Below are positions 1 to 64,000 of a DNA stretch of 64,000 nucleotides, one piece after another (within the stretch, counting starts at the first letter, position 1; each line of letters starts with the position of its first letter). The translations under genes were made by a program, and so were the position numbers. The stretch covers positions 1,910,637-1,974,636 of the forward strand of contig NZ_GL877879.1 of assembly GCF_000194155.1 (NCBI RefSeq), given 5' to 3'. The notes under the pieces were generated by a model. The model did no database searches. It was given only the letters and a program-made list of their open reading frames with translations, and was not told where the DNA came from. The DNA comes from Saccharopolyspora spinosa NRRL 18395 (GTDB taxonomy: Bacteria; Actinomycetota; Actinomycetes; Mycobacteriales; Pseudonocardiaceae).

Positions 1-1727
1 CCCGTCAGCTCGGGGAAGTCCTCCTCGCGGAATTCCCGGTTTTCACCGGCGGAGCCGCCGTCCGCTTGGTGGAGCTCGTTCTCTCTGCTGCGCAGTTCCA
101 CGCGGCGGATCTTGCCGGAGATTGTCTTCGGCAGCTCGTAGAACTCCAGCCGCCGCACCCGCTTGTACGGGGCGAGGTGCTCGCGCGCGAACCGCAGGAT
201 GGACAGCGCCGTCGCCCGCGTCGGCTCGTGCCGCCCGGCCAGCACCACGTACGCCTTCGGCACCGCTAGCCGGATCGGATCCGGCGGCGGGACCACCGCC
301 GCCTCGGCCACCGCCTCGTGCTCCAGCAGGACGCTCTCCAGCTCGAACGGCGAGATCCGGTAGTCGGAGGCCTTGAACACGTCGTCGGTGCGGCCGACGT
401 AGGTGATGTAGCCGTCGGCGTCCCTAGATCCGACGTCACCGGTGTGGTAGTGGCCGCCGCGCGTCACCTCGGTGGTCCGGTCGGTGTCGTCGGCGTAGCC
501 GGTCATCAGGCCCACCGGCCGCGGTTGCAGCGCCAGGCAGATCTCGCCCTCTTCGGCCGGCTCCCCGGTGACCGGGTCGAGCAGCGCCACCTCGAAACCG
601 GGCAACGGGCGGCCCATCGAGCCTGGCCGGACGGGTTGGCCGGGGGTGTTGGCCACCTGCACGCTGGTCTCGGTCTGGCCGAAGCCGTCCCGGATGGTCA
701 CCGACCACGCGCGCCGCACCTGCTCGATGATCTCCGGGTTCAGCGGCTCCCCGGCACCGACCACTTTGGATGGCGGAGTGGCCAGCGTGCCGAGGTCGGC
801 CTGGATGAGCATCCGCCAAACCGTCGGCGGCGCGCAGAAACTGGTGATCCCGCAACGCTGCATCTGCGCCATCAGCCCGGCGGCGTCGAACCGGGTGTAG
901 TTGTAGATGAACACCGTCGCCTCGGCGTTCCACGGCGCGAAGACGTTGCTCCACGCGTGTTTCGCCCACCCCGGCGAGGAGATGTTTAGGTGCACATCGC
1001 CCGGCTCAAGGCCGATCCAATACATCGTGGACAAATGGCCGACCGGATAGGACACCTGGGTGTGCTCGACCAATTTCGGTTGCGCCGTGGTACCGGAGGT
1101 GAAGTAGAGCAGCATCGGATCTTCGGCGCGGGTGGGACCGTCCGGGGCGAACTCATCGTCGGCACCGGCACTGTCCGCATAGGACTCCCAACCGGCCACC
1201 GGCTCGCCGACGGCGACGCGCGTGTAGCCGCCGGGCACGTCGGCGAACTTCGCCGCGTCGGCCGCCGTGGTGACCACGTGCCGGGCCCGGCCGCGGTCGA
1301 TGCGGTCGCGCAGGTCCGCCGGGCCGAGCAGCGGGGTCGCGGGGATGATCACCGCGCCCAGCTTCATCGCGGCCAAAATCGTCTCCCACAGCTCGACCTG
1401 GTTGCCGAGCATCAGCACCACCCGGTCACCGCGGGACACGCCCAGCCCGCGCAGCCAGTTGGCGACCTGGTTGGAACGGCGCGTCATGGCGCGGAAGGAG
1501 ACCTGGTGCTCGCTGCCGTAGGCGTCGACGATCCACAGCGCGATAGCGTCCCGCCGTTCGCCGATCGTGTCGAACCAGTCCAACGCCCAGTTGAACTCCG
1601 CCGGCCGCGGCCATTCGAATTCGCGGCGCGCGGTGTCGTAGTCCTCGCGGTGTCGCAGCAGGAAGTCCCGGGCGGTGCGGAACACCCCGGTCGCGGCGCC
1701 TTCCTGTGCTGTGGAATAACCGGTCAC
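1..1727 (-). CDS. AMP-dependent acyl-CoA synthetase, 3' end cut by window edge
   Basis: Activates a carboxylic acid to its acyl-adenylate and then to the CoA thioester in the cytoplasm. The frame is open from the GTG at 1727 to base 1, giving about 575 residues, so only the extreme C-terminus is missing. Visible adenylate-forming motifs in order are YFTSGTTAQPK (P-loop), GFGQTE, HTGDVGSRDADGYITYVGRTDD (written as the segment around HTGD and GRTDD) and the C-terminal lysine motif KTISGKIRR. GTG 1727 is chosen because GGAGGG lies 7 bases upstream; the alternative GTG at 1733 is too close to it. Length and motifs suit the medium-chain/acetyl-CoA synthetase branch, but the acid substrate cannot be read from sequence. 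It is divergent from the GH2 gene across about 200 bp. Confidence 0.9.
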   Translation of the reverse strand, partial: MTGYSTAQEGAATGVFRTARDFLLRHREDYDTARREFEWPRPAEFNWALDWFDTIGERRDAIALWIVDAYGSEHQVSFRAMTRRSNQVANWLRGLGVSRGDRVVLMLGNQVELWETILAAMKLGAVIIPATPLLGPADLRDRIDRGRARHVVTTAADAAKFADVPGGYTRVAVGEPVAGWESYADSAGADDEFAPDGPTRAEDPMLLYFTSGTTAQPKLVEHTQVSYPVGHLSTMYWIGLEPGDVHLNISSPGWAKHAWSNVFAPWNAEATVFIYNYTRFDAAGLMAQMQRCGITSFCAPPTVWRMLIQADLGTLATPPSKVVGAGEPLNPEIIEQVRRAWSVTIRDGFGQTETSVQVANTPGQPVRPGSMGRPLPGFEVALLDPVTGEPAEEGEICLALQPRPVGLMTGYADDTDRTTEVTRGGHYHTGDVGSRDADGYITYVGRTDDVFKASDYRISPFELESVLLEHEAVAEAAVVPPPDPIRLAVPKAYVVLAGRHEPTRATALSILRFAREHLAPYKRVRRLEFYELPKTISGKIRRVELRSRENELHQADGGSAGENREFREEDFPELT

Positions 1728-1934
1728 GTGCACACCCTCCTGGACTCGGCAGCTCGCGCCCATTGCTTGAGCGGGCCAACAACGTAACCTCGCGAGCCCT
1801 ACCGATCCATGCCGGTTGCTCCGATTTGCGGGCGCTCTTTCGGCCGCGTTGACTGTGCGTGCGTTCATGGTCATTGTTGTCGGCTGATGGTGATTGCTCT
1901 TCGCCTTCTTCGGCAAGTCGGTCTGGAGGCAATC
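1728..1934. promoter_or_regulatory. divergent intergenic region
   Basis: This 207-bp gap lies between the divergent acyl-CoA synthetase and GH2 genes and should hold both promoters. An open frame extends upstream of the GH2 gene into it from 1809, but lacks a convincing ribosome site. No clear operator was recognised. Confidence 0.4.
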
Positions 1935-3761
1935 GTGTTGCTGCGAGCCCTGCTGCTCACCACGCTGTTGGCCACCGCCTCCGGGACCCCCGCGCCCGCC
2001 GCCGATTCCGCCGCGGCCCCCGACCCGTGGCGCCCCAAGCCCCCGCCGCTGACCACGCCGTGGACCGACCAGGTCGGCCCGGACAACGCCCTCCCCGAAT
2101 ACCCGCGCCCGCAGCTGACCCGCGAGCGCTGGCTGAACCTCAACGGATTGTGGTCCTACGGCGGCGGATCCACCCCGCCGACCGCGGCGACCGAGCAGAT
2201 ATTGGTGCCCTATCCCCCGGAGTCCGGGCTTTCCGGCATCCAGCGCCACGACGACCACATGCTCTACCGGCGGACCTTCGAGGTGCCGCGGGACTGGTCC
2301 GGGCAGCGGCTGCTGCTGCACTTCGGCGCGGTGGACCAGAAGGCCGAGGTGTCGGTCAACGGCCGGACCGTGGCGATTCACGAGGGCGGCTACACCGAGT
2401 TCAGCGCCGACATCACCGACGCGCTCCGCCCCGGCGCCAAGCAGGAACTGGTGGTGGCCGTCGAGGACCGCAACGACGCCAACCCCTACCCGGTGGGCAA
2501 GCAGCGCAACAAGGCGGGCGGGATCCTCTACACCGGCGCATCGGGGATCTGGCAGACGGTCTGGTTGGAGCCGGTGCCCGACGCGCACATCGCCAAGCTC
2601 GACATCAACCCGGATCTGCGCGGTTTCGACCTGACCGCCCGGACTTCGGCGCGCGCCGGAGAACGGGTCGAGGCGGTCGTCTTCGACGCCGGGGGCAACG
2701 AGGTGTCGCGCGCCAGCGGCCCGGCCGACACGGCCCTGCGGCTGCCGGTGGCGGATCCGCACCTGTGGACCCCCGACGACCCCTACCTCTACGACATCGC
2801 GGTCCGGCTGGTCGGCGCCGACGGCCGCACCCTGGACGAGGTCGGCAGCTACGGCGGGCTGCGCACCGTCGAGCTGGTCGACGACTCGCAGGGGCGACCG
2901 CGGATGGCGCTCAACGGCCGGATCCTGTTCCAGCACGGGCCGTTGGACCAGGGATTCTGGCCGGACGGGATCTACACCGCGCCGACCGACGAGGCGCTGC
3001 GGTTCGACGTCGCCGAGACCAAGCGGCTCGGGTTCAACATGGTCCGCAAGCACGTGAAGGTCGAACCGGCCCGCTGGTACTACTGGACCGACCAGCTGGG
3101 CCTGCTGGTGTGGCAGGACATGCCATCGCTGCCGATCGACCTCGCCGACCCGCCGGGCAGCAACCCGCCGCCGGGCGAGGAGGCCCGCGCGAACTTCCGC
3201 GACGAGCTCACCGCGATGATCGACCAGCTGCGCAGCGTCCCCTCGATCGTGGCGTGGGTGCCGTTCAACGAGGGCTGGGGCGAGTTCGAGACCGCCGAGG
3301 TCGCCGAGCTGGTCCGGCGCACCGACCCGACCCGGCTGGTCAACGCCAACAGCGGCGTGAACTGCTGCTACTCGCTGCCGGACACCGGCTCGGGCGACAT
3401 CTACGACGACCACACCTACGTCGGTCCGGGCAGCCCGGAGGTGCGCGGCGAGCGGGCGTCGGTGGACGGCGAGTACGGCGGGCTGGGGCTGGTCGAGGAA
3501 GGCCACCTGTGGCCCGGCCAGCCGGGCGCGTACGAGATGACCAACAGCCGCGCCGAGCTGACCGACCGCTACGCCGAGGTCAGCCGCGACCTCGCCCGCA
3601 TCGTCGAGATTAGCGGGCTGTCCGCGGCGATCTACACCCAGACCACGGACGTGGAGAACGAGGTCAACGGGTTCTTCACCTACGACCGGCGGATCCTCAA
3701 GCCCAACCCGGACGTCGTCCGCGCTCACAACCTCGCGGTGATCGACGCGGGTACGCCGTGA
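1935..3761 (+). CDS. exported glycoside hydrolase family 2 (beta-galactosidase-like)
   Basis: Predicted secreted GH2 enzyme that hydrolyses beta-linked sugars outside the membrane. I place the start at GTG 1935, not the upstream ATG at 1809, because GGAGG lies 6 bases before it and it opens directly into a signal peptide (VLLRALLLTTLLATASG). This gives 608 residues. The order is jelly-roll sugar-binding domain (WLNLNGLWSYGG, YRRTFEVP), immunoglobulin-like domain, then TIM barrel. The NEGWG motif supplies the acid/base Glu near residue 446 and GEYGG the probable nucleophile Glu near residue 513. The next gene encodes an exported mutarotase, which fits extracellular galactoside use. Galactosidase versus glucuronidase or mannosidase specificity is not settled by sequence. 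Confidence 0.85.
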   Translation: MLLRALLLTTLLATASGTPAPAADSAAAPDPWRPKPPPLTTPWTDQVGPDNALPEYPRPQLTRERWLNLNGLWSYGGGSTPPTAATEQILVPYPPESGLSGIQRHDDHMLYRRTFEVPRDWSGQRLLLHFGAVDQKAEVSVNGRTVAIHEGGYTEFSADITDALRPGAKQELVVAVEDRNDANPYPVGKQRNKAGGILYTGASGIWQTVWLEPVPDAHIAKLDINPDLRGFDLTARTSARAGERVEAVVFDAGGNEVSRASGPADTALRLPVADPHLWTPDDPYLYDIAVRLVGADGRTLDEVGSYGGLRTVELVDDSQGRPRMALNGRILFQHGPLDQGFWPDGIYTAPTDEALRFDVAETKRLGFNMVRKHVKVEPARWYYWTDQLGLLVWQDMPSLPIDLADPPGSNPPPGEEARANFRDELTAMIDQLRSVPSIVAWVPFNEGWGEFETAEVAELVRRTDPTRLVNANSGVNCCYSLPDTGSGDIYDDHTYVGPGSPEVRGERASVDGEYGGLGLVEEGHLWPGQPGAYEMTNSRAELTDRYAEVSRDLARIVEISGLSAAIYTQTTDVENEVNGFFTYDRRILKPNPDVVRAHNLAVIDAGTP

Positions 3762-3890
3762 CGACTGGCGGACGGGATCGCCACCGACCAGCGTGGAAAG
3801 CGATCATGACGCTCGGCCACGTTCCACGGAGGAACGCCCGCCACCCGGGGTGAATTACCGCGTAATCACGCACCTTCCAGGAGGTTCAGG

Positions 3891-4919
3891 ATGCGACGCT
3901 TCACCCGGCGGGCCGCGCTCGCCACCGCTGCGGGCGCGACGACCGCCGCCGCCCTCGCCGGCCACGCCACGGCGCAGCCATCCGGTTCCGGTGGAGCGGG
4001 AGGCCGGCAGACCGCGAACGGGCGGCTGTACGAGATCCGCTCCGGGCGGCAGCGGGCGACGATAGCCGGGGTGTCGGCGACGCTGCTGTCGTGGCAGGTC
4101 GACGGCGTGGAGATGCTCCTGACGCACCCCGCCGACGAGGTCGGCGAGGGCTACCAGGGCAAGACGATCCTGCCGTGGCCGAACCGCATCGACCACGGCC
4201 GCTACACCTTCGGCGGCGAGGAGTTGCAGGTCGCGATCAACGAACCGAAGCGCGATGCGGCTCTGCACGGGCTGATGAGCTTCGTGGAGTGGCAGCCGGT
4301 GCGGCACCGCGCCGACGGCGTGGTCCTGGAGTACCTGCTCCCGCCGGACTACGGCTACCCGTTCCGGCTGGCGTTCCGCATCGAGTACGCCGTGGACGAT
4401 TCCGGGGTGCGCAGCACGCTCAGCGCGATGAACGTCGGCGACGGTGCCGCGCCGTTCGGCACCGCCAACCACACCTACCTCGCTGCTGGCGGGGACCGCA
4501 TTGACGGCATCGTCTTCGAGCTGCCCGCGGACGCCTACTACGTGGTCAACGACCGGCTGATCCCGACCGGTACCGCCCCGGTCGAGGGCACCGAGTACGA
4601 CTACCAGTCGCCGCGACGAATCGGACCGACCGAAATGGACACGGCCTTCACCGGGCTGCGCCGCGGATCCGACGGCAACGCCGTGGTGCGGTTCGCCCGC
4701 CCGGACGGCGTGACTGCCGAGCTCTGGGTCGACCGCACGCACGGCTACCTGCAGGTCTACACCGACGACAGCCCGTCGACCGACCGCCCGGCGCGGGCCG
4801 GGATCACCGTGGAGCCGATGACGTGCGCGCCGAACGCGTTCGTCACGGGCGATGGCCTGATCACCCTGCGGCCGGGCGAAACCCACCGCGGTACCTGGGG
4901 TTACCGCATCGCGGGCTGA
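3891..4919 (+). CDS. exported aldose 1-epimerase (mutarotase-like)
   Basis: A 342-residue galactose-mutarotase-fold protein expected to interconvert alpha and beta anomers of a free aldose. The N-terminus MRRFTRRAALATAAGATTAA carries paired arginines before a hydrophobic alanine-rich stretch, a Tat-type signal. Family features include LPWPNRI near the substrate pocket, HGL (catalytic His region), ANHTYLAA and the C-terminal VEPMTCAPNAF. The ATG at 3891 follows CAGGAGG by about 6 bases. It lies 129 bp downstream of the secreted GH2 enzyme in the same direction, so the pair probably acts together: the hydrolase releases a beta-anomer and the mutarotase equilibrates it. Confidence is high for the fold and moderate for the substrate. 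Confidence 0.87.
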   Translation: MRRFTRRAALATAAGATTAAALAGHATAQPSGSGGAGGRQTANGRLYEIRSGRQRATIAGVSATLLSWQVDGVEMLLTHPADEVGEGYQGKTILPWPNRIDHGRYTFGGEELQVAINEPKRDAALHGLMSFVEWQPVRHRADGVVLEYLLPPDYGYPFRLAFRIEYAVDDSGVRSTLSAMNVGDGAAPFGTANHTYLAAGGDRIDGIVFELPADAYYVVNDRLIPTGTAPVEGTEYDYQSPRRIGPTEMDTAFTGLRRGSDGNAVVRFARPDGVTAELWVDRTHGYLQVYTDDSPSTDRPARAGITVEPMTCAPNAFVTGDGLITLRPGETHRGTWGYRIAG

Positions 4920-5076
4920 CGGAGCGCCGGCTCCTACCGGCCGTCCACGCCGTGGGCCTCGCGCCTCCGGCGTTGACCGGTGAACCGGAGAAGCTGAACT
5001 TATCTGTTCAAGCGGCCGGGTCCGCGTCGCTTGGCAGGCCGTGATCGGCCGATTCACCGGCCAGTACAGTGGACGG

Positions 5077-5916
5077 GTGGCCGAGTACATCCAGATTCCG
5101 ACTCCTGCCGGGAAGTTCGACGCGCTGACCGCCGGTCCCGAGGACGGCCGCCCGGTACTGCTACTGCACGGTTTCCCGGAGGCGGCGGTGCAGTGGAGTG
5201 AACAGCTGTCGGTGCTCGGCGGCGCGGAGTGCTTCGCGGTGGCGCCTGATCAGCGCGGCTACTCCCCTGATGTGCGCCCGGAGCAGGTCGCCGACTACCG
5301 GTTGGAGTTGCTCGTCGACGACGTGCTGGCGATCGCCGAACACTTCGGCTGGCAGCGCTTCGACCTGGTCGGCCACGACTGGGGTGCCGCCGTGGCGTGG
5401 GCGACCGCCGCCGAGCACCCGGACCGGGTCCGCACCCTGACCGCGGTGTCGGTGCCGCACCTGGACGCATTCGGCGAGGCGATGCGTACCGACGAGGACC
5501 AGCACCAGCGCTCGGCGTACATCCAGGCGTACCGGTCCTCCGCCGCGGAGAAGGCCCTGCTGGCGGACAACGCCAAGAAGTTGCGGCAGATCTACTATCC
5601 GGGCGTGCCCCAGCACCACGTCGACGACTACGTGCGGCGGTTCATCGAGCCGGGCGCGTTGCAGGCGGCGCTGAACTGGTACCGCGCGCACCGCTTCGAC
5701 AACCACAAGATCGGCCCGATCACCGTGCCGACGCTGTACGTGTGGAGCACCGAGGACGTAGCGATCGGCTCAACGGCGGCGCTGGCCACCGCCGAGCACG
5801 TCACGGGCCCCTACCGCTTCGAGATGTTGGAAGAGGTCTCGCACTGGATTCCGGAAGAAGCCCCGGAAACCCTCACCCGGCTCCTCCTCCAACACCTGGT
5901 CACTCACCAAGTGTGA
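5077..5916 (+). CDS. alpha/beta hydrolase, epoxide-hydrolase-like
   Basis: A cytoplasmic alpha/beta hydrolase of 279 residues from GTG 5077. The frame also opens at GTG 5041, but alignment to the family begins with VAEYIQIPTPAG. Motifs are HGFPE (oxyanion), DQRGYS, and the nucleophile elbow GHDWGA, where the nucleophile is Asp (about residue 101) rather than Ser. An Asp elbow, followed by YVWSTED and the histidine in VSHWIPEEAPE, is the signature of the epoxide hydrolase and haloalkane dehalogenase branch. Those enzymes form an alkyl-enzyme ester that water then cleaves. HGFPE favours epoxide hydrolase. No signal peptide is present, and the substrate is unknown. Confidence 0.85.
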   Translation: MAEYIQIPTPAGKFDALTAGPEDGRPVLLLHGFPEAAVQWSEQLSVLGGAECFAVAPDQRGYSPDVRPEQVADYRLELLVDDVLAIAEHFGWQRFDLVGHDWGAAVAWATAAEHPDRVRTLTAVSVPHLDAFGEAMRTDEDQHQRSAYIQAYRSSAAEKALLADNAKKLRQIYYPGVPQHHVDDYVRRFIEPGALQAALNWYRAHRFDNHKIGPITVPTLYVWSTEDVAIGSTAALATAEHVTGPYRFEMLEEVSHWIPEEAPETLTRLLLQHLVTHQV

Positions 5917-6018
5917 GTCGTGAACCTGGGACGACGGAGGCAGGCCGCAAGCCGGGCGTCACATCGCTCGTCTGATCGGTTGATATGACGAGCGACTTGA
6001 TTCGCCGCCGGGATCCGC

Positions 6019-6174
6019 ATGGCCGCAGTCGCCACCGAGACCGTTATCGCCATCAGCGGTGCCGTCACTACCATCGCCACCGAAGCGCAGCATTCTTTCA
6101 TCCAGGGTCTGGATCAGTACGCCCGTTCAATGCCGACGGAGCAAGCGGCGAGGCGTTCAGTGGAGGCCGGGTAG
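6019..6174 (+). CDS. possible 51-residue small ORF
   Basis: ATG 6019 to TAG 6172-6174 encodes 51 residues beginning MAAVATETVIAISG and ending RRSVEAG. It could form one amphipathic helix pair. It lies in the convergent gap after the epoxide hydrolase gene and its last 18 bases overlap the end of the esterase gene on the other strand. The ribosome site is weak and I recognise no family, so this may be a chance frame. Confidence 0.2.
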   Translation: MAAVATETVIAISGAVTTIATEAQHSFIQGLDQYARSMPTEQAARRSVEAG

Positions 6175-7038
6175 CGCGTCGGCGAGGAAGGTGACGAATT
6201 CGGGGCCGATGACCTCGAAGACCGACGGGTCGTGACCGCCCGGGAGGACCGAGACCACCGGGGTGTTGGGGTATTCGTCGACCAGGCGGTTGATGCCGTC
6301 CAGGAACGGGTCCTCGTCTCCGGTCCACACACCGACCGGCACGCCGCCGAGATCTCCCAGGCGGCGCAGCGGGTCCACTGCGGACCAGTCCTCCTCGGTG
6401 GCGAAGGCTTCCTTCTCCCGCATGGCTTCCCAGCTCACCTGCAGGGCCGGGGCGACCTCCGCGACCGCCGCGACCGGGTGACCGGCCAGGTTGCGGTCGG
6501 CGGCGTAGTTCAGCGCGCCGAAGCCGCCGGTGGAGATGCCCGCGACCGCGAAGGGCCGGCCGCCGGCGTCGCCCATGCCGTGCTCCCGCAGCCAGCGCGG
6601 GAGTTCGTCGTGGAGCAGGGCGGCCAGGTCGCCGTTGGCCGATCCGTCGTTCCAGTACGGGTTGTAGCCGCCGTCGACGACGGCGAAGCCGAAGGCGGGG
6701 ATGGAGCCCTCGCGGTACAGCCGTTCCAGCGACGCGAGCGTGTCGTACGGGATCGGGGTCGGCCAGACGCCGTCGCGGCCGTGCAGGTAGAGCACCATCG
6801 GGAGGTCCGCTGTGGACTCCAGCCCATCCGGGTACGCGAGGTAGAGCCGCACTGGAGCCCGGCGGTGCTCGGAGTACACGTGCTCGGTGCGGATCACCGG
6901 CATGTCGTGTTCGGACAGTGCCGGCTCCACCACCGGGGCCGGTGACGACGCGTCGTGAAGTGGCGGCGCTGCGCAACCGGCCAGGCCTGCGACCAGCAGC
7001 ACCGCAATCAGCAGGCGGCGGGAGATCCGTTCGCGCAC
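6157..7038 (-). CDS. lipoprotein esterase (alpha/beta hydrolase)
   Basis: A membrane-anchored alpha/beta hydrolase of 293 residues. The N-terminus has a lipoprotein signal: arginines, then LLIAVLLVAGLAGC, whose lipobox LAGC puts the lipidated cysteine near residue 21. Catalytic features are YLHGRDG (oxyanion), the nucleophile elbow GISTGGFG, and a late VLPGGHDPSVF that supplies the histidine. The architecture resembles esterase-D or mycolyltransferase-like proteins that act on cell-surface esters. GTG 7038 is preferred over GTG 7041 because GGAGGAG is better spaced. It is transcribed away from the thiamine-diphosphate enzyme gene. The substrate is not predictable. Confidence 0.8.
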   Translation of the reverse strand: MRERISRRLLIAVLLVAGLAGCAAPPLHDASSPAPVVEPALSEHDMPVIRTEHVYSEHRRAPVRLYLAYPDGLESTADLPMVLYLHGRDGVWPTPIPYDTLASLERLYREGSIPAFGFAVVDGGYNPYWNDGSANGDLAALLHDELPRWLREHGMGDAGGRPFAVAGISTGGFGALNYAADRNLAGHPVAAVAEVAPALQVSWEAMREKEAFATEEDWSAVDPLRRLGDLGGVPVGVWTGDEDPFLDGINRLVDEYPNTPVVSVLPGGHDPSVFEVIGPEFVTFLADALPGLH

Positions 7039-7356
7039 CACGTCTCCTCCACGGTCCGGTTGGTCCAGTTCGACACCTTAGGACCTGTTTCCGAAAACGT
7101 TTCGCGTGGGTGGTCGCTCAGCGGAGGCTCGGGCGATGTCCGGGCGGACGCGCCTGACCAGGGCCGTTGTCGGCGAAGGACGTCCGAGAACCGGTGGCCG
7201 CGCCAGTTGGCGGCGGCTTCGCCGCCTCGGAGGCAGTGCCCTCGAGCAGTCTTCGTGCCCCCGCTCGGCGTTTGCTCGGACTGCGGGTGGCGGCGAGCAT
7301 GGCAGCGAGATACGTCCATGCGGACGGCATCGGAGCGAGATGCTTAGGAGCGGCAC
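7039..7356. promoter_or_regulatory. divergent intergenic region with a palindrome-like site
   Basis: This 318-bp stretch separates the divergent lipoprotein esterase and thiamine-diphosphate enzyme genes. Near 7091-7106 it holds CCGAAAACGTTTCGCG, an imperfect palindrome of LacI/GntR-operator size; no regulator gene lies next to it. No other coding signal is convincing. Confidence 0.3.
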
Positions 7357-8901
7357 GTGAAGGGTTCCGAGAGCCTGCTGGCCACGGCGACCGCGGCCGG
7401 CGTCCAGGCCTGCTTCGCAAACCCCGGCACCACCGAGATCCCCCTCGTCGAGGCGTTCGACCAGGTCCCCGGTGTGCGCGCGGTGCTGGCCCTGTCCGAA
7501 GGCGTGGTGACCGGCGCTGCCGACGCCTATGCGCGCATGACGGGCATCCCCGCGATGACCCTGCTGCACCTGGGCCCCGGATTCGCCAACGGCATCGCGA
7601 ACCTGCACAACGCGCGGCGCGCCCGCACCCCGATGATCAACATCGTCGGCGAGCACGCCACCTGGCACCAGCCCGCCGACGCCCCGCTGAACAGCGACAT
7701 CGAGTCCCTGGCCCGGCCAGTGTCCGGCTGGGTCGGCCGCACCACCTCGGCGGCCAGCACCGCCGTCGAGTTCGTCGAGGCCTACCAGGCAACGCTCCAG
7801 CAGCGGCTGCCCGCCACCCTCATCGCCGCCGCCGACCACATGTGGGGCCAGGGCGGAATGCCCGCGGAGGTCCCTGCCCCACCGGGTCGGCCGGTGGTCG
7901 ACGACCAGCAGGTCGCCGCGATCGCGAAGCTGTTGTCCAGCGGCCGCAGGCGACCGGCCCTGCTGTTGGGCGGGCACGCGCTGAGCGCCGAAGGCATCCG
8001 CACCGCCGCGCGCATCGCGTCGACCGTCGGCGCCGAGGTCCTGGCCGAACGCTCCTTCGCACGCATCGAACGCGGCCCGCAGATCCCGCCAGTGCGGTCG
8101 CTGCCGCACCTCCCGGCGGACGTGATCAAGGCCCTCGACGGGTTCTCGCACCTGGTCCTGGTCGGCGCGCGGACGCCGGTGGCGTACTTCGGGTACCGCG
8201 GCATGCCGAGCTTCCCGCTACCCAACGACCTCAAGGTGCACACGCTGGCCGACACCGACCAGGACGCCGTCGAAGCACTGCGCGCGCTGGCGGATGCGAC
8301 CGGCAGCACGGCGGCCGATCTGCCGAGCGCCGAGCGGCCGCAGGTGCAGTCCCCGGAAGGGCCGCTGACGGCGGCGAGCATCGCGTCGGCGATCGTGCTG
8401 ACCCAGCCCGAGCACGCGATCGTGGTCAACGAAGGGGTGTCCTCCGGGGCGGCGTACCCGGCGATCGCCGCTGCCGCGCCACCGCACACCGAGCTGACCA
8501 ACACCGGCGGCGCGATCGGCATGGGCATTCCAGCGGCCACGGGCGCCGCGATCGCCTGCCCGGACCGCGCGGTGATCAACTTCCAGGCCGACGGCAGCGC
8601 CGCCTACACCGTCCAGGCGCTGTGGACGCAGGCCCGCGAGAGCCTCGACGTCGCCACGGTGATCTGCGCGAATTCCCGCTACCGGATCCTGGAAGCCGAG
8701 CTCCAGCGGGCGGGCGCCGACGAGCTGGGCACGGTGGCGGCGAGCCTGACCAGCCTGGCGGATCCCGCAGTGGACTGGACGGCGGTCGCGCGAGGCTTCG
8801 GCGTGCCCGGCAGCCGAGCCACCACCGGCGAGGAGCTGCTCGACGCACTCCGCAGGGCGCACGCCGAACCAGGCCCCCACCTGATCCAAGCCGTGCTGTA
8901 G
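7357..8901 (+). CDS. thiamine-diphosphate-dependent enzyme, acetolactate synthase/benzoylformate decarboxylase family
   Basis: A 514-residue ThDP enzyme starting at GTG 7357, with TAGGAG 6 bases upstream. The N-terminal Pyr domain begins with ANPGTTEIPLVEAF and carries the cofactor-activating Glu in LSEGVVTGAADAYARM. A central domain follows, and the C-terminal PP domain shows the cofactor loop QADGSAAYTVQALWT then CANSRYRIL. The usual GDGS is QADGS here, so the first metal-loop glycine is changed. Proteins of this type are annotated as acetolactate synthase large subunit-like, but no small regulatory subunit lies nearby. A stand-alone decarboxylase or carboligase is therefore more likely than a branched-chain amino-acid enzyme. 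It has no FAD-specific signature I can rely on. Confidence 0.8.
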   Translation: MKGSESLLATATAAGVQACFANPGTTEIPLVEAFDQVPGVRAVLALSEGVVTGAADAYARMTGIPAMTLLHLGPGFANGIANLHNARRARTPMINIVGEHATWHQPADAPLNSDIESLARPVSGWVGRTTSAASTAVEFVEAYQATLQQRLPATLIAAADHMWGQGGMPAEVPAPPGRPVVDDQQVAAIAKLLSSGRRRPALLLGGHALSAEGIRTAARIASTVGAEVLAERSFARIERGPQIPPVRSLPHLPADVIKALDGFSHLVLVGARTPVAYFGYRGMPSFPLPNDLKVHTLADTDQDAVEALRALADATGSTAADLPSAERPQVQSPEGPLTAASIASAIVLTQPEHAIVVNEGVSSGAAYPAIAAAAPPHTELTNTGGAIGMGIPAATGAAIACPDRAVINFQADGSAAYTVQALWTQARESLDVATVICANSRYRILEAELQRAGADELGTVAASLTSLADPAVDWTAVARGFGVPGSRATTGEELLDALRRAHAEPGPHLIQAVL

Positions 8902-8903
8902 CG

Positions 8904-8931
8904 CCTGGCGATTTCGCGCGAAATCGCCAGG
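8904..8931. terminator. perfect 28-bp palindrome after the ThDP enzyme
   Basis: Each arm is CCTGGCGATTTCGC and its exact complement follows with no spacer. It starts 2 bases after the stop codon. As RNA it would fold into a strong hairpin, so a transcription terminator is likely, although no T-run follows. The core GCGATTTCGCGCGAAATCGC resembles the hairpin at 22737-22796. Confidence 0.65.
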
Positions 8932-9015
8932 GCACCAGGTGCTCGGGGCCTGGGTGGGAGCCGACCGTGAGTCCCTTCGGACGCGGGTCCAAAGGGACTC
9001 ACGGACCCCCAGTCA

Positions 9016-9666
9016 TCAACCCGCGACGAGCATCCGCTCGTCGTCGAGCAAGCCGTGGCGTATCGCGAACGACGCCGCCTCCAGCCTGGAGTGCACCCCG
9101 AGCTTGGTCAGCACCGACTGCACGTGCGTTCGCACCGTCGTCGGCGCCACCCCCAGTTGCTTGGCCATCGCCATCGTGTGCGCACCGTCGACGAGCAGCC
9201 GCAGGCATTGCCGCTCCCGCGCGGTCAGGTGCGACGCCAGCCGCAGGGCGTCCGTTGTACCGGCCAGGCGGGGCGCCCGCGAGGCCGCCAGCTCGACGAC
9301 GGCCTCGCCGTCCATGACCCCGCGGATCGCCCCGGCCAGCACCGACAGCCCGCACATCTTGTGCACGTACCCCGCCGCCCCCTTGGCCAGCGCATCGCGC
9401 ATGCCCCGGACATCACCGTCGGCGGTGAGCACCAGAAGCCTCGTTCTCCCGCCTGCGTTGAGGATCTCGCCGATCGCGTCCAGCCCGTCGTCATCGCCGA
9501 AGTAGCGGTCCAGCAGGCAGACGTCGGGCTGATGCTCCCGGACCGCCTCGACGACGCCTGCCACGTCGTGTGCGGTTCCCACGACGTGGCAACCGTGCCG
9601 TGGCAGCGTCGCGACCAGCGCATCGACGAAAATCACGTGATCGTCGCCGAGTACCAGATCGACCAT
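9016..9666 (-). CDS. NarL/LuxR-family response regulator
   Basis: A 216-residue two-component regulator. The receiver domain shows GDD near residues 7-9, the phosphoacceptor Asp near residue 53 in CLLDRYFGDDDG, and the conserved Lys in AAGYVHK. A C-terminal LuxR-type helix-turn-helix follows (LTARERQCLRLLVDGAHTMA, TVRTHVQSVLTKLGVHSRLE). I start at ATG 9666, where GGGGGG sits 9 bases upstream, not at the longer frame opening at 9963, which runs over the kinase gene. The gene lies 17 bp downstream of the kinase in the same direction, so the two form a cognate pair. The pair sits at the downstream end of the polysaccharide locus, which makes surface-polymer control a reasonable inference, but no target is shown. 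Confidence 0.88.
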   Translation of the reverse strand: MVDLVLGDDHVIFVDALVATLPRHGCHVVGTAHDVAGVVEAVREHQPDVCLLDRYFGDDDGLDAIGEILNAGGRTRLLVLTADGDVRGMRDALAKGAAGYVHKMCGLSVLAGAIRGVMDGEAVVELAASRAPRLAGTTDALRLASHLTARERQCLRLLVDGAHTMAMAKQLGVAPTTVRTHVQSVLTKLGVHSRLEAASFAIRHGLLDDERMLVAG

Positions 9667-9683
9667 GTTCTCGTTCCCCCCGC

Positions 9684-10340
9684 TCAGGCCGCGCAGCCGG
9701 ACGGGAACACCAGCACGGCACACGTGCCCCGGCATGGCTCCGAGTCGATCTGCAGGTCGGCCCCGCAGCGCTGCGCCAGCGCCAGCACGATGCCCAACCC
9801 GAGCGATGACGCGCCCTGCGGTCCGTCCCCGAAACCCGGCCCGTCGTCGGTGATCTCGATGCGCACCTCGCCGAGCTCGCCGCGGCGAACCGCCACGGCG
9901 ACCCGGCCGCCGCGCCCGGCGGCGCGCACCGCGTTGTCCAGCAGGTTCGACACCATCCGCCACAGCAGCGTCTGGTCGGTGCGCATCCAGACGTCCTCGT
10001 CGGTGTGCAGCGAAATCTCGGCCTGCCCGGCCAACGATTTCACCGCGACGAGCTGGGTCAGCAGTTCGCGCGGCGCGAAGAGCTCCTCGCTCGGCTGCCC
10101 GGCCCGCAGGGCCACCAGCTCAAGCAGCCGGTCCAGCTCCAGTTCCATCAGTTGCAGCCGGTGCGCCGCATCGCCGGGCAGCGCCGGGTCGCCGCGCAAC
10201 CCGTCCGCGAGATAGGACAGCGTCGCAAGACCGTGCCCGAGATCGTGCAGCAGGCTGTGCAACTCCGCGCCACCTCGCGAACCTGGGCCCCGCGTCCGCT
10301 GGTGTCCAGGCGCCCTCGCCGAATCGGTAATCGTGTGCAC
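9684..10340 (-). CDS. soluble histidine kinase without sensor domain
   Basis: A 218-residue histidine kinase whose H-box is LHSLLHDLGHGLATLSYL. The ATPase domain has an N-box (LLWRMVSNLLDNAVRAA), a G1 box (ITDDGPGFGDGP) and a later glycine-rich loop (SSLGLGIVLALAQRCGA). There is no transmembrane segment and hardly any sequence before the H-box, so the signal must come from a partner protein or the H-box helix itself. I use GTG 10340, preceded by GAGGAG at good spacing. It is 17 bp upstream of its response regulator and about 210 bp downstream of a glycosyltransferase gene of the polysaccharide locus. Confidence 0.83.
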   Translation of the reverse strand: MHTITDSARAPGHQRTRGPGSRGGAELHSLLHDLGHGLATLSYLADGLRGDPALPGDAAHRLQLMELELDRLLELVALRAGQPSEELFAPRELLTQLVAVKSLAGQAEISLHTDEDVWMRTDQTLLWRMVSNLLDNAVRAAGRGGRVAVAVRRGELGEVRIEITDDGPGFGDGPQGASSLGLGIVLALAQRCGADLQIDSEPCRGTCAVLVFPSGCAA

Positions 10341-10541
10341 CGCGACTCCTCTCCCCCAAAACAGCAGTCTGTGCCTACCCGGCAAATCGGATGCAGCGGG
10401 CGCGGCGTTGCACCTGCTACCCGAAGGGGACCTCGACTACTCCACGTGCAGCAGGCGTCCACACGACAGGCGCGGGGAAGTACTGTTCCTGCGGTAACCC
10501 CGCTACCGTCGGTCACTGACGGGCTACGCAGGATGTTCCGA

Positions 10542-10563
10542 AACCCGTTTTCAGGAACGGGTT
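10542..10563 (-). terminator. hairpin at the end of a GT4 gene
   Basis: AACCCGTT and AACGGGTT pair perfectly around a 6-base loop. The hairpin overlaps the last codons of the GT4 gene that stops at 10551. Its position fits a terminator for the minus-strand operon, but it lacks a T-tract and is short. Confidence 0.35.
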
Positions 10564-11678
10564 CCGTACACCCCGACGAGTGCGTCGGCCAGGGTCGAGG
10601 TCCGGTAGCGGTCGCCCAACCGGGAGCGGGCCGTCGTGGCGAGCCGGCCAGCGACGTCGGGTGAGTCCAGCAGGTGCGCCACCGCCGCGGCCAGCAGTTC
10701 GGGGCGCCGTGGCGGCACCAGCAGCCCGGTCTCACCGGGAGCGACCACATCGCTGACCGCGTTGACGGTGGTGGCCACCACCGGCACGCCGCACACCATC
10801 GCCTCGACGACGGCCAGCGGCAGGCCCTCGTACCGGCTGGGCAGCGCGAACACGTCGAATGCGGGCAGCAGTTCCGCGACGTCGTCGCGCTCGCCCGCGA
10901 GCACGACGCGAGCCCCGCTCGCGGCTATGCGCGAACGCATCCGCTCGGTCAGCTCTCCGCCGCCGATCCACACCCCGACCACGCCAGGTCGGTCCAGCAG
11001 GCACAGCGCCGTGACGAAGTCCTCCGGCGACTTCTGGAAGGTCAGCCGCCCCACCGCACCGACCACGACGTCCGTCGGTGCCAGCCCGAGCTCCTGCCGG
11101 GCGCGCTGCCTGGTCCGCTCGGTGCGCATCGGCACCTCGTGCTCGACGGCCACGCCGATGGTGCGGATGCGATCCGGGGCGATCAGCCCGCGCCGCAGCG
11201 CCTCGACCGCCACTCCGGTGCCCACGCACAGGGCGAGGTCGGTGATCCGCCCGAGGCCGCGTTCGATCTCGACGTAGCCGCGGCGACGCAACCCGCTCTG
11301 GAACTGGTGGAACGGAAACCCGTGGTAGGTGTGCACGATCCGGTCGACGCCAGCCCGGCGCGCAGAGATCCGGCCAACCGCACCCGCTTTCGAGCAGTGG
11401 GTGTGCACGACGTCGAAGCGGCGCCGTTTCAGCAACGCCGTCAGGCGGTGCAGGGCGAGCAGGTCGTGGCCCGGCGAGATGGGCGCGCGCAGCGCGGGCT
11501 CCACGATCACCTCCAGCCCGGCGGCTTCGGCTTCGGCCAGCAGCCGGCCGGACCCGGTGATCACCGCGACCTGGTGCGTGGCCGGATCAAGCGCCTTGGC
11601 CCCGCGCAGGGCCATCACCCCGGCGCCGCCTTCCAGGCGCGTGATCACCGTGGCCACCCGCAACGGCTCCGCGCTCAC
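10551..11678 (-). CDS. GT4-family glycosyltransferase
   Basis: A 375-residue GT-B glycosyltransferase that would transfer a sugar from a nucleotide donor to a lipid-linked or polymer acceptor at the inner membrane face. The N-terminal half opens with LRVATVITRLEGGAGVMALRG and has HTHCSKAGAVGR. The C-terminal half has VGAVGRLTFQKSPEDFV and the donor-binding segment RYEGLPLAVVEAMVCGVPVV with its EX7E-type glutamates. I start at GTG 11678, where the bases GTGA are shared with the stop of the upstream response regulator. That overlap indicates translational coupling of a regulator and a glycosyltransferase, which is unusual. The last codons overlap a small hairpin. Confidence 0.87.
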   Translation of the reverse strand: MSAEPLRVATVITRLEGGAGVMALRGAKALDPATHQVAVITGSGRLLAEAEAAGLEVIVEPALRAPISPGHDLLALHRLTALLKRRRFDVVHTHCSKAGAVGRISARRAGVDRIVHTYHGFPFHQFQSGLRRRGYVEIERGLGRITDLALCVGTGVAVEALRRGLIAPDRIRTIGVAVEHEVPMRTERTRQRARQELGLAPTDVVVGAVGRLTFQKSPEDFVTALCLLDRPGVVGVWIGGGELTERMRSRIAASGARVVLAGERDDVAELLPAFDVFALPSRYEGLPLAVVEAMVCGVPVVATTVNAVSDVVAPGETGLLVPPRRPELLAAAVAHLLDSPDVAGRLATTARSRLGDRYRTSTLADALVGVYGTRS

Positions 11679-12355
11679 CGCTCGCCGGTCCCGTCCGCTT
11701 CGCCGTCCGCGCGCAGTCCGGCGGCGCAAGCAACGCTGACCGCCTCCAGCTGGCTGTGCACCCGGAGCTTGGCGAGGATGCTGCGGGTGTGCGTGCGGAC
11801 GGTCTCGGTGGAGATCAGCAGTTCCTCGGCGATCTGCGCACCCCTCTTACCGGCGACCATGCCGGCGAGCACGTCCCGCTCGCGGTCGCTGAGCACGTCC
11901 AGCGGCCCGTTGCGCTGCCCCGCCCGCACGGCGTCCTCGCGCAGTCCGCGCAGCACGGCGCCGAGCAGTTCCGGCGGGTACCAGCTGTGCCCGCGGGGCA
12001 CCCCGCGCAGCACCTCGGTGAGACCCTCGACGCCGCGTTCCTTCGGTACCCAGGCCGCCGCACCGGCCCGTGCGGCGTCGACGGCCTGCCGAGCATCGCG
12101 GCTCCCGGTCAGCACCACGATTCCAGCGGCGGGGCGGACTTCCTGCAAGCGCCGCACCATGCGAGCGGCACCCACCGGTTCCACGTCGACCGTGATCACG
12201 TCCGGTCGGGACTGCCGCACCACGTCGGACAGTCGCGGGTCGCTGGTCTGGCAGTGCCCCACGACCCACAGGTCGGGCACCTCCGCCAGCCGAGCGCTGA
12301 GAGCCTCAGCCAGCATGAGGTGGTCGTCCACCATGAGCAGCCGCACCACGTCCAC
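11675..12355 (-). CDS. second NarL/LuxR-family response regulator
   Basis: A receiver plus LuxR helix-turn-helix regulator of 226 residues from GTG 12355. The receiver starts VDVVRLLMVDDHLMLAEAL; the phosphoacceptor Asp is near residue 57 in VITVDVEPVGAARM, and the conserved Lys is in AAWVPKE. The output domain is LSDRERDVLAGMVAGKRGAQI followed by TETVRTHTRSILAKLRVHSQLE. No kinase gene adjoins it directly; the soluble kinase 1.3 kb downstream could serve both regulators. The stop overlaps the start of the next glycosyltransferase (GTGA). The frame remains open upstream to 12610, but that part reads through a long palindrome and is unlikely to be coding. The exact start is uncertain because the ribosome site is weak. 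Confidence 0.82.
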   Translation of the reverse strand: MDVVRLLMVDDHLMLAEALSARLAEVPDLWVVGHCQTSDPRLSDVVRQSRPDVITVDVEPVGAARMVRRLQEVRPAAGIVVLTGSRDARQAVDAARAGAAAWVPKERGVEGLTEVLRGVPRGHSWYPPELLGAVLRGLREDAVRAGQRNGPLDVLSDRERDVLAGMVAGKRGAQIAEELLISTETVRTHTRSILAKLRVHSQLEAVSVACAAGLRADGEADGTGER

Positions 12356-12464
12356 AGCCCCAGCTTGAGGCCATCGGGTCGACGAGACCTCCCCCAGCTG
12401 CACGAGAACACCCTCCCGCGTGAAGCGCACCTTTGCCCCGTCTGCGTCTGCCTCCACGGATTTC

Positions 12465-12510
12465 CGCAATTTCCATTGAAATCGAATCTTCGATTTCAAT
12501 GGAAATTGCG
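12465..12510. terminator. perfect AT-rich 22-bp inverted repeat
   Basis: Arms 12465-12486 and 12489-12510 are exact complements separated by TC; the inner part reads CATTGAAATCGAA. Arm composition is far more AT-rich than the surroundings. It lies between the GT2 stop and the second response regulator. It could end the polysaccharide transcript or attenuate the regulator and GT4 genes downstream. Confidence 0.6.
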
Positions 12511-12550
12511 ACACCACTGCTCCGGGCGGCCTTGGAATGAGGCGTTGAGG

Positions 12551-12580
12551 AACTCCGTGGAACTCCGTGGAACTTCGTGG
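12551..12580. repeat. 10-bp tandem repeat, three copies
   Basis: AACTCCGTGG occurs twice and AACTTCGTGG once, head to tail, in the gap between GT2 and the downstream response regulator. The period matches one DNA turn. Confidence 0.7.
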
Positions 12581-12590
12581 ATGCCCTCTC

Positions 12591-12652
12591 CCACTAGGTC
12601 GGGCCCCCACTCGGTCGGGCCCTCACTCGGTCGGGCCTTCACTTGGTCGGGG
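12591..12652. repeat. 16-bp tandem repeat, about four copies, reaching the GT2 stop codon
   Basis: Units of the type CCACTCGGTCGGGCCC begin at 12591, 12607, 12623 and 12639. The last, partial unit contains the stop codon and final residues of GT2 (PTK end). The array may have grown from the coding end outward. Confidence 0.75.
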
Positions 12653-14006
12653 TCGTGCGCGGGGTGACGGGCGCGTCGATGGTGCGGCGGCCGGGGCTGC
12701 GCCACCGTCCAGAGGACTTCGACAGCCACGCCGCCGGTATCGCGTACAGCGCGATACCCGCGTCAAGCACTCGTAGCGCCAGGAAGAAGCATGCGAACAG
12801 CAGGAACCTCGGCTGCCGCTGCAACACCGCGACTATGCACGTCAGCACCAGATCCGGGACCACCACACCGAAGAACAGCGCTGGCAGCGTCGCGAAACCG
12901 GCGACGAAGTCGTGTACGTCGTCCACGACCGGCACCGCGAGCAACCCGTCGAACAGCAGGGGCACGATCAGCGCCAGCGCCACGAAGGGCAACAGCACCA
13001 GCATGAAGCTGCTCGCCAGCATCTCCAACAGCAGCAACGCCAGCATCAGGCTGAACAGGTTGGCCCGCGGCGGGTGCAGCCGGACCGTCTGCCACAGGCC
13101 GAGCGACCAGCGCTTGCACTGCTTCACGTAGTCCTTGAAGTTGCCCGGGTCCTGGGTGGCCGCCACCGCCGACGGCGTGAAACCGACCTTCCCGAGCCGT
13201 TTCTGGTACACCTCGAAGGTCATGTTGAAGTCCTCGATGACCAGCCCCGGCGGGTTGACCTCGATGCGTGGCAGCACCTCGGCGCGGTACATGCTGGCGA
13301 AGCCGGGCACGATGTGGGTGGCGTTGATCCGCCGCCACGTCTGGCCGAACTTCATCAGGTACTGAGTCATGGTGTAGATCCGCTGCCGGTGGAAGGCCAC
13401 CAGCTTGCCGATCGGCCCGAGCGCGCGGTCCCGCCATGACGTCCTGACGCAGCCCGCCACCGCGACGACCGCGGGATCGTCGAACAGCGGCAGCGCCGCC
13501 CGGAAGTAGCCGGGCTCGACGTGCGTGTCGGCGTCCAGCAGCATCACGACCTCGAAGCGATCGACGAGACCGAACCGGCGGATCGCCTCCTGCAGCGCGC
13601 CGGCCTTGCCGACGTTGCGCGCCGTGCTGATCACGTGCACCCCGCACGCTTCCGCGAGTTCCACCGTGCGGTCGGTCGAGCCGTCGGAGACCACGTGCAC
13701 GTTCTCCGGCGGCACGAGGGCGGTGATCGCCTGGATGCTGTCGACGATGACGCGTTCCTCGTTGTGGGCCGGCATCAGCACCGCCACGTCCTCGACGCCC
13801 ACCCGCGTAGTTCGGTCGTGGCCGTGCTGCCGGTCCCGGCCGACCACGACGCGCTGGCCGGACACCGACGTCGCGCCCCGTTGCTGCCACCAGCGCCGCG
13901 TCGAGGAGTCGAGCAGGCGCATCAGCCCGATCAAGCCCCATAGTGTGAAGTTGGTGCCGAACACGGCGATGGCCAGCACCCACCAAGGAATCATCCCGCT
14001 CTCCAA
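12639..14006 (-). CDS. membrane processive GT2 glycosyltransferase
   Basis: A 455-residue membrane glycosyltransferase of the cellulose/hyaluronan/poly-N-acetylglucosamine synthase type. One N-terminal helix (WWVLAIAVFGTNFTLWGLIG) precedes the catalytic domain. That domain has PAHNEERVI, SDGSTDRT, the DAD metal site in MLLDADTHVEPGYF, the base motif in VIEDFNM and QCKRW, which corresponds to QxxRW. C-terminal helices lie at about residues 310-430 and would form the translocation channel. It is 22 bp downstream of a membrane GH18 gene. A deacetylase is encoded upstream in the locus, so a partly deacetylated beta-linked amino-sugar polymer is a plausible product. The polymer identity is inference. 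Confidence 0.88.
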   Translation of the reverse strand: MESGMIPWWVLAIAVFGTNFTLWGLIGLMRLLDSSTRRWWQQRGATSVSGQRVVVGRDRQHGHDRTTRVGVEDVAVLMPAHNEERVIVDSIQAITALVPPENVHVVSDGSTDRTVELAEACGVHVISTARNVGKAGALQEAIRRFGLVDRFEVVMLLDADTHVEPGYFRAALPLFDDPAVVAVAGCVRTSWRDRALGPIGKLVAFHRQRIYTMTQYLMKFGQTWRRINATHIVPGFASMYRAEVLPRIEVNPPGLVIEDFNMTFEVYQKRLGKVGFTPSAVAATQDPGNFKDYVKQCKRWSLGLWQTVRLHPPRANLFSLMLALLLLEMLASSFMLVLLPFVALALIVPLLFDGLLAVPVVDDVHDFVAGFATLPALFFGVVVPDLVLTCIVAVLQRQPRFLLFACFFLALRVLDAGIALYAIPAAWLSKSSGRWRSPGRRTIDAPVTPRTTPTK

Positions 14007-14028
14007 AGTAGACGAGTCGCTTACGGTG

Positions 14029-15237
14029 TCATTGCGCGTCGTCGAGCGGCAGGGTCTGCCGCAGCTCCCGCCACGTTTCGGTGTCTTCGTAGCCGAACAT
14101 CCACAGGTAGACGCCGCGGATGCCGGAGCCGCGCGCCGCCTCGAACTTCGCCTTGGAGCTGGCGGCGTTCTCGAACCACACCTCGTGCTCCCGCCCCTGC
14201 TCGTCGGTGTAGCGGAACCACGGCGACTGCGTCAGCCCGTCGTAGTTGGCCTTCGCCCGGTGCTGGGTGGACAGGCGGAACGCCTGCAGCCAGGTCACCG
14301 CGGTGCCGTTGCCATCCACCCAGTCGTAGCCGTACAGCGGCACGCCGAGCACGATTCGCTCCGGCGGGATCTGGGTCTTGGCGTAGTTCAGCGTTTCCCG
14401 GACCCAGGTGATCGGCGCGACCGGGCCGGGCGGCGAGGTGCCCCAGTGGTAGTCGTAGCCCATCAGCCGGACCTCGTCGGCCGCCCTGCCGATCGCGGCG
14501 TAGTCCTGCGCCACGTTGCGCTCGTCGTATCCGGCGTCGGAGGCCTTCGCGAACACCGCCACCGCCAGCGTCTTCCCCTCATCATCCAGGGCCTTTCCCA
14601 GTTCGGTGATGAAGTCGGTGAAGACCTGCCGGTCGCCGGCGCGCAGGTTCTCGTAGTCGATGTCGATGCCCGAGTAGTCCTCGCGCTTGACGAGCTCGAC
14701 GATCTCGTCGATGTGGGAGCGCCGCTTCGCCGGGTCGTGCAGCATCTTGGCAACCGGTTCGTAAGCCCATTTGCCGTCGGTGATGTTCGCCAGCGACGGC
14801 ACGATCGGGATGCCCGCCGCGCGCAGCTGCCCGATCTGCCTGCCGACCTCGGCGGCCTGCTCATGCGGGTACTGGTTGGCCAGCCGGCCGTCCTGGCTCA
14901 GCCCGTAGATCCAGGGCGAGACCTCGTTGACCGCCTGCCGGTTCTGGGCCACCATCGACGTGCCGTTGTTGAGGTTCCAGAACGGTAGTGATGCGACGGC
15001 CAGCGAACCGGGCTGCGGTGGTCCCCCGCCGCGCGGCATCAGCGTCATCACGACGAGCACCACCGCCACCGCGATCAGCGCCAGGAACCAGATCGACCCG
15101 CCCAGCCGGCTGACGGTCCGGACCCGGCCCGCGGGGGTGTCCGATGTGGATGGTCGGGATCCGCGGGGCGATCGCGCGGTCGCCGCGGGCCGAGCCCAGT
15201 CCATGAGCCGGCGCATCGTATCGGTCTTCTGCCCCAT
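14029..15237 (-). CDS. membrane-anchored GH18 glycosidase
   Basis: A 402-residue protein with a cytoplasmic N-terminus, one membrane anchor at about residues 48-68 (SIWFLALIAVAVVLVVMTLM) and an extracytoplasmic GH18 barrel. The catalytic signature DxxDxDxE reads YSGIDIDYEN with the acid Glu near residue 196. Downstream GYDYHW and GVPLYGYDW are typical of the YaaH/spore-cortex-type branch of GH18. Such enzymes cleave beta-1,4 N-acetylglucosamine bonds with substrate assistance. It sits 22 bp before GT2 and 15 bp after the epimerase, so it probably edits or releases the polymer made by the locus rather than feeding on chitin. Confidence 0.87.
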   Translation of the reverse strand: MGQKTDTMRRLMDWARPAATARSPRGSRPSTSDTPAGRVRTVSRLGGSIWFLALIAVAVVLVVMTLMPRGGGPPQPGSLAVASLPFWNLNNGTSMVAQNRQAVNEVSPWIYGLSQDGRLANQYPHEQAAEVGRQIGQLRAAGIPIVPSLANITDGKWAYEPVAKMLHDPAKRRSHIDEIVELVKREDYSGIDIDYENLRAGDRQVFTDFITELGKALDDEGKTLAVAVFAKASDAGYDERNVAQDYAAIGRAADEVRLMGYDYHWGTSPPGPVAPITWVRETLNYAKTQIPPERIVLGVPLYGYDWVDGNGTAVTWLQAFRLSTQHRAKANYDGLTQSPWFRYTDEQGREHEVWFENAASSKAKFEAARGSGIRGVYLWMFGYEDTETWRELRQTLPLDDAQ

Positions 15238-15252
15238 GTCGCCCTCCGCACC

Positions 15253-16227
15253 TCAAGCCGTCACGGGTTGTCCGGCTCGCACCTGCTCGTCGATCACATC
15301 GCGGATGATGTCGTCGAGCGTGCGCTCCGGCCGGAAATCGATCAGCTCGCGCGCGCGGGAGCAGTCCGGGACGCGACGTTGCAGGTCCTCGTACCCCGGC
15401 CCGTACGCCTCCTCGTAGGGGACCTGGATGGTGCCGCTGGACGAGTCGGTCATCGCGATGATCCGGGCGGCGAGCTCCTCGATGGACACCTGCTCGGTGT
15501 TGCCGAGGTTGACCGCCATGCCCTGCGCCCGGTCCAGCAGCGCCAGCCGCACCAGCGCGGGCACCGCGTCGGCGACGTGGCAGAAGCAGCGGATCTGCTT
15601 GCCGGTGCCGAAGATCGTCACCGGCCGGCCCTGCAGCGCCTGCGCGACCAGCCGCGGGATGACCATGCCGTACCGGCCGCTCTGCCGCGGCCCGACGGTG
15701 TTGAACAACCGCACGATGACCGCCCTGAGGCCGAGCTCCCGCACGTAGTTGTGGGTGATGCTCTCGTCGATGGCCTTGGCCTCGGAATAGGTCCAGCGCG
15801 ATTTCAGCGGCGAGCCGATGATCCGGTCGTCGCCCTCGGAAAGCCCGACCTTGTCGTTCTTGCCGTAGATCTCGCTGGTGGAGGCGACCAGCACCCGCGC
15901 GTCGTGCCGCAGGGCGGCGTCCAGCACGTTCTCGGTGCCGTGGATGTTTGTCAGCAGCCCCTGCAGGGTGTGTTCCTGGATGACGAACGCGCCGACGGCG
16001 GCGGCCAGGTGGAACACCACGTCCGCGTCGGCCATCACCTCGTCGACCAGGGCCCCGTCCAGGATGCTGCCCTGCACCATCCGCAGGTTCCGATCGCTGA
16101 CCGGGAGGTTCTCGACACGCCCGGTGCTCAGGTCGTCGAGCCCGACCACCTGGTGGCCGTCCGCGAGCAGCCGTTCGACCAGGTGGGATCCGATGAAACC
16201 GGCTGCGCCGGTGACCATTGCGCGCAT
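15253..16227 (-). CDS. NAD-dependent sugar epimerase/dehydratase (extended SDR)
   Basis: A 324-residue nucleotide-sugar SDR. It starts MRAMVTGAAGFIGSHLVERL with the GxxGxxG dinucleotide motif. The active site has STSEIYG followed by the YxxxK pair near residues 147-151 in WTYSEAKAIDES. The ATG at 16227 shares one base with the previous stop (TGATG) and has GGGAGG before it. The layout resembles UDP-glucuronate decarboxylase and UDP-glucose 4-epimerase relatives. A sugar dehydrogenase is encoded in the same operon, so a UDP-uronate is a plausible substrate. Sequence alone does not separate epimerase from decarboxylase. Confidence 0.85.
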   Translation of the reverse strand: MRAMVTGAAGFIGSHLVERLLADGHQVVGLDDLSTGRVENLPVSDRNLRMVQGSILDGALVDEVMADADVVFHLAAAVGAFVIQEHTLQGLLTNIHGTENVLDAALRHDARVLVASTSEIYGKNDKVGLSEGDDRIIGSPLKSRWTYSEAKAIDESITHNYVRELGLRAVIVRLFNTVGPRQSGRYGMVIPRLVAQALQGRPVTIFGTGKQIRCFCHVADAVPALVRLALLDRAQGMAVNLGNTEQVSIEELAARIIAMTDSSSGTIQVPYEEAYGPGYEDLQRRVPDCSRARELIDFRPERTLDDIIRDVIDEQVRAGQPVTA

Positions 16228-17339
16228 CACGACCTCCCCACCGGCACGGCGCCGCCGCGCCGCTGCCACAGCCGCGCGTACAGGTCGTCGATGCGGTCGG
16301 TGACCGCCTCGATACCGTAGGCCCGGCGGATCGCGGGCTCGTCGGCGCGCGGCCGGGCGGCCAGGATCTCGGAGGCGATCTCCGCGCGCATCCGCTCCGC
16401 GTTACCGGCCACCTGGCGGGCCCGGTCGGTCTCGATGCCGATCAGCGCCGGGCAGGTGGTGTAGAGCACCGGGATGCCGTTGGCCATCGCCTCCAGCACG
16501 GACAGGCCGAAGGTCTCCTGCTCGGAGGAGGCGATGAACAGGTCCAGCGCGGACAGCATCGCGGCGACGTCGTGCCGCTGCCCGGCGAAGATCACGTGCT
16601 CGGCGACGCCGTGCTCGCGGGCCACCGCCTCCAGCCGCGCCCGGTCCGGCCCGTCGCCGACGATCAGCAGCTTGGTCTCCTGGCCCAGCATCGGGGCCAT
16701 CGAGTCGATCACCAGGTTGAAGCGCTTGTTCGGGTCCAGGCGACCGAGCACGCCGACCACGTAGGCCTGGTCGCTGATCCCGTGCTCGCGGCGCACCCGG
16801 GCGCGCGCGGCCCCGTCGAACTCGACCCGGCCGAAGTCGACGCCGTTGGGGATGACGGTGATCTTGCGCGCGGGCATGCCCCAATTGCGCAACCGCTCCG
16901 CGACGGTTTCGGAAACCGCGATGGTGGCGTCCGAGCACAGGTCGGTGCCCAGGTAGAGCGCCCGGACTCCGAGGGTCATGCGCCGGCGCTCCAGGTGGGT
17001 TTCGCCGATGGAGTGCTCGGTGGAGACCACCACCTTGGTGCCGGCCAGCCGGGCCGCGAGCCGCCCGTACACGCAAGCCCGGTACAGGTGGGTGTGCACC
17101 ACGTCGTAGCGGCCTTCGCGGATCACGTCACGCAGCCGCAGCATGGCGCCGACCTGGGTGTTGCGGGTCATGCCGAGGTCGCGCACCCGCACCCCGTCGC
17201 CGTTGATCATCTGGGCCACGTCACCTGGGTTGTACAGCGAAACCACGTCGGAGTCGTGCTTGGTGTGCTGCAGGATCGACCGCAGCTGCAGCTCGGCGCC
17301 GCCGACACCGAGCCCGGTGATCACGTGCAATACCTTCAT
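16227..17339 (-). CDS. GT4-family glycosyltransferase
   Basis: A 370-residue GT-B enzyme that opens MKVLHVITGLGVGGAELQL, where GGAE is the usual acceptor-side loop. The donor domain carries VIPNGVDFGRVEF, GRLDPNKRFNLVIDS and SEQETFGLSVLEAMANGIPV with the two conserved glutamates. ATG 17339 is chosen over ATG 17351 because GGGGGA lies just upstream. The stop overlaps the epimerase start by one base. It probably adds a later sugar to the lipid-linked repeat unit begun by the phosphosugar transferase encoded immediately upstream. Confidence 0.88.
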   Translation of the reverse strand: MKVLHVITGLGVGGAELQLRSILQHTKHDSDVVSLYNPGDVAQMINGDGVRVRDLGMTRNTQVGAMLRLRDVIREGRYDVVHTHLYRACVYGRLAARLAGTKVVVSTEHSIGETHLERRRMTLGVRALYLGTDLCSDATIAVSETVAERLRNWGMPARKITVIPNGVDFGRVEFDGAARARVRREHGISDQAYVVGVLGRLDPNKRFNLVIDSMAPMLGQETKLLIVGDGPDRARLEAVAREHGVAEHVIFAGQRHDVAAMLSALDLFIASSEQETFGLSVLEAMANGIPVLYTTCPALIGIETDRARQVAGNAERMRAEIASEILAARPRADEPAIRRAYGIEAVTDRIDDLYARLWQRRGGAVPVGRS

Positions 17340-17364
17340 TGCTTCCCCCATTTGGTCTTCCGGG

Positions 17365-18699
17365 TCATTTCTCGCAGCGGCGCGGGCGTTGGCGTCGGGT
17401 TCCGGCCGCCCGCAGGACGATCGCGGCCGTGCGGGCCACGATCACGGCGTCCCACCACGGCGACCAGTACTCGATGTACTGGTTGTCGAACCGCGCCCGG
17501 TCCGGGATGGACGTGTCGCCGTGCAGGCCCTGCACCTGCGCCCAGCCGGTCATTCCGCCGCGCATCCGGTGCCGGTCGGCGTAGCGCGGGATCTCCCGCC
17601 CGAACCGCACCGCGTAGTACGGCCGCTCCGGGCGGGGCCCGACCAGCGACATGTCGCCGCGCAGTACGTTGACCAGCTGCGGCAGCTCGTCGAGGTGCGT
17701 GCCGCGCAGCCAGCGTCCGAGCGCGGTGCACTGGTCGGCGGTCACCGACCAGTGCTGCCCCAGGTCGCCGTTGACGGTGCGGAGCTTGACGACCTCGCTG
17801 GTCCGCCCGGTCCGCGTCACGCGCAGCTGGCGGAAGAACGTCCTGCCGCCACCGCTGAGCGCGACCAGCGCGGCCAGTACCAGCAGCAGCGGTCCCGACA
17901 CCAACAACATCAGTCCGCTGAGGACTACATCGGAAGCGCGCTTGACCAGCGCGCCCGCGCGACTGTGACCGAAGCGGCGCAGCGGGATCAGCGGCACGCC
18001 CCAGATCTCGTCCATGCTGGCGCGCGGCAACGCCATGCCCAGCTCGTGCAGCCGGGGCACGACGCAGACATCCGCCAGCAGCGGGCGGCAAACGCGGACC
18101 AAGGCGACCAGGTACGAGTCGTCTGAGCACACGATCACCCGGGTGATGCGCTGCGCGGCAAGGATTTCCGCCAACCCGCTCGGCTGGGTGAGCAACCGGG
18201 GCCGCAGCCCGAACTCGGGATGGTCGGCCGCCAGCTCGGCGACTTCCCCGGCCAGCGCGTCGGATCCGACGATCAGCGTCGGCTCGTTGAGCAGCCCGCG
18301 CCGATACCCGCCGCGCAGCACCGAGTACAGGCCACCGCGAGCCACGAGCAGGCCGGCCAACCCTGAGACGCCCATCAGGAGCAGCGCATCGCCGGAGTGC
18401 CACGGCAGCAGCAGCACCAGCGGTGCACCGGCCGCGACCGCGAGCTGCGGCAGCTGGTCCGACACCCGCAGGCAAATCCGCAGCCGGTGCTGGCCCTGCG
18501 CGGCCAGCACCACGAGCGCCGCCAGCGCGAAACCCGCGCCGAACAGCCAGTGCACGCCGACCACCGGGATCAGCACCACCAGCACTGCGATGTCGACGGC
18601 TGGCAGCAACCAGCCCCCGACCTGCCGCCGCACCCGCAGCCCGTGGCCGCTCGCGGCGAGCGGCCACGGCTGCGCCACGGCGGGTTCGGTCACGCTCAT
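17365..18699 (-). CDS. polyprenyl-phosphate sugar-1-phosphate transferase (initiating enzyme)
   Basis: A 444-residue long-form phosphoglycosyltransferase that starts surface-polymer repeat units by placing a sugar-1-phosphate on undecaprenyl or decaprenyl phosphate. The N-terminal part has several hydrophobic segments (LLPAVDIAVLVVLIPVVGV and others), then a nucleotide-fold region. The conserved C-terminal catalytic domain begins KRASDVVLSGLMLLVSG and contains RGTHLDELPQLVNVLRGDMS, VGPRPE and GMTGWAQVQGL. The ATG at 18699 overlaps the stop of the flavoprotein gene (ATGA). Its presence shows that the locus builds a lipid-linked heteropolymer in addition to any product of the processive GT2. 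Confidence 0.92.
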   Translation of the reverse strand: MSVTEPAVAQPWPLAASGHGLRVRRQVGGWLLPAVDIAVLVVLIPVVGVHWLFGAGFALAALVVLAAQGQHRLRICLRVSDQLPQLAVAAGAPLVLLLPWHSGDALLLMGVSGLAGLLVARGGLYSVLRGGYRRGLLNEPTLIVGSDALAGEVAELAADHPEFGLRPRLLTQPSGLAEILAAQRITRVIVCSDDSYLVALVRVCRPLLADVCVVPRLHELGMALPRASMDEIWGVPLIPLRRFGHSRAGALVKRASDVVLSGLMLLVSGPLLLVLAALVALSGGGRTFFRQLRVTRTGRTSEVVKLRTVNGDLGQHWSVTADQCTALGRWLRGTHLDELPQLVNVLRGDMSLVGPRPERPYYAVRFGREIPRYADRHRMRGGMTGWAQVQGLHGDTSIPDRARFDNQYIEYWSPWWDAVIVARTAAIVLRAAGTRRQRPRRCEK

Positions 18700-19919
18700 C
18701 CGGCACCCCCGACGACCACCGGCCGCGCCGTGGTCGCGTCGATCCGGGCGGTCATCATCCGAACCGCGTAGTCGGCGCCGTAGACGAACCGCATGACCGG
18801 CCCGTGGCTCGGTGCCACCAGCGGCCCGGCGAAGTACAGGCCCGGCACCGACGACTCGAAGTCCTTGCCGACGCGCGGCGTTCCGTCGATCGTGCGGATG
18901 GCCGACCGCAGCCCGGCCGACAGCATCGGCAGCCGGGTGATCTCCGGCGGGTAGCCGGTGGCGCAGATGACGTGGTCCGCGGTGAACTCGCGGACCTCGC
19001 CGCCGACGTGCACCCCGAGCCGCACCTGATCGCCGGTGGCCTTTGCCCAGTCCAGCCGGTGCCCGACGTGCACCGGGAAGCGGCCCTCGACCCGCTCACG
19101 CAGCCACCAGCCTCCGGCCGGTCCGAGCGCGGTGCGCGCCCGGTAGATCCTGGTCGCCCTGGGCAGGTGCCGGAACACCTTCGGGTGCTCGGAGTAGAAC
19201 CAGGTGGACAGCCCCGAACCGAGCCCGGCCTCCGGCTCGCGCATCCGGCTCCACAGCGGACGATCCGGGAGCAGCGGTTTCCCGTTCCACGCGATGCTCG
19301 GCGCGCGCGCAACCAGCCGCGCGTTGGCGCCGTTCTCGTACAGCAGCGCCGCAGTCTCCAGCGCGGACTGCCCGGCACCCACGACGATCACGTCCTGACC
19401 GTCGAAGGAGCTCAGGTCGTCGTGCACCGAGCTGTGTGTGCAAAGCTCGGCAGGCAGTTCGGAGAACACCCCCGGGATCCGCGCGAAGTACTCGACACCG
19501 ACCGCGACCACCACCTGGCTCGCCTCGACGCGCTCCCCGCTGCTCAACGTCAGCTCGAACCGGCCCGGCCGCTGCTCGATGTCGGAGACCAGCTCCTCCT
19601 CCACGTCGAGGCCGCGGCCCTGCTGGAACCACTCGCCGTAGTCAACGAAGTTCTCCAGCGACACCGGCACGCCGTAGTCCGCGTAGCGGCGCCCGGTCTC
19701 CAGGCAGAAGTTGCGCAGCGTGTGCGTGCCGTCCGGGTCGGACAGGTTCGAGGCGAAGCCCTGCGACTTCAGGTACATGCCGCGCGGCATGTGGGCGCGC
19801 CACAGGTTCATCGGCAACCCGAACTGCCGGTAGGACAGGCCGGCCCGGCGCAGGTGCGCCGCCAGCGACAGGCCGTAGGGCCCGGCACCGACGATGGCAA
19901 CGTCAACGAGATCGCTCAT
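18696..19919 (-). CDS. FAD-dependent NAD(P)-binding oxidoreductase/monooxygenase-like
   Basis: A 407-residue flavoprotein. The N-terminal FAD motif is DVAIVGAGPYGLSLAAHL, the second dinucleotide site is VIVVGAGQSALETAALL and a late ATGYPPEI matches the flavin-monooxygenase-type ATG motif. The start at ATG 19919 has GAGGAG upstream and overlaps the ATP-grasp stop (ATGA). The stop in turn overlaps the next gene. This double overlap ties it to a ligase and an initiating sugar transferase, an odd place for a monooxygenase-type enzyme. Possible roles are N- or C-oxidation of a sugar or of an amino-acid substituent. The reaction is unknown. Confidence 0.82.
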   Translation of the reverse strand: MSDLVDVAIVGAGPYGLSLAAHLRRAGLSYRQFGLPMNLWRAHMPRGMYLKSQGFASNLSDPDGTHTLRNFCLETGRRYADYGVPVSLENFVDYGEWFQQGRGLDVEEELVSDIEQRPGRFELTLSSGERVEASQVVVAVGVEYFARIPGVFSELPAELCTHSSVHDDLSSFDGQDVIVVGAGQSALETAALLYENGANARLVARAPSIAWNGKPLLPDRPLWSRMREPEAGLGSGLSTWFYSEHPKVFRHLPRATRIYRARTALGPAGGWWLRERVEGRFPVHVGHRLDWAKATGDQVRLGVHVGGEVREFTADHVICATGYPPEITRLPMLSAGLRSAIRTIDGTPRVGKDFESSVPGLYFAGPLVAPSHGPVMRFVYGADYAVRMMTARIDATTARPVVVGGAG

Positions 19920-21238
19920 CTGCACTCCTCGAACAGCCGCTTGCGGCGGCGTCTGATCGGTTTCCCCAGGGCGTGATTGCGCCCCGGGACGTACTGGGGC
20001 TCGGCGAGCGCTGGATGTCGGGTGCGGCGGTGCAACGGCAACGGCCGGGCAACCGCGCGGCAGACCATCCAGAGGCACATCAGGACGAACGGCAGCAGGT
20101 CGTCGCGGGCGAACCAGGCAGTCTCGTCCACGCCGCGCATCGACGACGCCCAGGACCGCAACCCCAGTTCGCCGCGGCACAAATACCGCAGCGCCGCGAT
20201 CGGGTCGTAGTTCTCCACCAGGAACCGCCGGCCAACCGGTTGCCGGCCCGCCGGGACCTCCTGCCCCGTGAGGTCCAGGTAGGACGCGAGCGCGACGTCC
20301 ACGCCCGCGTCGTCGCGGAACAACCGGAACTGGGCGCCCAGCCGCGGGTTGAAGTCCAGCAGCTTGTAGCGCCGGTCGCGGGCGTCCCACCGGAAATCGA
20401 GGTCCACGATGCCGCTGAACGCCAACTGCTCCAGCAGCTTCGCGGATTCCTTCAGCAGAGCCTCGTTCTCCACGCAGCGCCCGAGGCTGGTCAGCCCCGC
20501 GTGCGCGGGATAGGAGCGCTCCTTGACGCCGGTGAAGGCCGGGCGACACACCGACGCGGCGTCGCAGTAGCCGTGGAAGAACCAGTCGTGCCCCGGCCCG
20601 CCCGGGATGAACTCCTGCAGCATCAGGCCACCGACGGCGGCGTCCCCGCAGCGGCCGTAGAGCTCGGCCAGCTCCTCCTCATCGCGGACGATCGTGGTGC
20701 TGCGCACCCCGCCCGGCGCCCCGAGCCACGGCGCGGAAAGCTTCGCCACCAGCGGATACCCCACCTCGTCCGCGAATTCCAACGCCTCGTCCCACGCGCC
20801 GATCAGCGTCGCCTCCGCGCACGGCACGTCCAGTCGGCGGCACAACTGGAACATCGAGTACTTCCCGGCCAATTGGCGCGGAAGATCGCGGGCCGGCTGG
20901 GCGAACCGGAAGTACGGCCGCAGCGGGTCACCGTGCTCGGCCAGGAAGATCGCGGCCGCGTCGTCGGTGGGGATCAGCACCGACGGCCGGCCGATCCGAT
21001 CGGCCAGCTGCGCGAGCCCGTCGCGGATCCGGTCGGTCTCCGCCGGATCCGGGCTCCACAGCCAACGCCCGCGCAGGTAGCGGGAATGCGCGGCCGGGGC
21101 CAGGGAATCCTCTTGCACGGCGTACACCGGCACCCCGACCCGGCCGAGGCTGCGGATCACCCCGAGTCCGCCGTGGTGCATGACATTTGGATCGAGTTTG
21201 AACACCACCGCGGGCGTGGACGTGTCGAAGGGGAGCAT
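19916..21238 (-). CDS. ATP-grasp carboxylate-amine ligase-like protein
   Basis: A 440-residue ATP-grasp enzyme. ATP-grasp features are KYSMFQLCRRLDVPCAEA at the start of the domain, YPLVAKLSAP (first ATP Lys), MLQEFIPGG, and the metal-binding end FSGIVDLDFRWD with LLDFNPRLGAQF. Family members join a carboxylate to an amine, or less often a thiol, using ATP. The N-terminal Rossmann part begins AVVFKLDPNVMHHGGLGVIRS. ATG 21238 is preferred because GAGGGG is 9 bases upstream; a longer frame reaching 21739 overlaps the dehydrogenase gene. It lies 13 bp after the sugar dehydrogenase. If that enzyme makes a uronic acid, this ligase could amidate it with an amino acid. That is inference. Confidence 0.85.
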   Translation of the reverse strand: MLPFDTSTPAVVFKLDPNVMHHGGLGVIRSLGRVGVPVYAVQEDSLAPAAHSRYLRGRWLWSPDPAETDRIRDGLAQLADRIGRPSVLIPTDDAAAIFLAEHGDPLRPYFRFAQPARDLPRQLAGKYSMFQLCRRLDVPCAEATLIGAWDEALEFADEVGYPLVAKLSAPWLGAPGGVRSTTIVRDEEELAELYGRCGDAAVGGLMLQEFIPGGPGHDWFFHGYCDAASVCRPAFTGVKERSYPAHAGLTSLGRCVENEALLKESAKLLEQLAFSGIVDLDFRWDARDRRYKLLDFNPRLGAQFRLFRDDAGVDVALASYLDLTGQEVPAGRQPVGRRFLVENYDPIAALRYLCRGELGLRSWASSMRGVDETAWFARDDLLPFVLMCLWMVCRAVARPLPLHRRTRHPALAEPQYVPGRNHALGKPIRRRRKRLFEECR

Positions 21239-21251
21239 CGGCGCCATCCCC

Positions 21252-22598
21252 TCACAGCACGCGCCGGTGCGGCACGGCGTCGAACTGGTAGGTCGCGTCG
21301 AGCACCTGCGGGCAGTCCCGCGCCCAGCCGTAGTCGACGCCGGGGTGCAAGGTGTGCAGCACGGTGACGTCCCAGTCCCGGCCGCGCGGCGCCGGCTCGC
21401 TGACCATCCGGGTGCCGTCGGCCAGGGTGATCTCCGGCAGCAGCGGGTCGAAGTAGTGCACGGCGATCCCGATCCGGCGCAGCCCGGCGAGGATCGGCAG
21501 CGCCGGGGACTCACGGAGGTCCCGCACACCCGCCTTGTAGCTGACCCCGGCGACCACCACCCGGGCCCCGGAGTGGTCGATACCCGCGTCGCCGAGCATC
21601 TCCACCACGCGCTGCACCACCTGGCCGGGCCGCTGGTCGATCGAGCGCATCGCCTGTTCGATGACCGGCGCCGAGACGCCTTCCCGCCGCAGCTGCCACA
21701 ACAGGTAGTACGGGTCGCACGGGATGCAGTGCCCGCCAACCCCGGGCCCCGGGAAGCTGCCCAGGAACCCGTACGGCTTGGTCCCGGCCGCGATGGTCAC
21801 CTCGATCGGGTCCAGTCCGAGCACCGAGCACGCGTCGGCCATCTCGTTGGCCAGTGCAAGGTTCACCGCGCGGAAGATGTTCTCGTAGAGCTTGGTCAGT
21901 TCGGCAGCCTCCGGCGAGCTCACCAGGTACACCGAATCGGTCATCCGCGACACGACCTCGGCGGCCCGATCGGCGCACCGCGGTGTGACGCCTCCGACGA
22001 CGCGCGGAGTCTCCCGTTGCACGTGGTCGAAGTTGCCGGGGTCGATGCGCTCCGGGCTGAACGCGACGTGCACGTCGGTGCCCACTCGCATGCCCCGCTG
22101 CTCCAGCGGCTCGACCAGCAGCTGCCGGGTGGTGCCCGCGAAAGTCGTCGAGGTCAGGATGATCGTCTGACCGCGGCGGGCGAACGCGACGACGGTCTCG
22201 CAGGCCGCCCGCAAGGCGGTCAGGTCCGGCTGGTGCGCGGTGTCGACCGGCGTCGGCACGCACACGATCACCGCGTCCGCGCCGGCGAGCACCGACGGAT
22301 CGCAGGACAGCTGTAGGTCGCCGGCGGCCAGTGAAGCAGTCAATGCGCGCCGCTCCAGCTCGGGCATGTCCACCTCGCCGGCCTTGATGGCCTGCAAGCG
22401 GTCCTCGCTGATGTCGAAGCCGATGACCTGAGCCGTCGGCGACTGCAGCGCGCACGCGGTGGGCAATCCCACGTAGCCCAACCCGACGACGACCACCGAT
22501 TCGGTGCGTTCGGGCATCCTCGGCTCGAACGCGATCAGCCGGTCCGCCAACAGGCGTTCCCGGCCGTTGACCGCCAACGCAAGCGGATGTTCAGTCAC
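21252..22598 (-). CDS. UDP-sugar 6-dehydrogenase (UDP-glucose/GlcNAc/ManNAc dehydrogenase family)
   Basis: A 448-residue NAD-dependent nucleotide-sugar dehydrogenase that oxidises C6 of a UDP-sugar twice to give a uronic acid. It has an N-terminal VVVVGLGYVGLPTACAL dinucleotide motif, STTFAGTT, the ELTKLYENIFRAVNLALANE helix and the catalytic Cys near residue 291 in GVGGHCIPCDPYYL. VGGHCIP with KPYGF nearby favours the WecC/WbpA type (UDP-N-acetyl sugars) over plain UDP-glucose dehydrogenase. GTG 22598 follows GGAGGAACC. It is the first gene of the tightly packed operon that continues to GT2. Confidence 0.9.
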   Translation of the reverse strand: MTEHPLALAVNGRERLLADRLIAFEPRMPERTESVVVVGLGYVGLPTACALQSPTAQVIGFDISEDRLQAIKAGEVDMPELERRALTASLAAGDLQLSCDPSVLAGADAVIVCVPTPVDTAHQPDLTALRAACETVVAFARRGQTIILTSTTFAGTTRQLLVEPLEQRGMRVGTDVHVAFSPERIDPGNFDHVQRETPRVVGGVTPRCADRAAEVVSRMTDSVYLVSSPEAAELTKLYENIFRAVNLALANEMADACSVLGLDPIEVTIAAGTKPYGFLGSFPGPGVGGHCIPCDPYYLLWQLRREGVSAPVIEQAMRSIDQRPGQVVQRVVEMLGDAGIDHSGARVVVAGVSYKAGVRDLRESPALPILAGLRRIGIAVHYFDPLLPEITLADGTRMVSEPAPRGRDWDVTVLHTLHPGVDYGWARDCPQVLDATYQFDAVPHRRVL

Positions 22599-22736
22599 GG
22601 TTCCTCCCCCAGTTCGCCGTGCTCAAAGCACTCTCGCACCTTGTTACCGACCGGTTCTCCCACAGCGGGGGGAGCGCGCTTACCGAATCCTGACGAGTCC
22701 CGCGGATCAGTCCGGCGCAGCGGCGCGGAAACATGA

Positions 22737-22796
22737 CGAATTCGCGCGAAATCGCAGTACCCGTCACCGGATTGGGGGCGATTTCACGCGAATTCG
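22737..22796 (-). terminator. 19-bp hairpin between deacetylase and dehydrogenase genes
   Basis: Arm CGAATTCGCGCGAAATCGC (22737-22755) pairs with 22778-22796 with one G-U-type mismatch around a 22-base loop. It lies 20 bp after the deacetylase stop, so it may end that transcript and separate it from the operon beginning at 22598. It shares its core with the palindrome at 8904-8931. Confidence 0.6.
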
Positions 22797-22815
22797 ACGT
22801 TTCGCGCGCGAACCT

Positions 22816-23556
22816 CTAGCGCTTGATCTTCAGCTCGTGGCGCAGTCGCTTGGCCAGCAGTCGCAGCGAGCCGTCCCGGTCCCCCACGTAGGTGCGTGGC
22901 AGGGCGTGCCGACTGGACAGCGGCGAACGCCAGATCGCGCAGGCGTAGTCGTACCCGGCCGCCTCGACCGTGTTCATCACCCGCAGGTCGACATCGCCGT
23001 ACGGGTAGCAGAATCCGCTCACGTCCTGGCCGGTGAGTTCGCTCAGCAGCTCCCGGCTCTCGGCCACCTCTACGATCAGCTCGCCATCGTCCAATTCGGA
23101 CATCCGCTGGTGCAGCATCCCGTGCGAGCCGACCTCCATCCCCGCGTCGGCGACCTCGCGGATCTCCTCGGAAGTCAACAACCGCTTGCGCGGGCCATCG
23201 GCGTCCCAGGCATTGTGCCCGCCGGGCCGCCCGGCGATCACGAAAACGGTCGCGGTGCAGCCGTGCTTCAACAGCGCTGGCTGTACATTGTGGACGAAAT
23301 CCGTGTAGCCGTCATCGAAGGTCAAGCCGACCAAACCACGTCCACCCCCGGTCCGGCGCGCCTGCATCAGCTCGCGCATCGACACCCCGCGCAGCCCGTT
23401 GCGGCGCAACCAGCGCAGCTGGCGGTCGAAGCGCTGCGGATCGACGGTCACCAGGTACGGATCGCGGGCATAGGTGGCCACCGAGTGGTACATCAACACG
23501 TACGGGAACGGACGTTCGGTACCGGTCCGGACCCAATTGCTAACGGTCTGCGTCAT
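22816..23556 (-). CDS. polysaccharide deacetylase (NodB domain, CE4)
   Basis: A 246-residue NodB-fold metal-dependent deacetylase. Motif 1 is LTFDDGYTDF, motif 2 is the metal-binding SHGMLH with two histidines, and motif 3 is FCYPYGDVD. An early VLMYHSVA precedes the fold, as in PgaB/IcaB-type proteins. No clear signal peptide is seen, so it either acts inside the cell or leaves by another route. ATG 23556 is used although its GAGGAAAG is about 10 bases away. It is the first gene of the polysaccharide locus and would remove acetyl groups from N-acetylhexosamines. Confidence 0.88.
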   Translation of the reverse strand: MTQTVSNWVRTGTERPFPYVLMYHSVATYARDPYLVTVDPQRFDRQLRWLRRNGLRGVSMRELMQARRTGGGRGLVGLTFDDGYTDFVHNVQPALLKHGCTATVFVIAGRPGGHNAWDADGPRKRLLTSEEIREVADAGMEVGSHGMLHQRMSELDDGELIVEVAESRELLSELTGQDVSGFCYPYGDVDLRVMNTVEAAGYDYACAIWRSPLSSRHALPRTYVGDRDGSLRLLAKRLRHELKIKR

Positions 23557-23722
23557 GACGTGGCCGCTTTCCTCGGCAGCAGGTGCCGCAAACGCTAGGC
23601 GCGCGGCAGCGCACCAGGATCCGGCCACTGCGGTAAGCCCACTACCGCATCGGCAGGATTTTCACCTGGAAGGGGCCCGATTTCGCAAAGAACTGACCGC
23701 CACCCGGGTGAGCCTCGGCAGA

Positions 23723-25447
23723 TCAGAGCGCTCCGTACTCGCCGACGCGGCGGCCGCCCACCCAGGTCTGCAGGGTCTTGGTCTGCCAGCGAGCCCTGCC
23801 GGGCGGCGGGTCCAGCGGGTCCTGGTCGAGGATGACGAAGTCCGCCCACTTGCCCGGCTCCAGACCGCCGAGCACCCGTTCCTGGTGCGCGGCGAACGCG
23901 GCGTCGAGGGTGAACGAGCGCAACGCCTCCTCCGGGCTCATCGACTGCTCCGGGTACCACCCGCCGACGGGCTGACCGTCGCGGTCGGTGCGGGTGACCG
24001 CCGCGTGCAGGCCGTCGAAGGGATTTTCCGAGGACACCGGGAAATCCGAGCCGGAGGCGATGGTGATGCCCTGGTCGAGCATGGTCCGCCACGCGTAGGC
24101 ACCCGCGATGCGGCCGTGTCCGACGCGCTTCTCCGCCATGTTCATGTCGTCGGTGGCGTGCACCGGCTGCATCGAGGCGATGATGCCGCGCGCCCGAAGT
24201 CGCGGAATGTCTTCCACCGCAAGGACTTGCGCATGCTCGATGCGGTGCCGCATGCCGCCGCCGACTTCGGCCATGACCGCTTCGTAGGCGTCGAGCACCA
24301 TTCGGTTCCCAGCGTCGCCAATGGCGTGCGTGGCGACCTGGAAGCCGGCCCGCATCACCTGTGTGACACGGTTCTTCAGCTCGGCGGTGTCCAGCTGCGG
24401 CAGCCCGGAGTTGCCCGGATCGTCGGCGTAGGGCTGGAGCATGGCCGCGCCGTGGCTGCCGAGCGCGCCGTCGATGTAGAGCTTGACGGTGCGAACGCGC
24501 AGCATGTCGTTGGCGGCGGAGTCGGTGCGCGCCTTCGTGCCGAGCTCGTGGAAGGCGTCGTAGGTCAGGAACGAGTTGGTGCGGATGGTCAGCTCGCCGG
24601 AGTTCGCGAGCTGGTGCAGCACCGCGAGTTCGGCGGCGCTGGTGCCCGCATCGCTGACCGAGGTGAGCCCGACCTCGTTGAGCTTGCGCTGCGCGGCGAG
24701 GAAGTTCTGCTTGATGTTCTCGACCGTCGGCTTCGGCAGGTGCTGTTCGACGAGGCCCTGCGCCGCATCGACGAAGGCCCCGGTCGGGGTGCCATCGGGC
24801 CCGCGCACGATCTCGCCGCCGGGCGGGGTCTGGGTGTCGCGGGTGACGCCGACCTGCCGCAACGCGGCCGAGTTCGCCACCCCGGCGTGCTCGTCGACCC
24901 GGACCAGCCACACCGGCCGGTCGGGCACAACCGCGTCCAGGTCCGCCGCCGACGGCAGCCGGCCGAGTCCCCAGATCACGTCGTTCCAGCCGCGCCCGAG
25001 GATCCACTGCCGCTCCGGGTGCTGCGCGGCGAAGATCTTGAGCGCCTGCATCGCCTCTTGCAGGGACTTCGTCCCGGCGAGGTTGAGCTGCGAGACGTTG
25101 GCACCGAGCTGCCCGAAGTGCCCGTGCGCGTCGTGCAGACCGGGGATCAGCACGCGACCGCGCCCGTCGATGCGCTCCGCACCACCGGCGCTACCGACGT
25201 CGAGCCCGCCGACTCGGCCGTCCGCCTCGATCAGGAGGCTGCCGAACGCGCGCGGCCCGTCCGCGGTCAGGGTGAAGCCCCGCACGTTGTCGATCAGCTT
25301 CCGCCCGCCCGGAGACCCCGCGCCGGTATCACCGCTCGCGCAACCAGCGGAGACCGCCGCTCCGGCGGCGGTCAGCCCGGCCAGCTTCAGGAACTGCGCG
25401 CGGGAGATCCGGAGCTGTGGGGAAGGCCGACAGCACTCCTGACACAT
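23723..25447 (-). CDS. exported amidohydrolase-3 family metal hydrolase (YtcJ-like lipoprotein)
   Basis: A 574-residue amidohydrolase-superfamily protein. The N-terminus resembles a Tat/lipoprotein signal: SRAQFLKLAGLTAAGAAVSAGC ends in lipobox SAGC, but the expected second arginine is Ala. Metal-binding motifs are GLHDAHGH (HxHxH type), the histidines in THAIGD and RIEHAQ, and the late Asp in ASGSDFPVSSENPF. These place it in the amidohydrolase-3/YtcJ branch, which hydrolyses N-acyl or cyclic amide bonds. Six cysteines or prolines crowd the first ten residues, so a start further in is possible. It is transcribed away from the LLM enzyme gene. Its substrate is unknown. Confidence 0.85.
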   Translation of the reverse strand: MCQECCRPSPQLRISRAQFLKLAGLTAAGAAVSAGCASGDTGAGSPGGRKLIDNVRGFTLTADGPRAFGSLLIEADGRVGGLDVGSAGGAERIDGRGRVLIPGLHDAHGHFGQLGANVSQLNLAGTKSLQEAMQALKIFAAQHPERQWILGRGWNDVIWGLGRLPSAADLDAVVPDRPVWLVRVDEHAGVANSAALRQVGVTRDTQTPPGGEIVRGPDGTPTGAFVDAAQGLVEQHLPKPTVENIKQNFLAAQRKLNEVGLTSVSDAGTSAAELAVLHQLANSGELTIRTNSFLTYDAFHELGTKARTDSAANDMLRVRTVKLYIDGALGSHGAAMLQPYADDPGNSGLPQLDTAELKNRVTQVMRAGFQVATHAIGDAGNRMVLDAYEAVMAEVGGGMRHRIEHAQVLAVEDIPRLRARGIIASMQPVHATDDMNMAEKRVGHGRIAGAYAWRTMLDQGITIASGSDFPVSSENPFDGLHAAVTRTDRDGQPVGGWYPEQSMSPEEALRSFTLDAAFAAHQERVLGGLEPGKWADFVILDQDPLDPPPGRARWQTKTLQTWVGGRRVGEYGAL

Positions 25448-25730
25448 CGCCGAACCTCCGTTGGCCGCGCTCGGTTGATCATCTGCCAGGCGAACGTAAT
25501 TCGAAGCCCTTGGGCAGTCAATGAACCGGTGGAGGGGCGATGCACCACCGATCCTCGTGCCCAGCCCCGGCTGGCGGTTCCGGAAATCGGGTGTGCGGTG
25601 GGCGGCGGCTGCGATAGCCTGGCGGCACTCTGATCAGGTTCCCCAGGAGTGCGCCGCAGAACGGGAACGCGCTTGCGCGAAACGAGGGGGCGGCACAGGC
25701 GTTCACCCTGCCCTTTTGGAGGCGCAAATC

Positions 25731-26555
25731 ATGCGGATCGGCCTCGGCCTGCCCATCGCCGACCCCACCGCCCTGCTGACGTGGGCGCAACGGGCGGATG
25801 ACGGCCCGTTCAGCACGCTCGGCCTGCTGGACCGCCTGGTGTACGACAACCCCGAACCCCTGGTGACACTCGCGACTCTGGCCGGTGCGACGCGGCGCAT
25901 CCGGGTCCAGACCGAGGTGCTGCTGGCGCCGCTGCGCCAGACCCCGCTGCTGGCGAAGCAGAGCGCAACTCTCGCCCAGCTGAGCGGAAATCGCTTCACC
26001 CTCGGCATCGGTGTCGGGGGCCGCGAGGACGACCACGCCGCCGCCGGTGCGGACATCAGGCGCCGCGGCCGGATTCTCGACGCCCAGTTGGAGGTCATGC
26101 ACCGGCTCTGGGCGGGCGAGCCCCACAGCGACGAGGCCGGCCCGATCGGCCCGGCTGTCCGGCCGGAGGTCCTGTTCGGCGGCTTCGTCCCGGCGGCGAT
26201 CGACCGGGTCGGCCGCTGGGGCGACGGTTTCCTGGCGGCCGGCCCGCTGGAGCACGTGGAAACGACCTTCCGCCTCGCCGAAAAGTCTTGGCAGACCTAC
26301 GAGCGCCCGGGCAAGCCCCGCCTGGTCGGTCAGCTCAACGCGGCTATCGGCCCGGACTCGGTGGCCGACGAAGCCCGGTCCGAAATGACGGAGTACTACG
26401 GCAATACGAACTTCGCGAACGCCTTGGTCACCACCCCGGACGACCTGAAGGCCCAACTTCAACGCCTCGAGGACCTCGGCGCCGACGAGGCGATGCTCTA
26501 CTGCTGGTCCCCCGACCCGGACCAGGTCGACCGCTTCGCCGACGTCACGGCGTGA
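25731..26555 (+). CDS. LLM-class flavin-dependent oxidoreductase
   Basis: A 274-residue luciferase-like TIM-barrel enzyme that would use FMN or coenzyme F420. It starts MRIGLGLPIADPTALLTWAQ at ATG 25731 with TTGGAGG 8 bases upstream; the frame upstream to 25521 has no ribosome site. Typical segments are DRLVYDNPEPLVTLATLAGAT, LAKQSATLAQLSGNRFTLGIG and FGGFVPAAIDRVGRWGDGFL. It is convergent with the P450 gene, 59 bp apart. F420 use is common for actinomycete members, but the cofactor is not shown by sequence. Confidence 0.86.
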   Translation: MRIGLGLPIADPTALLTWAQRADDGPFSTLGLLDRLVYDNPEPLVTLATLAGATRRIRVQTEVLLAPLRQTPLLAKQSATLAQLSGNRFTLGIGVGGREDDHAAAGADIRRRGRILDAQLEVMHRLWAGEPHSDEAGPIGPAVRPEVLFGGFVPAAIDRVGRWGDGFLAAGPLEHVETTFRLAEKSWQTYERPGKPRLVGQLNAAIGPDSVADEARSEMTEYYGNTNFANALVTTPDDLKAQLQRLEDLGADEAMLYCWSPDPDQVDRFADVTA

Positions 26556-26614
26556 CGCCGAGGAGTCGTGCGTGGCAAGAACCGGCATTGCCGCACGACC
26601 CCGTCGGACCCGGA

Positions 26615-27823
26615 TCACCAGGCGACGGGCAGGGACTCGGGGCCCCGGTTGATCGTTCCGCGACGCCAGCGCATCTCCTCCGAACCGCACGCCAGGCGCA
26701 GTTGTGGGAAGTGCCGCAGCAGGCTGGAGATCACGACCTGCGCTTCCATCCTGGCGAGTGCGGCTCCGGCGCAGAAGTGGGTGCCGTGCCCGAATGCGAC
26801 GTGCGGGTTGTCGCCGCGTTCGATGTCCAACCGGTGCGGGTCGGCGAAGATCCCCGGATCGCGGTTGGCCGCGAGGTATGAGACGTACACGGCCTCGCCC
26901 TCCGCGACGGTGACATCGCCGAGGCGGATGTCCTCCGTGGCGATGCGCGGCAGGCCGACGCCGTTCCGGTGCGGCACATACCGGAACAGCTCTTCGATCG
27001 CCTGCTGCACCCGGCCATCGCCGAGCAGCGCGTGCTGCTCGGGGTGGGTGAGCAGCGCGTAGATCATGCTCGAACTGTTGTTGCGGACCGCGTCCATGCC
27101 GTTGAGCTGCAGGATGACGGCCAGGGAGATCAGCTCGGCCTGGCTGAGCTCGCCCGCCGTCCGCGCGGCGACCAGACCGCTGAACACGTCATCGCCCGGC
27201 TTCCTCCGGGACCGCTCGGCCAGGTCGGTGAAGTACTGGCGGAGCTCGGACTTGACGGCGTCCGCTTCGACGCGGGAATGTCTGCTGGACAACAAGATCT
27301 GCCGCCAGGAGTGCATCTGCGGCCAGTCCAGGCGGGGCACGCCCATGAGCTCGCTGATGACCTGTGTGGACAGTGGTCCCGTGAAGGAGCCGACGAGGTC
27401 CGCGGGCGGGCCTTGCGCGGCCACGCGCTGGAGCAGGTCGTCCGCGATCCGCTCCGCCCGCGGCCGGATCGCTTCCACCCGGCGCGGGGTGAAGCTCTGC
27501 GAGAGCAGCCGCCGTAGGCGGGTGTGATCGGGAGGATCGGTGCGCCCGATGCCGCCGGGGAGCCCGACGACGTGCGGAGTCATGCTGGTGACGGGTCTGT
27601 CGACGGTGGCGGCGCGGCTGAGCCCGGGATGCGAGGCGACGGTCCTGACGTCCTCGTGCCGGGTGACCAGCCAAGCGTCGCCCTCGCCAAAGCGGAGCCG
27701 GATCCGAGCGACCGGCTCCTCCCCGAGAAGCCTGGTGAGGAACGGATCGAAGTCAAGCCCATCGAGGTCGTCGACGGCCCACAAGTGCGCGACACGATCG
27801 GAGCCCGGCTGCACACCGCTCAT
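26615..27823 (-). CDS. cytochrome P450
   Basis: A 402-residue soluble bacterial P450. The heme thiolate motif is FGHGTHFCAGAALARME near residue 350, the K-helix ExxR is in IEELFRYVP and the C-helix has DHTRLRRLLSQSF. In the I-helix, the place of AGxDTT is taken by LNGMDAVRN, so the oxygen-activating Thr is Ala. This is as known for P450eryF, which uses substrate-assisted proton delivery. Start ATG 27823 has GGAGGAGG at good spacing; the longer frame reaching 27997 is ignored. No ferredoxin gene adjoins it. An IS982 element lies 197 bp upstream and may have displaced its native promoter. Confidence 0.9.
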   Translation of the reverse strand: MSGVQPGSDRVAHLWAVDDLDGLDFDPFLTRLLGEEPVARIRLRFGEGDAWLVTRHEDVRTVASHPGLSRAATVDRPVTSMTPHVVGLPGGIGRTDPPDHTRLRRLLSQSFTPRRVEAIRPRAERIADDLLQRVAAQGPPADLVGSFTGPLSTQVISELMGVPRLDWPQMHSWRQILLSSRHSRVEADAVKSELRQYFTDLAERSRRKPGDDVFSGLVAARTAGELSQAELISLAVILQLNGMDAVRNNSSSMIYALLTHPEQHALLGDGRVQQAIEELFRYVPHRNGVGLPRIATEDIRLGDVTVAEGEAVYVSYLAANRDPGIFADPHRLDIERGDNPHVAFGHGTHFCAGAALARMEAQVVISSLLRHFPQLRLACGSEEMRWRRGTINRGPESLPVAW

Positions 27824-28019
27824 GCGTGGCCTCCTCCACAAGGCAGCCGTACCAGCACGAATGACCGCCACACGGTTCCCAACACGACGACCTCCAGCGT
27901 CGCGCCAGCTCCCCCGGACCGCCTCCCAAAGCCCCCGATCCAGTGGCCGCACCGAAGCCGCGAGCGAAAGTTGCAACTCCTGGGCTGCTACGGCCACCCC
28001 ACGGGCTCACGTGAGCTCA

Positions 28020-29019
28020 CCTAGATGATTGATTCCGTGAAGATCATGTGAAGTGGGGCCGGGATGTGGACATGGGAGGAGGGCGTCCAAGATCAATGTG
28101 TGAGCAATGACCTAGACACCCTCCTGACCGCACTGTACGTGCTGGTCGACGACCATGTGGCGCCAGCCCGTACCGGCCGTGGTCGCCGACCCGAACTGAC
28201 CGACAGCGAACTCGTGTGCCTGGCGGTGGCCCAGGTACTGCTGGGTTACCACAGCGAACGCCGCTGGATTCGGCATATCCACAGCACTCCGCAGTGGCGG
28301 GCGATGTTCCGCTTCCTGCCGAAACAGTCCGGCTATCACAAACGGCTCAAATCTGCGGAACCGTTGCTGTGCAAAACCATTCTCATACTGGCCTCGTGCT
28401 GCCCGTCCTGGTTCGACGATCTGTGGATCACCGATGCCACCCCCGTGCCCTGCGGCATGTCCCGGGAAACCGTCAAACGGTCCGATCTGGCCGGGCACGC
28501 CGGCTACGGCTACTGCGCCTCCCACTCCCGGTTCTACTGGGGCCTCAAGCTCTACCTCGTCTGCACCGGCGACGGCATGCCGATCATGTGGTGCCTGGCC
28601 CACCCCAAAATCGGCGAACGCCAGGTCCTCGCCGCGCTGCTCGACCACAACCACCCACTCATCCGAGACGGCCAAGTCCTCTTGGCAGACAAGGGATTCT
28701 CCGGCAAATCCTTCAAGGAACTCACCGAGGAAAAGGCTGTGCGTCTGCTGCGCCCGGACCGCAAGGACGAGACCTATCGCAACGGCAACCTCGGTGGCGT
28801 ACGCCAGTGGATCGAGTCAGTCAACCAGACCCTCAAAGGCCAACTCGGCCTCGAACATCACGGAGGCCGCACCCCAGCCGGCGTATTCACCCGCGTCGCC
28901 CAACGCCTGCTCGCCATGGCAGCCGGCATCTGGCACAACTGGACCACCGGCGTGACCAGCAAACGATCACTCATTGCCTACGACCACTAACACCAACTTC
29001 ACGGAATCAATCATCTAGG
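28020..29019 (+). mobile_element. IS982-family insertion sequence, about 1.0 kb
   Basis: The element is bounded by perfect 23-bp terminal inverted repeats at 28020-28042 and 28997-29019; the arm begins CCTAGATGATTGATTCCGTG. It holds one complete transposase gene, so it may be active. Flanking bases show no convincing target duplication beyond a possible CA. Confidence 0.9.
28100..28990 (+). CDS. IS982-family transposase
   Basis: A DDE transposase of about 296 residues from GTG 28100 (VSNDLDTLL). The frame also opens at ATG 28064, but family proteins begin at the later site. The catalytic acids are in WITDATPVPCG, LLADKGFSGKSF and QWIESVNQTLKGQ. YGYCASHSRFYWGLKLYL and EHHGGRTPAGV are characteristic of actinomycete IS982 members. 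The gene is intact and lies between the two terminal repeats. Confidence 0.93.
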   Translation: MSNDLDTLLTALYVLVDDHVAPARTGRGRRPELTDSELVCLAVAQVLLGYHSERRWIRHIHSTPQWRAMFRFLPKQSGYHKRLKSAEPLLCKTILILASCCPSWFDDLWITDATPVPCGMSRETVKRSDLAGHAGYGYCASHSRFYWGLKLYLVCTGDGMPIMWCLAHPKIGERQVLAALLDHNHPLIRDGQVLLADKGFSGKSFKELTEEKAVRLLRPDRKDETYRNGNLGGVRQWIESVNQTLKGQLGLEHHGGRTPAGVFTRVAQRLLAMAAGIWHNWTTGVTSKRSLIAYDH

Positions 29020-29034
29020 CAAACGCCACCGGGT

Positions 29035-29163
29035 TCAGGAGACAACCGTGATCCCCGTGTCCGTTCGGGTGCAGAGCGCGCCATCGGCGACGAGCAACGG
29101 TCCGCTTCCCTCTTGCAGCGCGTCGTCCTCTTCCGACTCCCAAATGATCAGCCCGGTCTGCAT
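29035..29163 (-). CDS. possible 42-residue acidic ORF
   Basis: ATG 29163 to the TGA at 29035 encodes 42 residues beginning MQTGLIIWESEEDDALQEG. It lies between the IS982 right end and the dead GH114-like gene, which overlaps its frame region only slightly. I recognise no family. It may be residual coding sequence cut by the insertion. Confidence 0.25.
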   Translation of the reverse strand: MQTGLIIWESEEDDALQEGSGPLLVADGALCTRTDTGITVVS

Positions 29164-29168
29164 TGAGA

Positions 29169-29430
29169 TCATCCCACGATCGGACTAAGGGGCCGGTTGC
29201 GTCGTCCAGGTGTCCTGGCGCCGTGGGCTACTCGCGCGAGTTCTGCCGCGAACGCCAGGTTGTCCTCGGCCGTGAGCGCTCCATCCGAGCGGCTTTAGGA
29301 ATGCAGATTGCCGATCTCCACGGCGTCGAACCCCGCCGCCGAACATGCCTCGATCGTTTGGCCCCGGATTTCGCTCAGCCGGCGGCGCTGGTCCGCCGTC
29401 GAGGTGTCGACGGTGCGCCCTGCGCCTAGC
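29169..29430 (-). pseudogene. endo-alpha-1,4-polygalactosaminidase-like (GH114) remnant
   Basis: The conceptual peptide, read in one frame across an in-frame TAA at 29295-29297, runs VDTSTADQRRRLSEI, then ACSAAGFDAVEIGNLHS, stop, then SRSDGALTAEDNLAFAAELA. This matches from memory the GH114 barrel segment with GFDAVE.DN.DSYSRS and LT..DNLA. The N- and C-terminal parts are missing and one codon has become a stop, probably from Tyr. Intact members cleave alpha-1,4-galactosamine polymers. Loss of this gene close to an IS element fits local decay. Confidence 0.65.
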
Positions 29431-29450
29431 TGGATGGGGCCGAGCTGGGC

Positions 29451-29495
29451 GAGGGGCACTCGGTGACCGATCCAGTTGGTCACCGAGTGCCCCTC
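29451..29495 (-). terminator. hairpin terminator downstream of korB
   Basis: Two perfect 18-base arms, starting GAGGGGCACTCGGTGACC, pair around a 9-base loop and begin 6 bases after the korB stop. Stem strength and position support termination of the korAB transcript. Confidence 0.7.
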
Positions 29496-29501
29496 ATGCC
29501 G

Positions 29502-30563
29502 TCAGATCGTCCAGGTGTCGCTGCCCGTCAGGAGGGACTGGAGGTCGGCGGGCTTCGCCTGCACCGCCTCCGCCACCTGGGCTCGGGCCAGGTCGTCGTA
29601 GGTCGGGCGGTTCACCGCTCGGAAGATGCCCGTTACCGCCGGGTTGAGGTCCTGGCCGCCCAAGCGGGACAGCGCGAAGGCGTAGGACGGGTCTTCGCGG
29701 TTGACGTCGTGGACCACCACGTCCGATTCGTCTACTTCGGACAGCTTGGTGACCCGGAAGCCGTCCCGGTCCTGGACCACCCCGTAGCGCTCGTCCTCCG
29801 GGCCGAACACGATCGGATCGCCGTGCTTGAGCGCGACGATCCGGCGCTGCTTCTCGTCGTTGTCCTTCAACACGTCGAACGCGCCGTCGTTGAAGATCGG
29901 GCAGTTCTGGTAGATCTCCACCAGCGCGCTGCCGCGGTGCTCCGCCGCCGCCTTCAGCGTTTCCGTCACGCTCGCGCGGTCCGAGTCGATCACCCGCGCC
30001 ACGAACGACGCCTCCGCGCCCAGCGCCAGCGACACCGGGTTGAACGGGTGGTCCAGCGAGCCGACCGGGGTCGACTTGGTGACCTTGCCGACCTCGCTGG
30101 TCGGCGAGTACTGGCCCTTGGTCAGGCCGTAGATCCGGTTGTTGAACAGCAGGATCTTCAGGTTCACGTTGCGGCGCAGGGCGTGGATGAGGTGGTTGCC
30201 GCCGATGGACAACGCGTCGCCGTCACCAGTCACCACCCACACCGACAGGTCCGGTCGGCTGGTGGCCAGGCCGGTGGCGATCGCCGGCGCGCGGCCGTGG
30301 ATGGAGTGCATCCCGTAGGTGTTCATGTAGTACGGGAACCGGGACGAGCACCCGATACCCGAGATGAACACGATGTTCTCGCGCTTGAGCCCCAGCGACG
30401 GCAGGAAGCCCTGCACCGCGTTGAGCACGACGTAGTCGCCGCACCCCGGGCACCAGCGGACTTCCTGGTCGGACTTGAAGTCCTTCGCCTTCTGCGGCTC
30501 GTCAGCGGTCGGCACGCCGGCCAACCCGCCGAGGACCGGGATTCCCAGATCGGTGGTGGTCAC
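29502..30563 (-). CDS. korB: 2-oxoacid:ferredoxin oxidoreductase, beta subunit
   Basis: The 353-residue ThDP/4Fe-4S subunit of the oxygen-tolerant actinomycete type of 2-oxoglutarate:ferredoxin oxidoreductase. It oxidatively decarboxylates 2-oxoglutarate to succinyl-CoA and reduces ferredoxin. Cluster cysteines are seen in RWCPGCGDY, GIGCSSRFPYY and YQNCPIFND. The ThDP site is VVTGDGDALSIGGNHLIHA followed by LLFNNRIYGLTKGQY. The GTG start at 30563 overlaps the korA stop by four bases (GTGA), so the two are translationally coupled. A strong hairpin follows the stop. Substrate preference between 2-oxoglutarate and pyruvate is inferred from the family. Confidence 0.93.
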   Translation of the reverse strand: MTTTDLGIPVLGGLAGVPTADEPQKAKDFKSDQEVRWCPGCGDYVVLNAVQGFLPSLGLKRENIVFISGIGCSSRFPYYMNTYGMHSIHGRAPAIATGLATSRPDLSVWVVTGDGDALSIGGNHLIHALRRNVNLKILLFNNRIYGLTKGQYSPTSEVGKVTKSTPVGSLDHPFNPVSLALGAEASFVARVIDSDRASVTETLKAAAEHRGSALVEIYQNCPIFNDGAFDVLKDNDEKQRRIVALKHGDPIVFGPEDERYGVVQDRDGFRVTKLSEVDESDVVVHDVNREDPSYAFALSRLGGQDLNPAVTGIFRAVNRPTYDDLARAQVAEAVQAKPADLQSLLTGSDTWTI

Positions 30564-32437
30564 GCGGGCACCCCCTGCACAACTTCGGTGAGCACGTTCT
30601 GCAGTTCCTCGGCCCGGAACGGGAGTCCGGCGACCTTCGTGTAGGACTGCACATCGACCAGGTAGCGGGCGCGCAGCAGCATCGCCAGCTGGCCGAGGTT
30701 CATCTCCGGGATGATCACCTTGTCGTAGCTCCGCAAGACGTCACCGAGGTTTCCCGGCATCGGGTTGAGATAGCGCAGGTGGGCTTGTGCGATCGACATG
30801 CCCTGCGCGCGCACCCGGCGGCAGGCGGCGCCGATCGGCCCGAACGACGAGCCCCAGCCGAGCACCAGCACGCGGGCGTCGCCGTCGGGGTCGTCGACGG
30901 TGATGTCCGGGACCTGCACGCCGTCGATCTTGGCTTCGCGCAGCCGGACCATCTTGTCGTGGTTGTCCGGGTCGTAGGAGATGTTGCCCTTGCCGTCGGC
31001 CTTCTCCAGGCCGCCGACGCGGTGCTCCAACCCGGGCGTGCCCGGCACGGCCCACTCGCGGGCCAGGGTCTCGGGGTCGCGCACGTAGGGCCAGAACTCC
31101 CCGGAGCCGTCCGGTGCGTTGGGTTCGGTGGCGAACTCGACCCGCAGGTCGGGCAGCTGATCGACATTCGGGATGAGCCACGGCTCGGAGCCGTTGGCGA
31201 TCGCGCCGTCGGACAGCAGCAGCACCGGGGTCCGGTAGGCCAGCGCGATTCGCGCGGCCTCCAGAGCGGCCTCGAAGCAGTCCGCTGGCGAGCACGGGGC
31301 GATCACCGGTACCGGCGATTCGCCGTTGCGGCCGTAGAGCGCCTGCAGCAGGTCCGCCTGCTCGGTCTTGGTGGGCAGCCCGGTGGACGGCCCGCCGCGC
31401 TGGATGTCGCACACCAGCAGCGGCAGTTCCAGCGTCACCGCCAGGCCGATGGTCTCGGACTTCAGCGCCAGCCCCGGCCCGGACGTGGTGGTCACGCCCA
31501 GCGCACCGCCGAAGGAGGCGCCCAGTGCCGCGCCGACACCGGCGATCTCGTCCTCCGCTTGGAAGGTCGTGACGCCGAAGTTCTTGTGCTTGGCCAGCTC
31601 GTGCAGCACGTCCGAGGCGGGCGTGATCGGGTAGGTGCCGAGGAACACCGGCAGCCCGCTGCGCTGCCCCGCGGCGACGATGCCGTAGGCGAGCGCGGTG
31701 TTGCCGGTGATCTGCCGGTAGGTCCCGGTGGGCAGCTTGGCGGGCGCGACCTCGTAGGTGACCGCGAAGGCCTCGGTGGTCTCGCCGTAGTTCCAGCCCG
31801 CCCGGAACGCGAGGATGTTGGCCTCGGCGATCTGCGGCTTCTTCGCGAACTTCTCCCGCAGGAACCGCTCGGTGCCCTCGGTGGGCCGGTGGTACATCCA
31901 CGACAGCAGGCCGAGGGCGAACATGTTCTTGCAGCGCTCGGCGTCCTTCTTGCCCAGCCCGCTGCCTTCGAGCGCGCCCTGGGTGATGGTGGCCATCGCG
32001 ACCTGGTGCACCGCGTAGCGCTCCAGCTCGCCGTTTTCCAGCGGGTTGGCGTCGTAGCCGACCTTCGAGAGGTTGCGCTTGCTGAACTCGTCGGTGTTGA
32101 CGATCAGGATGCCGCCGTGCGGCAGATCGCCGATGTTGGCCTTCAGCGCCGCCGGGTTCATCGCCACCAGCACGTCCGGCCGGTCGCCGGGGGTGAGGAT
32201 GTCGTAATCGGCGAAGTGCAGCTGGAAGCTGGACACACCAGGCAGGGTTCCGGCAGGGGCCCGGATCTCGGCCGGGAAGTTCGGCAGCGTTGCCAGGTCG
32301 TTCCCGAAGGCCGCGGCCTCCGAGGTGAACCGGTCCCCGGTCAGCTGCATGCCGTCGCCGGAGTCACCAGCGAACCGGATCACGACCCGGTTCAGCTTCC
32401 GGGTGCCGTTCGACCGGTGCCCGTTCGTCGTACTCAA
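30560..32437 (-). CDS. korA: 2-oxoacid:ferredoxin oxidoreductase, fused gamma-alpha subunit
   Basis: The 625-residue partner of KorB. The N-terminal gamma domain carries FAGDSGDGMQLTGDRFTSEAA, and the alpha domain starts about residue 230 with YRQITGNTALAYGIV and FLGTYPITPASDVLHEL. The later TFQAEDEIAGVGAALGASF and TSGPGLALKSETIGLAV are hallmark segments. The frame starts at TTG 32437 (MSTTNGHRSNG); no ATG or GTG fits better. The gene is divergent from an esterase across about 400 bp. In actinomycetes this enzyme can replace or supplement 2-oxoglutarate dehydrogenase in the citric acid cycle. Confidence 0.93.
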   Translation of the reverse strand: MSTTNGHRSNGTRKLNRVVIRFAGDSGDGMQLTGDRFTSEAAAFGNDLATLPNFPAEIRAPAGTLPGVSSFQLHFADYDILTPGDRPDVLVAMNPAALKANIGDLPHGGILIVNTDEFSKRNLSKVGYDANPLENGELERYAVHQVAMATITQGALEGSGLGKKDAERCKNMFALGLLSWMYHRPTEGTERFLREKFAKKPQIAEANILAFRAGWNYGETTEAFAVTYEVAPAKLPTGTYRQITGNTALAYGIVAAGQRSGLPVFLGTYPITPASDVLHELAKHKNFGVTTFQAEDEIAGVGAALGASFGGALGVTTTSGPGLALKSETIGLAVTLELPLLVCDIQRGGPSTGLPTKTEQADLLQALYGRNGESPVPVIAPCSPADCFEAALEAARIALAYRTPVLLLSDGAIANGSEPWLIPNVDQLPDLRVEFATEPNAPDGSGEFWPYVRDPETLAREWAVPGTPGLEHRVGGLEKADGKGNISYDPDNHDKMVRLREAKIDGVQVPDITVDDPDGDARVLVLGWGSSFGPIGAACRRVRAQGMSIAQAHLRYLNPMPGNLGDVLRSYDKVIIPEMNLGQLAMLLRARYLVDVQSYTKVAGLPFRAEELQNVLTEVVQGVPA

Positions 32438-32843
32438 TTGGCCCGTTCCCCTTCACCTGCAGGCAACGCTCATCCTGTGGCGAACGATACAGCCCCGGAT
32501 CTTATTCCGATCACAACCAAGGGCCCACCCCATCACTTTCCGCACGTGCCCGCACGAAACCCCCGAACCACCGCGATCTTCACCGAAACGATCCCGTTCC
32601 ACATTCGACCGCAGGTGGCGACACCTGTATCGAACTACCCGGAACACGGTGCCCACAACCAGCACGACGCGAAAACTCGGGCGTGTGAGCTCGGCCATAC
32701 CGATCAACGGGAAATTCATGTGATCCATGACACTTTTCCCGGTTTCTCATGATGTGGGAGCACGTTTCCCCGGAACGGCCGATACCTTCCGCGCGGCATC
32801 CTCGGTTTACATCACTGCGATGATCCACTGCACTGGAGGAAGC
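32438..32843. promoter_or_regulatory. divergent intergenic region, korAB / esterase
   Basis: About 400 bp without a supported gene, less GC-rich than its neighbours. It must contain the korAB promoter and the esterase promoter. Short open frames on both strands have no family resemblance. I recognise no specific operator. Confidence 0.4.
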
Positions 32844-33791
32844 ATGCCGTTGCATCCGGATGCCGAGCCGTTCGTCGCGCTCATACAGGAGTACTTCCCC
32901 GACCTCGGCGGCGCGGTCACCGACGCCGCGCAAGCCCGCGCGATGATGTCCGAGGGCGTGGCCGCGCGGCCCTGCCAACCGGTGGCGAAGGTCGAGGACC
33001 GACTCATCCCCGGCCCGCCCGGCGTGCAGATCCCGGTGCGCATCTACTGGTCACGAGCCAGCGGCGAGCCAATGCCGGTGATCGTGTACTTCCACGGCGG
33101 CGGCTGGGTTCTCGGCGATCTGGAGAGCCACGCCGGCGTCGCCCGCTCGATGGCCAACGGCACCGGGGCGATCGTCATCGCCGTGCACTACCGGCTCGCC
33201 CCGGAGCACCGCTACCCGGCGGCCGCCGATGATGCTTACGCCGCAACGCAATGGGCCGCCGAACACGCCGCGGAGCTCGGCGGCGACCCGGCCCGCCTCG
33301 CGGTCGCCGGGGACAGCGCCGGCGGCAACCTGGCCGCGGTGACGTCGCTGCGGGCCCACGAGAACGGCGGCCCGGACATCGCCTTCCAGCTGCTGGTCTA
33401 CCCGGTCACCGACCACGACTTCACCACAGAATCCTATCTGGACAGCGGCCCGGACTGCCTGCTCATGACGAGCCACATGATGTGGTTCTGGGACCAGTAC
33501 GTGCCCGACGCCGCCGACCGCGACCACCCACACGCCTCCCCACTGCGCGCCGCCGACCTCTCCGGGCTGCCGCCCGCGCACGTCCTGACCGCCAGCCACG
33601 ACCCGCTGCGCACCGAAGGCCAGCGCTACGCCGAGCGGCTGCAAGCGGCGGGCGTGCCCACCAGCACGCAGCACTGCCCGGGCCTGTTCCACGGCTTCGC
33701 CGGCGGCGCCGATCTGCTGCCGCCCGCCGGTGAAGCGATGGCCGAGGCACACCGCGTGCTGCGGGAAGCCCTGAAAACGGAGGAGAAGTGA
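32844..33791 (+). CDS. HSL-family alpha/beta hydrolase (esterase/lipase)
   Basis: A 315-residue cytoplasmic esterase of the hormone-sensitive-lipase group. The oxyanion motif is YFHGGGW, the nucleophile elbow is GDSAGGNLAAV, the Asp lies in TASHDPLRTEG and the His in GLFHGFAGG. These are typical of carboxylesterases acting on short to medium acyl esters. ATG 32844 follows GGAGGA; the longer frame from 32727 has no family similarity before MPLHPDAEPF. The gene ends where a broken nitroreductase begins (the bases GTGA overlap the stop), so the two were once one transcription unit. Confidence 0.9.
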   Translation: MPLHPDAEPFVALIQEYFPDLGGAVTDAAQARAMMSEGVAARPCQPVAKVEDRLIPGPPGVQIPVRIYWSRASGEPMPVIVYFHGGGWVLGDLESHAGVARSMANGTGAIVIAVHYRLAPEHRYPAAADDAYAATQWAAEHAAELGGDPARLAVAGDSAGGNLAAVTSLRAHENGGPDIAFQLLVYPVTDHDFTTESYLDSGPDCLLMTSHMMWFWDQYVPDAADRDHPHASPLRAADLSGLPPAHVLTASHDPLRTEGQRYAERLQAAGVPTSTQHCPGLFHGFAGGADLLPPAGEAMAEAHRVLREALKTEEK

Positions 33792-33827
33792 CCGCGCGTT
33801 CGCCGTGCGCACTCCCATCCGGCAGAG

Positions 33828-34417
33828 AAGCTGTTCGAACACCTCGACGCCCGGCGCAGCGTGCGGTTCTTCACCTCCGACCCGGTGCCGCGCGAGGCGA
33901 TCTAGCTGTCCGTGCGCACCGCCGACACCCCTCCCAGCGGCGCGCACCGGCAGCCGCGGACCTTCGCCGCTGTGCAGGATCCGGCCCTCAAGCACCAGAT
34001 CGGGTTGGCCGCGGAAGCCGAGGAGAAGGCGTTCTACGACCGCGCGTACCTCCCGCAGTGGCACGTCGCGCTTTCCCCGCTGGAGACCGACGCGAACAAG
34101 GACTACCTCGACGTGGTGCCGTGGATCATCGCCGCCTTAGCCCAGAAGTTCCGCGTGACCTGCACCGGCCGGCAGAAGCATTACTACGTCAACGACAGCG
34201 TCGGAATCGCCTGCGGCATGTTCGTCACCGCGCTGCACACGATGGACTTGGCGCCCCTGACGCACACGCCCAATCCGATGGGCTTCCTCACCAAGATCCC
34301 TGACCGGCCGTCGAGCGAACCCCCTACATCGTGTTCCCGATCGGCTACCCGGCGGCCGACTGCGAGGTCCCTGACCTGACCCGCAAGCCCATCGGCGAGG
34401 CGCTGATCTGGCGCTGA
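33828..34417 (+). pseudogene. nitroreductase-family pseudogene
   Basis: Conceptual translation gives KLFEHLDARRSVRFFTSDPV, a TAG at 33903-33905, then VRTADTPPSGAHRQPRTFAAV and HYYVNDSVGIACGMFVTALH, a typical FMN-binding nitroreductase of the iodotyrosine-deiodinase-like branch. A one-base loss in a run of C near 34320-34324 shifts the frame; the expected end IVFPIGYPAADCEVPDL continues in the next frame to the TGA at 34415. The start codon region is also lost. Two independent lesions argue against a single sequencing error. Confidence 0.8.
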
Positions 34418-34544
34418 CACCCGCGGTTCGTCCAAATCGGATCATCCCCACTCGGCCCGGGGCCCGTCCGTTCGGTATTCGAGGTGCGCGCCCCGACCTG
34501 CGGTGCTGGGCTGGTAGTCGACAGCGAACGAGGAGGTGGGCGCG

Positions 34545-35903
34545 GTGGTCGAAGAGGTCGACGTCGTGGTCATCGGTATGGGGCCGGGCGGCGAGGACGT
34601 GGCGGGACGGCTGGCGAGCGCGGGCCTGGACGTGGTCGGGGTCGAATCGCGGCTGGTCGGCGGCGAGTGCCCATACTTCGCCTGCATCCCGACCAAGATG
34701 ATGGTGCGGGCCGCCGACGCCATCGGCGAGGCCCGCCGGGTGCCTGAACTCGCCGGGCAGGCGACCGTGCAGCCGGACTGGACGCCGGTCGCGAAGCGGA
34801 TCCGCGACGAGGCGACCACCAACTGGAACGACGAGATCGCGGTGCAGCGCTTCGAGGACACCGGCGGCCGGCTGGTGCGCGGCGTCGGCCGGGTCAGCGC
34901 GCCCGGCGAGGTCACCGTCGACGGCCAGGTGTTCCGGGCCCGCCGCGGCATCGTGCTCAACCCCGGCACCGATCCGGTGGTCCCGCCGATCGACGGGCTC
35001 GCCGAGAGCCCGTACTGGACCAACCGCGACGCGGTGCCCACGACCAGCGCGCCGGAGTCACTGCTGGTGCTCGGCGGCGGCCCGGTCGGGCTGGAGTTCA
35101 CGCATGTCTTCGCCCGGTTCGGCACCGCGGTGACGGTTCTGGAGATGCATCCGCGGCTGCTGTCGGTGGCCGAACCAGAGGCCTCCGAGGTGGTCACGGA
35201 GGCGCTGCGCGCCGACGGTGTCCAGGTACGCACCGGCTGCGCGGTCGACCGCGTCAAGTACGACGACCAGTTCCAGGTGCACCTGGATTCGGGAGAGGTG
35301 CTGACCGCCGAGCGCCTGCTGGTCGCCACCGGTCGGCGCACCGACCTGCGCGCGCTGGGGGTCGCGGCCGCCGGGTTGGACGACCAGGCCAGGAGCATCC
35401 CGGTCGACGGCCGCATGCGGGCCGCCGACGGCGTTTGGGCGATCGGCGACATCACCGGTCGAGGCGCCTTCACACACACCTCGGTCTACCAGTCCCGGAT
35501 CGCGGCGGCCGACATCCTCGGCCAGGGCAGCGAGGTCGCCGACTACCGCGCGATGCCCTCCGTCATCTTCACGGACCCCGAGGTCGCCACCGTCGGGCTG
35601 ACCGAATCCCGGGCCCGGAAGCAGGAAATTCCGGTGCGCACCGCCACCACCCAGATCTCCGCGTCGACGCGCGGCTGGATCCACAAGATCGACAAAGAGG
35701 GGATCATCAAGCTCGTCGCCGACGCCGAACGGGGCGTGCTGGTCGGTGCCACCGTGGTCGCGCCCGCCGGCGGCGAGATCATCGGCGCGCTGGCCGTGGC
35801 CGTGCACGCCGAGGTCCCGGTGCAGCGCCTACGCGAGATGATCTTCGCCTACCCGACGTTCCACCGGGCGATCGAGGCGACCCTCGCCGAACTGGACGCC
35901 TGA
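34545..35903 (+). CDS. pyridine nucleotide-disulfide oxidoreductase (dihydrolipoyl dehydrogenase/mercuric reductase-like)
   Basis: A 452-residue FAD/NAD(P) flavoprotein. The FAD motif is VVVIGMGPGGEDVAGRLA, the redox-active disulfide is in GGECPYFACIPTK (two Cys four residues apart), the NAD motif is LLVLGGGPVGLEFTHVF, and the second FAD motif is GVWAIGDITG. The C-terminal dimerisation domain ends AYPTFHRAIEATLAELDA, where the His-Pro pair of lipoamide dehydrogenases is replaced by FHRAIE. GTG 34545 is preferred because AGGAGG lies 8 bases upstream. The substrate disulfide or metal is unknown, and no lipoyl enzyme genes adjoin it. Confidence 0.88.
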   Translation: MVEEVDVVVIGMGPGGEDVAGRLASAGLDVVGVESRLVGGECPYFACIPTKMMVRAADAIGEARRVPELAGQATVQPDWTPVAKRIRDEATTNWNDEIAVQRFEDTGGRLVRGVGRVSAPGEVTVDGQVFRARRGIVLNPGTDPVVPPIDGLAESPYWTNRDAVPTTSAPESLLVLGGGPVGLEFTHVFARFGTAVTVLEMHPRLLSVAEPEASEVVTEALRADGVQVRTGCAVDRVKYDDQFQVHLDSGEVLTAERLLVATGRRTDLRALGVAAAGLDDQARSIPVDGRMRAADGVWAIGDITGRGAFTHTSVYQSRIAAADILGQGSEVADYRAMPSVIFTDPEVATVGLTESRARKQEIPVRTATTQISASTRGWIHKIDKEGIIKLVADAERGVLVGATVVAPAGGEIIGALAVAVHAEVPVQRLREMIFAYPTFHRAIEATLAELDA

Positions 35904-35911
35904 CGGGCCGG

Positions 35912-37147
35912 TCAGCGGCCGCCGCCGTGCGCCTCCCGCCGTCGGCGCTTGCTGACGTACATGTCGCGGTCGGCGCTGTGCAGCAGCACGTCCGGCGGGA
36001 CAGCAGGGTCGGAAGTGGTGGCGTAGCCGACGCTGGCGCGCAGCCGCATTCGGGCCCCGTGGATCTTCACATCAGTGTTCAGGTGCTGCTCCACGCGGTC
36101 CCGCAGCGACCGCGCGGCGTCCTCGTCCGGCAGCAGGCTGACCACGACGAACTCGTCGCCACCGATGCGGGCGACGGTGTCACCGGCCCGCACCGCCTGC
36201 TGCAGCTCGCGCGCGGTGGCGATCAGCAGCTGGTCGCCCAGCGCGTGCCCGAAACGGTCGTTGACCGGCTTGAGTTGGTCCAGATCGGCCAGCACCACCA
36301 CCAGCACCCCGTCGCCACGCGCCAGCTGCTGCAGCCCGTGGTCGAGCCGGTCGGCCAGCAGCGCCCGGTTCGCCAGCCCGGTCAGCGGGTCGTGCAGCGC
36401 CAGGTGCGCGAGGTGCGCGTCCACCAGGCGCTGCTCGCCGATGTCCTCGTACTGGCTGACGACGAACGCCGGCGCGCCGTCTGCGCCCGGCACGGCGGTC
36501 GCCCGGATCAGCATCCAGATCGGGTGGCCGTTCTCGTGCCGGTAGCGCTTCTCGATGCTGATGCTGTCCCGGTTGCCCTCGATGAGTTCGGCGAGAGCGA
36601 CCATGCCCTGCTCCTCGTCGTCCTCGTAAGTGACGTCGGCGAAAGACATCGACAGCAGCTCCTCGCGCGTGTAGCCGAGCATGCCGCAGAGCGTGTCGTT
36701 GACCGCCGTCCACGCGCCCTTTAGGTCCAGCACCGCCATGCCGATCGGCGCGTTGGCGAAGCTGCGCTGCCAGAGCAGCTCCGCCTCCCGGCGCCGGGTG
36801 ATGTCCTGGAACTGGGACAGGAAGTGGATGGCCCGGCCGTGGCTGTCCCGGATGAACGACCGCGCCACCAACGCCCAGATGACGCTGCCGTCGGAGCGGA
36901 TGTAACGCTTCTCCAGGAGGTCCGGGGACTCGATCGGCCCGTCCGGATCGATGTCGTCGGGGTGCGTGATGGCCCGGTAGTCCAGGCCCTCCAACTCCTC
37001 CCGGCGGTAGCCGAGCATCCGGCACATGGCTTCGTTGACGTACAGGTAGTACCCCTGCAAGTCGAGGATCGCCATCGCACACGCCGCCTGGTCGAAGACG
37101 CGCTGCCAGGGCACGCCAGCGGCGAAGTTCGGCTCCGAGGGGGACAT
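35912..37147 (-). CDS. PAS-PAS-GGDEF diguanylate cyclase
   Basis: A 411-residue cytoplasmic cyclase expected to make cyclic di-GMP. Two PAS domains occupy about residues 15-130 (MLGYRREELEGLDYRAITHP) and 140-255 (MLGYTREELLSMSFADVTYE), each followed by a PAC segment. The GGDEF domain follows with HDPLTGLANRALL and the active loop RIGGDEFVVV. A product-inhibition I-site RAGD lies five residues before GGDEF, so the enzyme is probably feedback controlled. There is no membrane segment and no EAL domain. ATG 37147 is chosen since PAS similarity starts just after it; the ribosome site is weak. It ends 8 bp from the convergent flavoprotein gene. Confidence 0.9.
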   Translation of the reverse strand: MSPSEPNFAAGVPWQRVFDQAACAMAILDLQGYYLYVNEAMCRMLGYRREELEGLDYRAITHPDDIDPDGPIESPDLLEKRYIRSDGSVIWALVARSFIRDSHGRAIHFLSQFQDITRRREAELLWQRSFANAPIGMAVLDLKGAWTAVNDTLCGMLGYTREELLSMSFADVTYEDDEEQGMVALAELIEGNRDSISIEKRYRHENGHPIWMLIRATAVPGADGAPAFVVSQYEDIGEQRLVDAHLAHLALHDPLTGLANRALLADRLDHGLQQLARGDGVLVVVLADLDQLKPVNDRFGHALGDQLLIATARELQQAVRAGDTVARIGGDEFVVVSLLPDEDAARSLRDRVEQHLNTDVKIHGARMRLRASVGYATTSDPAVPPDVLLHSADRDMYVSKRRRREAHGGGR

Positions 37148-37209
37148 GAGAACCGAACCATAGCGGGCCGGACCCCGGCACGCATCGGCGTGGTGGTCCG
37201 CCTCGCGTG

Positions 37210-38481
37210 TCAGGCGTCGCCGCGGTTCATCGCCAGGAGCCGGTCCAGCACCACCGGCGAGGCCTTGACGCCGTCGTGCTCGTACTCGTTGGTGACCCAC
37301 GTGCGCGCGCCGCGCACCTGCTCCGCCGACTCCAGCGCCTGGTCACGATCGACGAACATGTCGTCGTGGTACACCGCTGAGGCGACCGGAACATCGTTGT
37401 GCGCCAACCGGTCGAGGTCGTAGAGGTGCGGCCAGTCCGCCTTGGCGGCCAGCAGCTCGGCTGCCTCCCGGAGTGGCACCAGCGACGGGTCCTGCTCGAA
37501 CAGCCAGGGGTAGATCATCTCGCCGGTGAAGTTGACCCGCCCGGACCGAGTCCAGTCGAACTCGTCGAACTCCGCGCGCACCCGGTGGGCGGACCACTGC
37601 GACGCGGCACCCTGGCAGTAGATGGCCTCGTGCAGCGCGGCGTACAAGGGGCACTCGGCGAAGGAGACCGCAGCGTCCACCCCGCGCAGGAACGTGTCCG
37701 AGAGTACGTCGCCGACGAACGCCTCCTCCAGCAGGTAGTGCAGCGCGTCGAACCGCGACGCCTGGCCGAACTGGATGCCTAGCGTCTGGAAGCGCTCCGG
37801 CGTCAGCTGCTCCCCCGTCGGCATGATCACCTCACGCTCGGCGAGGTGTTCGACGACGCGCCGCGCGATGGCGGCGTCCTCCGGGTAGCGGGCGAAGTAG
37901 GCGTCGTTCTTGCGCAGCGTGCGCGGGTACGCGGCGCGGTAGACGTCGTCGGCGTGCCCGGTCAGGGTCGGGATCCCGCCGGTGATCATCACCTGGCGCA
38001 ATCCCTCCGGCCCCAGCGACAGGTAGGTCAGCGCGCAGAAGCCACCGAAGCTCTGCCCCAGCACCGACCACGGCTCGTCGCCGATCAGCCGTTTGCGCAG
38101 CACCTCGGCGTCCCGAACGATCGAATCGGCCCGCAGCAGGGCCAGGTGCTCGGCCTGCTCGGCCGCCGACAGGCCCGCCAGCGTCTGGCGGTTGGCCGGG
38201 GTGCTACGCCCGGTGCCCCGTTGGTCCAGCAACAGCACCCGGTAGTCCTGCAGGGCGCGGCGCAGCCAGGCGCTGGTGCTCAGCGGCCGTTCCGCCTTGC
38301 CGCCCGGTCCACCCTGGAAGTAGACCAGCCACGGCAGTGCCCGGTCCTCGTTGCCGGGGGCCACCACCTCCCTCCCGAAGACCTCGATCTGCCCGGCGGC
38401 CGGCTCGTCATGGCGCAACGGCACCTGGAAAACGTGGTCCCGGGCCACCAAACCCGGACGGCGATACGTGACGGCGGACAT
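37210..38481 (-). CDS. proline iminopeptidase-like peptidase S33
   Basis: A 423-residue alpha/beta hydrolase of the prolyl aminopeptidase family, which removes N-terminal proline or acts on similar small amides. The oxyanion segment is YFQGGPGGKAE, followed by LLLDQRGTGRSTP. The nucleophile elbow is GQSFGGFCAL. The late VYHDDMFVD and NEYEHDGVK provide the Asp and His. Start ATG 38481 follows GGAAGGTAG. No export signal is present. It lies at the border of the decayed region; everything downstream of it on this strand to 9 kb is intact apart from the short GH114 remnant near the IS982 element. Confidence 0.9.
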   Translation of the reverse strand: MSAVTYRRPGLVARDHVFQVPLRHDEPAAGQIEVFGREVVAPGNEDRALPWLVYFQGGPGGKAERPLSTSAWLRRALQDYRVLLLDQRGTGRSTPANRQTLAGLSAAEQAEHLALLRADSIVRDAEVLRKRLIGDEPWSVLGQSFGGFCALTYLSLGPEGLRQVMITGGIPTLTGHADDVYRAAYPRTLRKNDAYFARYPEDAAIARRVVEHLAEREVIMPTGEQLTPERFQTLGIQFGQASRFDALHYLLEEAFVGDVLSDTFLRGVDAAVSFAECPLYAALHEAIYCQGAASQWSAHRVRAEFDEFDWTRSGRVNFTGEMIYPWLFEQDPSLVPLREAAELLAAKADWPHLYDLDRLAHNDVPVASAVYHDDMFVDRDQALESAEQVRGARTWVTNEYEHDGVKASPVVLDRLLAMNRGDA

Positions 38482-38560
38482 CCGCCCTACCTTCCAACGT
38501 GGGCTGGCGTTTCATGGTTCGAGGTTTGCGCTGATCACGGCGGTGAGCCACTCGGCGCGG

Positions 38561-38696
38561 AGCGAACGGACCGTTCACCTCCATAGACGAGACAAACGGG
38601 CCATTCACCTCAAACACCCCTCACCAGCACGCAATGGTGGTGTGGGGCGAACGGACCGTTCGCTCCGATAGACGCGGCGAACAGGCCATTCGCTCC
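38561..38696. repeat. two imperfect direct copies of a 51-bp unit
   Basis: Copies at 38561-38611 and 38646-38696 each contain GCGAACGGACCGTTC, then ATAGACG, then GGCCATTC. The GAACGGACCGTTC core is nearly palindromic, so each copy can fold. They lie between the peptidase gene and the dead M29-like gene. Confidence 0.65.
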
Positions 38697-38729
38697 GCTC
38701 ACGACACCTTGCACCGTCGCGGGTTCCAT

Positions 38730-39296
38730 CGGTACCCGGGGCGCCGATCTCGCGGCAGATCCGCACCAGCTCGGGGTGCACGTGCGGCACGGCTCGCCGC
38801 CGATCCACGCGCCCTTGGTGCCGATACCGATCTCGACGCAGCCGAACACCCGCTCATCCTCGGCGATGCGGCCGGTGGAGACCAGCACGCCCGGGTTGAA
38901 GCCCAGCGACCAGTGTGTCGACCGGAACATGTTCGGGTCGTCGAAGGACTCAGTCCAGTCGCGGAACACCTCGGCGTCGCGGTCGCCGGTGATCTCGGTG
39001 ACCATCCCGTTCTCGACCTTGCAGCGCACCGGGGAGCGCAGCAGCCCGATCTCGGCCGGTGGCCACAGCGCGCCGTCGAAAACCAGGGTGCTGTTCTGCC
39101 AGATCACGGTCGGCGTGGCGCCTGCGGCGGCGACGGCCTGCGCGGTCAACTCCACGACGCGGCGGTCGGTCGAGGTGTCGCCGGTGGGCACCACCTGCTC
39201 GCCCGGCTTGACCAGCATGACCTGCTCGACGAGTTTGCGGGCGCCGATCGCGGCCTCCCACGACAGGTACTCCGGCCGGGATTCGACTCGACTCAC
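38730..39296 (-). pseudogene. M29 aminopeptidase / NicX-like dioxygenase remnant with internal deletions
   Basis: GTG 39296 opens SRVESRPEYLSWEAAIGARK and continues VKPGEQVVPTGDTSTDRRVV, the usual N-terminus of a leucyl aminopeptidase/2,5-dihydroxypyridine 5,6-dioxygenase-like family. It then jumps from TPTVIWQ straight to NSTLVFDGALWPPAEIGLL. In intact members from memory these are over a hundred residues apart. The C-terminal part FDDPNMFRSTHWSLGFNPGV and GCVEIGIGTKGAWIGG is well kept. A second deletion plus frameshift follows before VHPELVRICREIGAPG. The surviving frame is open but cannot encode the full fold. Confidence 0.65.
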
Positions 39297-39319
39297 ATCT
39301 TCCACAACTCCGCTTATCT

Positions 39320-39636
39320 CGCCGCGGGCGAGCCGGTTGGACAGGTCCGTGCCCGCGGCGCGCAGCGGGGCGGGCAGGTCGTCGATCCGGTTGATCGCGC
39401 GTTCGGCCGCCAACACCTCCGTCATCGGCGCGCGGGCCGATCAGCGTCAGCGACGCAACTGTCGCACCGGAGAGCAGCAGCGGCACCGCGACGGCGCCGA
39501 CATTGGCGTCGACCTCACCGTCCGAAACGGACACTCCGGTGTCCCGGACCTCCTGCCGCCGCTGCGCCAGCTCGGCATTGGTGGTGGGGGTGTTCGGGGT
39601 GTAGCGGGTGAGCGGTTCGGGTCCGAAGAGCCGCAA
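39320..39636 (-). pseudogene. IclR-family regulator, C-terminal fragment
   Basis: The conceptual peptide includes RYTPNTPTTNAELAQRRQEV, VSDGEVDANVGAVAVPLLL and ASLTLIGPRA, the effector-binding half of an IclR regulator. The frame then shifts and ends LPAPLRAAGTDLSNRLARG, the usual IclR tail. The helix-turn-helix half is absent; on the other side the sequence joins directly to a broken acyl-CoA dehydrogenase on the opposite strand. Confidence 0.65.
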
Positions 39637-40263
39637 GATCTGGACCAGCCAGGCCCACCGCGCGGCGCACGCCTACCTGCTGGCGGGCACCGAGAAGTCC
39701 GAGGCCAAGCACGCCGGGTTGACCGAGTTCGTGCTGGACATGAGCTAACCCGGGGTGTCAGTTTCGCCGATCGTCGACATGGCCGGCTCGCACCACTTCA
39801 ACGAGGTGGTGTTCGAGACCGCATTCGTGCCCGAGGGCCGGGTGATCGGTGTCGAGGGCACGCCTGGCGGTAGGTGACCGAGCAGCTCGCCGACGAACGC
39901 GGCGGGCCCGAGCGGGTGCTGTCCACGTATCCCGTGTTGGAGAAGCTGCAGGGCAGCGGCGACGAAAGCCTGCTCGCCGAGATCGGCGAACAGGTAGCCC
40001 GTTTGGCGACGCTTCGGGCGTTGGGCGTGCAGGTCGCCGAGGCGGGCGAGGCTCCGGTGCGGGCCGCCGCGACGTTGAAGTACCTCGGCGCGAACTTCGT
40101 ACGCGACGTGCTCGAATGTGCCCGCCAGGCAACGGATTCCGGTCTCGTCTCGCCCGAGAGCGCGCTGGGCGAGGCCATCCTCGCATCGCCCGGTTTCAGC
40201 ATCCGCGGCGGCTCCTCCGAGGTGCTGCTGTCCATCCTCGCCAAGCAGGAGGCCCGACGTTGA
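39634..40263 (+). pseudogene. acyl-CoA dehydrogenase pseudogene, N-terminus lost
   Basis: The conceptual peptide KIWTSQAHRAAHAYLLAGTE and HAGLTEFVLDMS is followed by a TAA at 39746-39748, then PGVSVSPIVDMAGSHHFNEV. A frameshift near 39868-39875 leads into VTEQLADERGGPERVLSTYP and the C-terminal helices to FSIRGGSSEVLLSILAKQEA. The order matches the middle and C-terminal domains of an acyl-CoA dehydrogenase. The first hundred or so residues are missing. The 40263 stop abuts a second such gene. Confidence 0.8.
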
Positions 40264-40975
40264 GCAACTCGCTGATTCACTGAGGTCGCCGCGGACGTGC
40301 TGTCCGGGGTTTCGCCGGAGGCTCCGGAGGGTGCGCTGCACCCGTTGTGGCCGACGCTGGTCGAGTTGCGCTGGCCGCAGGTCGGCATCGCTGAGGAGCG
40401 CGGCGGAGCCGGCGGGACGCTGGAAGACCTGGCGGAGCTGATCGCCGCGACGGCGGCGAGCGGCGTGAGCGTGCCCCTGCTGGGAATGGCGTTGTCGCAG
40501 TGGATTCTCGGCGGGCAGCTCCCGGTCTCCCCCGTACGATGCCGTGCTCGCCCGCGCCGCTGTGCCCAACGCGGCCGCGCTGCTCGGCGCCGCGCGTGCC
40601 GCATACGCGCGCACCCGCGAACACGTCACGCAGCGGGAGCAGTTCGGCCGTCCGCTCGTCGCGCTCAAGGCGGTCGCCAACGGTCTGGCCGAGATCCGCA
40701 TGCACCTCGTCGCCACCGAAGCCGCGGTGGTGCGTGCGGTGCGAATCCACGAAGAAGACTCGGCGGAACGCGCCTTCACCGCTTCGGCAGCCGCGAAGGT
40801 CGCGGGTGCGCGGGCGGCCACCAGCATCGCTCGTGCCGCACACCAGCTGCACGGGGCGATGGGCGTGACGTGAGCACGCGCTGCACCACGTCACGCGGAA
40901 GTTGTGGGCGTAGCACGATGAATGTGGCAGCGAGCGCCGCTGGTAGACAGAGCTGGGGCGGGCGGCGCTCACCGC
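40264..40975 (+). pseudogene. second acyl-CoA dehydrogenase pseudogene with large internal deletion
   Basis: The start EQLADSL shifts frame into EVAADVLSGVSPEAPEG and VGIAEERGGAGGTLEDLAEL. It stops resembling the family after ILGGQLP and resumes in another frame with YDAVLARAAVPNAAALLGAA and TQREQFGRPLVALKAVANGL, so the flavin-binding middle is deleted. A further shift follows HQLHGAMGVT, and the HALHHVTRKLWA tail has TAG where Trp is expected. It would have formed a heteromeric partner of the preceding dehydrogenase. Confidence 0.8.
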
Positions 40976-41232
40976 AGGCGAAACCGACCTCCAGGTGCGC
41001 CTCACAGCCTGAGCTGCCGCCAACCGCGTCGGGCACAGTGCCGATGTCGCGATGCGAGGCCGCGACGGGCAGACGCCGTGACGGAACCACTGGCACGTAC
41101 CGTCCAGCCTCATCTCGGCGTGAAACATCGGCGGGGTTTTGCGCAACGGCATGCTGAAGGGGCAACCTGGCTGCCCGAATATCCCGTTCCCGCACATGCC
41201 CGATCCTGGGCAGCACCCCGTATTCTGTCGGT
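40976..41232. other. unassigned stretch before tetR
   Basis: About 250 bp between the dehydrogenase remnant and the TetR gene. It may contain the last residues of the dehydrogenase, but I find no recognisable protein on either strand. It should carry the TetR promoter. Confidence 0.4.
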
Positions 41233-41850
41233 GTGACGGCGGCATCCGAATCCTCGGCCCACAGCGGCTCCGCCATTCCGCGCGGCCAGGGCGGCGACGC
41301 GCTCTCCGTCGCGGCGCGCGAGATCTTCGCCGAGCGCGGATACCACGGCGCATCCATCCGCGACATCGCCAAGCGGGCCGGTTTGAGCCTGTCCGCGCTG
41401 TACTACTGGCATTCCAGCAAGCAGGAGCTGTTCGCCGGACTGCTCGAGGACAGCGTCAACGACTACGTGCAGGCCTGCGACGCGGCTCTTCGCGACTGCG
41501 GCGACGATCCGGTCGAGCAGCTGCGCGCGATCGTGCGCGCCACGGTGGACTACCGGGTCCGGCGGCGGGTGGAAAGCACCATCGCGGCGCGGGAGATCCG
41601 GAACCTCGAGGACGAGCACGCGCGGCGACTCGCCGCGCTGCGCGAGTCGGCGACCCGGCTGTTCCAGGACATCATCGACGATGGCGTGCGGCGCGGGGCC
41701 TTCTCCTGCGAGCACCCCGTCGAGGCCCGCCTCGCGATCCAGTCCGCCTGCAACGCGATCCCGCAGTGGTACGACCCGGAAAGCGATGTGGGGCCGGCCG
41801 AACTGGCCGACCGCTACGTCACCATCGCGCTGCGCATCGTGGGCGCCTAG
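41233..41850 (+). CDS. TetR-family transcriptional regulator
   Basis: An intact 205-residue regulator from GTG 41233. The DNA-binding helix-turn-helix is at about residues 25-70: VAAREIFAERGYHGASIRDI then AGLSLSALYYWHSSKQELF. The C-terminal ligand domain begins VEQLRAIVRATVDY; its ending APQW-like NAIPQWYDPESDVGPAEL is typical of TetR proteins that control fatty-acid or CoA-ester catabolism. It stands alone among dead dehydrogenase, AtuA-like and hydratase genes, so its original targets are mostly gone. The PaaR-like site at 49026 may be a remaining target, by inference only. Confidence 0.9.
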   Translation: MTAASESSAHSGSAIPRGQGGDALSVAAREIFAERGYHGASIRDIAKRAGLSLSALYYWHSSKQELFAGLLEDSVNDYVQACDAALRDCGDDPVEQLRAIVRATVDYRVRRRVESTIAAREIRNLEDEHARRLAALRESATRLFQDIIDDGVRRGAFSCEHPVEARLAIQSACNAIPQWYDPESDVGPAELADRYVTIALRIVGA

Positions 41851-41969
41851 CTCCGGCGCGGGACAGCAAACCTGGCCGTTCCTTGTCGACTTCCAGCTTC
41901 GTCGAAGTTCTAGCGTCGTGGTCGATGTTTTCCAGCCCGATGGTGCTGTGGGGGACGCTGTTGCAGCCT

Positions 41970-42690
41970 TCGCGTCGTTGACCCACACCCCGCGTTGCTG
42001 TTGCCGCCCTTGTCGCCGCAGCGCGCGTGCGCGAGGTGGCCGACCGGGACGCGTCGCGTTTCGACGGCCGGGTTGGCTCGGGGTCGGGATGCATCGGCTG
42101 GACCGGCTGCTCGGTTGCGGTGGCGGGGCGATGGCGATGGCGATGCGGGTGCCGTCGTCGAGCACCGCTTCGTGCGGCAACGCGTCCATCGCCAGCAGCG
42201 ACGGCCAGTAATCGATGCGCGGTTTGGGCGTGCGACCATGCCTGGCGCCTCGGAGAACCCGGAGAAGTTGCCGCCGACGGCTTGCGGCCCGCCCTCGATG
42301 ATGTGCCCCGCCACCACCGCTGCGGCGAGGTGTTTCAATCCGTGTGGCACCAGTCGTGCCACCGCGCGGCCGGGCCGACGGTCAGCGAAGCGTCGGTGAC
42401 CCGCCCGCAGACGACGATGTCGGCGCCTTCGCGCAGCGCGGCGATGCCGCAGCCACCGAGGTAGGCGTTGGCCGCGATCGGCCGCACTCCCCAAGTCCGG
42501 CAGCGGTGCCCCGCTGTCGAGGCTCTGCAAGGTTTGCCCGGTGTCCTGCCGGTCGTCCAATGAGGACACGACGTTGTCACCTTCGACGTGCGCGACGCGG
42601 AGTTCCACGCCGGCTTCCCGAGCTGGTCGAGGAAGTACTCGACGTAGCCCGGACGGGTGGTCAGCCGCCATGCGTCATCGCGCCCACACT
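41970..42690 (-). pseudogene. AtuA-like (DUF1446) pseudogene
   Basis: Across three frames the reverse strand reads VAHVEGDNVVSSLDDRQD, YLGGCGIAALREGADIVV, CGRVTDASLTVGPAARW, AAVVAGHIIEGGPQAVGGNF, MDALPHEAVLDDGTRI, then VGHLAHARCGDKGGNSNAG. These are signature segments of the AtuA family, named for acyclic terpene utilisation and found beside acyl-CoA dehydrogenases and hydratases. At least three frameshifts and a TGA after CHTD kill it. The family role is in CoA-linked isoprenoid or branched-chain catabolism; its exact reaction is not established. Confidence 0.78.
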
Positions 42691-42959
42691 CGTCACCAGC
42701 AAGCTCTGCCGATCATCAACTCGAACACCTCCCGCGAAGACTCAAACGCATCCACCGCTTCGTCGTTCGCGTACCCTGACACCGGGCTCCTTCTTGCCGT
42801 TTATGGACTTCAGTACCCACAAAATAGCGAGAAGGATCACCACTTGGCAAAACCCCGTGCCGCTGGAAGTCCCACGACGCGGGGTGGTCGCATGCGCCGA
42901 AGGCGCATAGCCCAACCTCGCAACCGGCAATGCCGCGGGTTCTCAGCGACCTTCTCACG
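42691..42959. other. unassigned stretch
   Basis: About 270 bp of mixed composition between the AtuA-like and hydratase remnants. It includes an AT-richer part near 42800-42840. I see no protein family on either strand; probably decayed coding sequence. Confidence 0.35.
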
Positions 42960-43269
42960 AGACCCGCACGCCGCGTATTGGTCATACACAAGTCCAGGAT
43001 CTCGATCTCCCCGGCCGCCCAACGGGTCTTCGCGCGCTCCTCGTCGGCGTTGAAGGCGTCCGAACCGGCGCCGAGGTCCGCGCCGGAGCAGAAACCCCGA
43101 CCGCGCCCGTGACGATCACGCGCACCGAGTCGTCGGCATCGGCGGCGTCGAACGCGTCGATCAGCTCGGCCGCGAATGACGTACGTGAACGCGTTGAGCT
43201 TGTCCGGCCGGTTCAGGGTGATGGCGCGATGCCGTCGGAGACCTCGTAGGCGATCTGCTCGTAGGTCAT
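42960..43269 (-). pseudogene. enoyl-CoA hydratase pseudogene (N-terminal part)
   Basis: ATG 43269 opens MTYEQIAYEVSDGIA, then shifts into ITLNRPDKLNAFTYV, then AELIDAFDAADADDSVRVIV, then GRGFCSGAD in another frame and GSDAFNADEERAKTRWAAG. This is the crotonase N-terminus with at least three small deletions. The C-terminal half is missing. Its ATG overlaps the stop of the hydratase remnant upstream (ATGA), so they were a coupled pair. Confidence 0.8.
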
Positions 43270-43830
43270 CGCACCAGCCACTCGCCGGTGAACTTCGGTT
43301 CCGCCTTGTTCACGAACGCCTCCCGCGCGGCCAGGTCGCCGGCGGTGGCGAAGTTGATCGTCTGGGCGCGGGCCTCGGTTCTCCAGCGCCTCCCGGAAGC
43401 TCTGGTACGAACCGGCGTGCAGCATCGCCTTGCTCTGCGCCACCGCGATCGACGGGCCCTGCGCCAGCCGCCCGGCGAGGTCCGCGACGAACTCGTCGAG
43501 CTCGCCGTCCTCCTTCACCCAGGTCACCAGGCCCAGTTCCCGGGCCTCCTCTACGCCGATGATCTCGCCGAGCAGCGCCAGCCGCTTGGCCTGCTGCATC
43601 CCGACGATCCGCGGCAGCAGCCAGGATCCGCCGAAGTCCAGCGACAGCCCGCGCTTCGCGAAGATCTGCGAGAACCTCGTATCGGGGGTGGACACCACGA
43701 AGTCGTACCCCAGCGCCAGGTTCCAGCCCGCGCCGACGGCTACTCCGCGCACCTTCGTCACTACCGGCTTGGGCAGCTCGTAGAGCGCCAGCGCGATGTC
43801 GTTGATCCCGTGCATCCGGTGGAGCGGGCA
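43266..43830 (-). pseudogene. enoyl-CoA hydratase pseudogene (C-terminal two-thirds)
   Basis: Reads MHGINDIALALYELPKPVVT, GVAVGAGWNLALGYDFVVST and FGGSWLLPRIVGMQQAKRLA in one frame. A shift near 43380 is followed by ARAQTINFATA and EAFVNKAEPKFTGEWLVR in another. The crotonase N-terminus with the first oxyanion-hole strand is lost where a monooxygenase remnant on the other strand begins. Confidence 0.82.
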
Positions 43831-44457
43831 ATACCCGCCGGCGGCCAAGCGGATGCTGCGCGACAACGGCACCTGGCCCGCCACGCTGCGGCGGGAGTAC
43901 ATGCACCTCGTGACCGAACCGATCCAGGGGATCACGGCCACCGGCGTGCGCACCGCCGACGGACAGGTGCACGAGGCCGACGTGCTGATCGTCGCCACCG
44001 GCTTCCAGGCCTCGAACTTCCTCATGTCGATGCGGATCACCGGCCACGGCGGCATCGACCTGCACGAGCGGCGGGGGCGGCGACGCACGCGCCTACCTCA
44101 GCATCACGGTCCCCGGTTTCCCGATCCTCTTGCTGGTCTACGGGCCGAACACCAACATCGTGGTCAACGGCAGCATCATCTTATTCTCCGAATGCGCCGT
44201 GACCTACATCGTCGGCTGCCTGCGGCTGCTGCTGGAGCGCGGCGAGGGCACCCTCGACTGCCGCGAGGAAGCGCACGACGCCTTCAACGTCGACGTCGAC
44301 CGCACCAACCTGCTGACGAGCTGGGTAAAGTCCATAGTGCACAGCTGGTACGAGCACGGCCGGGTGGTCAGAACTGGCCGTGCTCCCTCATGGAGTACTG
44401 GAAACACACGAAACAGCCCAATCCGGCTGACTTCCGGCTACTGGGCGGGAAAGCGAG
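43826..44457 (+). pseudogene. Baeyer-Villiger/flavin monooxygenase pseudogene (C-terminal part)
   Basis: The forward strand reads YPPAAKRMLRDNGTWPATLR, GVRTADGQVHEADVLIVATG and FQASNFLMSMRITGHGGIDL. It then shifts near 44070 into DARAYLSITVPGFPILLLVY, GPNTNIVVNGSIILF and HDAFNVDVDRTNLLTSWVK. A further shift gives NWPCSLMEYWKHTKQPNPAD. ATGFQA, GPNTN and the HxxYN-like segment are typical of cyclohexanone-monooxygenase-like enzymes. The N-terminal FAD domain is gone. Confidence 0.8.
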
Positions 44458-44462
44458 TGAGC

Positions 44463-45155
44463 ATGCCCGAAGTGGAGTACCGGCAGTCGCGCTTCTCGGC
44501 ACCTGCCGGGTCCACCGACATCCTGCTGATCCGGCACGGGGAATCCGCCCCGGCGCGCCCGGACCAGCCGTTCCAGCTGGTGGACGGCCAGGGCGACCCG
44601 GAGCTCGCCCCAGCGGGCCGGGAGCACGCCGAGCGGGTCGCGGAGCGCCTCGCCGACGTGCAGCTGGACGCGATCTACGTGACCACCCTGCAGCGGACCG
44701 CGCAGACCGCCGCGCCGCTGGCGGCCCGCCTCGGCCTGACCCCGCTGGTCGAGTCCGACCTGCGCGAAGTGCACCTGGGCGACTGGGAAGGTGGGCTGTT
44801 CCGGCAGAAGGTCGCGCAGAACGACCCGGTGATCCAGCAGATGCACACCGAGCAGCGCTGGGATGTCATCCCGGGCGCGGAGTCCACCGAGGCGCTGACC
44901 ACGCGGGTGCACGGCGCGATCGAACGCCTCACCGCCGCGCACCCCGACCAGCGCATCGCGGTGTTCACCCACGGCGGCGTCATCGGCCAGGTGATGGCCA
45001 TTGCTACGGGCTCGCGGCCACTAGCATTCCTGGGAGCGAACAACGGCTCGATCTCGCAGATCGTGGTCACCGGGGGCCGCTGGATCGTCCGCCGCTTCAA
45101 CGACTCCGCCCACATCGACGACGGCCTGACCAAGACGGCCTCCGCCCTGAGCTGA
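44463..45155 (+). CDS. histidine phosphatase family protein
   Basis: A 230-residue phosphoglycerate-mutase-fold phosphatase. The catalytic RHG motif is LLIRHGESAPARPDQPFQLV, where His forms the phosphohistidine. A second arginine is in TTLQRTAQTAAPLAARLGL, the acid is in SDLREVHLGDWEGG, and the second His is in AVFTHGGVIGQVMA. It is intact, unlike its neighbours, and could act on a phosphosugar or phosphorylated small molecule. ATG 44463 is taken; GTG 44457 two codons earlier is equally possible. The upstream frame belongs to the monooxygenase remnant. Confidence 0.88.
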   Translation: MPEVEYRQSRFSAPAGSTDILLIRHGESAPARPDQPFQLVDGQGDPELAPAGREHAERVAERLADVQLDAIYVTTLQRTAQTAAPLAARLGLTPLVESDLREVHLGDWEGGLFRQKVAQNDPVIQQMHTEQRWDVIPGAESTEALTTRVHGAIERLTAAHPDQRIAVFTHGGVIGQVMAIATGSRPLAFLGANNGSISQIVVTGGRWIVRRFNDSAHIDDGLTKTASALS

Positions 45156-45339
45156 ACGTTTTCCTCAATCCCAGTAGTTGAGAAGCACCTCCCCGAGGTT
45201 GGCAGGCCGCCAGTGCTCGAGGTCCCTCGACCGGACATCGGGCCAGGCTGCGGCATCGAGCGGTGCTAGCTGCCGCGTTGCAGGCACGCAGGAACTCACG
45301 GATATCCGTCATGTCCGCAAAGTCCTGATCGGGCGGACA

Positions 45340-45538
45340 CTCCGGGGCCGGCGGCGACCTCGAAGATGACTTCGAGACCGTCCTCGCCGTCCCACTGCTC
45401 CCCGACCTCGACGTAACCGAACCCGGCGATCGTGGCCAGCGACGCCGCGTTGTCCGGGACGATCGTAGCCCGCATGTTCGGGACCGCGGGGTCGGCGGCC
45501 GCGCGGCGCAGCAGCTCGATCAGCATTGCTCACGCGTA
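45340..45538 (-). pseudogene. GNAT acetyltransferase, C-terminal fragment
   Basis: The reverse strand reads MLIELLRRAAADPAVPNMRA, TIVPDNAASLATIAGFGYVE and VGEQWDGEDGLEVIFE. This is the last part of a GNAT N-acetyltransferase (motif A-B region with P-NxxS-xxxxxxxGF). The preceding residues GYA lead directly into a tandem repeat and the rest of the gene is gone. Confidence 0.65.
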
Positions 45539-45638
45539 CCCCCGGCTGCGCGCTCCCCCGGCTGCGCGCTCCCCCGGCTGCGCGCTCCCCCGGCTGCGCG
45601 CTTCCCCGGCCGGCTGCGCGCTTCCCCGGCTGCGCGCT
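45539..45638. repeat. 16-bp tandem repeat, six units
   Basis: CCCCCGGCTGCGCGCT recurs with a 16-base period from 45539; the fifth unit carries a 4-base insertion (GGCC duplication). The array lies exactly between an LLM-enzyme remnant and an acetyltransferase remnant. Because 16 is not a multiple of three, it reads in all frames as alternating AAGGARSRGSAQPGERA-like peptides. Confidence 0.9.
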
Positions 45639-45639
45639 C

Positions 45640-45935
45640 CCGGCAGTATTCGGCCGGGCCGTGCACGACCAGGTCGTCAAGCACGCTGTCCGGGATCGCC
45701 GCCAGCGTCGCCGCGCTCATCGCCAGCGTCACCTGGCCCCGGGTGTGGACCGGCACGATCGCGGGGGCCCGCCGCAGCTGCGGCGCACACGCGCTGGCCA
45801 GCACCAACGGGGTGAACGCATCGGTGGCGTTCGACTCCGCCGACCACACATCGGTGTAGCCCAAGTCCGGCAGTTCGGCGATCAGCTTCCGCTAGGCGGC
45901 CAGCGGTAGCCACTGCAGCCGGACCGTGATCCCCA
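45640..45935 (-). pseudogene. LLM-class (F420-type) oxidoreductase remnant
   Basis: The N-terminal part GITVRLQWLPLAA, a stop, RKLIAELPDLGYTDVWSAES and NATDAFTPLVLASACAPQLR matches an LLM enzyme. SAATLAAIPDSVLDDLVVHG then joins an N-terminal helix directly to what is normally a C-terminal segment (VHGPAEYCRE), so most of the barrel is deleted. The tandem repeat begins right after. Confidence 0.7.
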
Positions 45936-45970
45936 ACGTCGTTCCACGACAATTTCTTTCCGTTGTTGCC

Positions 45971-47506
45971 TCACGGACGCGCGTAGCGCGCCTTGAGCTT
46001 TCCTTTGACCAGCTTGCCGGTGGGGGTGCGCGGCAGCTCGTCGAGGAAGTCCACGCTGCGCGGCGCTTTGTAGTGCGCCACCCGCTCCCTCGCGTAGGCG
46101 AGGATCTCCTGCTCCAGCTTCGGGCCGGGCTCGGCGCCGGGCGCCGGTTGCACCACGGCCTTGACCGACTCACCCATCTCGTCGTCGGGCACCCCGAACA
46201 CCGCGACGTCGAGGATGGCCGGGTGCGGCGCGAGCACGTTCTCCACCTCCTGCGGGTAGATGTTCACCCCGCCGGAGATGATCACGAACGCCTTGCGGTC
46301 GGTGAGGAACAGGTAGCCGTCCTCGTCGAGGTAGCCGAGATCGCTCATGGTTGCCCAGTTCTCGTGCGCGTCGTGCTTGACCGACCGAGTCTGGTCCGGA
46401 TCTCCCAGGTATTCGAAGAGGATCTCGTCGCGTTCGAAGTAGATGGTGCCGACCTCGCCGGGCGGCAGCACGCGGCCCTCGTCGTCGCAGATGCGGACCT
46501 CGCCGAGCACCGCGACACCCACCGAACCGGGTTTTTCCAGCCACTGCACGGAATCGATCATCGTCATGCCGATGCCTTCGGTGGCGGCGTAGTACTCCCG
46601 CAGGATCGGTCCCCACCACTCGATCATCTGCCGCTTGACCTCGATCGGGCAAGGCGCGGCGGCGTGCACCGCGACCCGGTGGCTGGACAGGTCGTAGCGC
46701 CGCCGGATCGCCGGCTCGAGCTTGAGCATCCGGATGAACATGGTAGGCACCCATTGGCTGTGCGTGACGCCGTGGCGTTCGATCGCCCGGAGCGCGCCTT
46801 CGGCGTCGAAGCGCTCCATCATCACCACGGTTCCGCCGAGCATGTGCACCGAGGCGCAGTACCGCAGCGGCGCCGCGTGGTACACCGGCGCTGGCGAGAG
46901 GTAGACGGTGTCCTCGCCGAATCCGTACATGGCGCGCAGGACTTCGGCGAGCGTGTCCCCGGGTTCGTGCACCTCGCGGTCCGGCAGCCTCGGCTTGATC
47001 CCCTTGGGACGCCCGGTGGTTCCGGAGGAGTACAGCAGGTCCGCGCCTCTCGGCTGTACCGCGGGCACCTCGGTGGACGCCGCAGCCAGGGCCTGCTCGT
47101 AGTCCTCGTAGCCGCGCACCTCGCCGCCGTAGGCCATCCGCAGGCGCACCCCGGGAACCTGGCCCGCGACTTCCTCCGCGAGGTCCTCCAGAGCCGCCGA
47201 CACCACCAGCGCGCTGGCGCCGGAATCATTGACTATGTAAGCGACTTCGGCCGCCTGCAGGTGGTTGTTGACCGCGCACAAGTACATCCCGGAACGCACC
47301 GCCGCCCAGTAGACCTCGTAGGCGTGGACCGAGTTGTCGGTGAGCAGGGCGACGACGGTGCCCTTGGCCAGCCCGGCGGAGCGCAGCAGGTTCGCCAGCC
47401 GCAGAGATCGGTCGTCGAGCTCCCGGTAGGTCAACCGCTCCCCCGAGCCGGCCATGATCAGGGCCGGTTTGTCGGGGTTCGCCGCGGCGTGGATTCCTGG
47501 GTACAC
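45971..47506 (-). CDS. acyl-CoA synthetase (fatty-acid/aromatic acid-CoA ligase type)
   Basis: An intact 511-residue AMP-forming ligase. Motifs are LLYSSGTTGRPKGIKPRLP (P-loop), REYYAATEGIG, SDLGYLDEDGYLFLTDRKAF and the C-terminal PRTPTGKLVKGKLKARYARP, where the catalytic Lys is in PTGK. LTDRKAFVIISGGVNIYPQE is typical of the FadD/acyl-CoA synthetase branch. GTG 47506 has AAGGAGGAG before it. It lies downstream of a thioesterase and hydratase in one operon of three genes. These are the only intact CoA-ester genes of the decayed region. The acid substrate is unknown. Confidence 0.92.
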   Translation of the reverse strand: MYPGIHAAANPDKPALIMAGSGERLTYRELDDRSLRLANLLRSAGLAKGTVVALLTDNSVHAYEVYWAAVRSGMYLCAVNNHLQAAEVAYIVNDSGASALVVSAALEDLAEEVAGQVPGVRLRMAYGGEVRGYEDYEQALAAASTEVPAVQPRGADLLYSSGTTGRPKGIKPRLPDREVHEPGDTLAEVLRAMYGFGEDTVYLSPAPVYHAAPLRYCASVHMLGGTVVMMERFDAEGALRAIERHGVTHSQWVPTMFIRMLKLEPAIRRRYDLSSHRVAVHAAAPCPIEVKRQMIEWWGPILREYYAATEGIGMTMIDSVQWLEKPGSVGVAVLGEVRICDDEGRVLPPGEVGTIYFERDEILFEYLGDPDQTRSVKHDAHENWATMSDLGYLDEDGYLFLTDRKAFVIISGGVNIYPQEVENVLAPHPAILDVAVFGVPDDEMGESVKAVVQPAPGAEPGPKLEQEILAYARERVAHYKAPRSVDFLDELPRTPTGKLVKGKLKARYARP

Positions 47507-47535
47507 GCGGCTCCTCCTTGAACCTCATGCGACGG

Positions 47536-48198
47536 TCACACGATGCGCTCCAGCTCTCCGAACAGTCGCTTGTTCTGCTCGGCGTTGGGCACCATGAAGG
47601 CGCCTTCAGCTTCCACCAGCACGGTGTTGGGGTCGTCTGCGGTGCTGATCGTGCCCACCGGGTACGTACACCGCCCGTCGCGCCGCACCACCCGGCCGAC
47701 GATGCGCAGCGGCGTCGTCAGCGGCACCGGACGCCGGTAGCGCAGCGACAGCTTCACGGTCATGCCGGGCTTGCCGTTCGCCGCCGCGTGCGCGTGCCCG
47801 AGGATCTGGTCCAGCAGCATCGCGCTGATGCCGCCGTGCACGTAGCTGGGCGGGCCCTCGTAGGCCAGGCCCAGCGTGCAGGTGCCGATCGCGATCCCGT
47901 CGACGATCTCCACCCGCATCGGCGGCGCGATCGGGTTGCCCGGCCCGGCCGCCGGGTTGTAGAGCCGCCGGGGCTGCTCACAATCGTCCACAGTGGGCGG
48001 TTGGCCGCGCTCGCGGCGCGCGGAGGACAGCGCTGGCACCAGGCCGCGGACCTGCTCCGCGGCCTCGACGAGGGTCTCGGCGTCGACCTCCGTCGACACC
48101 GCAGCCTCCGTCAGCTCGCGCAGCGCGGCGCCGAGCTCGCGCACCGCGCGGCGTCGGTCCCGAAGGTCGGATTCGGCGTCGTACGACAAGGCGCTCAC
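47536..48198 (-). CDS. PaaI-type hotdog thioesterase
   Basis: A 220-residue hotdog-fold acyl-CoA thioesterase. The hotdog domain starts about residue 95, with YEGPPSYVHGGISAMLLDQI as the active-site loop and helix (HGG plus Asp), followed by KLSLRYRRPVPLTTPLRIVG and EAEGAFMVP. The N-terminal 80 residues are a helical extension with charged repeats. The GTG start at 48198 overlaps the hydratase stop (GTGA). In such operons the enzyme releases stalled CoA esters; here the substrate is inferred only from its partners. Confidence 0.87.
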   Translation of the reverse strand: MSALSYDAESDLRDRRRAVRELGAALRELTEAAVSTEVDAETLVEAAEQVRGLVPALSSARRERGQPPTVDDCEQPRRLYNPAAGPGNPIAPPMRVEIVDGIAIGTCTLGLAYEGPPSYVHGGISAMLLDQILGHAHAAANGKPGMTVKLSLRYRRPVPLTTPLRIVGRVVRRDGRCTYPVGTISTADDPNTVLVEAEGAFMVPNAEQNKRLFGELERIV

Positions 48199-48959
48199 TC
48201 ACCTCGCCAAACCGGTGCGCGCTTCTCGGCGAACGCCCGCGCGCCCTCCTGGGCGTCGGCGGAGGTGAACACCGGCGCGGTGATCTCGGCCTGGTTAGCG
48301 AAGGCCTCCGCGTCGGTCCAGCGGACCACCCCCGCCACGATCTGCTTGGTGGCGCGGACCGCCAGCGGTCCGTTGGCGGCGACCCGGGCGGCCAGCGCCT
48401 TAGCTCCGGCCAGCGCCCCGCCGGGCTCGGTGAGCTCGTTGACCAGGCCGTGCGCGTGGGCGACCTCGGCGGTCAGCGGGTCGCCCGTCAACGCGACCTG
48501 CATGGCCAGCTGGTACGGCAGCGTCTTCGGCAGCCGCAGCAAACCGCCCGCAGCCGCGACCAGGCCGCGCTTGACCTCGGGCAGACCGAACTTGGCCTCG
48601 CGCGAGGCGACGATCAGGTCGCAGCTCAGCGCCAGCTCGCAGCCACCGGCCAGGGCCCAGCCCTCGACGGCCGCGATCAGCGGCTTCGACGGCGGGCGTT
48701 CGGTGACCCCGCCGAAACCGCGGCCGGGGATCGACGGCCGCTCGCCGCGGGTGAAGGCCTTGAGGTCCATGCCCGCGCAGAAGGTGCCGCCAGCGCCGGT
48801 GAGGATCCCGATGACTGCGTCCGACCGCTCTTCGAGCTCGTCGATCGCGGCGGCCAGCCCCTCGGCCACCGTGCGGTCTACCGCGTTGCGGGCTTCGGGC
48901 CGGTCGATCGTGATCACGGCAACGCCGCCGACGATCTCGGTCAGGACGCTGTCACCCAC
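48195..48959 (-). CDS. enoyl-CoA hydratase/crotonase-family protein
   Basis: A complete 254-residue crotonase. Oxyanion-hole segments are GAGGTFCAGMDLKAFTRGER and AAVEGWALAGGCELALSCDL, and the active-site acids lie near FGLPEVKRGLVAAAGG. It hydrates 2-enoyl-CoA or performs a related reaction in beta-oxidation-type pathways. GTG 48959 is used because GGAGGAGATAGC precedes it closely; the frame open to 49094 runs over the operator-like site. It is the first gene of the hydratase-thioesterase-synthetase operon. Confidence 0.9.
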   Translation of the reverse strand: MGDSVLTEIVGGVAVITIDRPEARNAVDRTVAEGLAAAIDELEERSDAVIGILTGAGGTFCAGMDLKAFTRGERPSIPGRGFGGVTERPPSKPLIAAVEGWALAGGCELALSCDLIVASREAKFGLPEVKRGLVAAAGGLLRLPKTLPYQLAMQVALTGDPLTAEVAHAHGLVNELTEPGGALAGAKALAARVAANGPLAVRATKQIVAGVVRWTDAEAFANQAEITAPVFTSADAQEGARAFAEKRAPVWRGE

Positions 48960-49025
48960 GCTATCTCCTCCGGTTGCAGGCAAAGAGCGACTTCCAGTCT
49001 TACCCGCCGGCCACCAGCAGTCCAG

Positions 49026-49039
49026 ACCGACCGTCCGGT
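49026..49039. promoter_or_regulatory. PaaR/TetR-type operator upstream of the hydratase operon
   Basis: ACCGACCGTCCGGT fits the core ACCG-nn-CG-nn-CGGT described for PaaR-type TetR regulators of CoA-ester catabolism, with a wider CAGACCG/CGGTCTG inverted repeat at 49023-49042. It is 67-80 bp upstream of the GTG at 48959, a normal operator distance. Confidence 0.5.
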
Positions 49040-49105
49040 CTGAGACAGATCCAACACCGCACAGAGCCATAACCACGACCCAATACAGCCGCATATCCTG
49101 CGGTG

Positions 49106-49310
49106 ATGGATCAGCGGTTGGTTGAATACTTCGTGGCGGACATTGACGACAGGAGCTTCACGAAGGCCGCGCAGGCCGCTACATCGCGCAGCCTTCGCGG
49201 CCGCAGGCGATCCGGAGCTTGGAGCTCGGGGCAACTGTTCCACCGCACCGGCCGCCAACTGGTGCTCAGCCCCGACTGCGAGGCGTTCGTCGAACCGGCC
49301 CGCGACCAGA
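49106..49310 (+). pseudogene. LysR-family regulator, N-terminal remnant
   Basis: ATG 49106 reads MDQRLVEYFVADIDDRSFTK and AAQA, then loses frame through the recognition helix, and returns as LFHRTGRQLVLSPDCEAFVE. This is the winged-helix start of a LysR regulator. The effector domain is missing; the sequence runs into an MFS remnant on the other strand. Confidence 0.75.
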
Positions 49311-49570
49311 GCGCGGCCAGCGCGAACAGCACCCGTTTCGTCCCACCCGGCTGCCCACGAATCCGACGGTGAGCCCGGCGACTCTGAACAGGACGAAGAA
49401 GGCGCTGCCGATGAAGCCGATCTGCGCCGACTTCAGGCCCGGGTCCTCCGTCAACGGCTGCGCAGTGATGCGAACACCGTCTTGTCGGCCCAGTTGACCA
49501 CGATGAACAGCACCAGCAGGCCGGTGATGACCCAGGCCATGACCGGCCGGTAACCCGATGGCGAAGTGGC
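49305..49570 (-). pseudogene. MFS transporter, N-terminal remnant
   Basis: The reverse strand reads MAWVITGLLVLFIVVNWADK, a one-base loss, ITAQPLTEDPGLKSAQIGFI and GSAFFVLFRVAGLTVGFVGS, then another one-base loss before RVLFALA. This is the first two helices of a major-facilitator transporter. The rest is deleted at the LysR remnant. Confidence 0.65.
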
Positions 49571-50261
49571 GCCAGGGGTGGCTTAGTGCACTCTGTCGAC
49601 AGACATGCGCGCGTGGCCCCCTCGGCGGAAGCGGATTGCGGTGCGAATGCCCGGTCGAGTCCTGGGCCAGCACCGGAGGATCAATGTCCACCATTGAACA
49701 AGACTCAGGTCACAGTGCCCAAGGGCGAAGCGCTAACGCACCGTTAGGTAGCCCGGCCATCGGTCGTGAGCCTTCCGATGGCCATCGCAACCCGGAGGAC
49801 TAACACCCTGATCGACAGCCGGACGCCGCAACCGGCACATCAGTCGCCGATCCCTTGCGCATCAACAAGTCCCCCGAACGATAGATCCAGATATCATCGA
49901 ACAGCCGCGCCGGACGGACGCCAATGCACAAGATGTCCATATCGGACATTTGCGCGGGCTACGGAAATCAGCGGTCGGTGACTGCCCCGGCCCGACGAGG
50001 ACGCCCGCCCTGGTTGAAATCCTCCGCAGCTCGACATATGGTCGTGCGACTTCGTGGTCGGCAGCCCATGCCCGAACGGCCTCCAGCAACACATTCCCGC
50101 GATCAGCCTCCGATCGGTCGTCGTGCCGCTGAGCCGTTCGCCGCAACCTTCTGGTCGCTTGGCGTTCGCGGTTCCGACCGCTTGTGGTGGTTCACAACGC
50201 CGTCACCTTCCGGAAAGGTCGGGACTCGACATGGCCAAACCGGCATGGAGGTGACGGGAAG
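49571..50261. other. unassigned 0.7-kb stretch
   Basis: No family was recognised on either strand. The reverse strand has a modest open frame at 49862-50146 (containing NVLLEAVRAWAADHEVARPY) that looks protein-like but matches nothing I know. The end should hold the transglycosylase promoter. Confidence 0.35.
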
Positions 50262-51494
50262 TTGGGTCCGGACGGCCAGTTCAGCCGTGGCGAGCGGTTC
50301 GAGCGGTTCACCGCAGTGACGACCGGCCTAATGGTCGCGTTGTTGCCGGTGCTGGCGCTTCGTGGCGACTCCCCGATCGAACCCGCCGACCAGTCGGCGC
50401 AGGCCGCGCCGGAACTCCCGCCGGGCGTGGCCGCCGACGGAAAGCTGCCCGTCGACGATCGGATGAGCCCGGAATTCCTGGAAGAGGTGAGCACCGAGCC
50501 GGACCTGTCCGCGCACGCCGAGCCCGCCGACCAGGTGCCACCCGGCCCGCTGGGCATCCCGGCACCGGTGCTGGCCGCCTATCAGCGCGCCGAGCGGACG
50601 TTGGCACGTACCGATCCGGGGTGTGGCCTGCGCTGGACGGTGCTGGCCGGGATCGGGCGCATCGAGTCGAACCACGCGCGGTCCGGCCGGGTGGACGTGA
50701 ACGGCCGAACTCTGTCGCCGATCCTGGGGCCGCAGTTGTCCGGTGGACCAGGTATGGCCACCATCCGCGACACCGACGGCGGCCGACTGGACGGCGACCG
50801 AACGTGGGATCGCGCGGTCGGTCCGATGCAGTTCATCCCGTCCACCTGGCGCAACCACGCCGCCGACGGCAACGGTGACGGCGTCAGCGATCCCCACAAC
50901 GTCTTCGACGCGACGCTCGCATCCGGCCAATACCTGTGCAGCGGCAACGGGAATCTCCGCGACCGCGCGCAGCTGGCGGCGGCGGTGTTCCGCTACAACC
51001 ACTCCGAGTCCTACGTCCGCTCGGTGCTCACCTGGGCCGACGCCTACGCCCGCGGCGCCATGCCCACTCCCAGCGACACTTCGATTCCTGGCGATCCAAC
51101 CCTTCTCGCGTTCGCCCCGCCACCACCGGGTGTCGCCCCAGTGCCCGCCGCAGGCGCAATGGCCGCTCCCCCGCCCGGCGCGGCTCCACCACCCGCCGCC
51201 GCTTCGCCTGCCGCCGCCGCCCCGGCGCCCGCCGCCGCTCCACCTCCCGGCGGAGCTCCGCCACCTCCCCCACCAGGCGCGACCACACCGCCGCCCCCAC
51301 CGCCGGTAACGACAACGCTTTCCCCGCCACCACCATCGTCCGAGCCGCCACCACCACCATCGTCGTCAGAACCCCCTCCGTCGTCAGAACCCCCTTTGTC
51401 GTCCGAGCCACCGCCTCCGGCAAGCTCGGCTCCGCCGCCGAGCAGCTCACAACCACCACCCAGCGGCGCATCGACCAGTTCGCCCAGCACATAG
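50262..51494 (+). CDS. secreted lytic-transglycosylase-like protein with proline-rich tail
   Basis: An exported cell-wall protein of about 410 residues from TTG 50262, with GGAGG about 10 bases upstream; earlier in-frame starts lie at 50184. The signal segment is FTAVTTGLMVALLPVLAL. The transglycosylase core has WTVLAGIGRIESNHARSG, with the catalytic Glu in IES, then VGPMQFIPSTWRNHAADGNG and QYLCSGNGNLRDRAQLAAAV with YNHSESYV. The last 130 residues are almost only Pro, Ala, Ser and Thr, rising to runs such as SSEPPPPPSSS, which would span or bind the cell wall. It probably cleaves peptidoglycan glycan strands. Confidence 0.85.
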   Translation: MGPDGQFSRGERFERFTAVTTGLMVALLPVLALRGDSPIEPADQSAQAAPELPPGVAADGKLPVDDRMSPEFLEEVSTEPDLSAHAEPADQVPPGPLGIPAPVLAAYQRAERTLARTDPGCGLRWTVLAGIGRIESNHARSGRVDVNGRTLSPILGPQLSGGPGMATIRDTDGGRLDGDRTWDRAVGPMQFIPSTWRNHAADGNGDGVSDPHNVFDATLASGQYLCSGNGNLRDRAQLAAAVFRYNHSESYVRSVLTWADAYARGAMPTPSDTSIPGDPTLLAFAPPPPGVAPVPAAGAMAAPPPGAAPPPAAASPAAAAPAPAAAPPPGGAPPPPPPGATTPPPPPPVTTTLSPPPPSSEPPPPPSSSEPPPSSEPPLSSEPPPPASSAPPPSSSQPPPSGASTSSPST

Positions 51495-51559
51495 CAGCAG
51501 CCATTCTTGGACGCATGGGAATCCCACTGGAATCCCACTGCGGGCCGCCGCATTGGACG

Positions 51560-52107
51560 GGACCGGCGGGTGAAACCCACCGAGGGCAAGGTCGTGGTGG
51601 ACGGCTGGAACACCCGCCGACCACACGAACGCCCAACTCGCGACGAAGGCCGGCTACCTGTTCCCGAACCCGGACCAGCAGCTGTTCCCCCGAACGGTCC
51701 GCCAAGACGTCGAATTCGGTCCCAGCAACCTCGGCCACCCGGAACCCGCCGAACAGAGCTGGTGTCTGGGCCTATGAAAGCCACCGGCCTCACGAACCGC
51801 GCCGAAGCCCACCCGTACGAACTATCCCTGTCGGACCGAAAACGCGCGACCCTCGCGGCGGTCCTGGCGTGGACACCCTGATCGTGGCCCTCGACGAACT
51901 GACAACGCGCCAAGACCACGAGGCAGTCAAAACATCGCAGCGCTCTTCGAAACCCTGCGCACCCAAGGCAAAACGCTCGCGGCGATCACCACGACATGCA
52001 CTTCTACGCGGAGACTTTCGACCGCGTGATCTCAATGTCAAAGGGCCAAGTCCCGGAAGACGCCCCACCAGAAGAAGCATTCGCCGACAAAGAAGGGTCC
52101 GCGAAGC
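51560..52107 (+). pseudogene. CbiO/ECF-type ABC transporter ATPase remnant
   Basis: The forward strand reads KPTEGKVVVDGWNTRR, then in other frames LATKAGYLFPNPDQQLFPRT, VRQDVEFGPSNLGHPEPAEQ, TGLTNRAEAHPYELSLSDRK and TLIVALDELTTRQDHEAV. Q-loop (NPDQQ), signature region (LSLSDRKRATLAAVLA) and Walker B (ALDE) are recognisable as a cobalt/energy-coupling-factor-type ATPase. The Walker A part is missing. The 3' end is interrupted by an IS66 element; the reading resumes after 53696. Confidence 0.75.
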
Positions 52108-53695
52108 GTAAACATTCAGGTGCTTTGCTGTGGGCATGCTGAAGTCCCCGGCTCTTGCGGGTCGGGTGTGGGGGTGGTAAATATGCCGGTGGTTTAGATC
52201 GGTGGGGGCAGCGCTGGTTGCCAGGGGTTGCCTGTGATGGCCTGGCGTAGTGCGGTCATGACGTTGACACCCTGTTTGCGGGCGGTGTCGATGTAGCTGC
52301 GGATGTTCAACCGATCTTGGGTGATGTCTTCGCTGGTCAAACGCCCGGAGATCTTTTGCTGTGTTTTCGTGGGCCGCAGGTTGCGTTCGCTGATGTTGTT
52401 GGTCGGCCAGACCCGGGTGTCGCCGCTGAAGCGGAGAACATCGCCTTGGCGGTCGCGGCAGAACTCCAGCAGTTCCCGCCCGGGGCGTTGCGCCGTCGAC
52501 GAAGGCGGCCCGGGCACCCGCGGAACCCGGGAAATCCCGACCTTGACCGCGTTATCGAACTCGGTGATCAGCGGGCCGGACACCCGTGGGTCGATCTCGG
52601 CCAAGCGCTTCTCCCTGGCTTGGTGCCAGGCTTTGATCAGACCGCGTAAAGCGCGTTGGGCCTGTTTCGGCCAGTGCTCATCCGGGTAGGTTTCCGCCGC
52701 GTCGGCGAAGTCCCGCAGCAGGTGAGCAACACAGGCCTGATGCCCGGCTAGGTTCTCCCAGCGCGAGTGAAAGTAGTTGCTGTAGCGGTCATGCACCGCG
52801 ATGCCGGCGAATCCGGGCAGGATCCCGGCATCGGCAAACGAGTCCAGATCCCGTCCACCCAAGTGATAAACCGTGGCGGTCTCGGTGGAAGCCGACAACA
52901 CGTATCGCCTCCTCGACCCGGCGGGACCGACGCGCAGGGTGGTCTCGTCGAACCCGGCCACGTGCGCCATCGTGATCAGCGACCTGATCACGGCCACGAC
53001 CTCGTTCACCGCGCGGGCGCATCGGGTCAGCATGCCGTGCACGAACCCACCCGACGGGCCCTTTCCGCCTGTGAGGTCGGCGATCAGCTGGACACAGCGC
53101 TGCACCGGAACGTGTTGGTAGACAAGCAGATACACCACCAGCGATCGCAGATTCGGCCCATAACTCAACGGCGAGTCCGGCACCTCATCGGGCAGGGAGC
53201 CGAGGTGTTCGGTGCCGCAGGCACACCGCACCCGGTGCACATCGTGCTGCCAAACTGTGAGACGCACTTCGGGCAGGTCGTGAACCTGGTGGGAACGTTC
53301 GACACCCAGATCCTCGGCGAAGGCTAAATCAGCACCGCAACCACAGTTCCCGCTCGGGCGATGCGGCACAGTCGTATCCGGCACCGCCCACGACATCGCA
53401 CTGCCCGGCGCGCCTTTCTGCTTGCCTCGTTTACGGTCGGCCCGCTTCGCCGGTTTCGCCGCTGGCGTGGCCCGGCCGGGCAAATCATCGGCGGAGGGAG
53501 GCATCGAACTATTCGCGCTGTTGCGGCTGACCTGCCGTTCCAGCTGCTTGACCCGCTCGGTCAACTTGGCGTTGGACTCCAGGAGCCGTTCAACGAGCGC
53601 GATCAGCTCCTCACGCGAGAGCTCCTCCAACCCAGCCACGAGCCAAGATCATCACACTTCGCGCCCGAGATCAACTCAGGCACCTGAATGTTTAC
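52108..53695 (-). mobile_element. IS66-family insertion sequence with 8-bp target duplication
   Basis: Terminal inverted repeats GTAAACATTCAGGTGC (52108-52123) and its exact complement (53680-53695) bound a 1588-bp element. CGCGAAGC is found immediately outside both ends (52100-52107 and 53696-53703), the 8-bp duplication expected for IS66. It holds only the transposase gene, with no TnpA/TnpB accessory genes, as in the ISBst12 group. Confidence 0.93.
52194..53639 (-). CDS. IS66-family transposase
   Basis: An intact 481-residue DDE transposase. The N-terminal leucine-zipper-like part (LIALVERLLESNAKLTERVK) is followed by the zinc-finger region NCGCGADLAFAEDL with CRCACGTE-type cysteines. Catalytic acids lie in VAGFDETTLRVG, IAVHDRYSNYF and NNISERNLRPTKTQQKISG. 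It is read in the opposite direction to the gene it interrupts. Confidence 0.95.
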   Translation of the reverse strand: MAGLEELSREELIALVERLLESNAKLTERVKQLERQVSRNSANSSMPPSADDLPGRATPAAKPAKRADRKRGKQKGAPGSAMSWAVPDTTVPHRPSGNCGCGADLAFAEDLGVERSHQVHDLPEVRLTVWQHDVHRVRCACGTEHLGSLPDEVPDSPLSYGPNLRSLVVYLLVYQHVPVQRCVQLIADLTGGKGPSGGFVHGMLTRCARAVNEVVAVIRSLITMAHVAGFDETTLRVGPAGSRRRYVLSASTETATVYHLGGRDLDSFADAGILPGFAGIAVHDRYSNYFHSRWENLAGHQACVAHLLRDFADAAETYPDEHWPKQAQRALRGLIKAWHQAREKRLAEIDPRVSGPLITEFDNAVKVGISRVPRVPGPPSSTAQRPGRELLEFCRDRQGDVLRFSGDTRVWPTNNISERNLRPTKTQQKISGRLTSEDITQDRLNIRSYIDTARKQGVNVMTALRQAITGNPWQPALPPPI

Positions 53696-53793
53696 CGCGA
53701 AGCGGCCCTGGAATCCCCACAAATCCCCCGCCGAACCCAAGCCCTGAACCGCCCGATATCCACCAAAGTCCCCACCCCCCATCGAAGGCCTCT

Positions 53794-53846
53794 GAGGTGA
53801 GGGGCACCCTTGGGCGGGTGAACCGCTCAAGGGTGCCCCTCACCTC
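53794..53846. terminator. 19-bp perfect inverted repeat
   Basis: Arm GAGGTGAGGGGCACCCTTG (53794-53812) pairs exactly with 53828-53846. The right arm, with two more bases, recurs at 55162-55182. It may be a bidirectional terminator or a mobile palindromic repeat. Confidence 0.6.
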
Positions 53847-53906
53847 TCCCCCTTTCGGCTGACTTGAGTTATCCACAGCGGATAGGTCTATCCACAAATT
53901 GCCGAA

Positions 53907-54884
53907 ATGACGTGGAGCGCAACCGAAGTATTGGCAATCGTTGAAGGCATGTCTCGAAAGACGCCAATTGACTGGGATGCAATCGCGACCGTCGCGAAGA
54001 ACAGGATCATCACCACGCGAGAACTTGACGACCTGGGGGTGCCACGAAAAACGGTGTCCGACCGAACAGATCCTGGTGGACCGTGGCGACGACTGTTGCC
54101 CGGCGTAATCCAGCTTTCTACCGGACACTTGACAACCGAGCAACGCTACGACGCCGCGCTGCGCTACGGCGGACCGGAGGCGGTGCTGACAGGAATCAGT
54201 GCGGCACGTCTCGGCGGGCTGCAACACCTGCCTGAAGCAGCCGGCGTCCACATCCTCATCCCGCACAGGTCCCGATGCCTCAGCTCGAGGTTCGTCACCA
54301 TTGAGCGAACGAGGCGCCTCCCGGCACCCGACTGCCGCGCGGGCTTCGCAGTGGCGCCGTTGGTTCGCGCAGTGCTCGATGCTGCGCGAAGGTTCAGGGA
54401 ACTGGACGAGGTTCGCGCACTGCTGGCCGAGGCCGTACAACGTGGCTTGGTAAAACCGGAGCTACTCAAGAAGGAGCTGGAAGAGGGTTCCGGCCGGGGA
54501 ACACGGCTACCTCGGATGGTGCTGGACGAAATGCTCGCCAACGTCCACTCCGCTGCCGAAGGCTGGGCCTTCCGCTTGGCCGAACGCAGCGGGCTGCCGC
54601 CAATGCAGTGGAACGTCCGCCTGCTCGATAGCTCCGGAAAGCTACTTGGTATTCCCGATGGCTGGATCGACGAAGTGGGCCTTGCTTGGCAGATTGATTC
54701 ACGCGCATACCATCTGTCGCCGACGAGCTACGACGCTACCGTGCAGCGACACTCGATGATGACGGCCGCTGGAATCATCGTCGTCCACACCCTGCCAACG
54801 CAGTTGCGCACCGATCCGGACACCGTTCTAGAGCAACTTCGTGGTGCATACCGGCTAGCCGGGCATTCCGCACATGAGGGTTGA
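53907..54884 (+). CDS. AbiEi-antitoxin-domain protein with C-terminal DUF559-like fold
   Basis: A 325-residue protein of an actinomycete family annotated by its type IV toxin-antitoxin AbiEi-like N-terminal domain. The helix-turn-helix is TRELDDLGVPRKTVSDRTDP, followed by GGPWRRLLPGVIQLSTG. A middle part has GGPEAVLTGISAARLGGL and HILIPHRSR. The C-terminal region has LAWQIDSRAYHLSP, resembling the Vsr/DUF559 endonuclease-like core (W-x-D-S). No AbiEii toxin gene lies nearby, so it may be a solitary family member with another role. The gene is AT-richer than its neighbours and bracketed by copies of one 21-bp sequence. Confidence 0.75.
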   Translation: MTWSATEVLAIVEGMSRKTPIDWDAIATVAKNRIITTRELDDLGVPRKTVSDRTDPGGPWRRLLPGVIQLSTGHLTTEQRYDAALRYGGPEAVLTGISAARLGGLQHLPEAAGVHILIPHRSRCLSSRFVTIERTRRLPAPDCRAGFAVAPLVRAVLDAARRFRELDEVRALLAEAVQRGLVKPELLKKELEEGSGRGTRLPRMVLDEMLANVHSAAEGWAFRLAERSGLPPMQWNVRLLDSSGKLLGIPDGWIDEVGLAWQIDSRAYHLSPTSYDATVQRHSMMTAAGIIVVHTLPTQLRTDPDTVLEQLRGAYRLAGHSAHEG

Positions 54885-55189
54885 TCAACTCGGCCTGGTC
54901 GTCATGTTCTGGATCCACGACCGAACACCCTGTCAGAGCCCTTGAACGGGAAGACACAGGCCCGGCCGATCAACTCACCTATGCCCATGTGCGGATGACG
55001 GGGCTAGCGATGCAACGCCCACGCCCTCCAGTCACTGCCGTAACCAGATCGACCAAAGCGTGAAGCGCACCTTTCCCCAAGCACACCCAAGCACACCCAA
55101 GCAAATTGACAGAAGGCATCCTTCACTCGGGCCGCATCGACAGCGCCACTCCAGCGCATCTCTCAAGGGTGCCCCTCACCTCGAAAAAA
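54885..55189. repeat. intergenic stretch with repeats
   Basis: About 305 bp holding no supported gene. A 10-base unit AAGCACACCC occurs twice in tandem near 55079-55098. The 21-bp sequence at 55162-55182 is identical to the right side of the hairpin at 53826-53846. The AT-rich tail GAAAAAATTACG after it could aid termination of gltD from the other side. Confidence 0.55.
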
Positions 55190-56641
55190 TTACGTTAGTG
55201 GGTGGTCTGTTGGGGTGATTGGGGCTGGAAGGACGACTCGGCCGGTCAGGTAGTTGTCGACTCCTGCCGCCGCCGAGCGGCCCTCGGCTATCGCCCAGAC
55301 GATCAGGGACTGGCCTCGGCCCATGTCCCCGGCCGTGAAGATCCCGTCCACACTGGACATGAAGTTCTCGTCGCGGGCGACGTTGCCGCGCGCGTCCAGG
55401 GTGACGCCCAGGTGTTCCAGCAGGCCTGCTCGTTCCGGGCCTACGAAGCCCATCGCGAGCAGTACCAGCTGCGCCGGGAGTTCCCGCTCCGTGCCCGCCA
55501 CCGGCTCGAAGCCGGCGTCGGTGCGCCGCACCTCCACTAGGCGCAGCGCTCGCACCTCGCCTTGGTCGTCGCCCAGGAACTCCTGGGTGTTGACCGAATA
55601 CAGGCGCTCGCCGCCCTCCTCGTGCGCCGACGAGACCCGGTAGATCATCGGGTAGGTCGGCCACGGGTGCGCCTCGGATCGGGACGCCGGCGGCATCGGC
55701 ATGATCTCCAGCTGCGTGACCGATGCCGCGCCCTGCCGGTGCGCCGTGCCCACGCAGTCCGCTCCCGTGTCACCGCCGCCGATGACCACCACGTGCTTGC
55801 CCTCGGCGTGGATCGGCGAGCGCGCCAGGTCGCCCTCCTGCACCTTGTTCGCCAGCGGCAGGTACTCCATCGCCTGGTGCACACCGTCGAGCTCGCGCCC
55901 CGGCGCCGGCAGGTCGCGGGCTTGCGTCGCACCGCCCGCGAGCACCACCGCGTCGTACCCGGAGCGCAGCTGCTCGACCGTCACGTCCACGCCGACGTTC
56001 ACGCCGGTGCGGAATTCGGTGCCTTCGGCCCGCATCTGGCCCAGGCGCCGGTCCAGCCGGCGCTTCTCCAGCTTGAACTCCGGGATGCCGTAGCGCAGCA
56101 GCCCGCCGATGCGGTCCGCCCGCTCGTAGACCACCACGCTGTGGCCCACGCGGGTCAGTTGCTGCGCCGCCGCGAGTCCGGCGGGCCCGGAGCCGACCAC
56201 GGCGACCTTCTTACCCGTGACGGCGCGAGGCAGCTGCGGCCGGACCAAGCCGGCGTCCCAGGCCTTGTCGATGATCGTGATCTCGACCTGCTTGATGCTG
56301 ACCGGGTCGGAGTTGATCCCGACGACGCAGGCCGTCTCGCACGGCGCGGGGCACAACGTCCCGGTGAACTCCGGGAAGTTGTTCGTGGCGTGCAACCGCT
56401 GCGCGGCTTCCTGCCAGTCGTCCCGCCACACCAGGTCGTTCCACTCCGGGATCAGGTTGCCCAGCGGACAGCCCTGGTGGCAGAACGGGATCCCGCAGTC
56501 CATGCAGCGGCTGGCCTGCTTCTGCAGCTTGGGCTGTTCGAACTCCAGGTAGACCTCGCGCCAGTCCTTGATGCGCACGTCCACCGGGCGACGCTGCGGC
56601 GTTTCCCGCGGCGTCGTCATGAATCCCTTGGGGTCAGCCAT
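55190..56641 (-). CDS. gltD: glutamate synthase (NADPH) small subunit
   Basis: The 483-residue beta subunit of glutamate synthase, which passes electrons from NADPH through FAD and 4Fe-4S clusters to the large subunit. The N-terminal cluster cysteines are in [20 protein letters not shown] and [13 protein letters not shown]. The FAD motif is [20 protein letters not shown], and the NADPH motif is [21 protein letters not shown] late [18 protein letters not shown] closes the FAD site. Its ATG at 56641 lies 8 bases inside the end of gltB, showing translational coupling. Length and motifs are normal. Confidence 0.97.
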
Positions 56642-59600
56642 GTGCGGCCTCCATGATCGCCTCGTTGACGTCGCGCCCGTCGCGTTCGGCGGCGCTTCGG
56701 GCCGCGAGCACCCGCTTGAAGTCCTTCGGCATTACCTTCCCGAAGCGCTCGACCGCGGTGTCCCAGTCGGCCAGCAGTTCCCGCGCCACGGCCGACTCGG
56801 TCTGCTCGTAGTGCCGCCGCACCCGGTCGTGCAGGAACTCGCGGTCCGCGTCGTCCAGCGGGTCCAAGTCGACCATCTCGGGGTTGATCCGTTTGGGGTT
56901 CAGGTCCAGCAGGTACGCGATGCCGCCGGACATGCCGGCCGCGAAGTTGCGGCCGGTGCTGCCGAGGATCACCACGCGACCACCGGTCATGTACTCGCAA
57001 CCGTGGTCACCGACGCCTTCGACGACGGCCACGGCACCCGAGTTGCGCACCGCGAACCGCTCGCCGACCACGCCGCGCACGAACATCTCGCCACCGGTCG
57101 CGCCGTAGAGCAGCACGTTTCCGGCGATGATGTTCTGCTCGGCCGCGAACGGCGCCGAAGCGTCCGGGCGAACCACGATTCGCCCGCCGGACAAGCCCTT
57201 TCCGACGTAGTCGTTGGCGTCGCCCAGCAAACGCAGGGTGATGCCCTGCGGCAGGAACGCGCCGAAGGACTGCCCGGCCGATCCGGTGAACGTCACGTCG
57301 ATGGTGTCGTCCGCCAGGCCTTCGCCGCCCCACCGCCTGGTCAGCTCCGAGCCGAGCATGGTTCCGACCGTGCGGTTGACGTTGCGCACCGGCATGTCCA
57401 GCCGAACCGAGGTGCCTTCCTTCAGCGCCCCCTCGCACAGCTGGATCAGCGTGTTGTCCAGCGCCTTCTCCAGACCGTGGTCCTGCTCGGCGGTCTGGTG
57501 CCGTGCGGCGCCGCGCGGCAGTTCCGGCACGTGCGTGATCGGCGCCAGGTCGAGGCCCTGGGCCTTCCAGTACCCCACTGCCTCGGAGGTGTCCAGCAGG
57601 TCGGCGTGCCCGATCGCCTCGGCGAGTGTCCGGAATCCCAGCGCCGCCAGGTATTCCCGCACTTCCTGCGCGATGAACTCGAAGAAGTTCACCACGTACT
57701 CGGCCTTGCCGGTGAACTTCTCGCGCAGCTGCGGGTTCTGGGTGGCCACGCCCACCGGGCAGGTGTCGAGGTGGCAGACCCGCATCATGATGCAGCCGGA
57801 GACCACCAGCGGCGCGGTGGCGAAACCGTACTCCTCGGCACCCAGCAGAGCCGCGATCACCACGTCGCGTCCGGTCTTGAGCTGACCGTCGGTCTGCACG
57901 ACGATCCGGTCGCGCAGGTCGTTGGCCAGCAGCGTCTGCTGCGTCTCGGCCAACCCGAGCTCCCACGGACCACCCGCGTGCTTGATCGACGACAGCGGCG
58001 AAGCACCGGTGCCGCCGTCGTGCCCGGAGATCAGCACGACATCGGCGTGCGCCTTGGACACACCTGCGGCTACCGTGCCGACACCGACCTCGGACACCAG
58101 CTTGACGTGGATCCGCGCCCTGGGGTTGGCGTTCTTCAGGTCGTGGATGAGCTGCGCCAGGTCCTCGATCGAGTAGATGTCGTGGTGCGGTGGCGGGGAG
58201 ATCAGGCCCACGCCCGGCGTGGAGTGCCGGGTCTTGGCCACCCACGGGTACACCTTGTGGCCGGGCAGCTGCCCGCCCTCGCCGGGCTTCGCGCCCTGCG
58301 CCATCTTGATCTGGATGTCGTCGGAGTTGACAAGGTATTCGCTGGTCACGCCGAACCTGCCGCTCGCGACCTGCTTGATCGCCGAGCGCCGCGAATCGCC
58401 GCTGGCGTCCCGGGTGAAGCGCTCGGCGTCCTCGCCGCCCTCGCCGGTGTTGGACTTGCCGCCCAACCGGTTCATCGCGATGGCCAGCACCTCGTGCATC
58501 TCCTGCGAGATGGACCCGTAGGAGATGGCGCCGGTGGCGAACCGCTTCACGATGGACGAGACCGGCTCGACCTGCTCGATCGGCACCGGCTTTCGCGCGC
58601 CCTCGCGGAGCTTGAACAGCCCGCGCAGGGTCATCAGCTCCCGCGACTGGTCGTCGACGGCCCTGGTGTACTCCTTGAACACCTCGTAGCGGCCGCTGCG
58701 GGTGGAGTGCTGGAGCTTGAACACCGTCTGCGGGTTGAACAGGTGCGGCTCGCCTTCGCGCCGCCACTGGTACTCGCCGCCGACCTGCAGCTTCCGGTGC
58801 GGCGCCGCCACGCCGTCGGACGGGTATGCCCGGCGGTGGCGTTCGGCGATCTCCTGCGCGAGCACGTCGAATCCGACGCCGCCGAGCCGCGAAGTGGTGC
58901 CGGTGAAGCACTGCTGCACGACCTCTTCGCCGAGCCCGATGGCCTCGAAGATCTGCGCGCCGGTGTAGGAGGCCACAGTGGACACGCCCATCTTGGACAT
59001 GGTCTTGCGAACGCCCTTGCCCAGCGCCTTGATGAGGTTCGCGGTCGCTTGCTTGGCGTCCACGTCCTGGATGACTCCGCCGCGAACCAGGTCCTCGACG
59101 GTGGCCATCGCCACATACGGGTTAACGGCCGCGGCGCCGTAACCGATGAGCAAAGCGACATGGTGCACTTCGCGGACGTCGCCGGCTTCGACGATCAGGC
59201 CCACCTGGGTGCGCTTCTTCTCACGCACCAGGTGGTGGTGCACGGCACCGGTGGCCAGCAGCGACGGGATCGGCGCGTGCTCGGCGTCGGCCGAGCGGTC
59301 CGAGAGCACCAGCACGTGCGCCCCGTCGGCGACGGCGGCCGAGACCTCTTCGCGGATCTCGTCGAGCCGCGTGCGCAGCGCCTCGCCACCACCTGCGACG
59401 TGGTAGGTCATCTGGATCACCGCGGGTTTGAGGCCCGGGCGGTCGCCGTCATCGTTGAGGTGCACGATCTTGGCGAGCTCGTCGTTGTCCAGTACCGGGA
59501 ACGGCAGCGCCAAGTTCCGGCAGGCCCGCGGGTCGTGGTCGAGCAGGTTGTGTTCAGGCCCGACGTGGGTGCGCAGCGAGGTGACCAGCTCTTCCCGGAT

Positions 59601-61199
59601 CGCGTCCAGCGGCGGGTTGGTGACCTGCGCGAACAACTGCGTGAAGTAGTCGAACAGCTGCCGCGGGCGTTCGGAGAAGGCGGCGAAGGGCACGTCGTTG
59701 CCCATCGAGCCGATCGGCTCGGCGCCGGTGGTGGCCATCGGCTTGAGCAGGACGCCCAGCTCTTCCTGCGAGTAGCCGAAGACCTGCTGCCGGTGCACCA
59801 GCGAGTCGTGCGAGGGCAGCTCGCGCTCACGGTCCGGCAGGTCCGCGAGGTGCACTACGCCTGCGTCCAGCCATTCCTGGTAGGGGAATTCGGCGGCGAG
59901 TTCGCCCTTGGTCTCGTCGTCGTCGACGATGCGGCCCTTGCCGGTGTCGACCAGGAACATCCGGCCGGGTTGCAGGCGGCCCTTGCGGACGATCTTGTCC
60001 GCGTCGACTTCCAGCACGCCGACTTCGCTGGCGAGCACCACGAGCCCGTCCTCGGTGACCCAGTAGCGCCCCGGCCGCAGGCCGTTGCGGTCGAGCACCG
60101 CGCCGATCTGGGTGCCGTCGGTGAAGGCCACCAGCGCCGGGCCATCCCAGGGTTCCATCAGGTAGTTGTGGAACTCGTAGAACGCGCGGCGGGCGGGGTC
60201 CATCTCGGCGTGGTTCTCCCACGCCTCCGGGATCATCATCAGCACCGCGTGCGGCAGCGACCGGCCGCCCAGGTGCAGCAACTCCAGCACTTCGTCGAAG
60301 GTCGCCGAGTCGCTGGCGTCCGGGGTGGCGATCGGGAACAGCCGCCGCAGGTCACCGGGGATCAGGTCGGTGGCCAGCATGCTCTCCCGGGTCCGCATCC
60401 AATTGCGGTTGCCCTTGAGGGTGTTGATCTCGCCGTTGTGCGCGATGAACCGGTACGGGTGGGCCAGCGGCCACGACGGGAACGTGTTGGTGGAGAACCG
60501 GCTGTGCACCAGGCCGATCGCGCTGGTGAAGCGTTCGTCACGCAGGTCGGGGTAGAACGCGCCGAGCTGGGCCTCGGTCAGCATCCCCTTGTAGACGATG
60601 GTGCGCGCCGACAGGCTCGGGAAGTACACGTCGGCTTCGTGCTCGGCCCGCTTGCGGACGCAGAACGCCCGCCGCTCGAACTCCAGCGCCGTCTCGCCCT
60701 GCGCGGCATCGGTGCCGTGGCCGACGAAGAGCTGCCGGAAGCCGGGCATCGTTTCGCGCGCCGAACTGCCGGCGCAGCCGGTTTCCACCGGCAGTTCGCG
60801 CCAGCCGAGCAGCCGCAGGCCCTCCTCCGCCACGATCCGCTCGATGGTCGCCACCGCGTGCGCCGCTTCATCGGGGTCGGCGGGCAGGAACGCGGTTCCC
60901 GCCGCGTAACCGCCGCGTTCGGGCAGCTCGAAGGGTACGACGGCGCGGAAGAACTCGTCCGGGATCTGGGTCAGCAGACCGACGCCGTCCCCGGTCTCGG
61001 GGTCGGCGCCCTTGGCACCGCGGTGCTCCAGGTTGCGCAGTGCCGTCAGCGCTTTCGCGACCAGGTCGTGGCTGCGCCTACCGCGCAGGTCGGCGACGAA
61101 GGCGACCCCGCACGCGTCGTGTTCGTTGGCCGGGTCGTAGAGACCTTGGGCGGCGGCGCTACGCTGCGCCGATTTTCTTGCATGGTGGGAAAGGGGCAT
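56634..61199 (-). CDS. gltB: glutamate synthase (NADPH) large subunit
   Basis: The 1521-residue alpha subunit that transfers the amide of glutamine to 2-oxoglutarate to give two glutamates. The start ATG 61199 has GGGAGG upstream; the frame runs open to 61364 but with no family match. The N-terminal propeptide of 29 residues ends before the nucleophile Cys30 in [14 protein letters not shown]. The glutaminase domain has [20 protein letters not shown] and [14 protein letters not shown]. The synthase domain has EGGEDAERF and [21 protein letters not shown] 3Fe-4S site is in [20 protein letters not shown]. The C-terminal GXGXG beta-helix domain is complete. Confidence 0.97.
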
Positions 61200-61691
61200 C
61201 AGACCTCCCGTCGTCAGGCCGCGGGCTGCAGCAGGGCATGACTCACCCACCGCGATCCCGCAAGAGCCTTTGGGGGCACTGACAAAAGGATGCGCCGTTG
61301 CACTCTTGGTCAGTTTGAGGCACTCTACATAGCGAGCGGCCAGAAAGCTACCGTTAAGTAACACGAAGTTAAGCGAAGATTACGGGGCTCCCAGCCATTG
61401 GGACATCGTTGTCGCAATCCCGGTGGGCTCGGGAATTCTGCACCACGGCAATGTCCATACGCGACTGTTCGGCGCTCCGAGTGGCGTTGTTCACGATCTT
61501 CTTGCGGATCAGCGAATCACTGCTCAACATCTTCGGATTCGGTTCAGAACCAAGCATTTTCCGTAATCGACCGCACACCGAGCGTGCAGCACGGCAGAAT
61601 CACCCGATCGCCAACGAATTCGTCCCGTTGACCGTCCAATATCAAACAAATGCCGGAAAACCTGGCGCCGAAGGGGCGCTGGACAGCCGAA
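61200..61691. promoter_or_regulatory. gltB upstream region
   Basis: 492 bp between gltB and the upstream GT87 gene, both on the minus strand. GTTAAG occurs twice in the same direction at 61353 and 61368 (15-base period) with GTAAC between. This is reminiscent of nitrogen-regulator (GlnR-type) boxes but not a match I can assert. AT-rich patches occur at 61540-61660. No gene is supported. Confidence 0.4.
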
Positions 61692-63005
61692 TCAACTCCG
61701 GATCGCGGGCTTCGCGAATGGTTCTTCCGGCGCAACCACCAACGGACGATTTCGGGCAAAAAGACCGAGGAGTGCGAGCAAAACCAAACCGAGCAGCAGA
61801 TAGGGGTTGCCGAACAGGTGCTGCAGCGGCGTCCACGGCGGGCCGGTGGGCAGCATCCGGAACGATGCGACGAGCACGGTCACCAGGGTCACCCCGGCGA
61901 CCACGAGCCAACGCGGGCTGCGCAGCCGGGCGGCGTAGGCGAGCAGCACCAGCAGTCCGGGCGCGCACCAGACCCAGTGATCCGACCACGACGTCGGCGA
62001 CACCAGCAGCGCCAGCAGGCCGTTGGCGGTCACGGCGAGCGCCGGCTCGGACCGGCGGATCGCGAACGCCACGACGGCCACGCAGGCCAGCGAGATCACC
62101 AGCCACAGCCCGTTCTGCGCCACCGCGGGCAGTTCCAGCCGGGCCAGGCCGCCCATGATCGACTGGTTGGTGTGGAAGGCGGAGCCGCTGACGCCATGCG
62201 CCGGGCCCTTGCCGAACCAGTACTCCACGGCCGCTTGGTAATTCAGCGCGAAGCCCACCAGGGTGCCGAGCGCGGCGGTCGCCACCGCGGCCACCACCGC
62301 CCGGAAGTCCTTGCGGAACACGAAGAACAACAGAAATCCCGCAGGGGTGAGCTTGATCGCCGCGGCGATGCCGATCAGCAGGCCGCGCGGCCAGCGCGGG
62401 TTGCGCGCCAGGCAGTCGACGATCACCAGGCCCATCAGGGCGATGTTGATCTGGCCGAGCCCGAACGAGGCGTAGACAGGCTCCAGGAACAGCGTCCACG
62501 GCAGCAGCGCCATCGCCACCGCGAACGCGCCGCGCTTGCCGACCACCGGCCACAGGTGCCGGGTGACCAGGTACAGCGCGGCGCCGATGGCGAGCAGGTC
62601 AACGACGTAGAGCGCGACCAGCCCGGCGACGAACGGCAGCAGCGCGAACGGCAGCAGCGGCAGCAACGCGAACGGCGGGTACACCCAGGGCAGCACCCGG
62701 CCGATGCTGACGGTGGGGGCGGTGTTCATGATGTCGCCACCGGTCAGCCAGGTGTGCACCGCCCAGCGGTACACCTGGTAGTCGATGCCGGATCCCTGGT
62801 CCAGCCCGGCCCGGCGCATCAGCACCAGCAGCGTGAAGGACGCGATCAGCAGCGGCACCGAGAGCGCGATGACGGCGCGGGAGTGGTTCACGACGATTCC
62901 GCGAAGCCGGCCCGGCAGGCCGCCGAGGTTCAGGACAGCATGGCCGGACTCGAACTGCACCGTGGCCAACTGGGTCCTCTCGATCAGGCGACCGGCGTCT
63001 ACCAC
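61692..63005 (-). CDS. GT87-family polyprenol-phosphate mannosyltransferase-like membrane protein
   Basis: A 437-residue protein with about ten hydrophobic helices, such as VIALSVPLLIASFTLLVLM, LLPLLPFALLPFVAGLVALY and LLVLLAYAARL. Family features are an early extracytoplasmic DYQVYRWAVHTWLTGGDIM and WVYPPFALLPLLP, then GQINIALMGLVIVDCLA and the KLTPAGFLLFF segment. GT-C enzymes of this group use decaprenyl-phosphate-mannose outside the membrane to add alpha-mannose to lipoglycans or wall polymers. The GTG start at 63005 is accepted. A donor-specific claim cannot be made. Confidence 0.85.
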   Translation of the reverse strand: MVDAGRLIERTQLATVQFESGHAVLNLGGLPGRLRGIVVNHSRAVIALSVPLLIASFTLLVLMRRAGLDQGSGIDYQVYRWAVHTWLTGGDIMNTAPTVSIGRVLPWVYPPFALLPLLPFALLPFVAGLVALYVVDLLAIGAALYLVTRHLWPVVGKRGAFAVAMALLPWTLFLEPVYASFGLGQINIALMGLVIVDCLARNPRWPRGLLIGIAAAIKLTPAGFLLFFVFRKDFRAVVAAVATAALGTLVGFALNYQAAVEYWFGKGPAHGVSGSAFHTNQSIMGGLARLELPAVAQNGLWLVISLACVAVVAFAIRRSEPALAVTANGLLALLVSPTSWSDHWVWCAPGLLVLLAYAARLRSPRWLVVAGVTLVTVLVASFRMLPTGPPWTPLQHLFGNPYLLLGLVLLALLGLFARNRPLVVAPEEPFAKPAIRS

Positions 63006-63138
63006 CGTCGCGTGATCACCCGATCACGCCGAGTTCGCCAGGTCGCGGGAAACACCCGTGAACAACCGAGGAACTTTAACCCACCGCCGATCTCGACCGG
63101 CACACGCCTCGCCGCAGGACGGCAAGTCGCCTGGCGGT

Positions 63139-63624
63139 TCAACCGAGTGATTCCAGCACCTTGGCCAGCAGTTCGCCCAGTTTCTCCCGTTCGTCCGCCG
63201 CCAGCGGCGCGAGCAGGGCGCGTTCGCGTTCCAGCTGCTGCGGGAACAGCCGATCGATCAGCTCCAGTCCCTCGCCGGTGAGCCGCACGTCGATCTCCCG
63301 GCGGTCGCGCCGGGACAAGGTGCGGGTGATCAGGCCCTCCGCCTCCAGCCGGGCCAGCCGCTTGGTGGTGGCCGCCCCGGAGGACAGCGTCTCCTTGGTG
63401 AGCTGGCTGGGCCGCAGGCCGCCGCCGGCCCGCCGCAGCGCGCTGAGCACCTCGAACTCCATCCGCGACAGCCCGGCGTCGGTGAACGCGGACTCGTCGA
63501 GTTGATTGGTCAGCGCCCCCAGCCGCCGCACCCGGCCGATCACGTCGATCGGGGACACGTCCAGGTCCGGGCGCTGCTCGCGCCATTGCGCGCAGATCCG
63601 TCCGACCACGTCGCCCAACGCCAC
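63139..63624 (-). CDS. MarR-family transcriptional regulator
   Basis: A 161-residue winged-helix regulator. The DNA-binding part reads MEFEVLSALRRAGGGLRPSQ, LTKETLSSGAATTKRLARLE and the wing GLITRTLSRRDRREIDVRLT. AAGGAG overlaps the GTG at 63624, so the real start may be the TTG at 63618, two codons later. It faces a broken FUSC-like gene across an AT-rich gap, and MarR genes often control such a divergent transporter. The effector is unknown. Confidence 0.9.
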   Translation of the reverse strand: MALGDVVGRICAQWREQRPDLDVSPIDVIGRVRRLGALTNQLDESAFTDAGLSRMEFEVLSALRRAGGGLRPSQLTKETLSSGAATTKRLARLEAEGLITRTLSRRDRREIDVRLTGEGLELIDRLFPQQLERERALLAPLAADEREKLGELLAKVLESLG

Positions 63625-63633
63625 TCCTTCATG

Positions 63634-63659
63634 AGTAAACTATCTGAAAATATTTTACT
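63634..63659. promoter_or_regulatory. AT-rich inverted repeat upstream of marR
   Basis: AGTAAA (63634-63639) and TTTACT (63654-63659) are inverted around CTATCTGAAAATAT. The position, 10-35 bases from the MarR start, and the AT-rich palindromic form fit a MarR autoregulatory operator and promoter. Confidence 0.45.
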
Positions 63660-64000
63660 AGTGAACGTTTTTCGCACGCCCCTCTCACCCGCCTCCGTCG
63701 AACCCTGCGCACCCGCGAGACGCTGCGGTTCGGCTGGACGGCCGACGGCGTGGTGGTACCCGCGGTGCGCATCGGGGTGTCGTTCGCCACGCCGATGGTC
63801 GTGCTGGTCGTGCTGGTCGTGCTGGTCGCCCTGGGCCGGCCCCCAACCCCAGGAACCGCAGTGTCAATTGAAACTGCGGACGAGGACCCACGGTTCGCAG
63901 TTTCAATTGACACTGCGAACCACCCGGCTGCTGCGGCGGACCGCGCCGTTCTTGCCCCTGCAGTCGGCGAACGCAACGGCCACCTGGCACCGGACGGTTC
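63660..64000 (+). pseudogene. FUSC-family transporter fragment, running off the window
   Basis: The frame from 63660 reads LTRLRRTLRTRETLRFGWTA, DGVVVPAVRIGVSFATPM and VALGRP, the first cytoplasmic and membrane part of a FUSC/aromatic-acid-exporter-like protein. There is no start codon in this frame; the GTG at 63661 is one base out, so a frameshift has occurred. A run of VVL repeats from three 9-base GTCGTGCTG units expands the first helix. After GRP the sequence goes into an inverted repeat, not the expected helix. Confidence 0.5.
63857..63917. repeat. 22-bp perfect inverted repeat with CAATTGA cores
   Basis: Arms CGCAGTGTCAATTGAAACTG+CG (63857-63878) and 63896-63917 are exact complements around 17 bases. 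The element interrupts the FUSC-like frame at its first helix end and is AT-richer than its surroundings. It resembles in style the palindrome at 12465-12510. Confidence 0.75.

Follow-up and report, generated by a model that had tools for sequence, protein, structure and literature searches.

The thirteen minus-strand genes at 9016–23556 of the window (the whole 64,000-nucleotide stretch of Saccharopolyspora spinosa DNA analyzed here) had been described preliminarily as a composite surface-polysaccharide locus, and they raise the question of whether such a gene set is a real unit, what its parts contribute, and how its product could be built and exported with no flippase or polymerase nearby. 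We find that the locus is real, conserved and composite, and that it is a variant of known polysaccharide systems that carries an unexplained tailoring pair.

Gene Content and Arrangement

All thirteen genes are present, with their families assigned by Pfam and NCBIfam, and the family names of the preliminary description hold, except that the "epimerase" is decarboxylase-like. The first gene on the minus strand encodes a CE4 polysaccharide deacetylase (22816–23556; PF01522, 93.7 bits), which a gap of ~217 bases sets apart from a run of eight genes. This run comprises an NDP-sugar 6-dehydrogenase (21252–22598; TIGR03026, 361 bits), an ATP-grasp enzyme (19916–21238, start at ~21238), a flavoprotein resembling N-hydroxylating monooxygenases (18696–19919, start at ~19919), a polyprenyl-phosphate sugar-1-phosphate transferase (17365–18699; PF02397, 174.9 bits), the glycosyltransferase GT4a (16227–17351; PF00534, 96.2 bits, and PF13439, 91.1 bits), a UXS-like NAD-dependent enzyme, the former "epimerase" (15253–16227), a GH18 glycosidase (14029–15237; PF00704, 109 bits), and a processive-type GT2 synthase (12639–14006). 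Neighboring genes from the dehydrogenase to the GT2 synthase overlap or, at these coordinates, are separated by no more than 22 bases, which makes the eight look like a single operon. A further ~289 bases set apart the regulator block, also on the minus strand, which encodes the NarL/LuxR-type response regulator RR1 (11675–12349, start approximate; PF00196, 63.9 bits, and PF00072, 32.6 bits), a second GT4 glycosyltransferase, GT4b (10551–11663, start approximate; PF00534, 107.7 bits), a soluble histidine-kinase-like protein (9684–10385; PF02518, 57.1 bits; no transmembrane (TM) segment by hydropathy), and the NarL/LuxR-type response regulator RR2 (9016–9666, start approximate; PF00196, 60.2 bits, and PF00072, 58.4 bits). 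An alternative reading frame at 17336–18706 was rejected as the phosphosugar transferase gene: it gave no family match, and the overlapping frame at 17365–18699 carries PF02397.

By a crude gene call over the whole window, three or more TM segments are predicted only for the GT2 synthase, the sugar transferase and a distant GT87 protein, so that within the locus the first two are the only such proteins. Scans of the window for tRNA and Rfam families gave no match, a promoter scan found none where 0.9 were expected from shuffled sequences, and a terminator scan found one site against 4.0 expected from shuffles.

Core Module, GT2 Cassette and Assembly Machines

The gene set is more than a chance assembly, because L034, a locus from another genus (genome G062), preserves the order of twelve genes and lacks only the kinase between GT4b and RR2, and L035 (G104) preserves that of the first ten, where the fetched stretch ends. 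The preliminary description had proposed searching other genomes for the ATP-grasp, flavoprotein, transferase, GH18 and GT2 genes, and the combination does recur, in 20 of 53 mapped loci, with its order kept in L034 and L035 (both of which lie outside the 53 loci and the tree discussed below, L034 and L063 probably being one and the same record).

At E ≤ 0.001, the ATP-grasp enzyme has matches in 56 of 150 genomes of the order, and matches below 1e-100 in three, namely the source genome itself (an assembly of 8.58 Mb in 22 contigs) and two others from its family. When named genomes were scanned with the ATP-grasp alignment, 38 loci emerged, in Saccharopolyspora (11), Actinopolyspora (6), Halopolyspora, Lentzea, Amycolatopsis, Micromonospora, Actinocatenispora, Catenulispora, Actinomycetospora, Kitasatospora and MAGs; relatives were missed because only two peptide patterns were used. 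S. hirsuta and S. kobensis are among the Saccharopolyspora type strains with the locus. Surveys of the class and phylum scored four to six candidates per genome, and their counts are thus lower limits: of 394 genomes of the class, at least 42 have the ATP-grasp enzyme (E ≤ 1e-30), at least 41 the flavoprotein (E ≤ 1e-40) and at least 38 both, and at least 6 of 296 genomes in the phylum survey have the flavoprotein (E ≤ 1e-60). Matches to the ATP-grasp enzyme on plasmids consist of two Bradyrhizobium records at 31% identity, and no relative of the phosphosugar transferase was found in viral contigs.

The 53 mapped loci combine the 38 from the named-genome scan (L045–L082) with 15 of the 48 places from the class survey (L147–L161), hand-picked to span families and scores. 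Families were mapped with HMMs made here, at score limits set by hand, over stretches that reach ~10 kb from the ATP-grasp gene or to a contig end, so that absences weigh less than presences. Two stretches of the source genome, L162 and L163, stand outside both the 53 loci and the tree.

All nine genes from the deacetylase to the GT2 synthase were found in 20 of the 53 loci. The dehydrogenase, UXS-like, GH18 and GT2 genes, which we refer to as the GT2 cassette, occur as a complete set in 20 loci and are wholly missing from 32; the remaining locus, L054, holds only the dehydrogenase, on a contig that ends inside the flavoprotein gene. Every one of the 20 cassette loci also holds the deacetylase, transferase, GT4a and flavoprotein, and the 32 cassette-free loci contain the deacetylase in 20 cases, the transferase in 17, GT4a in 22 and the flavoprotein in 28. 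The deacetylase, ATP-grasp enzyme, flavoprotein, sugar-phosphate transferase and a GT4 form a core module that also occurs without the cassette, in agreement with the composite character first proposed. The division into a lipid-linked and a polymer route had been drawn differently, however: the deacetylase, then assigned to the polymer route, belongs to the core and not to the GT2 route, as it is found in 20 of the 32 loci lacking the cassette, and the dehydrogenase and "epimerase", then assigned to the lipid-linked route, go with GT2 and GH18. The regulators had been counted as part of the locus, and this is borne out to differing degrees, with GT4b present in 16 of the 20 cassette loci, RR1 in 15, the kinase in nine and RR2 in two, an unevenness due in part to stretches that end at the regulators.

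Besides the GT2/GH18 cassette (20 of the 53 loci), two other assembly machines are found near the core genes, namely Wzy with a MurJ-type flippase (11 loci) and PelF (five loci: L060, L061, L062, L064 and L066). No locus among the 53 holds two of the three; in particular, Wzy, MurJ and PelF are absent from all 20 cassette loci, and no machine was identified in 17 loci (16 cassette-free loci and L054). These labels are anchored by Pfam for Wzy_C in L147 and L153 (68–73 bits), for MurJ in L150 and L153 (186–203 bits) and for both in L074, in which the flavoprotein was not found, and by NCBIfam for PelF in L060, L061 and L066 (164–171 bits); elsewhere they come from HMMs built from the confirmed loci. 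The neighbors of PelF with 9–11 TM segments matched no Pfam or NCBIfam model, and we therefore withhold the name PelG from them.

On a tree of 52 ATP-grasp rows (L082 and L160 fall below its score limit), the nearest rows to the window are from Saccharopolyspora shandongensis and S. elongata, and the assembly labels are clustered yet changing. The starred branches force at least three label changes for GT2, three for PelF and two for Wzy, with changes added by the fifteen rows in which no machine was seen (NA), and L053, a GT2 locus, is placed among PelF loci. The fine detail of the tree is unsure because L074, L079 and L153 have long branches, and three label changes may alternatively represent one gain and two losses. 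The cassette is swappable between species, and sequence comparison establishes both the modules and their exchange, along with the protein families and the conserved motifs. Bacterial polysaccharide systems are usually sorted by their assembly machine; the occurrence of one tailoring set with three machines suggests that decoration evolves independently of chain building.

Proposed Route, Its Enzymes and Export

We tentatively favor, at slightly less than an even chance, a model in which the locus makes a lipid-linked, decorated amino-sugar glycan and a chain synthesized and extruded by GT2, with the core glycan priming GT2. In the core, the phosphosugar transferase would put an amino sugar onto the polyprenyl carrier, GT4a (and GT4b) would lengthen the lipid-linked sugar, the CE4 enzyme would, in the cytosol, take off an N-acetyl group, and an amine would be modified by the ATP-grasp enzyme (through amide bond formation) and by the N-hydroxylase-like flavoprotein (through N-oxidation), in an unspecified order. 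In the cassette, the 6-dehydrogenase and UXS-like enzyme would supply a uronate- or pentose-type UDP-sugar, which GT2 would polymerize and extrude and the anchored GH18 would trim outside the cell. The decorated glycan would serve as primer or linkage unit for GT2, such that no Wzx/Wzy pair would be needed, and the two response regulators and soluble kinase would provide control. Here we infer the substrates, the order of steps, the primer role, the export route and the control.

The dehydrogenase is nearest to UDP-ManNAc dehydrogenases, scoring 190 bits against the solved chain 4r16 and 177 against Cap5O, both of that kind; CalS8 also gives 177, and the UDP-glucose dehydrogenase 3vtf gives 102. 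The UXS-like enzyme most resembles UDP-glucuronate decarboxylases, with UXS1 (4lk3) ranking at the top, with 168 bits, among 94 solved sequences at E ≤ 1e-10 and with a TSE motif and an Arg-x-Pro-Asp stretch in common; its best NCBIfam model, LegB, scores far under its cut-off (165 vs 475 bits). The motif RRxPD, whose arginine has a role in UDP-glucuronate decarboxylases, occurs in all 21 cassette copies; the four PelF-locus copies above the score limit all lack it. (Motif counts include the window and cover sequences above 150 bits, or 100 for the transferase; some families also include one paralogue from the source genome.) Decarboxylation of UDP-GlcA is its putative reaction, with UDP-GlcNAcA as an alternative substrate, and the UXS-like scores and motifs together with the relations of the dehydrogenase make a UDP-pentose or UDP-XylNAc a likely product of the cassette enzymes. 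Bordetella b-Cool, which we reached through UDP-XylNAc, was not taken as a homologue on the available part of its description.

The GT2 synthase has no solved relative at E ≤ 1e-4, and each of the processive motifs D, DxD, ED and QxxRW is present in 21 of 21 copies, alongside five TM segments by hydropathy. The GH18 catalytic motif, DxD[YFW]E, is likewise found in 21 of 21 copies, and the enzyme has one N-terminal TM segment. Its nearest solved relatives, YdhD (3cz8, 175 bits), YaaH (4s3k, 149 bits) and a cortical-lytic enzyme (4s3j, 142 bits), are named as sporulation or germination proteins, which would fit a spore- or wall-associated secondary polymer, with GT2 adding sugars to a lipid carrier nonprocessively and GH18 acting on peptidoglycan. 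We consider this highly doubtful in view of the processive motifs and TM segments of GT2, and of the presence of GH18 alongside GT2 in all 20 cassette loci.

Returning to the primed-chain model, the deacetylase is probably cytosolic, as it has no TM segment by a crude hydropathy measure. Its motifs are well kept among 42 sequences including the window (TFDDG in 42, HxxxH in 39 and the third motif in 40). For the phosphosugar transferase, the motif patterns proved too stringent (20 and then 30 of 40 sequences matched), and nothing is based on them.

As the preliminary description had stated, no flippase or polymerase is encoded locally: the HMMs made here for Wzy, MurJ and the PelF-adjacent membrane proteins have no match in the window at E ≤ 10, and the corresponding PelF HMM matched only the two GT4 genes (59.5 and 28.8 bits). 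The missing flippase is a trait of this version of the locus, since 11 of the 53 core relatives have Wzy and a MurJ-family flippase. The source genome has no match to PF01943 (Wzx) at E ≤ 0.001, a family present in 13 of 14 control genomes; outside the window, it yields three matches to the MurJ family and one to Wzy_C. For export, GT2 may itself pass the chain across the membrane, with the core glycan as a primer; alternatively, that glycan may be flipped in trans. The latter would correspond to two independent products, with the core glycan flipped and polymerized by the distant MurJ-family and Wzy_C proteins and the GT2/GH18 polymer made separately, as the pairing of Wzy and MurJ with core genes in those 11 relatives might suggest. 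We regard this as unlikely, albeit worth serious attention. Cassette and core genes are interspersed in a single tight run in the window, and the core accompanies the cassette in all 20 cassette loci, although a free-standing cassette would be missed by sampling through the core ATP-grasp gene. Two of the four distant matches sit in stretches with other sugar transferases, and L162, the stretch around one MurJ gene, encodes its own sugar transferase and dehydrogenase.

The ATP-Grasp/Flavoprotein Pair and Related Systems

The ATP-grasp/flavoprotein pair is the most unusual part of the locus. The preliminary description named the two only as members of a search set. The structure model of the flavoprotein has a full-length N-hydroxylating monooxygenase fold, with siderophore-type N-hydroxylases as its nearest folds, and is closest, by a small margin, to amine N-hydroxylases. 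Its FAD motif, GxGQ[SA]A NADPH motif and ATGY/F motif are each present in 49 of 50 sequences, the misses being L160 (first motif) and the contig-cut L054 (the other two). It shares its overall fold, FAD and NADPH motifs and ATGY motif with the hydroxamate siderophore N-hydroxylases DesB, PvdA and KtzI, but differs in occurring mostly in glycan-type loci and in an invariant lysine, Lys51 (27 of 27 sequences; Ser57 in 24 of 27), which one local HMM alignment places opposite a glutamine of SsDesB. Ornithine hydroxylases have a flavin-side glutamine and a substrate lysine. The ATP-grasp enzyme has the ATP-grasp fold and catalytic site, and both carboxylases and ligases are found among its fold relatives; the structure matches do not pick out one single reaction, and its role as a carboxylate-amine ligase, joining a carboxylate to an amine, is putative.

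Among the matches listed, the flavoprotein gene lies within 3 kb of 41 of 48 ATP-grasp genes and is lacking within that distance at the other seven, and the deacetylase, flavoprotein and ATP-grasp genes occur together in 40 of the 53 mapped loci. In the Catenulispora loci, the core HMMs found no deacetylase or transferase, and in L148, L156 and L157 they found none of the other core families. In L148 and L157, the pair lies away from recognized glycan genes, and L156 has the ATP-grasp gene alone, with no flavoprotein beside it. The ten neighbors scanned in these three loci, a subset, comprise three fumarylacetoacetases (one per locus), six non-glycan families and one protein with no match. A purely glycan role of the pair is weakened by such relatives, which, together with the siderophore-type folds, would be compatible with a diffusible small amide or N-hydroxy compound, its position in a glycan locus being incidental or the compound serving as a side group in trans. 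Given the 40 loci in which the pair accompanies the deacetylase, we judge this improbable. We also find it rather unlikely that the core makes a hydroxylamine- or hydroxamate-bearing, metal-binding, siderophore-like surface glycan, as a portable tailoring unit joined to three chain-building machines in actinomycetes; the deacetylase (or an amino acid) would then give the amine, the flavoprotein would oxidize it, and the ATP-grasp enzyme would form an amide. The pair offers a direct way to test, by genetics, for a novel type of actinomycete glycan modification.

In the open literature, we found no description of this gene set, no paper that brings together "N-hydroxylating monooxygenase" and "ATP-grasp", and no surface-glycan role for such a pair. 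The preliminary view that no described actinomycete system has the set therefore stands within that literature, but the set is not unique to this genome. Of the features of Wzx/Wzy-dependent loci, the sugar-1-phosphate transferase is present and a local flippase and Wzy are absent from the window. The GT2 synthase matches PNAG-type systems (PgaC/IcaA, MatB) in its motifs and TM segments, but misses the cut-off of the PgaC_IcaA model (68.8 vs 422.3 bits). The Streptomyces PNAG locus MatAB, in the part of its description available (PMC5972031), is likewise an actinomycete surface-polymer locus with a PgaC-like GT2 and a CE4 domain; in MatB, however, the GT2 is joined to an extracellular CE4 domain, whereas here the CE4 enzyme stands apart from GT2 without any TM segment by hydropathy, and the GH18, NDP-sugar enzymes, ATP-grasp enzyme, flavoprotein and phosphosugar transferase are additional.

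Gram-positive Pel clusters (PMC7112168, available in part) have PelF in common with the five PelF-containing core loci, but differ from the window, whose GT4s score 41.7 and 34.4 bits on the NCBIfam PelF model, below its cut-off of 100; the main text of that paper makes no mention of "ATP-grasp". The wps, gsf and imp clusters of Actinoplanes missouriensis (PMC13390465, PMC12691653) are likewise actinomycete surface polysaccharide loci, and as far as the available text describes them, the wps clusters are of the Wzx/Wzy type and wps-3 includes a polysaccharide deacetylase. Unlike the window, wps-1 to wps-3 encode Wzx, Wzy and Wzz locally, the wps-3 monooxygenase is assigned to the PheA/TfdB family, and "ATP-grasp" is absent from both main texts; given these differences, we do not take the clusters as an earlier description of the locus. 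Finally, the Rgg/SHP-controlled pneumococcal set (PMC5597970), which belongs to another phylum and is likened here by product names rather than by protein comparison, has no N-hydroxylase-like flavoprotein among the rows examined, yet its jointly regulated products include a UDP-ManNAcA dehydrogenase, a de-N-acetylase and a carboxylate-amine ligase.

Proteins encoded beside PelF

In three of the core-type loci of relatives that carry PelF (L060, L061 and L066), PelF is adjoined by a member of a protein family with 9–11 transmembrane segments (L060:15781-17274, L061:19347-20777 and L066:10716-12158), and this family is without a match in Pfam or NCBIfam. The same is true of the 681 aa protein that precedes PelF in one of these loci (L061:15837-17882).

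The ATP-grasp gene in other surroundings

In three further relatives' loci (L148, L156 and L157, family f33), the ATP-grasp gene is adjoined by a fumarylacetoacetase gene and lies apart from recognised glycan genes, with the flavoprotein gene accompanying it in two of the three (L148 and L157). On the 14.7 kb contig of L155 (genome G165), the ATP-grasp gene, which scores 641 bits, is accompanied by regulators and a weak deacetylase-like match, and family HMMs found neither the flavoprotein nor the cassette genes on this contig. We also note that the flavoprotein gene of the Wzy-type locus L151 adjoins a gene for a berberine-bridge-type FAD oxidase (7139-8803; PF01565, PF08031).

Other regions of the S. 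spinosa genome

Two stretches of the S. spinosa genome outside the window are likely further polysaccharide regions, one coding for a MurJ-family protein, a sugar transferase and a dehydrogenase (L162), and the other for Wzy_C and a sugar transferase (L163). Within the window, a plus-strand gene for a thiamine-pyrophosphate enzyme (7357-8901) adjoins the surface-glycan locus, and a GT87-family membrane glycosyltransferase (61692-63005) is encoded at a distance from it. Transposases of the DDE_Tnp_1 (28064-28990) and IS66 (52194-53639) families are also encoded in the window.
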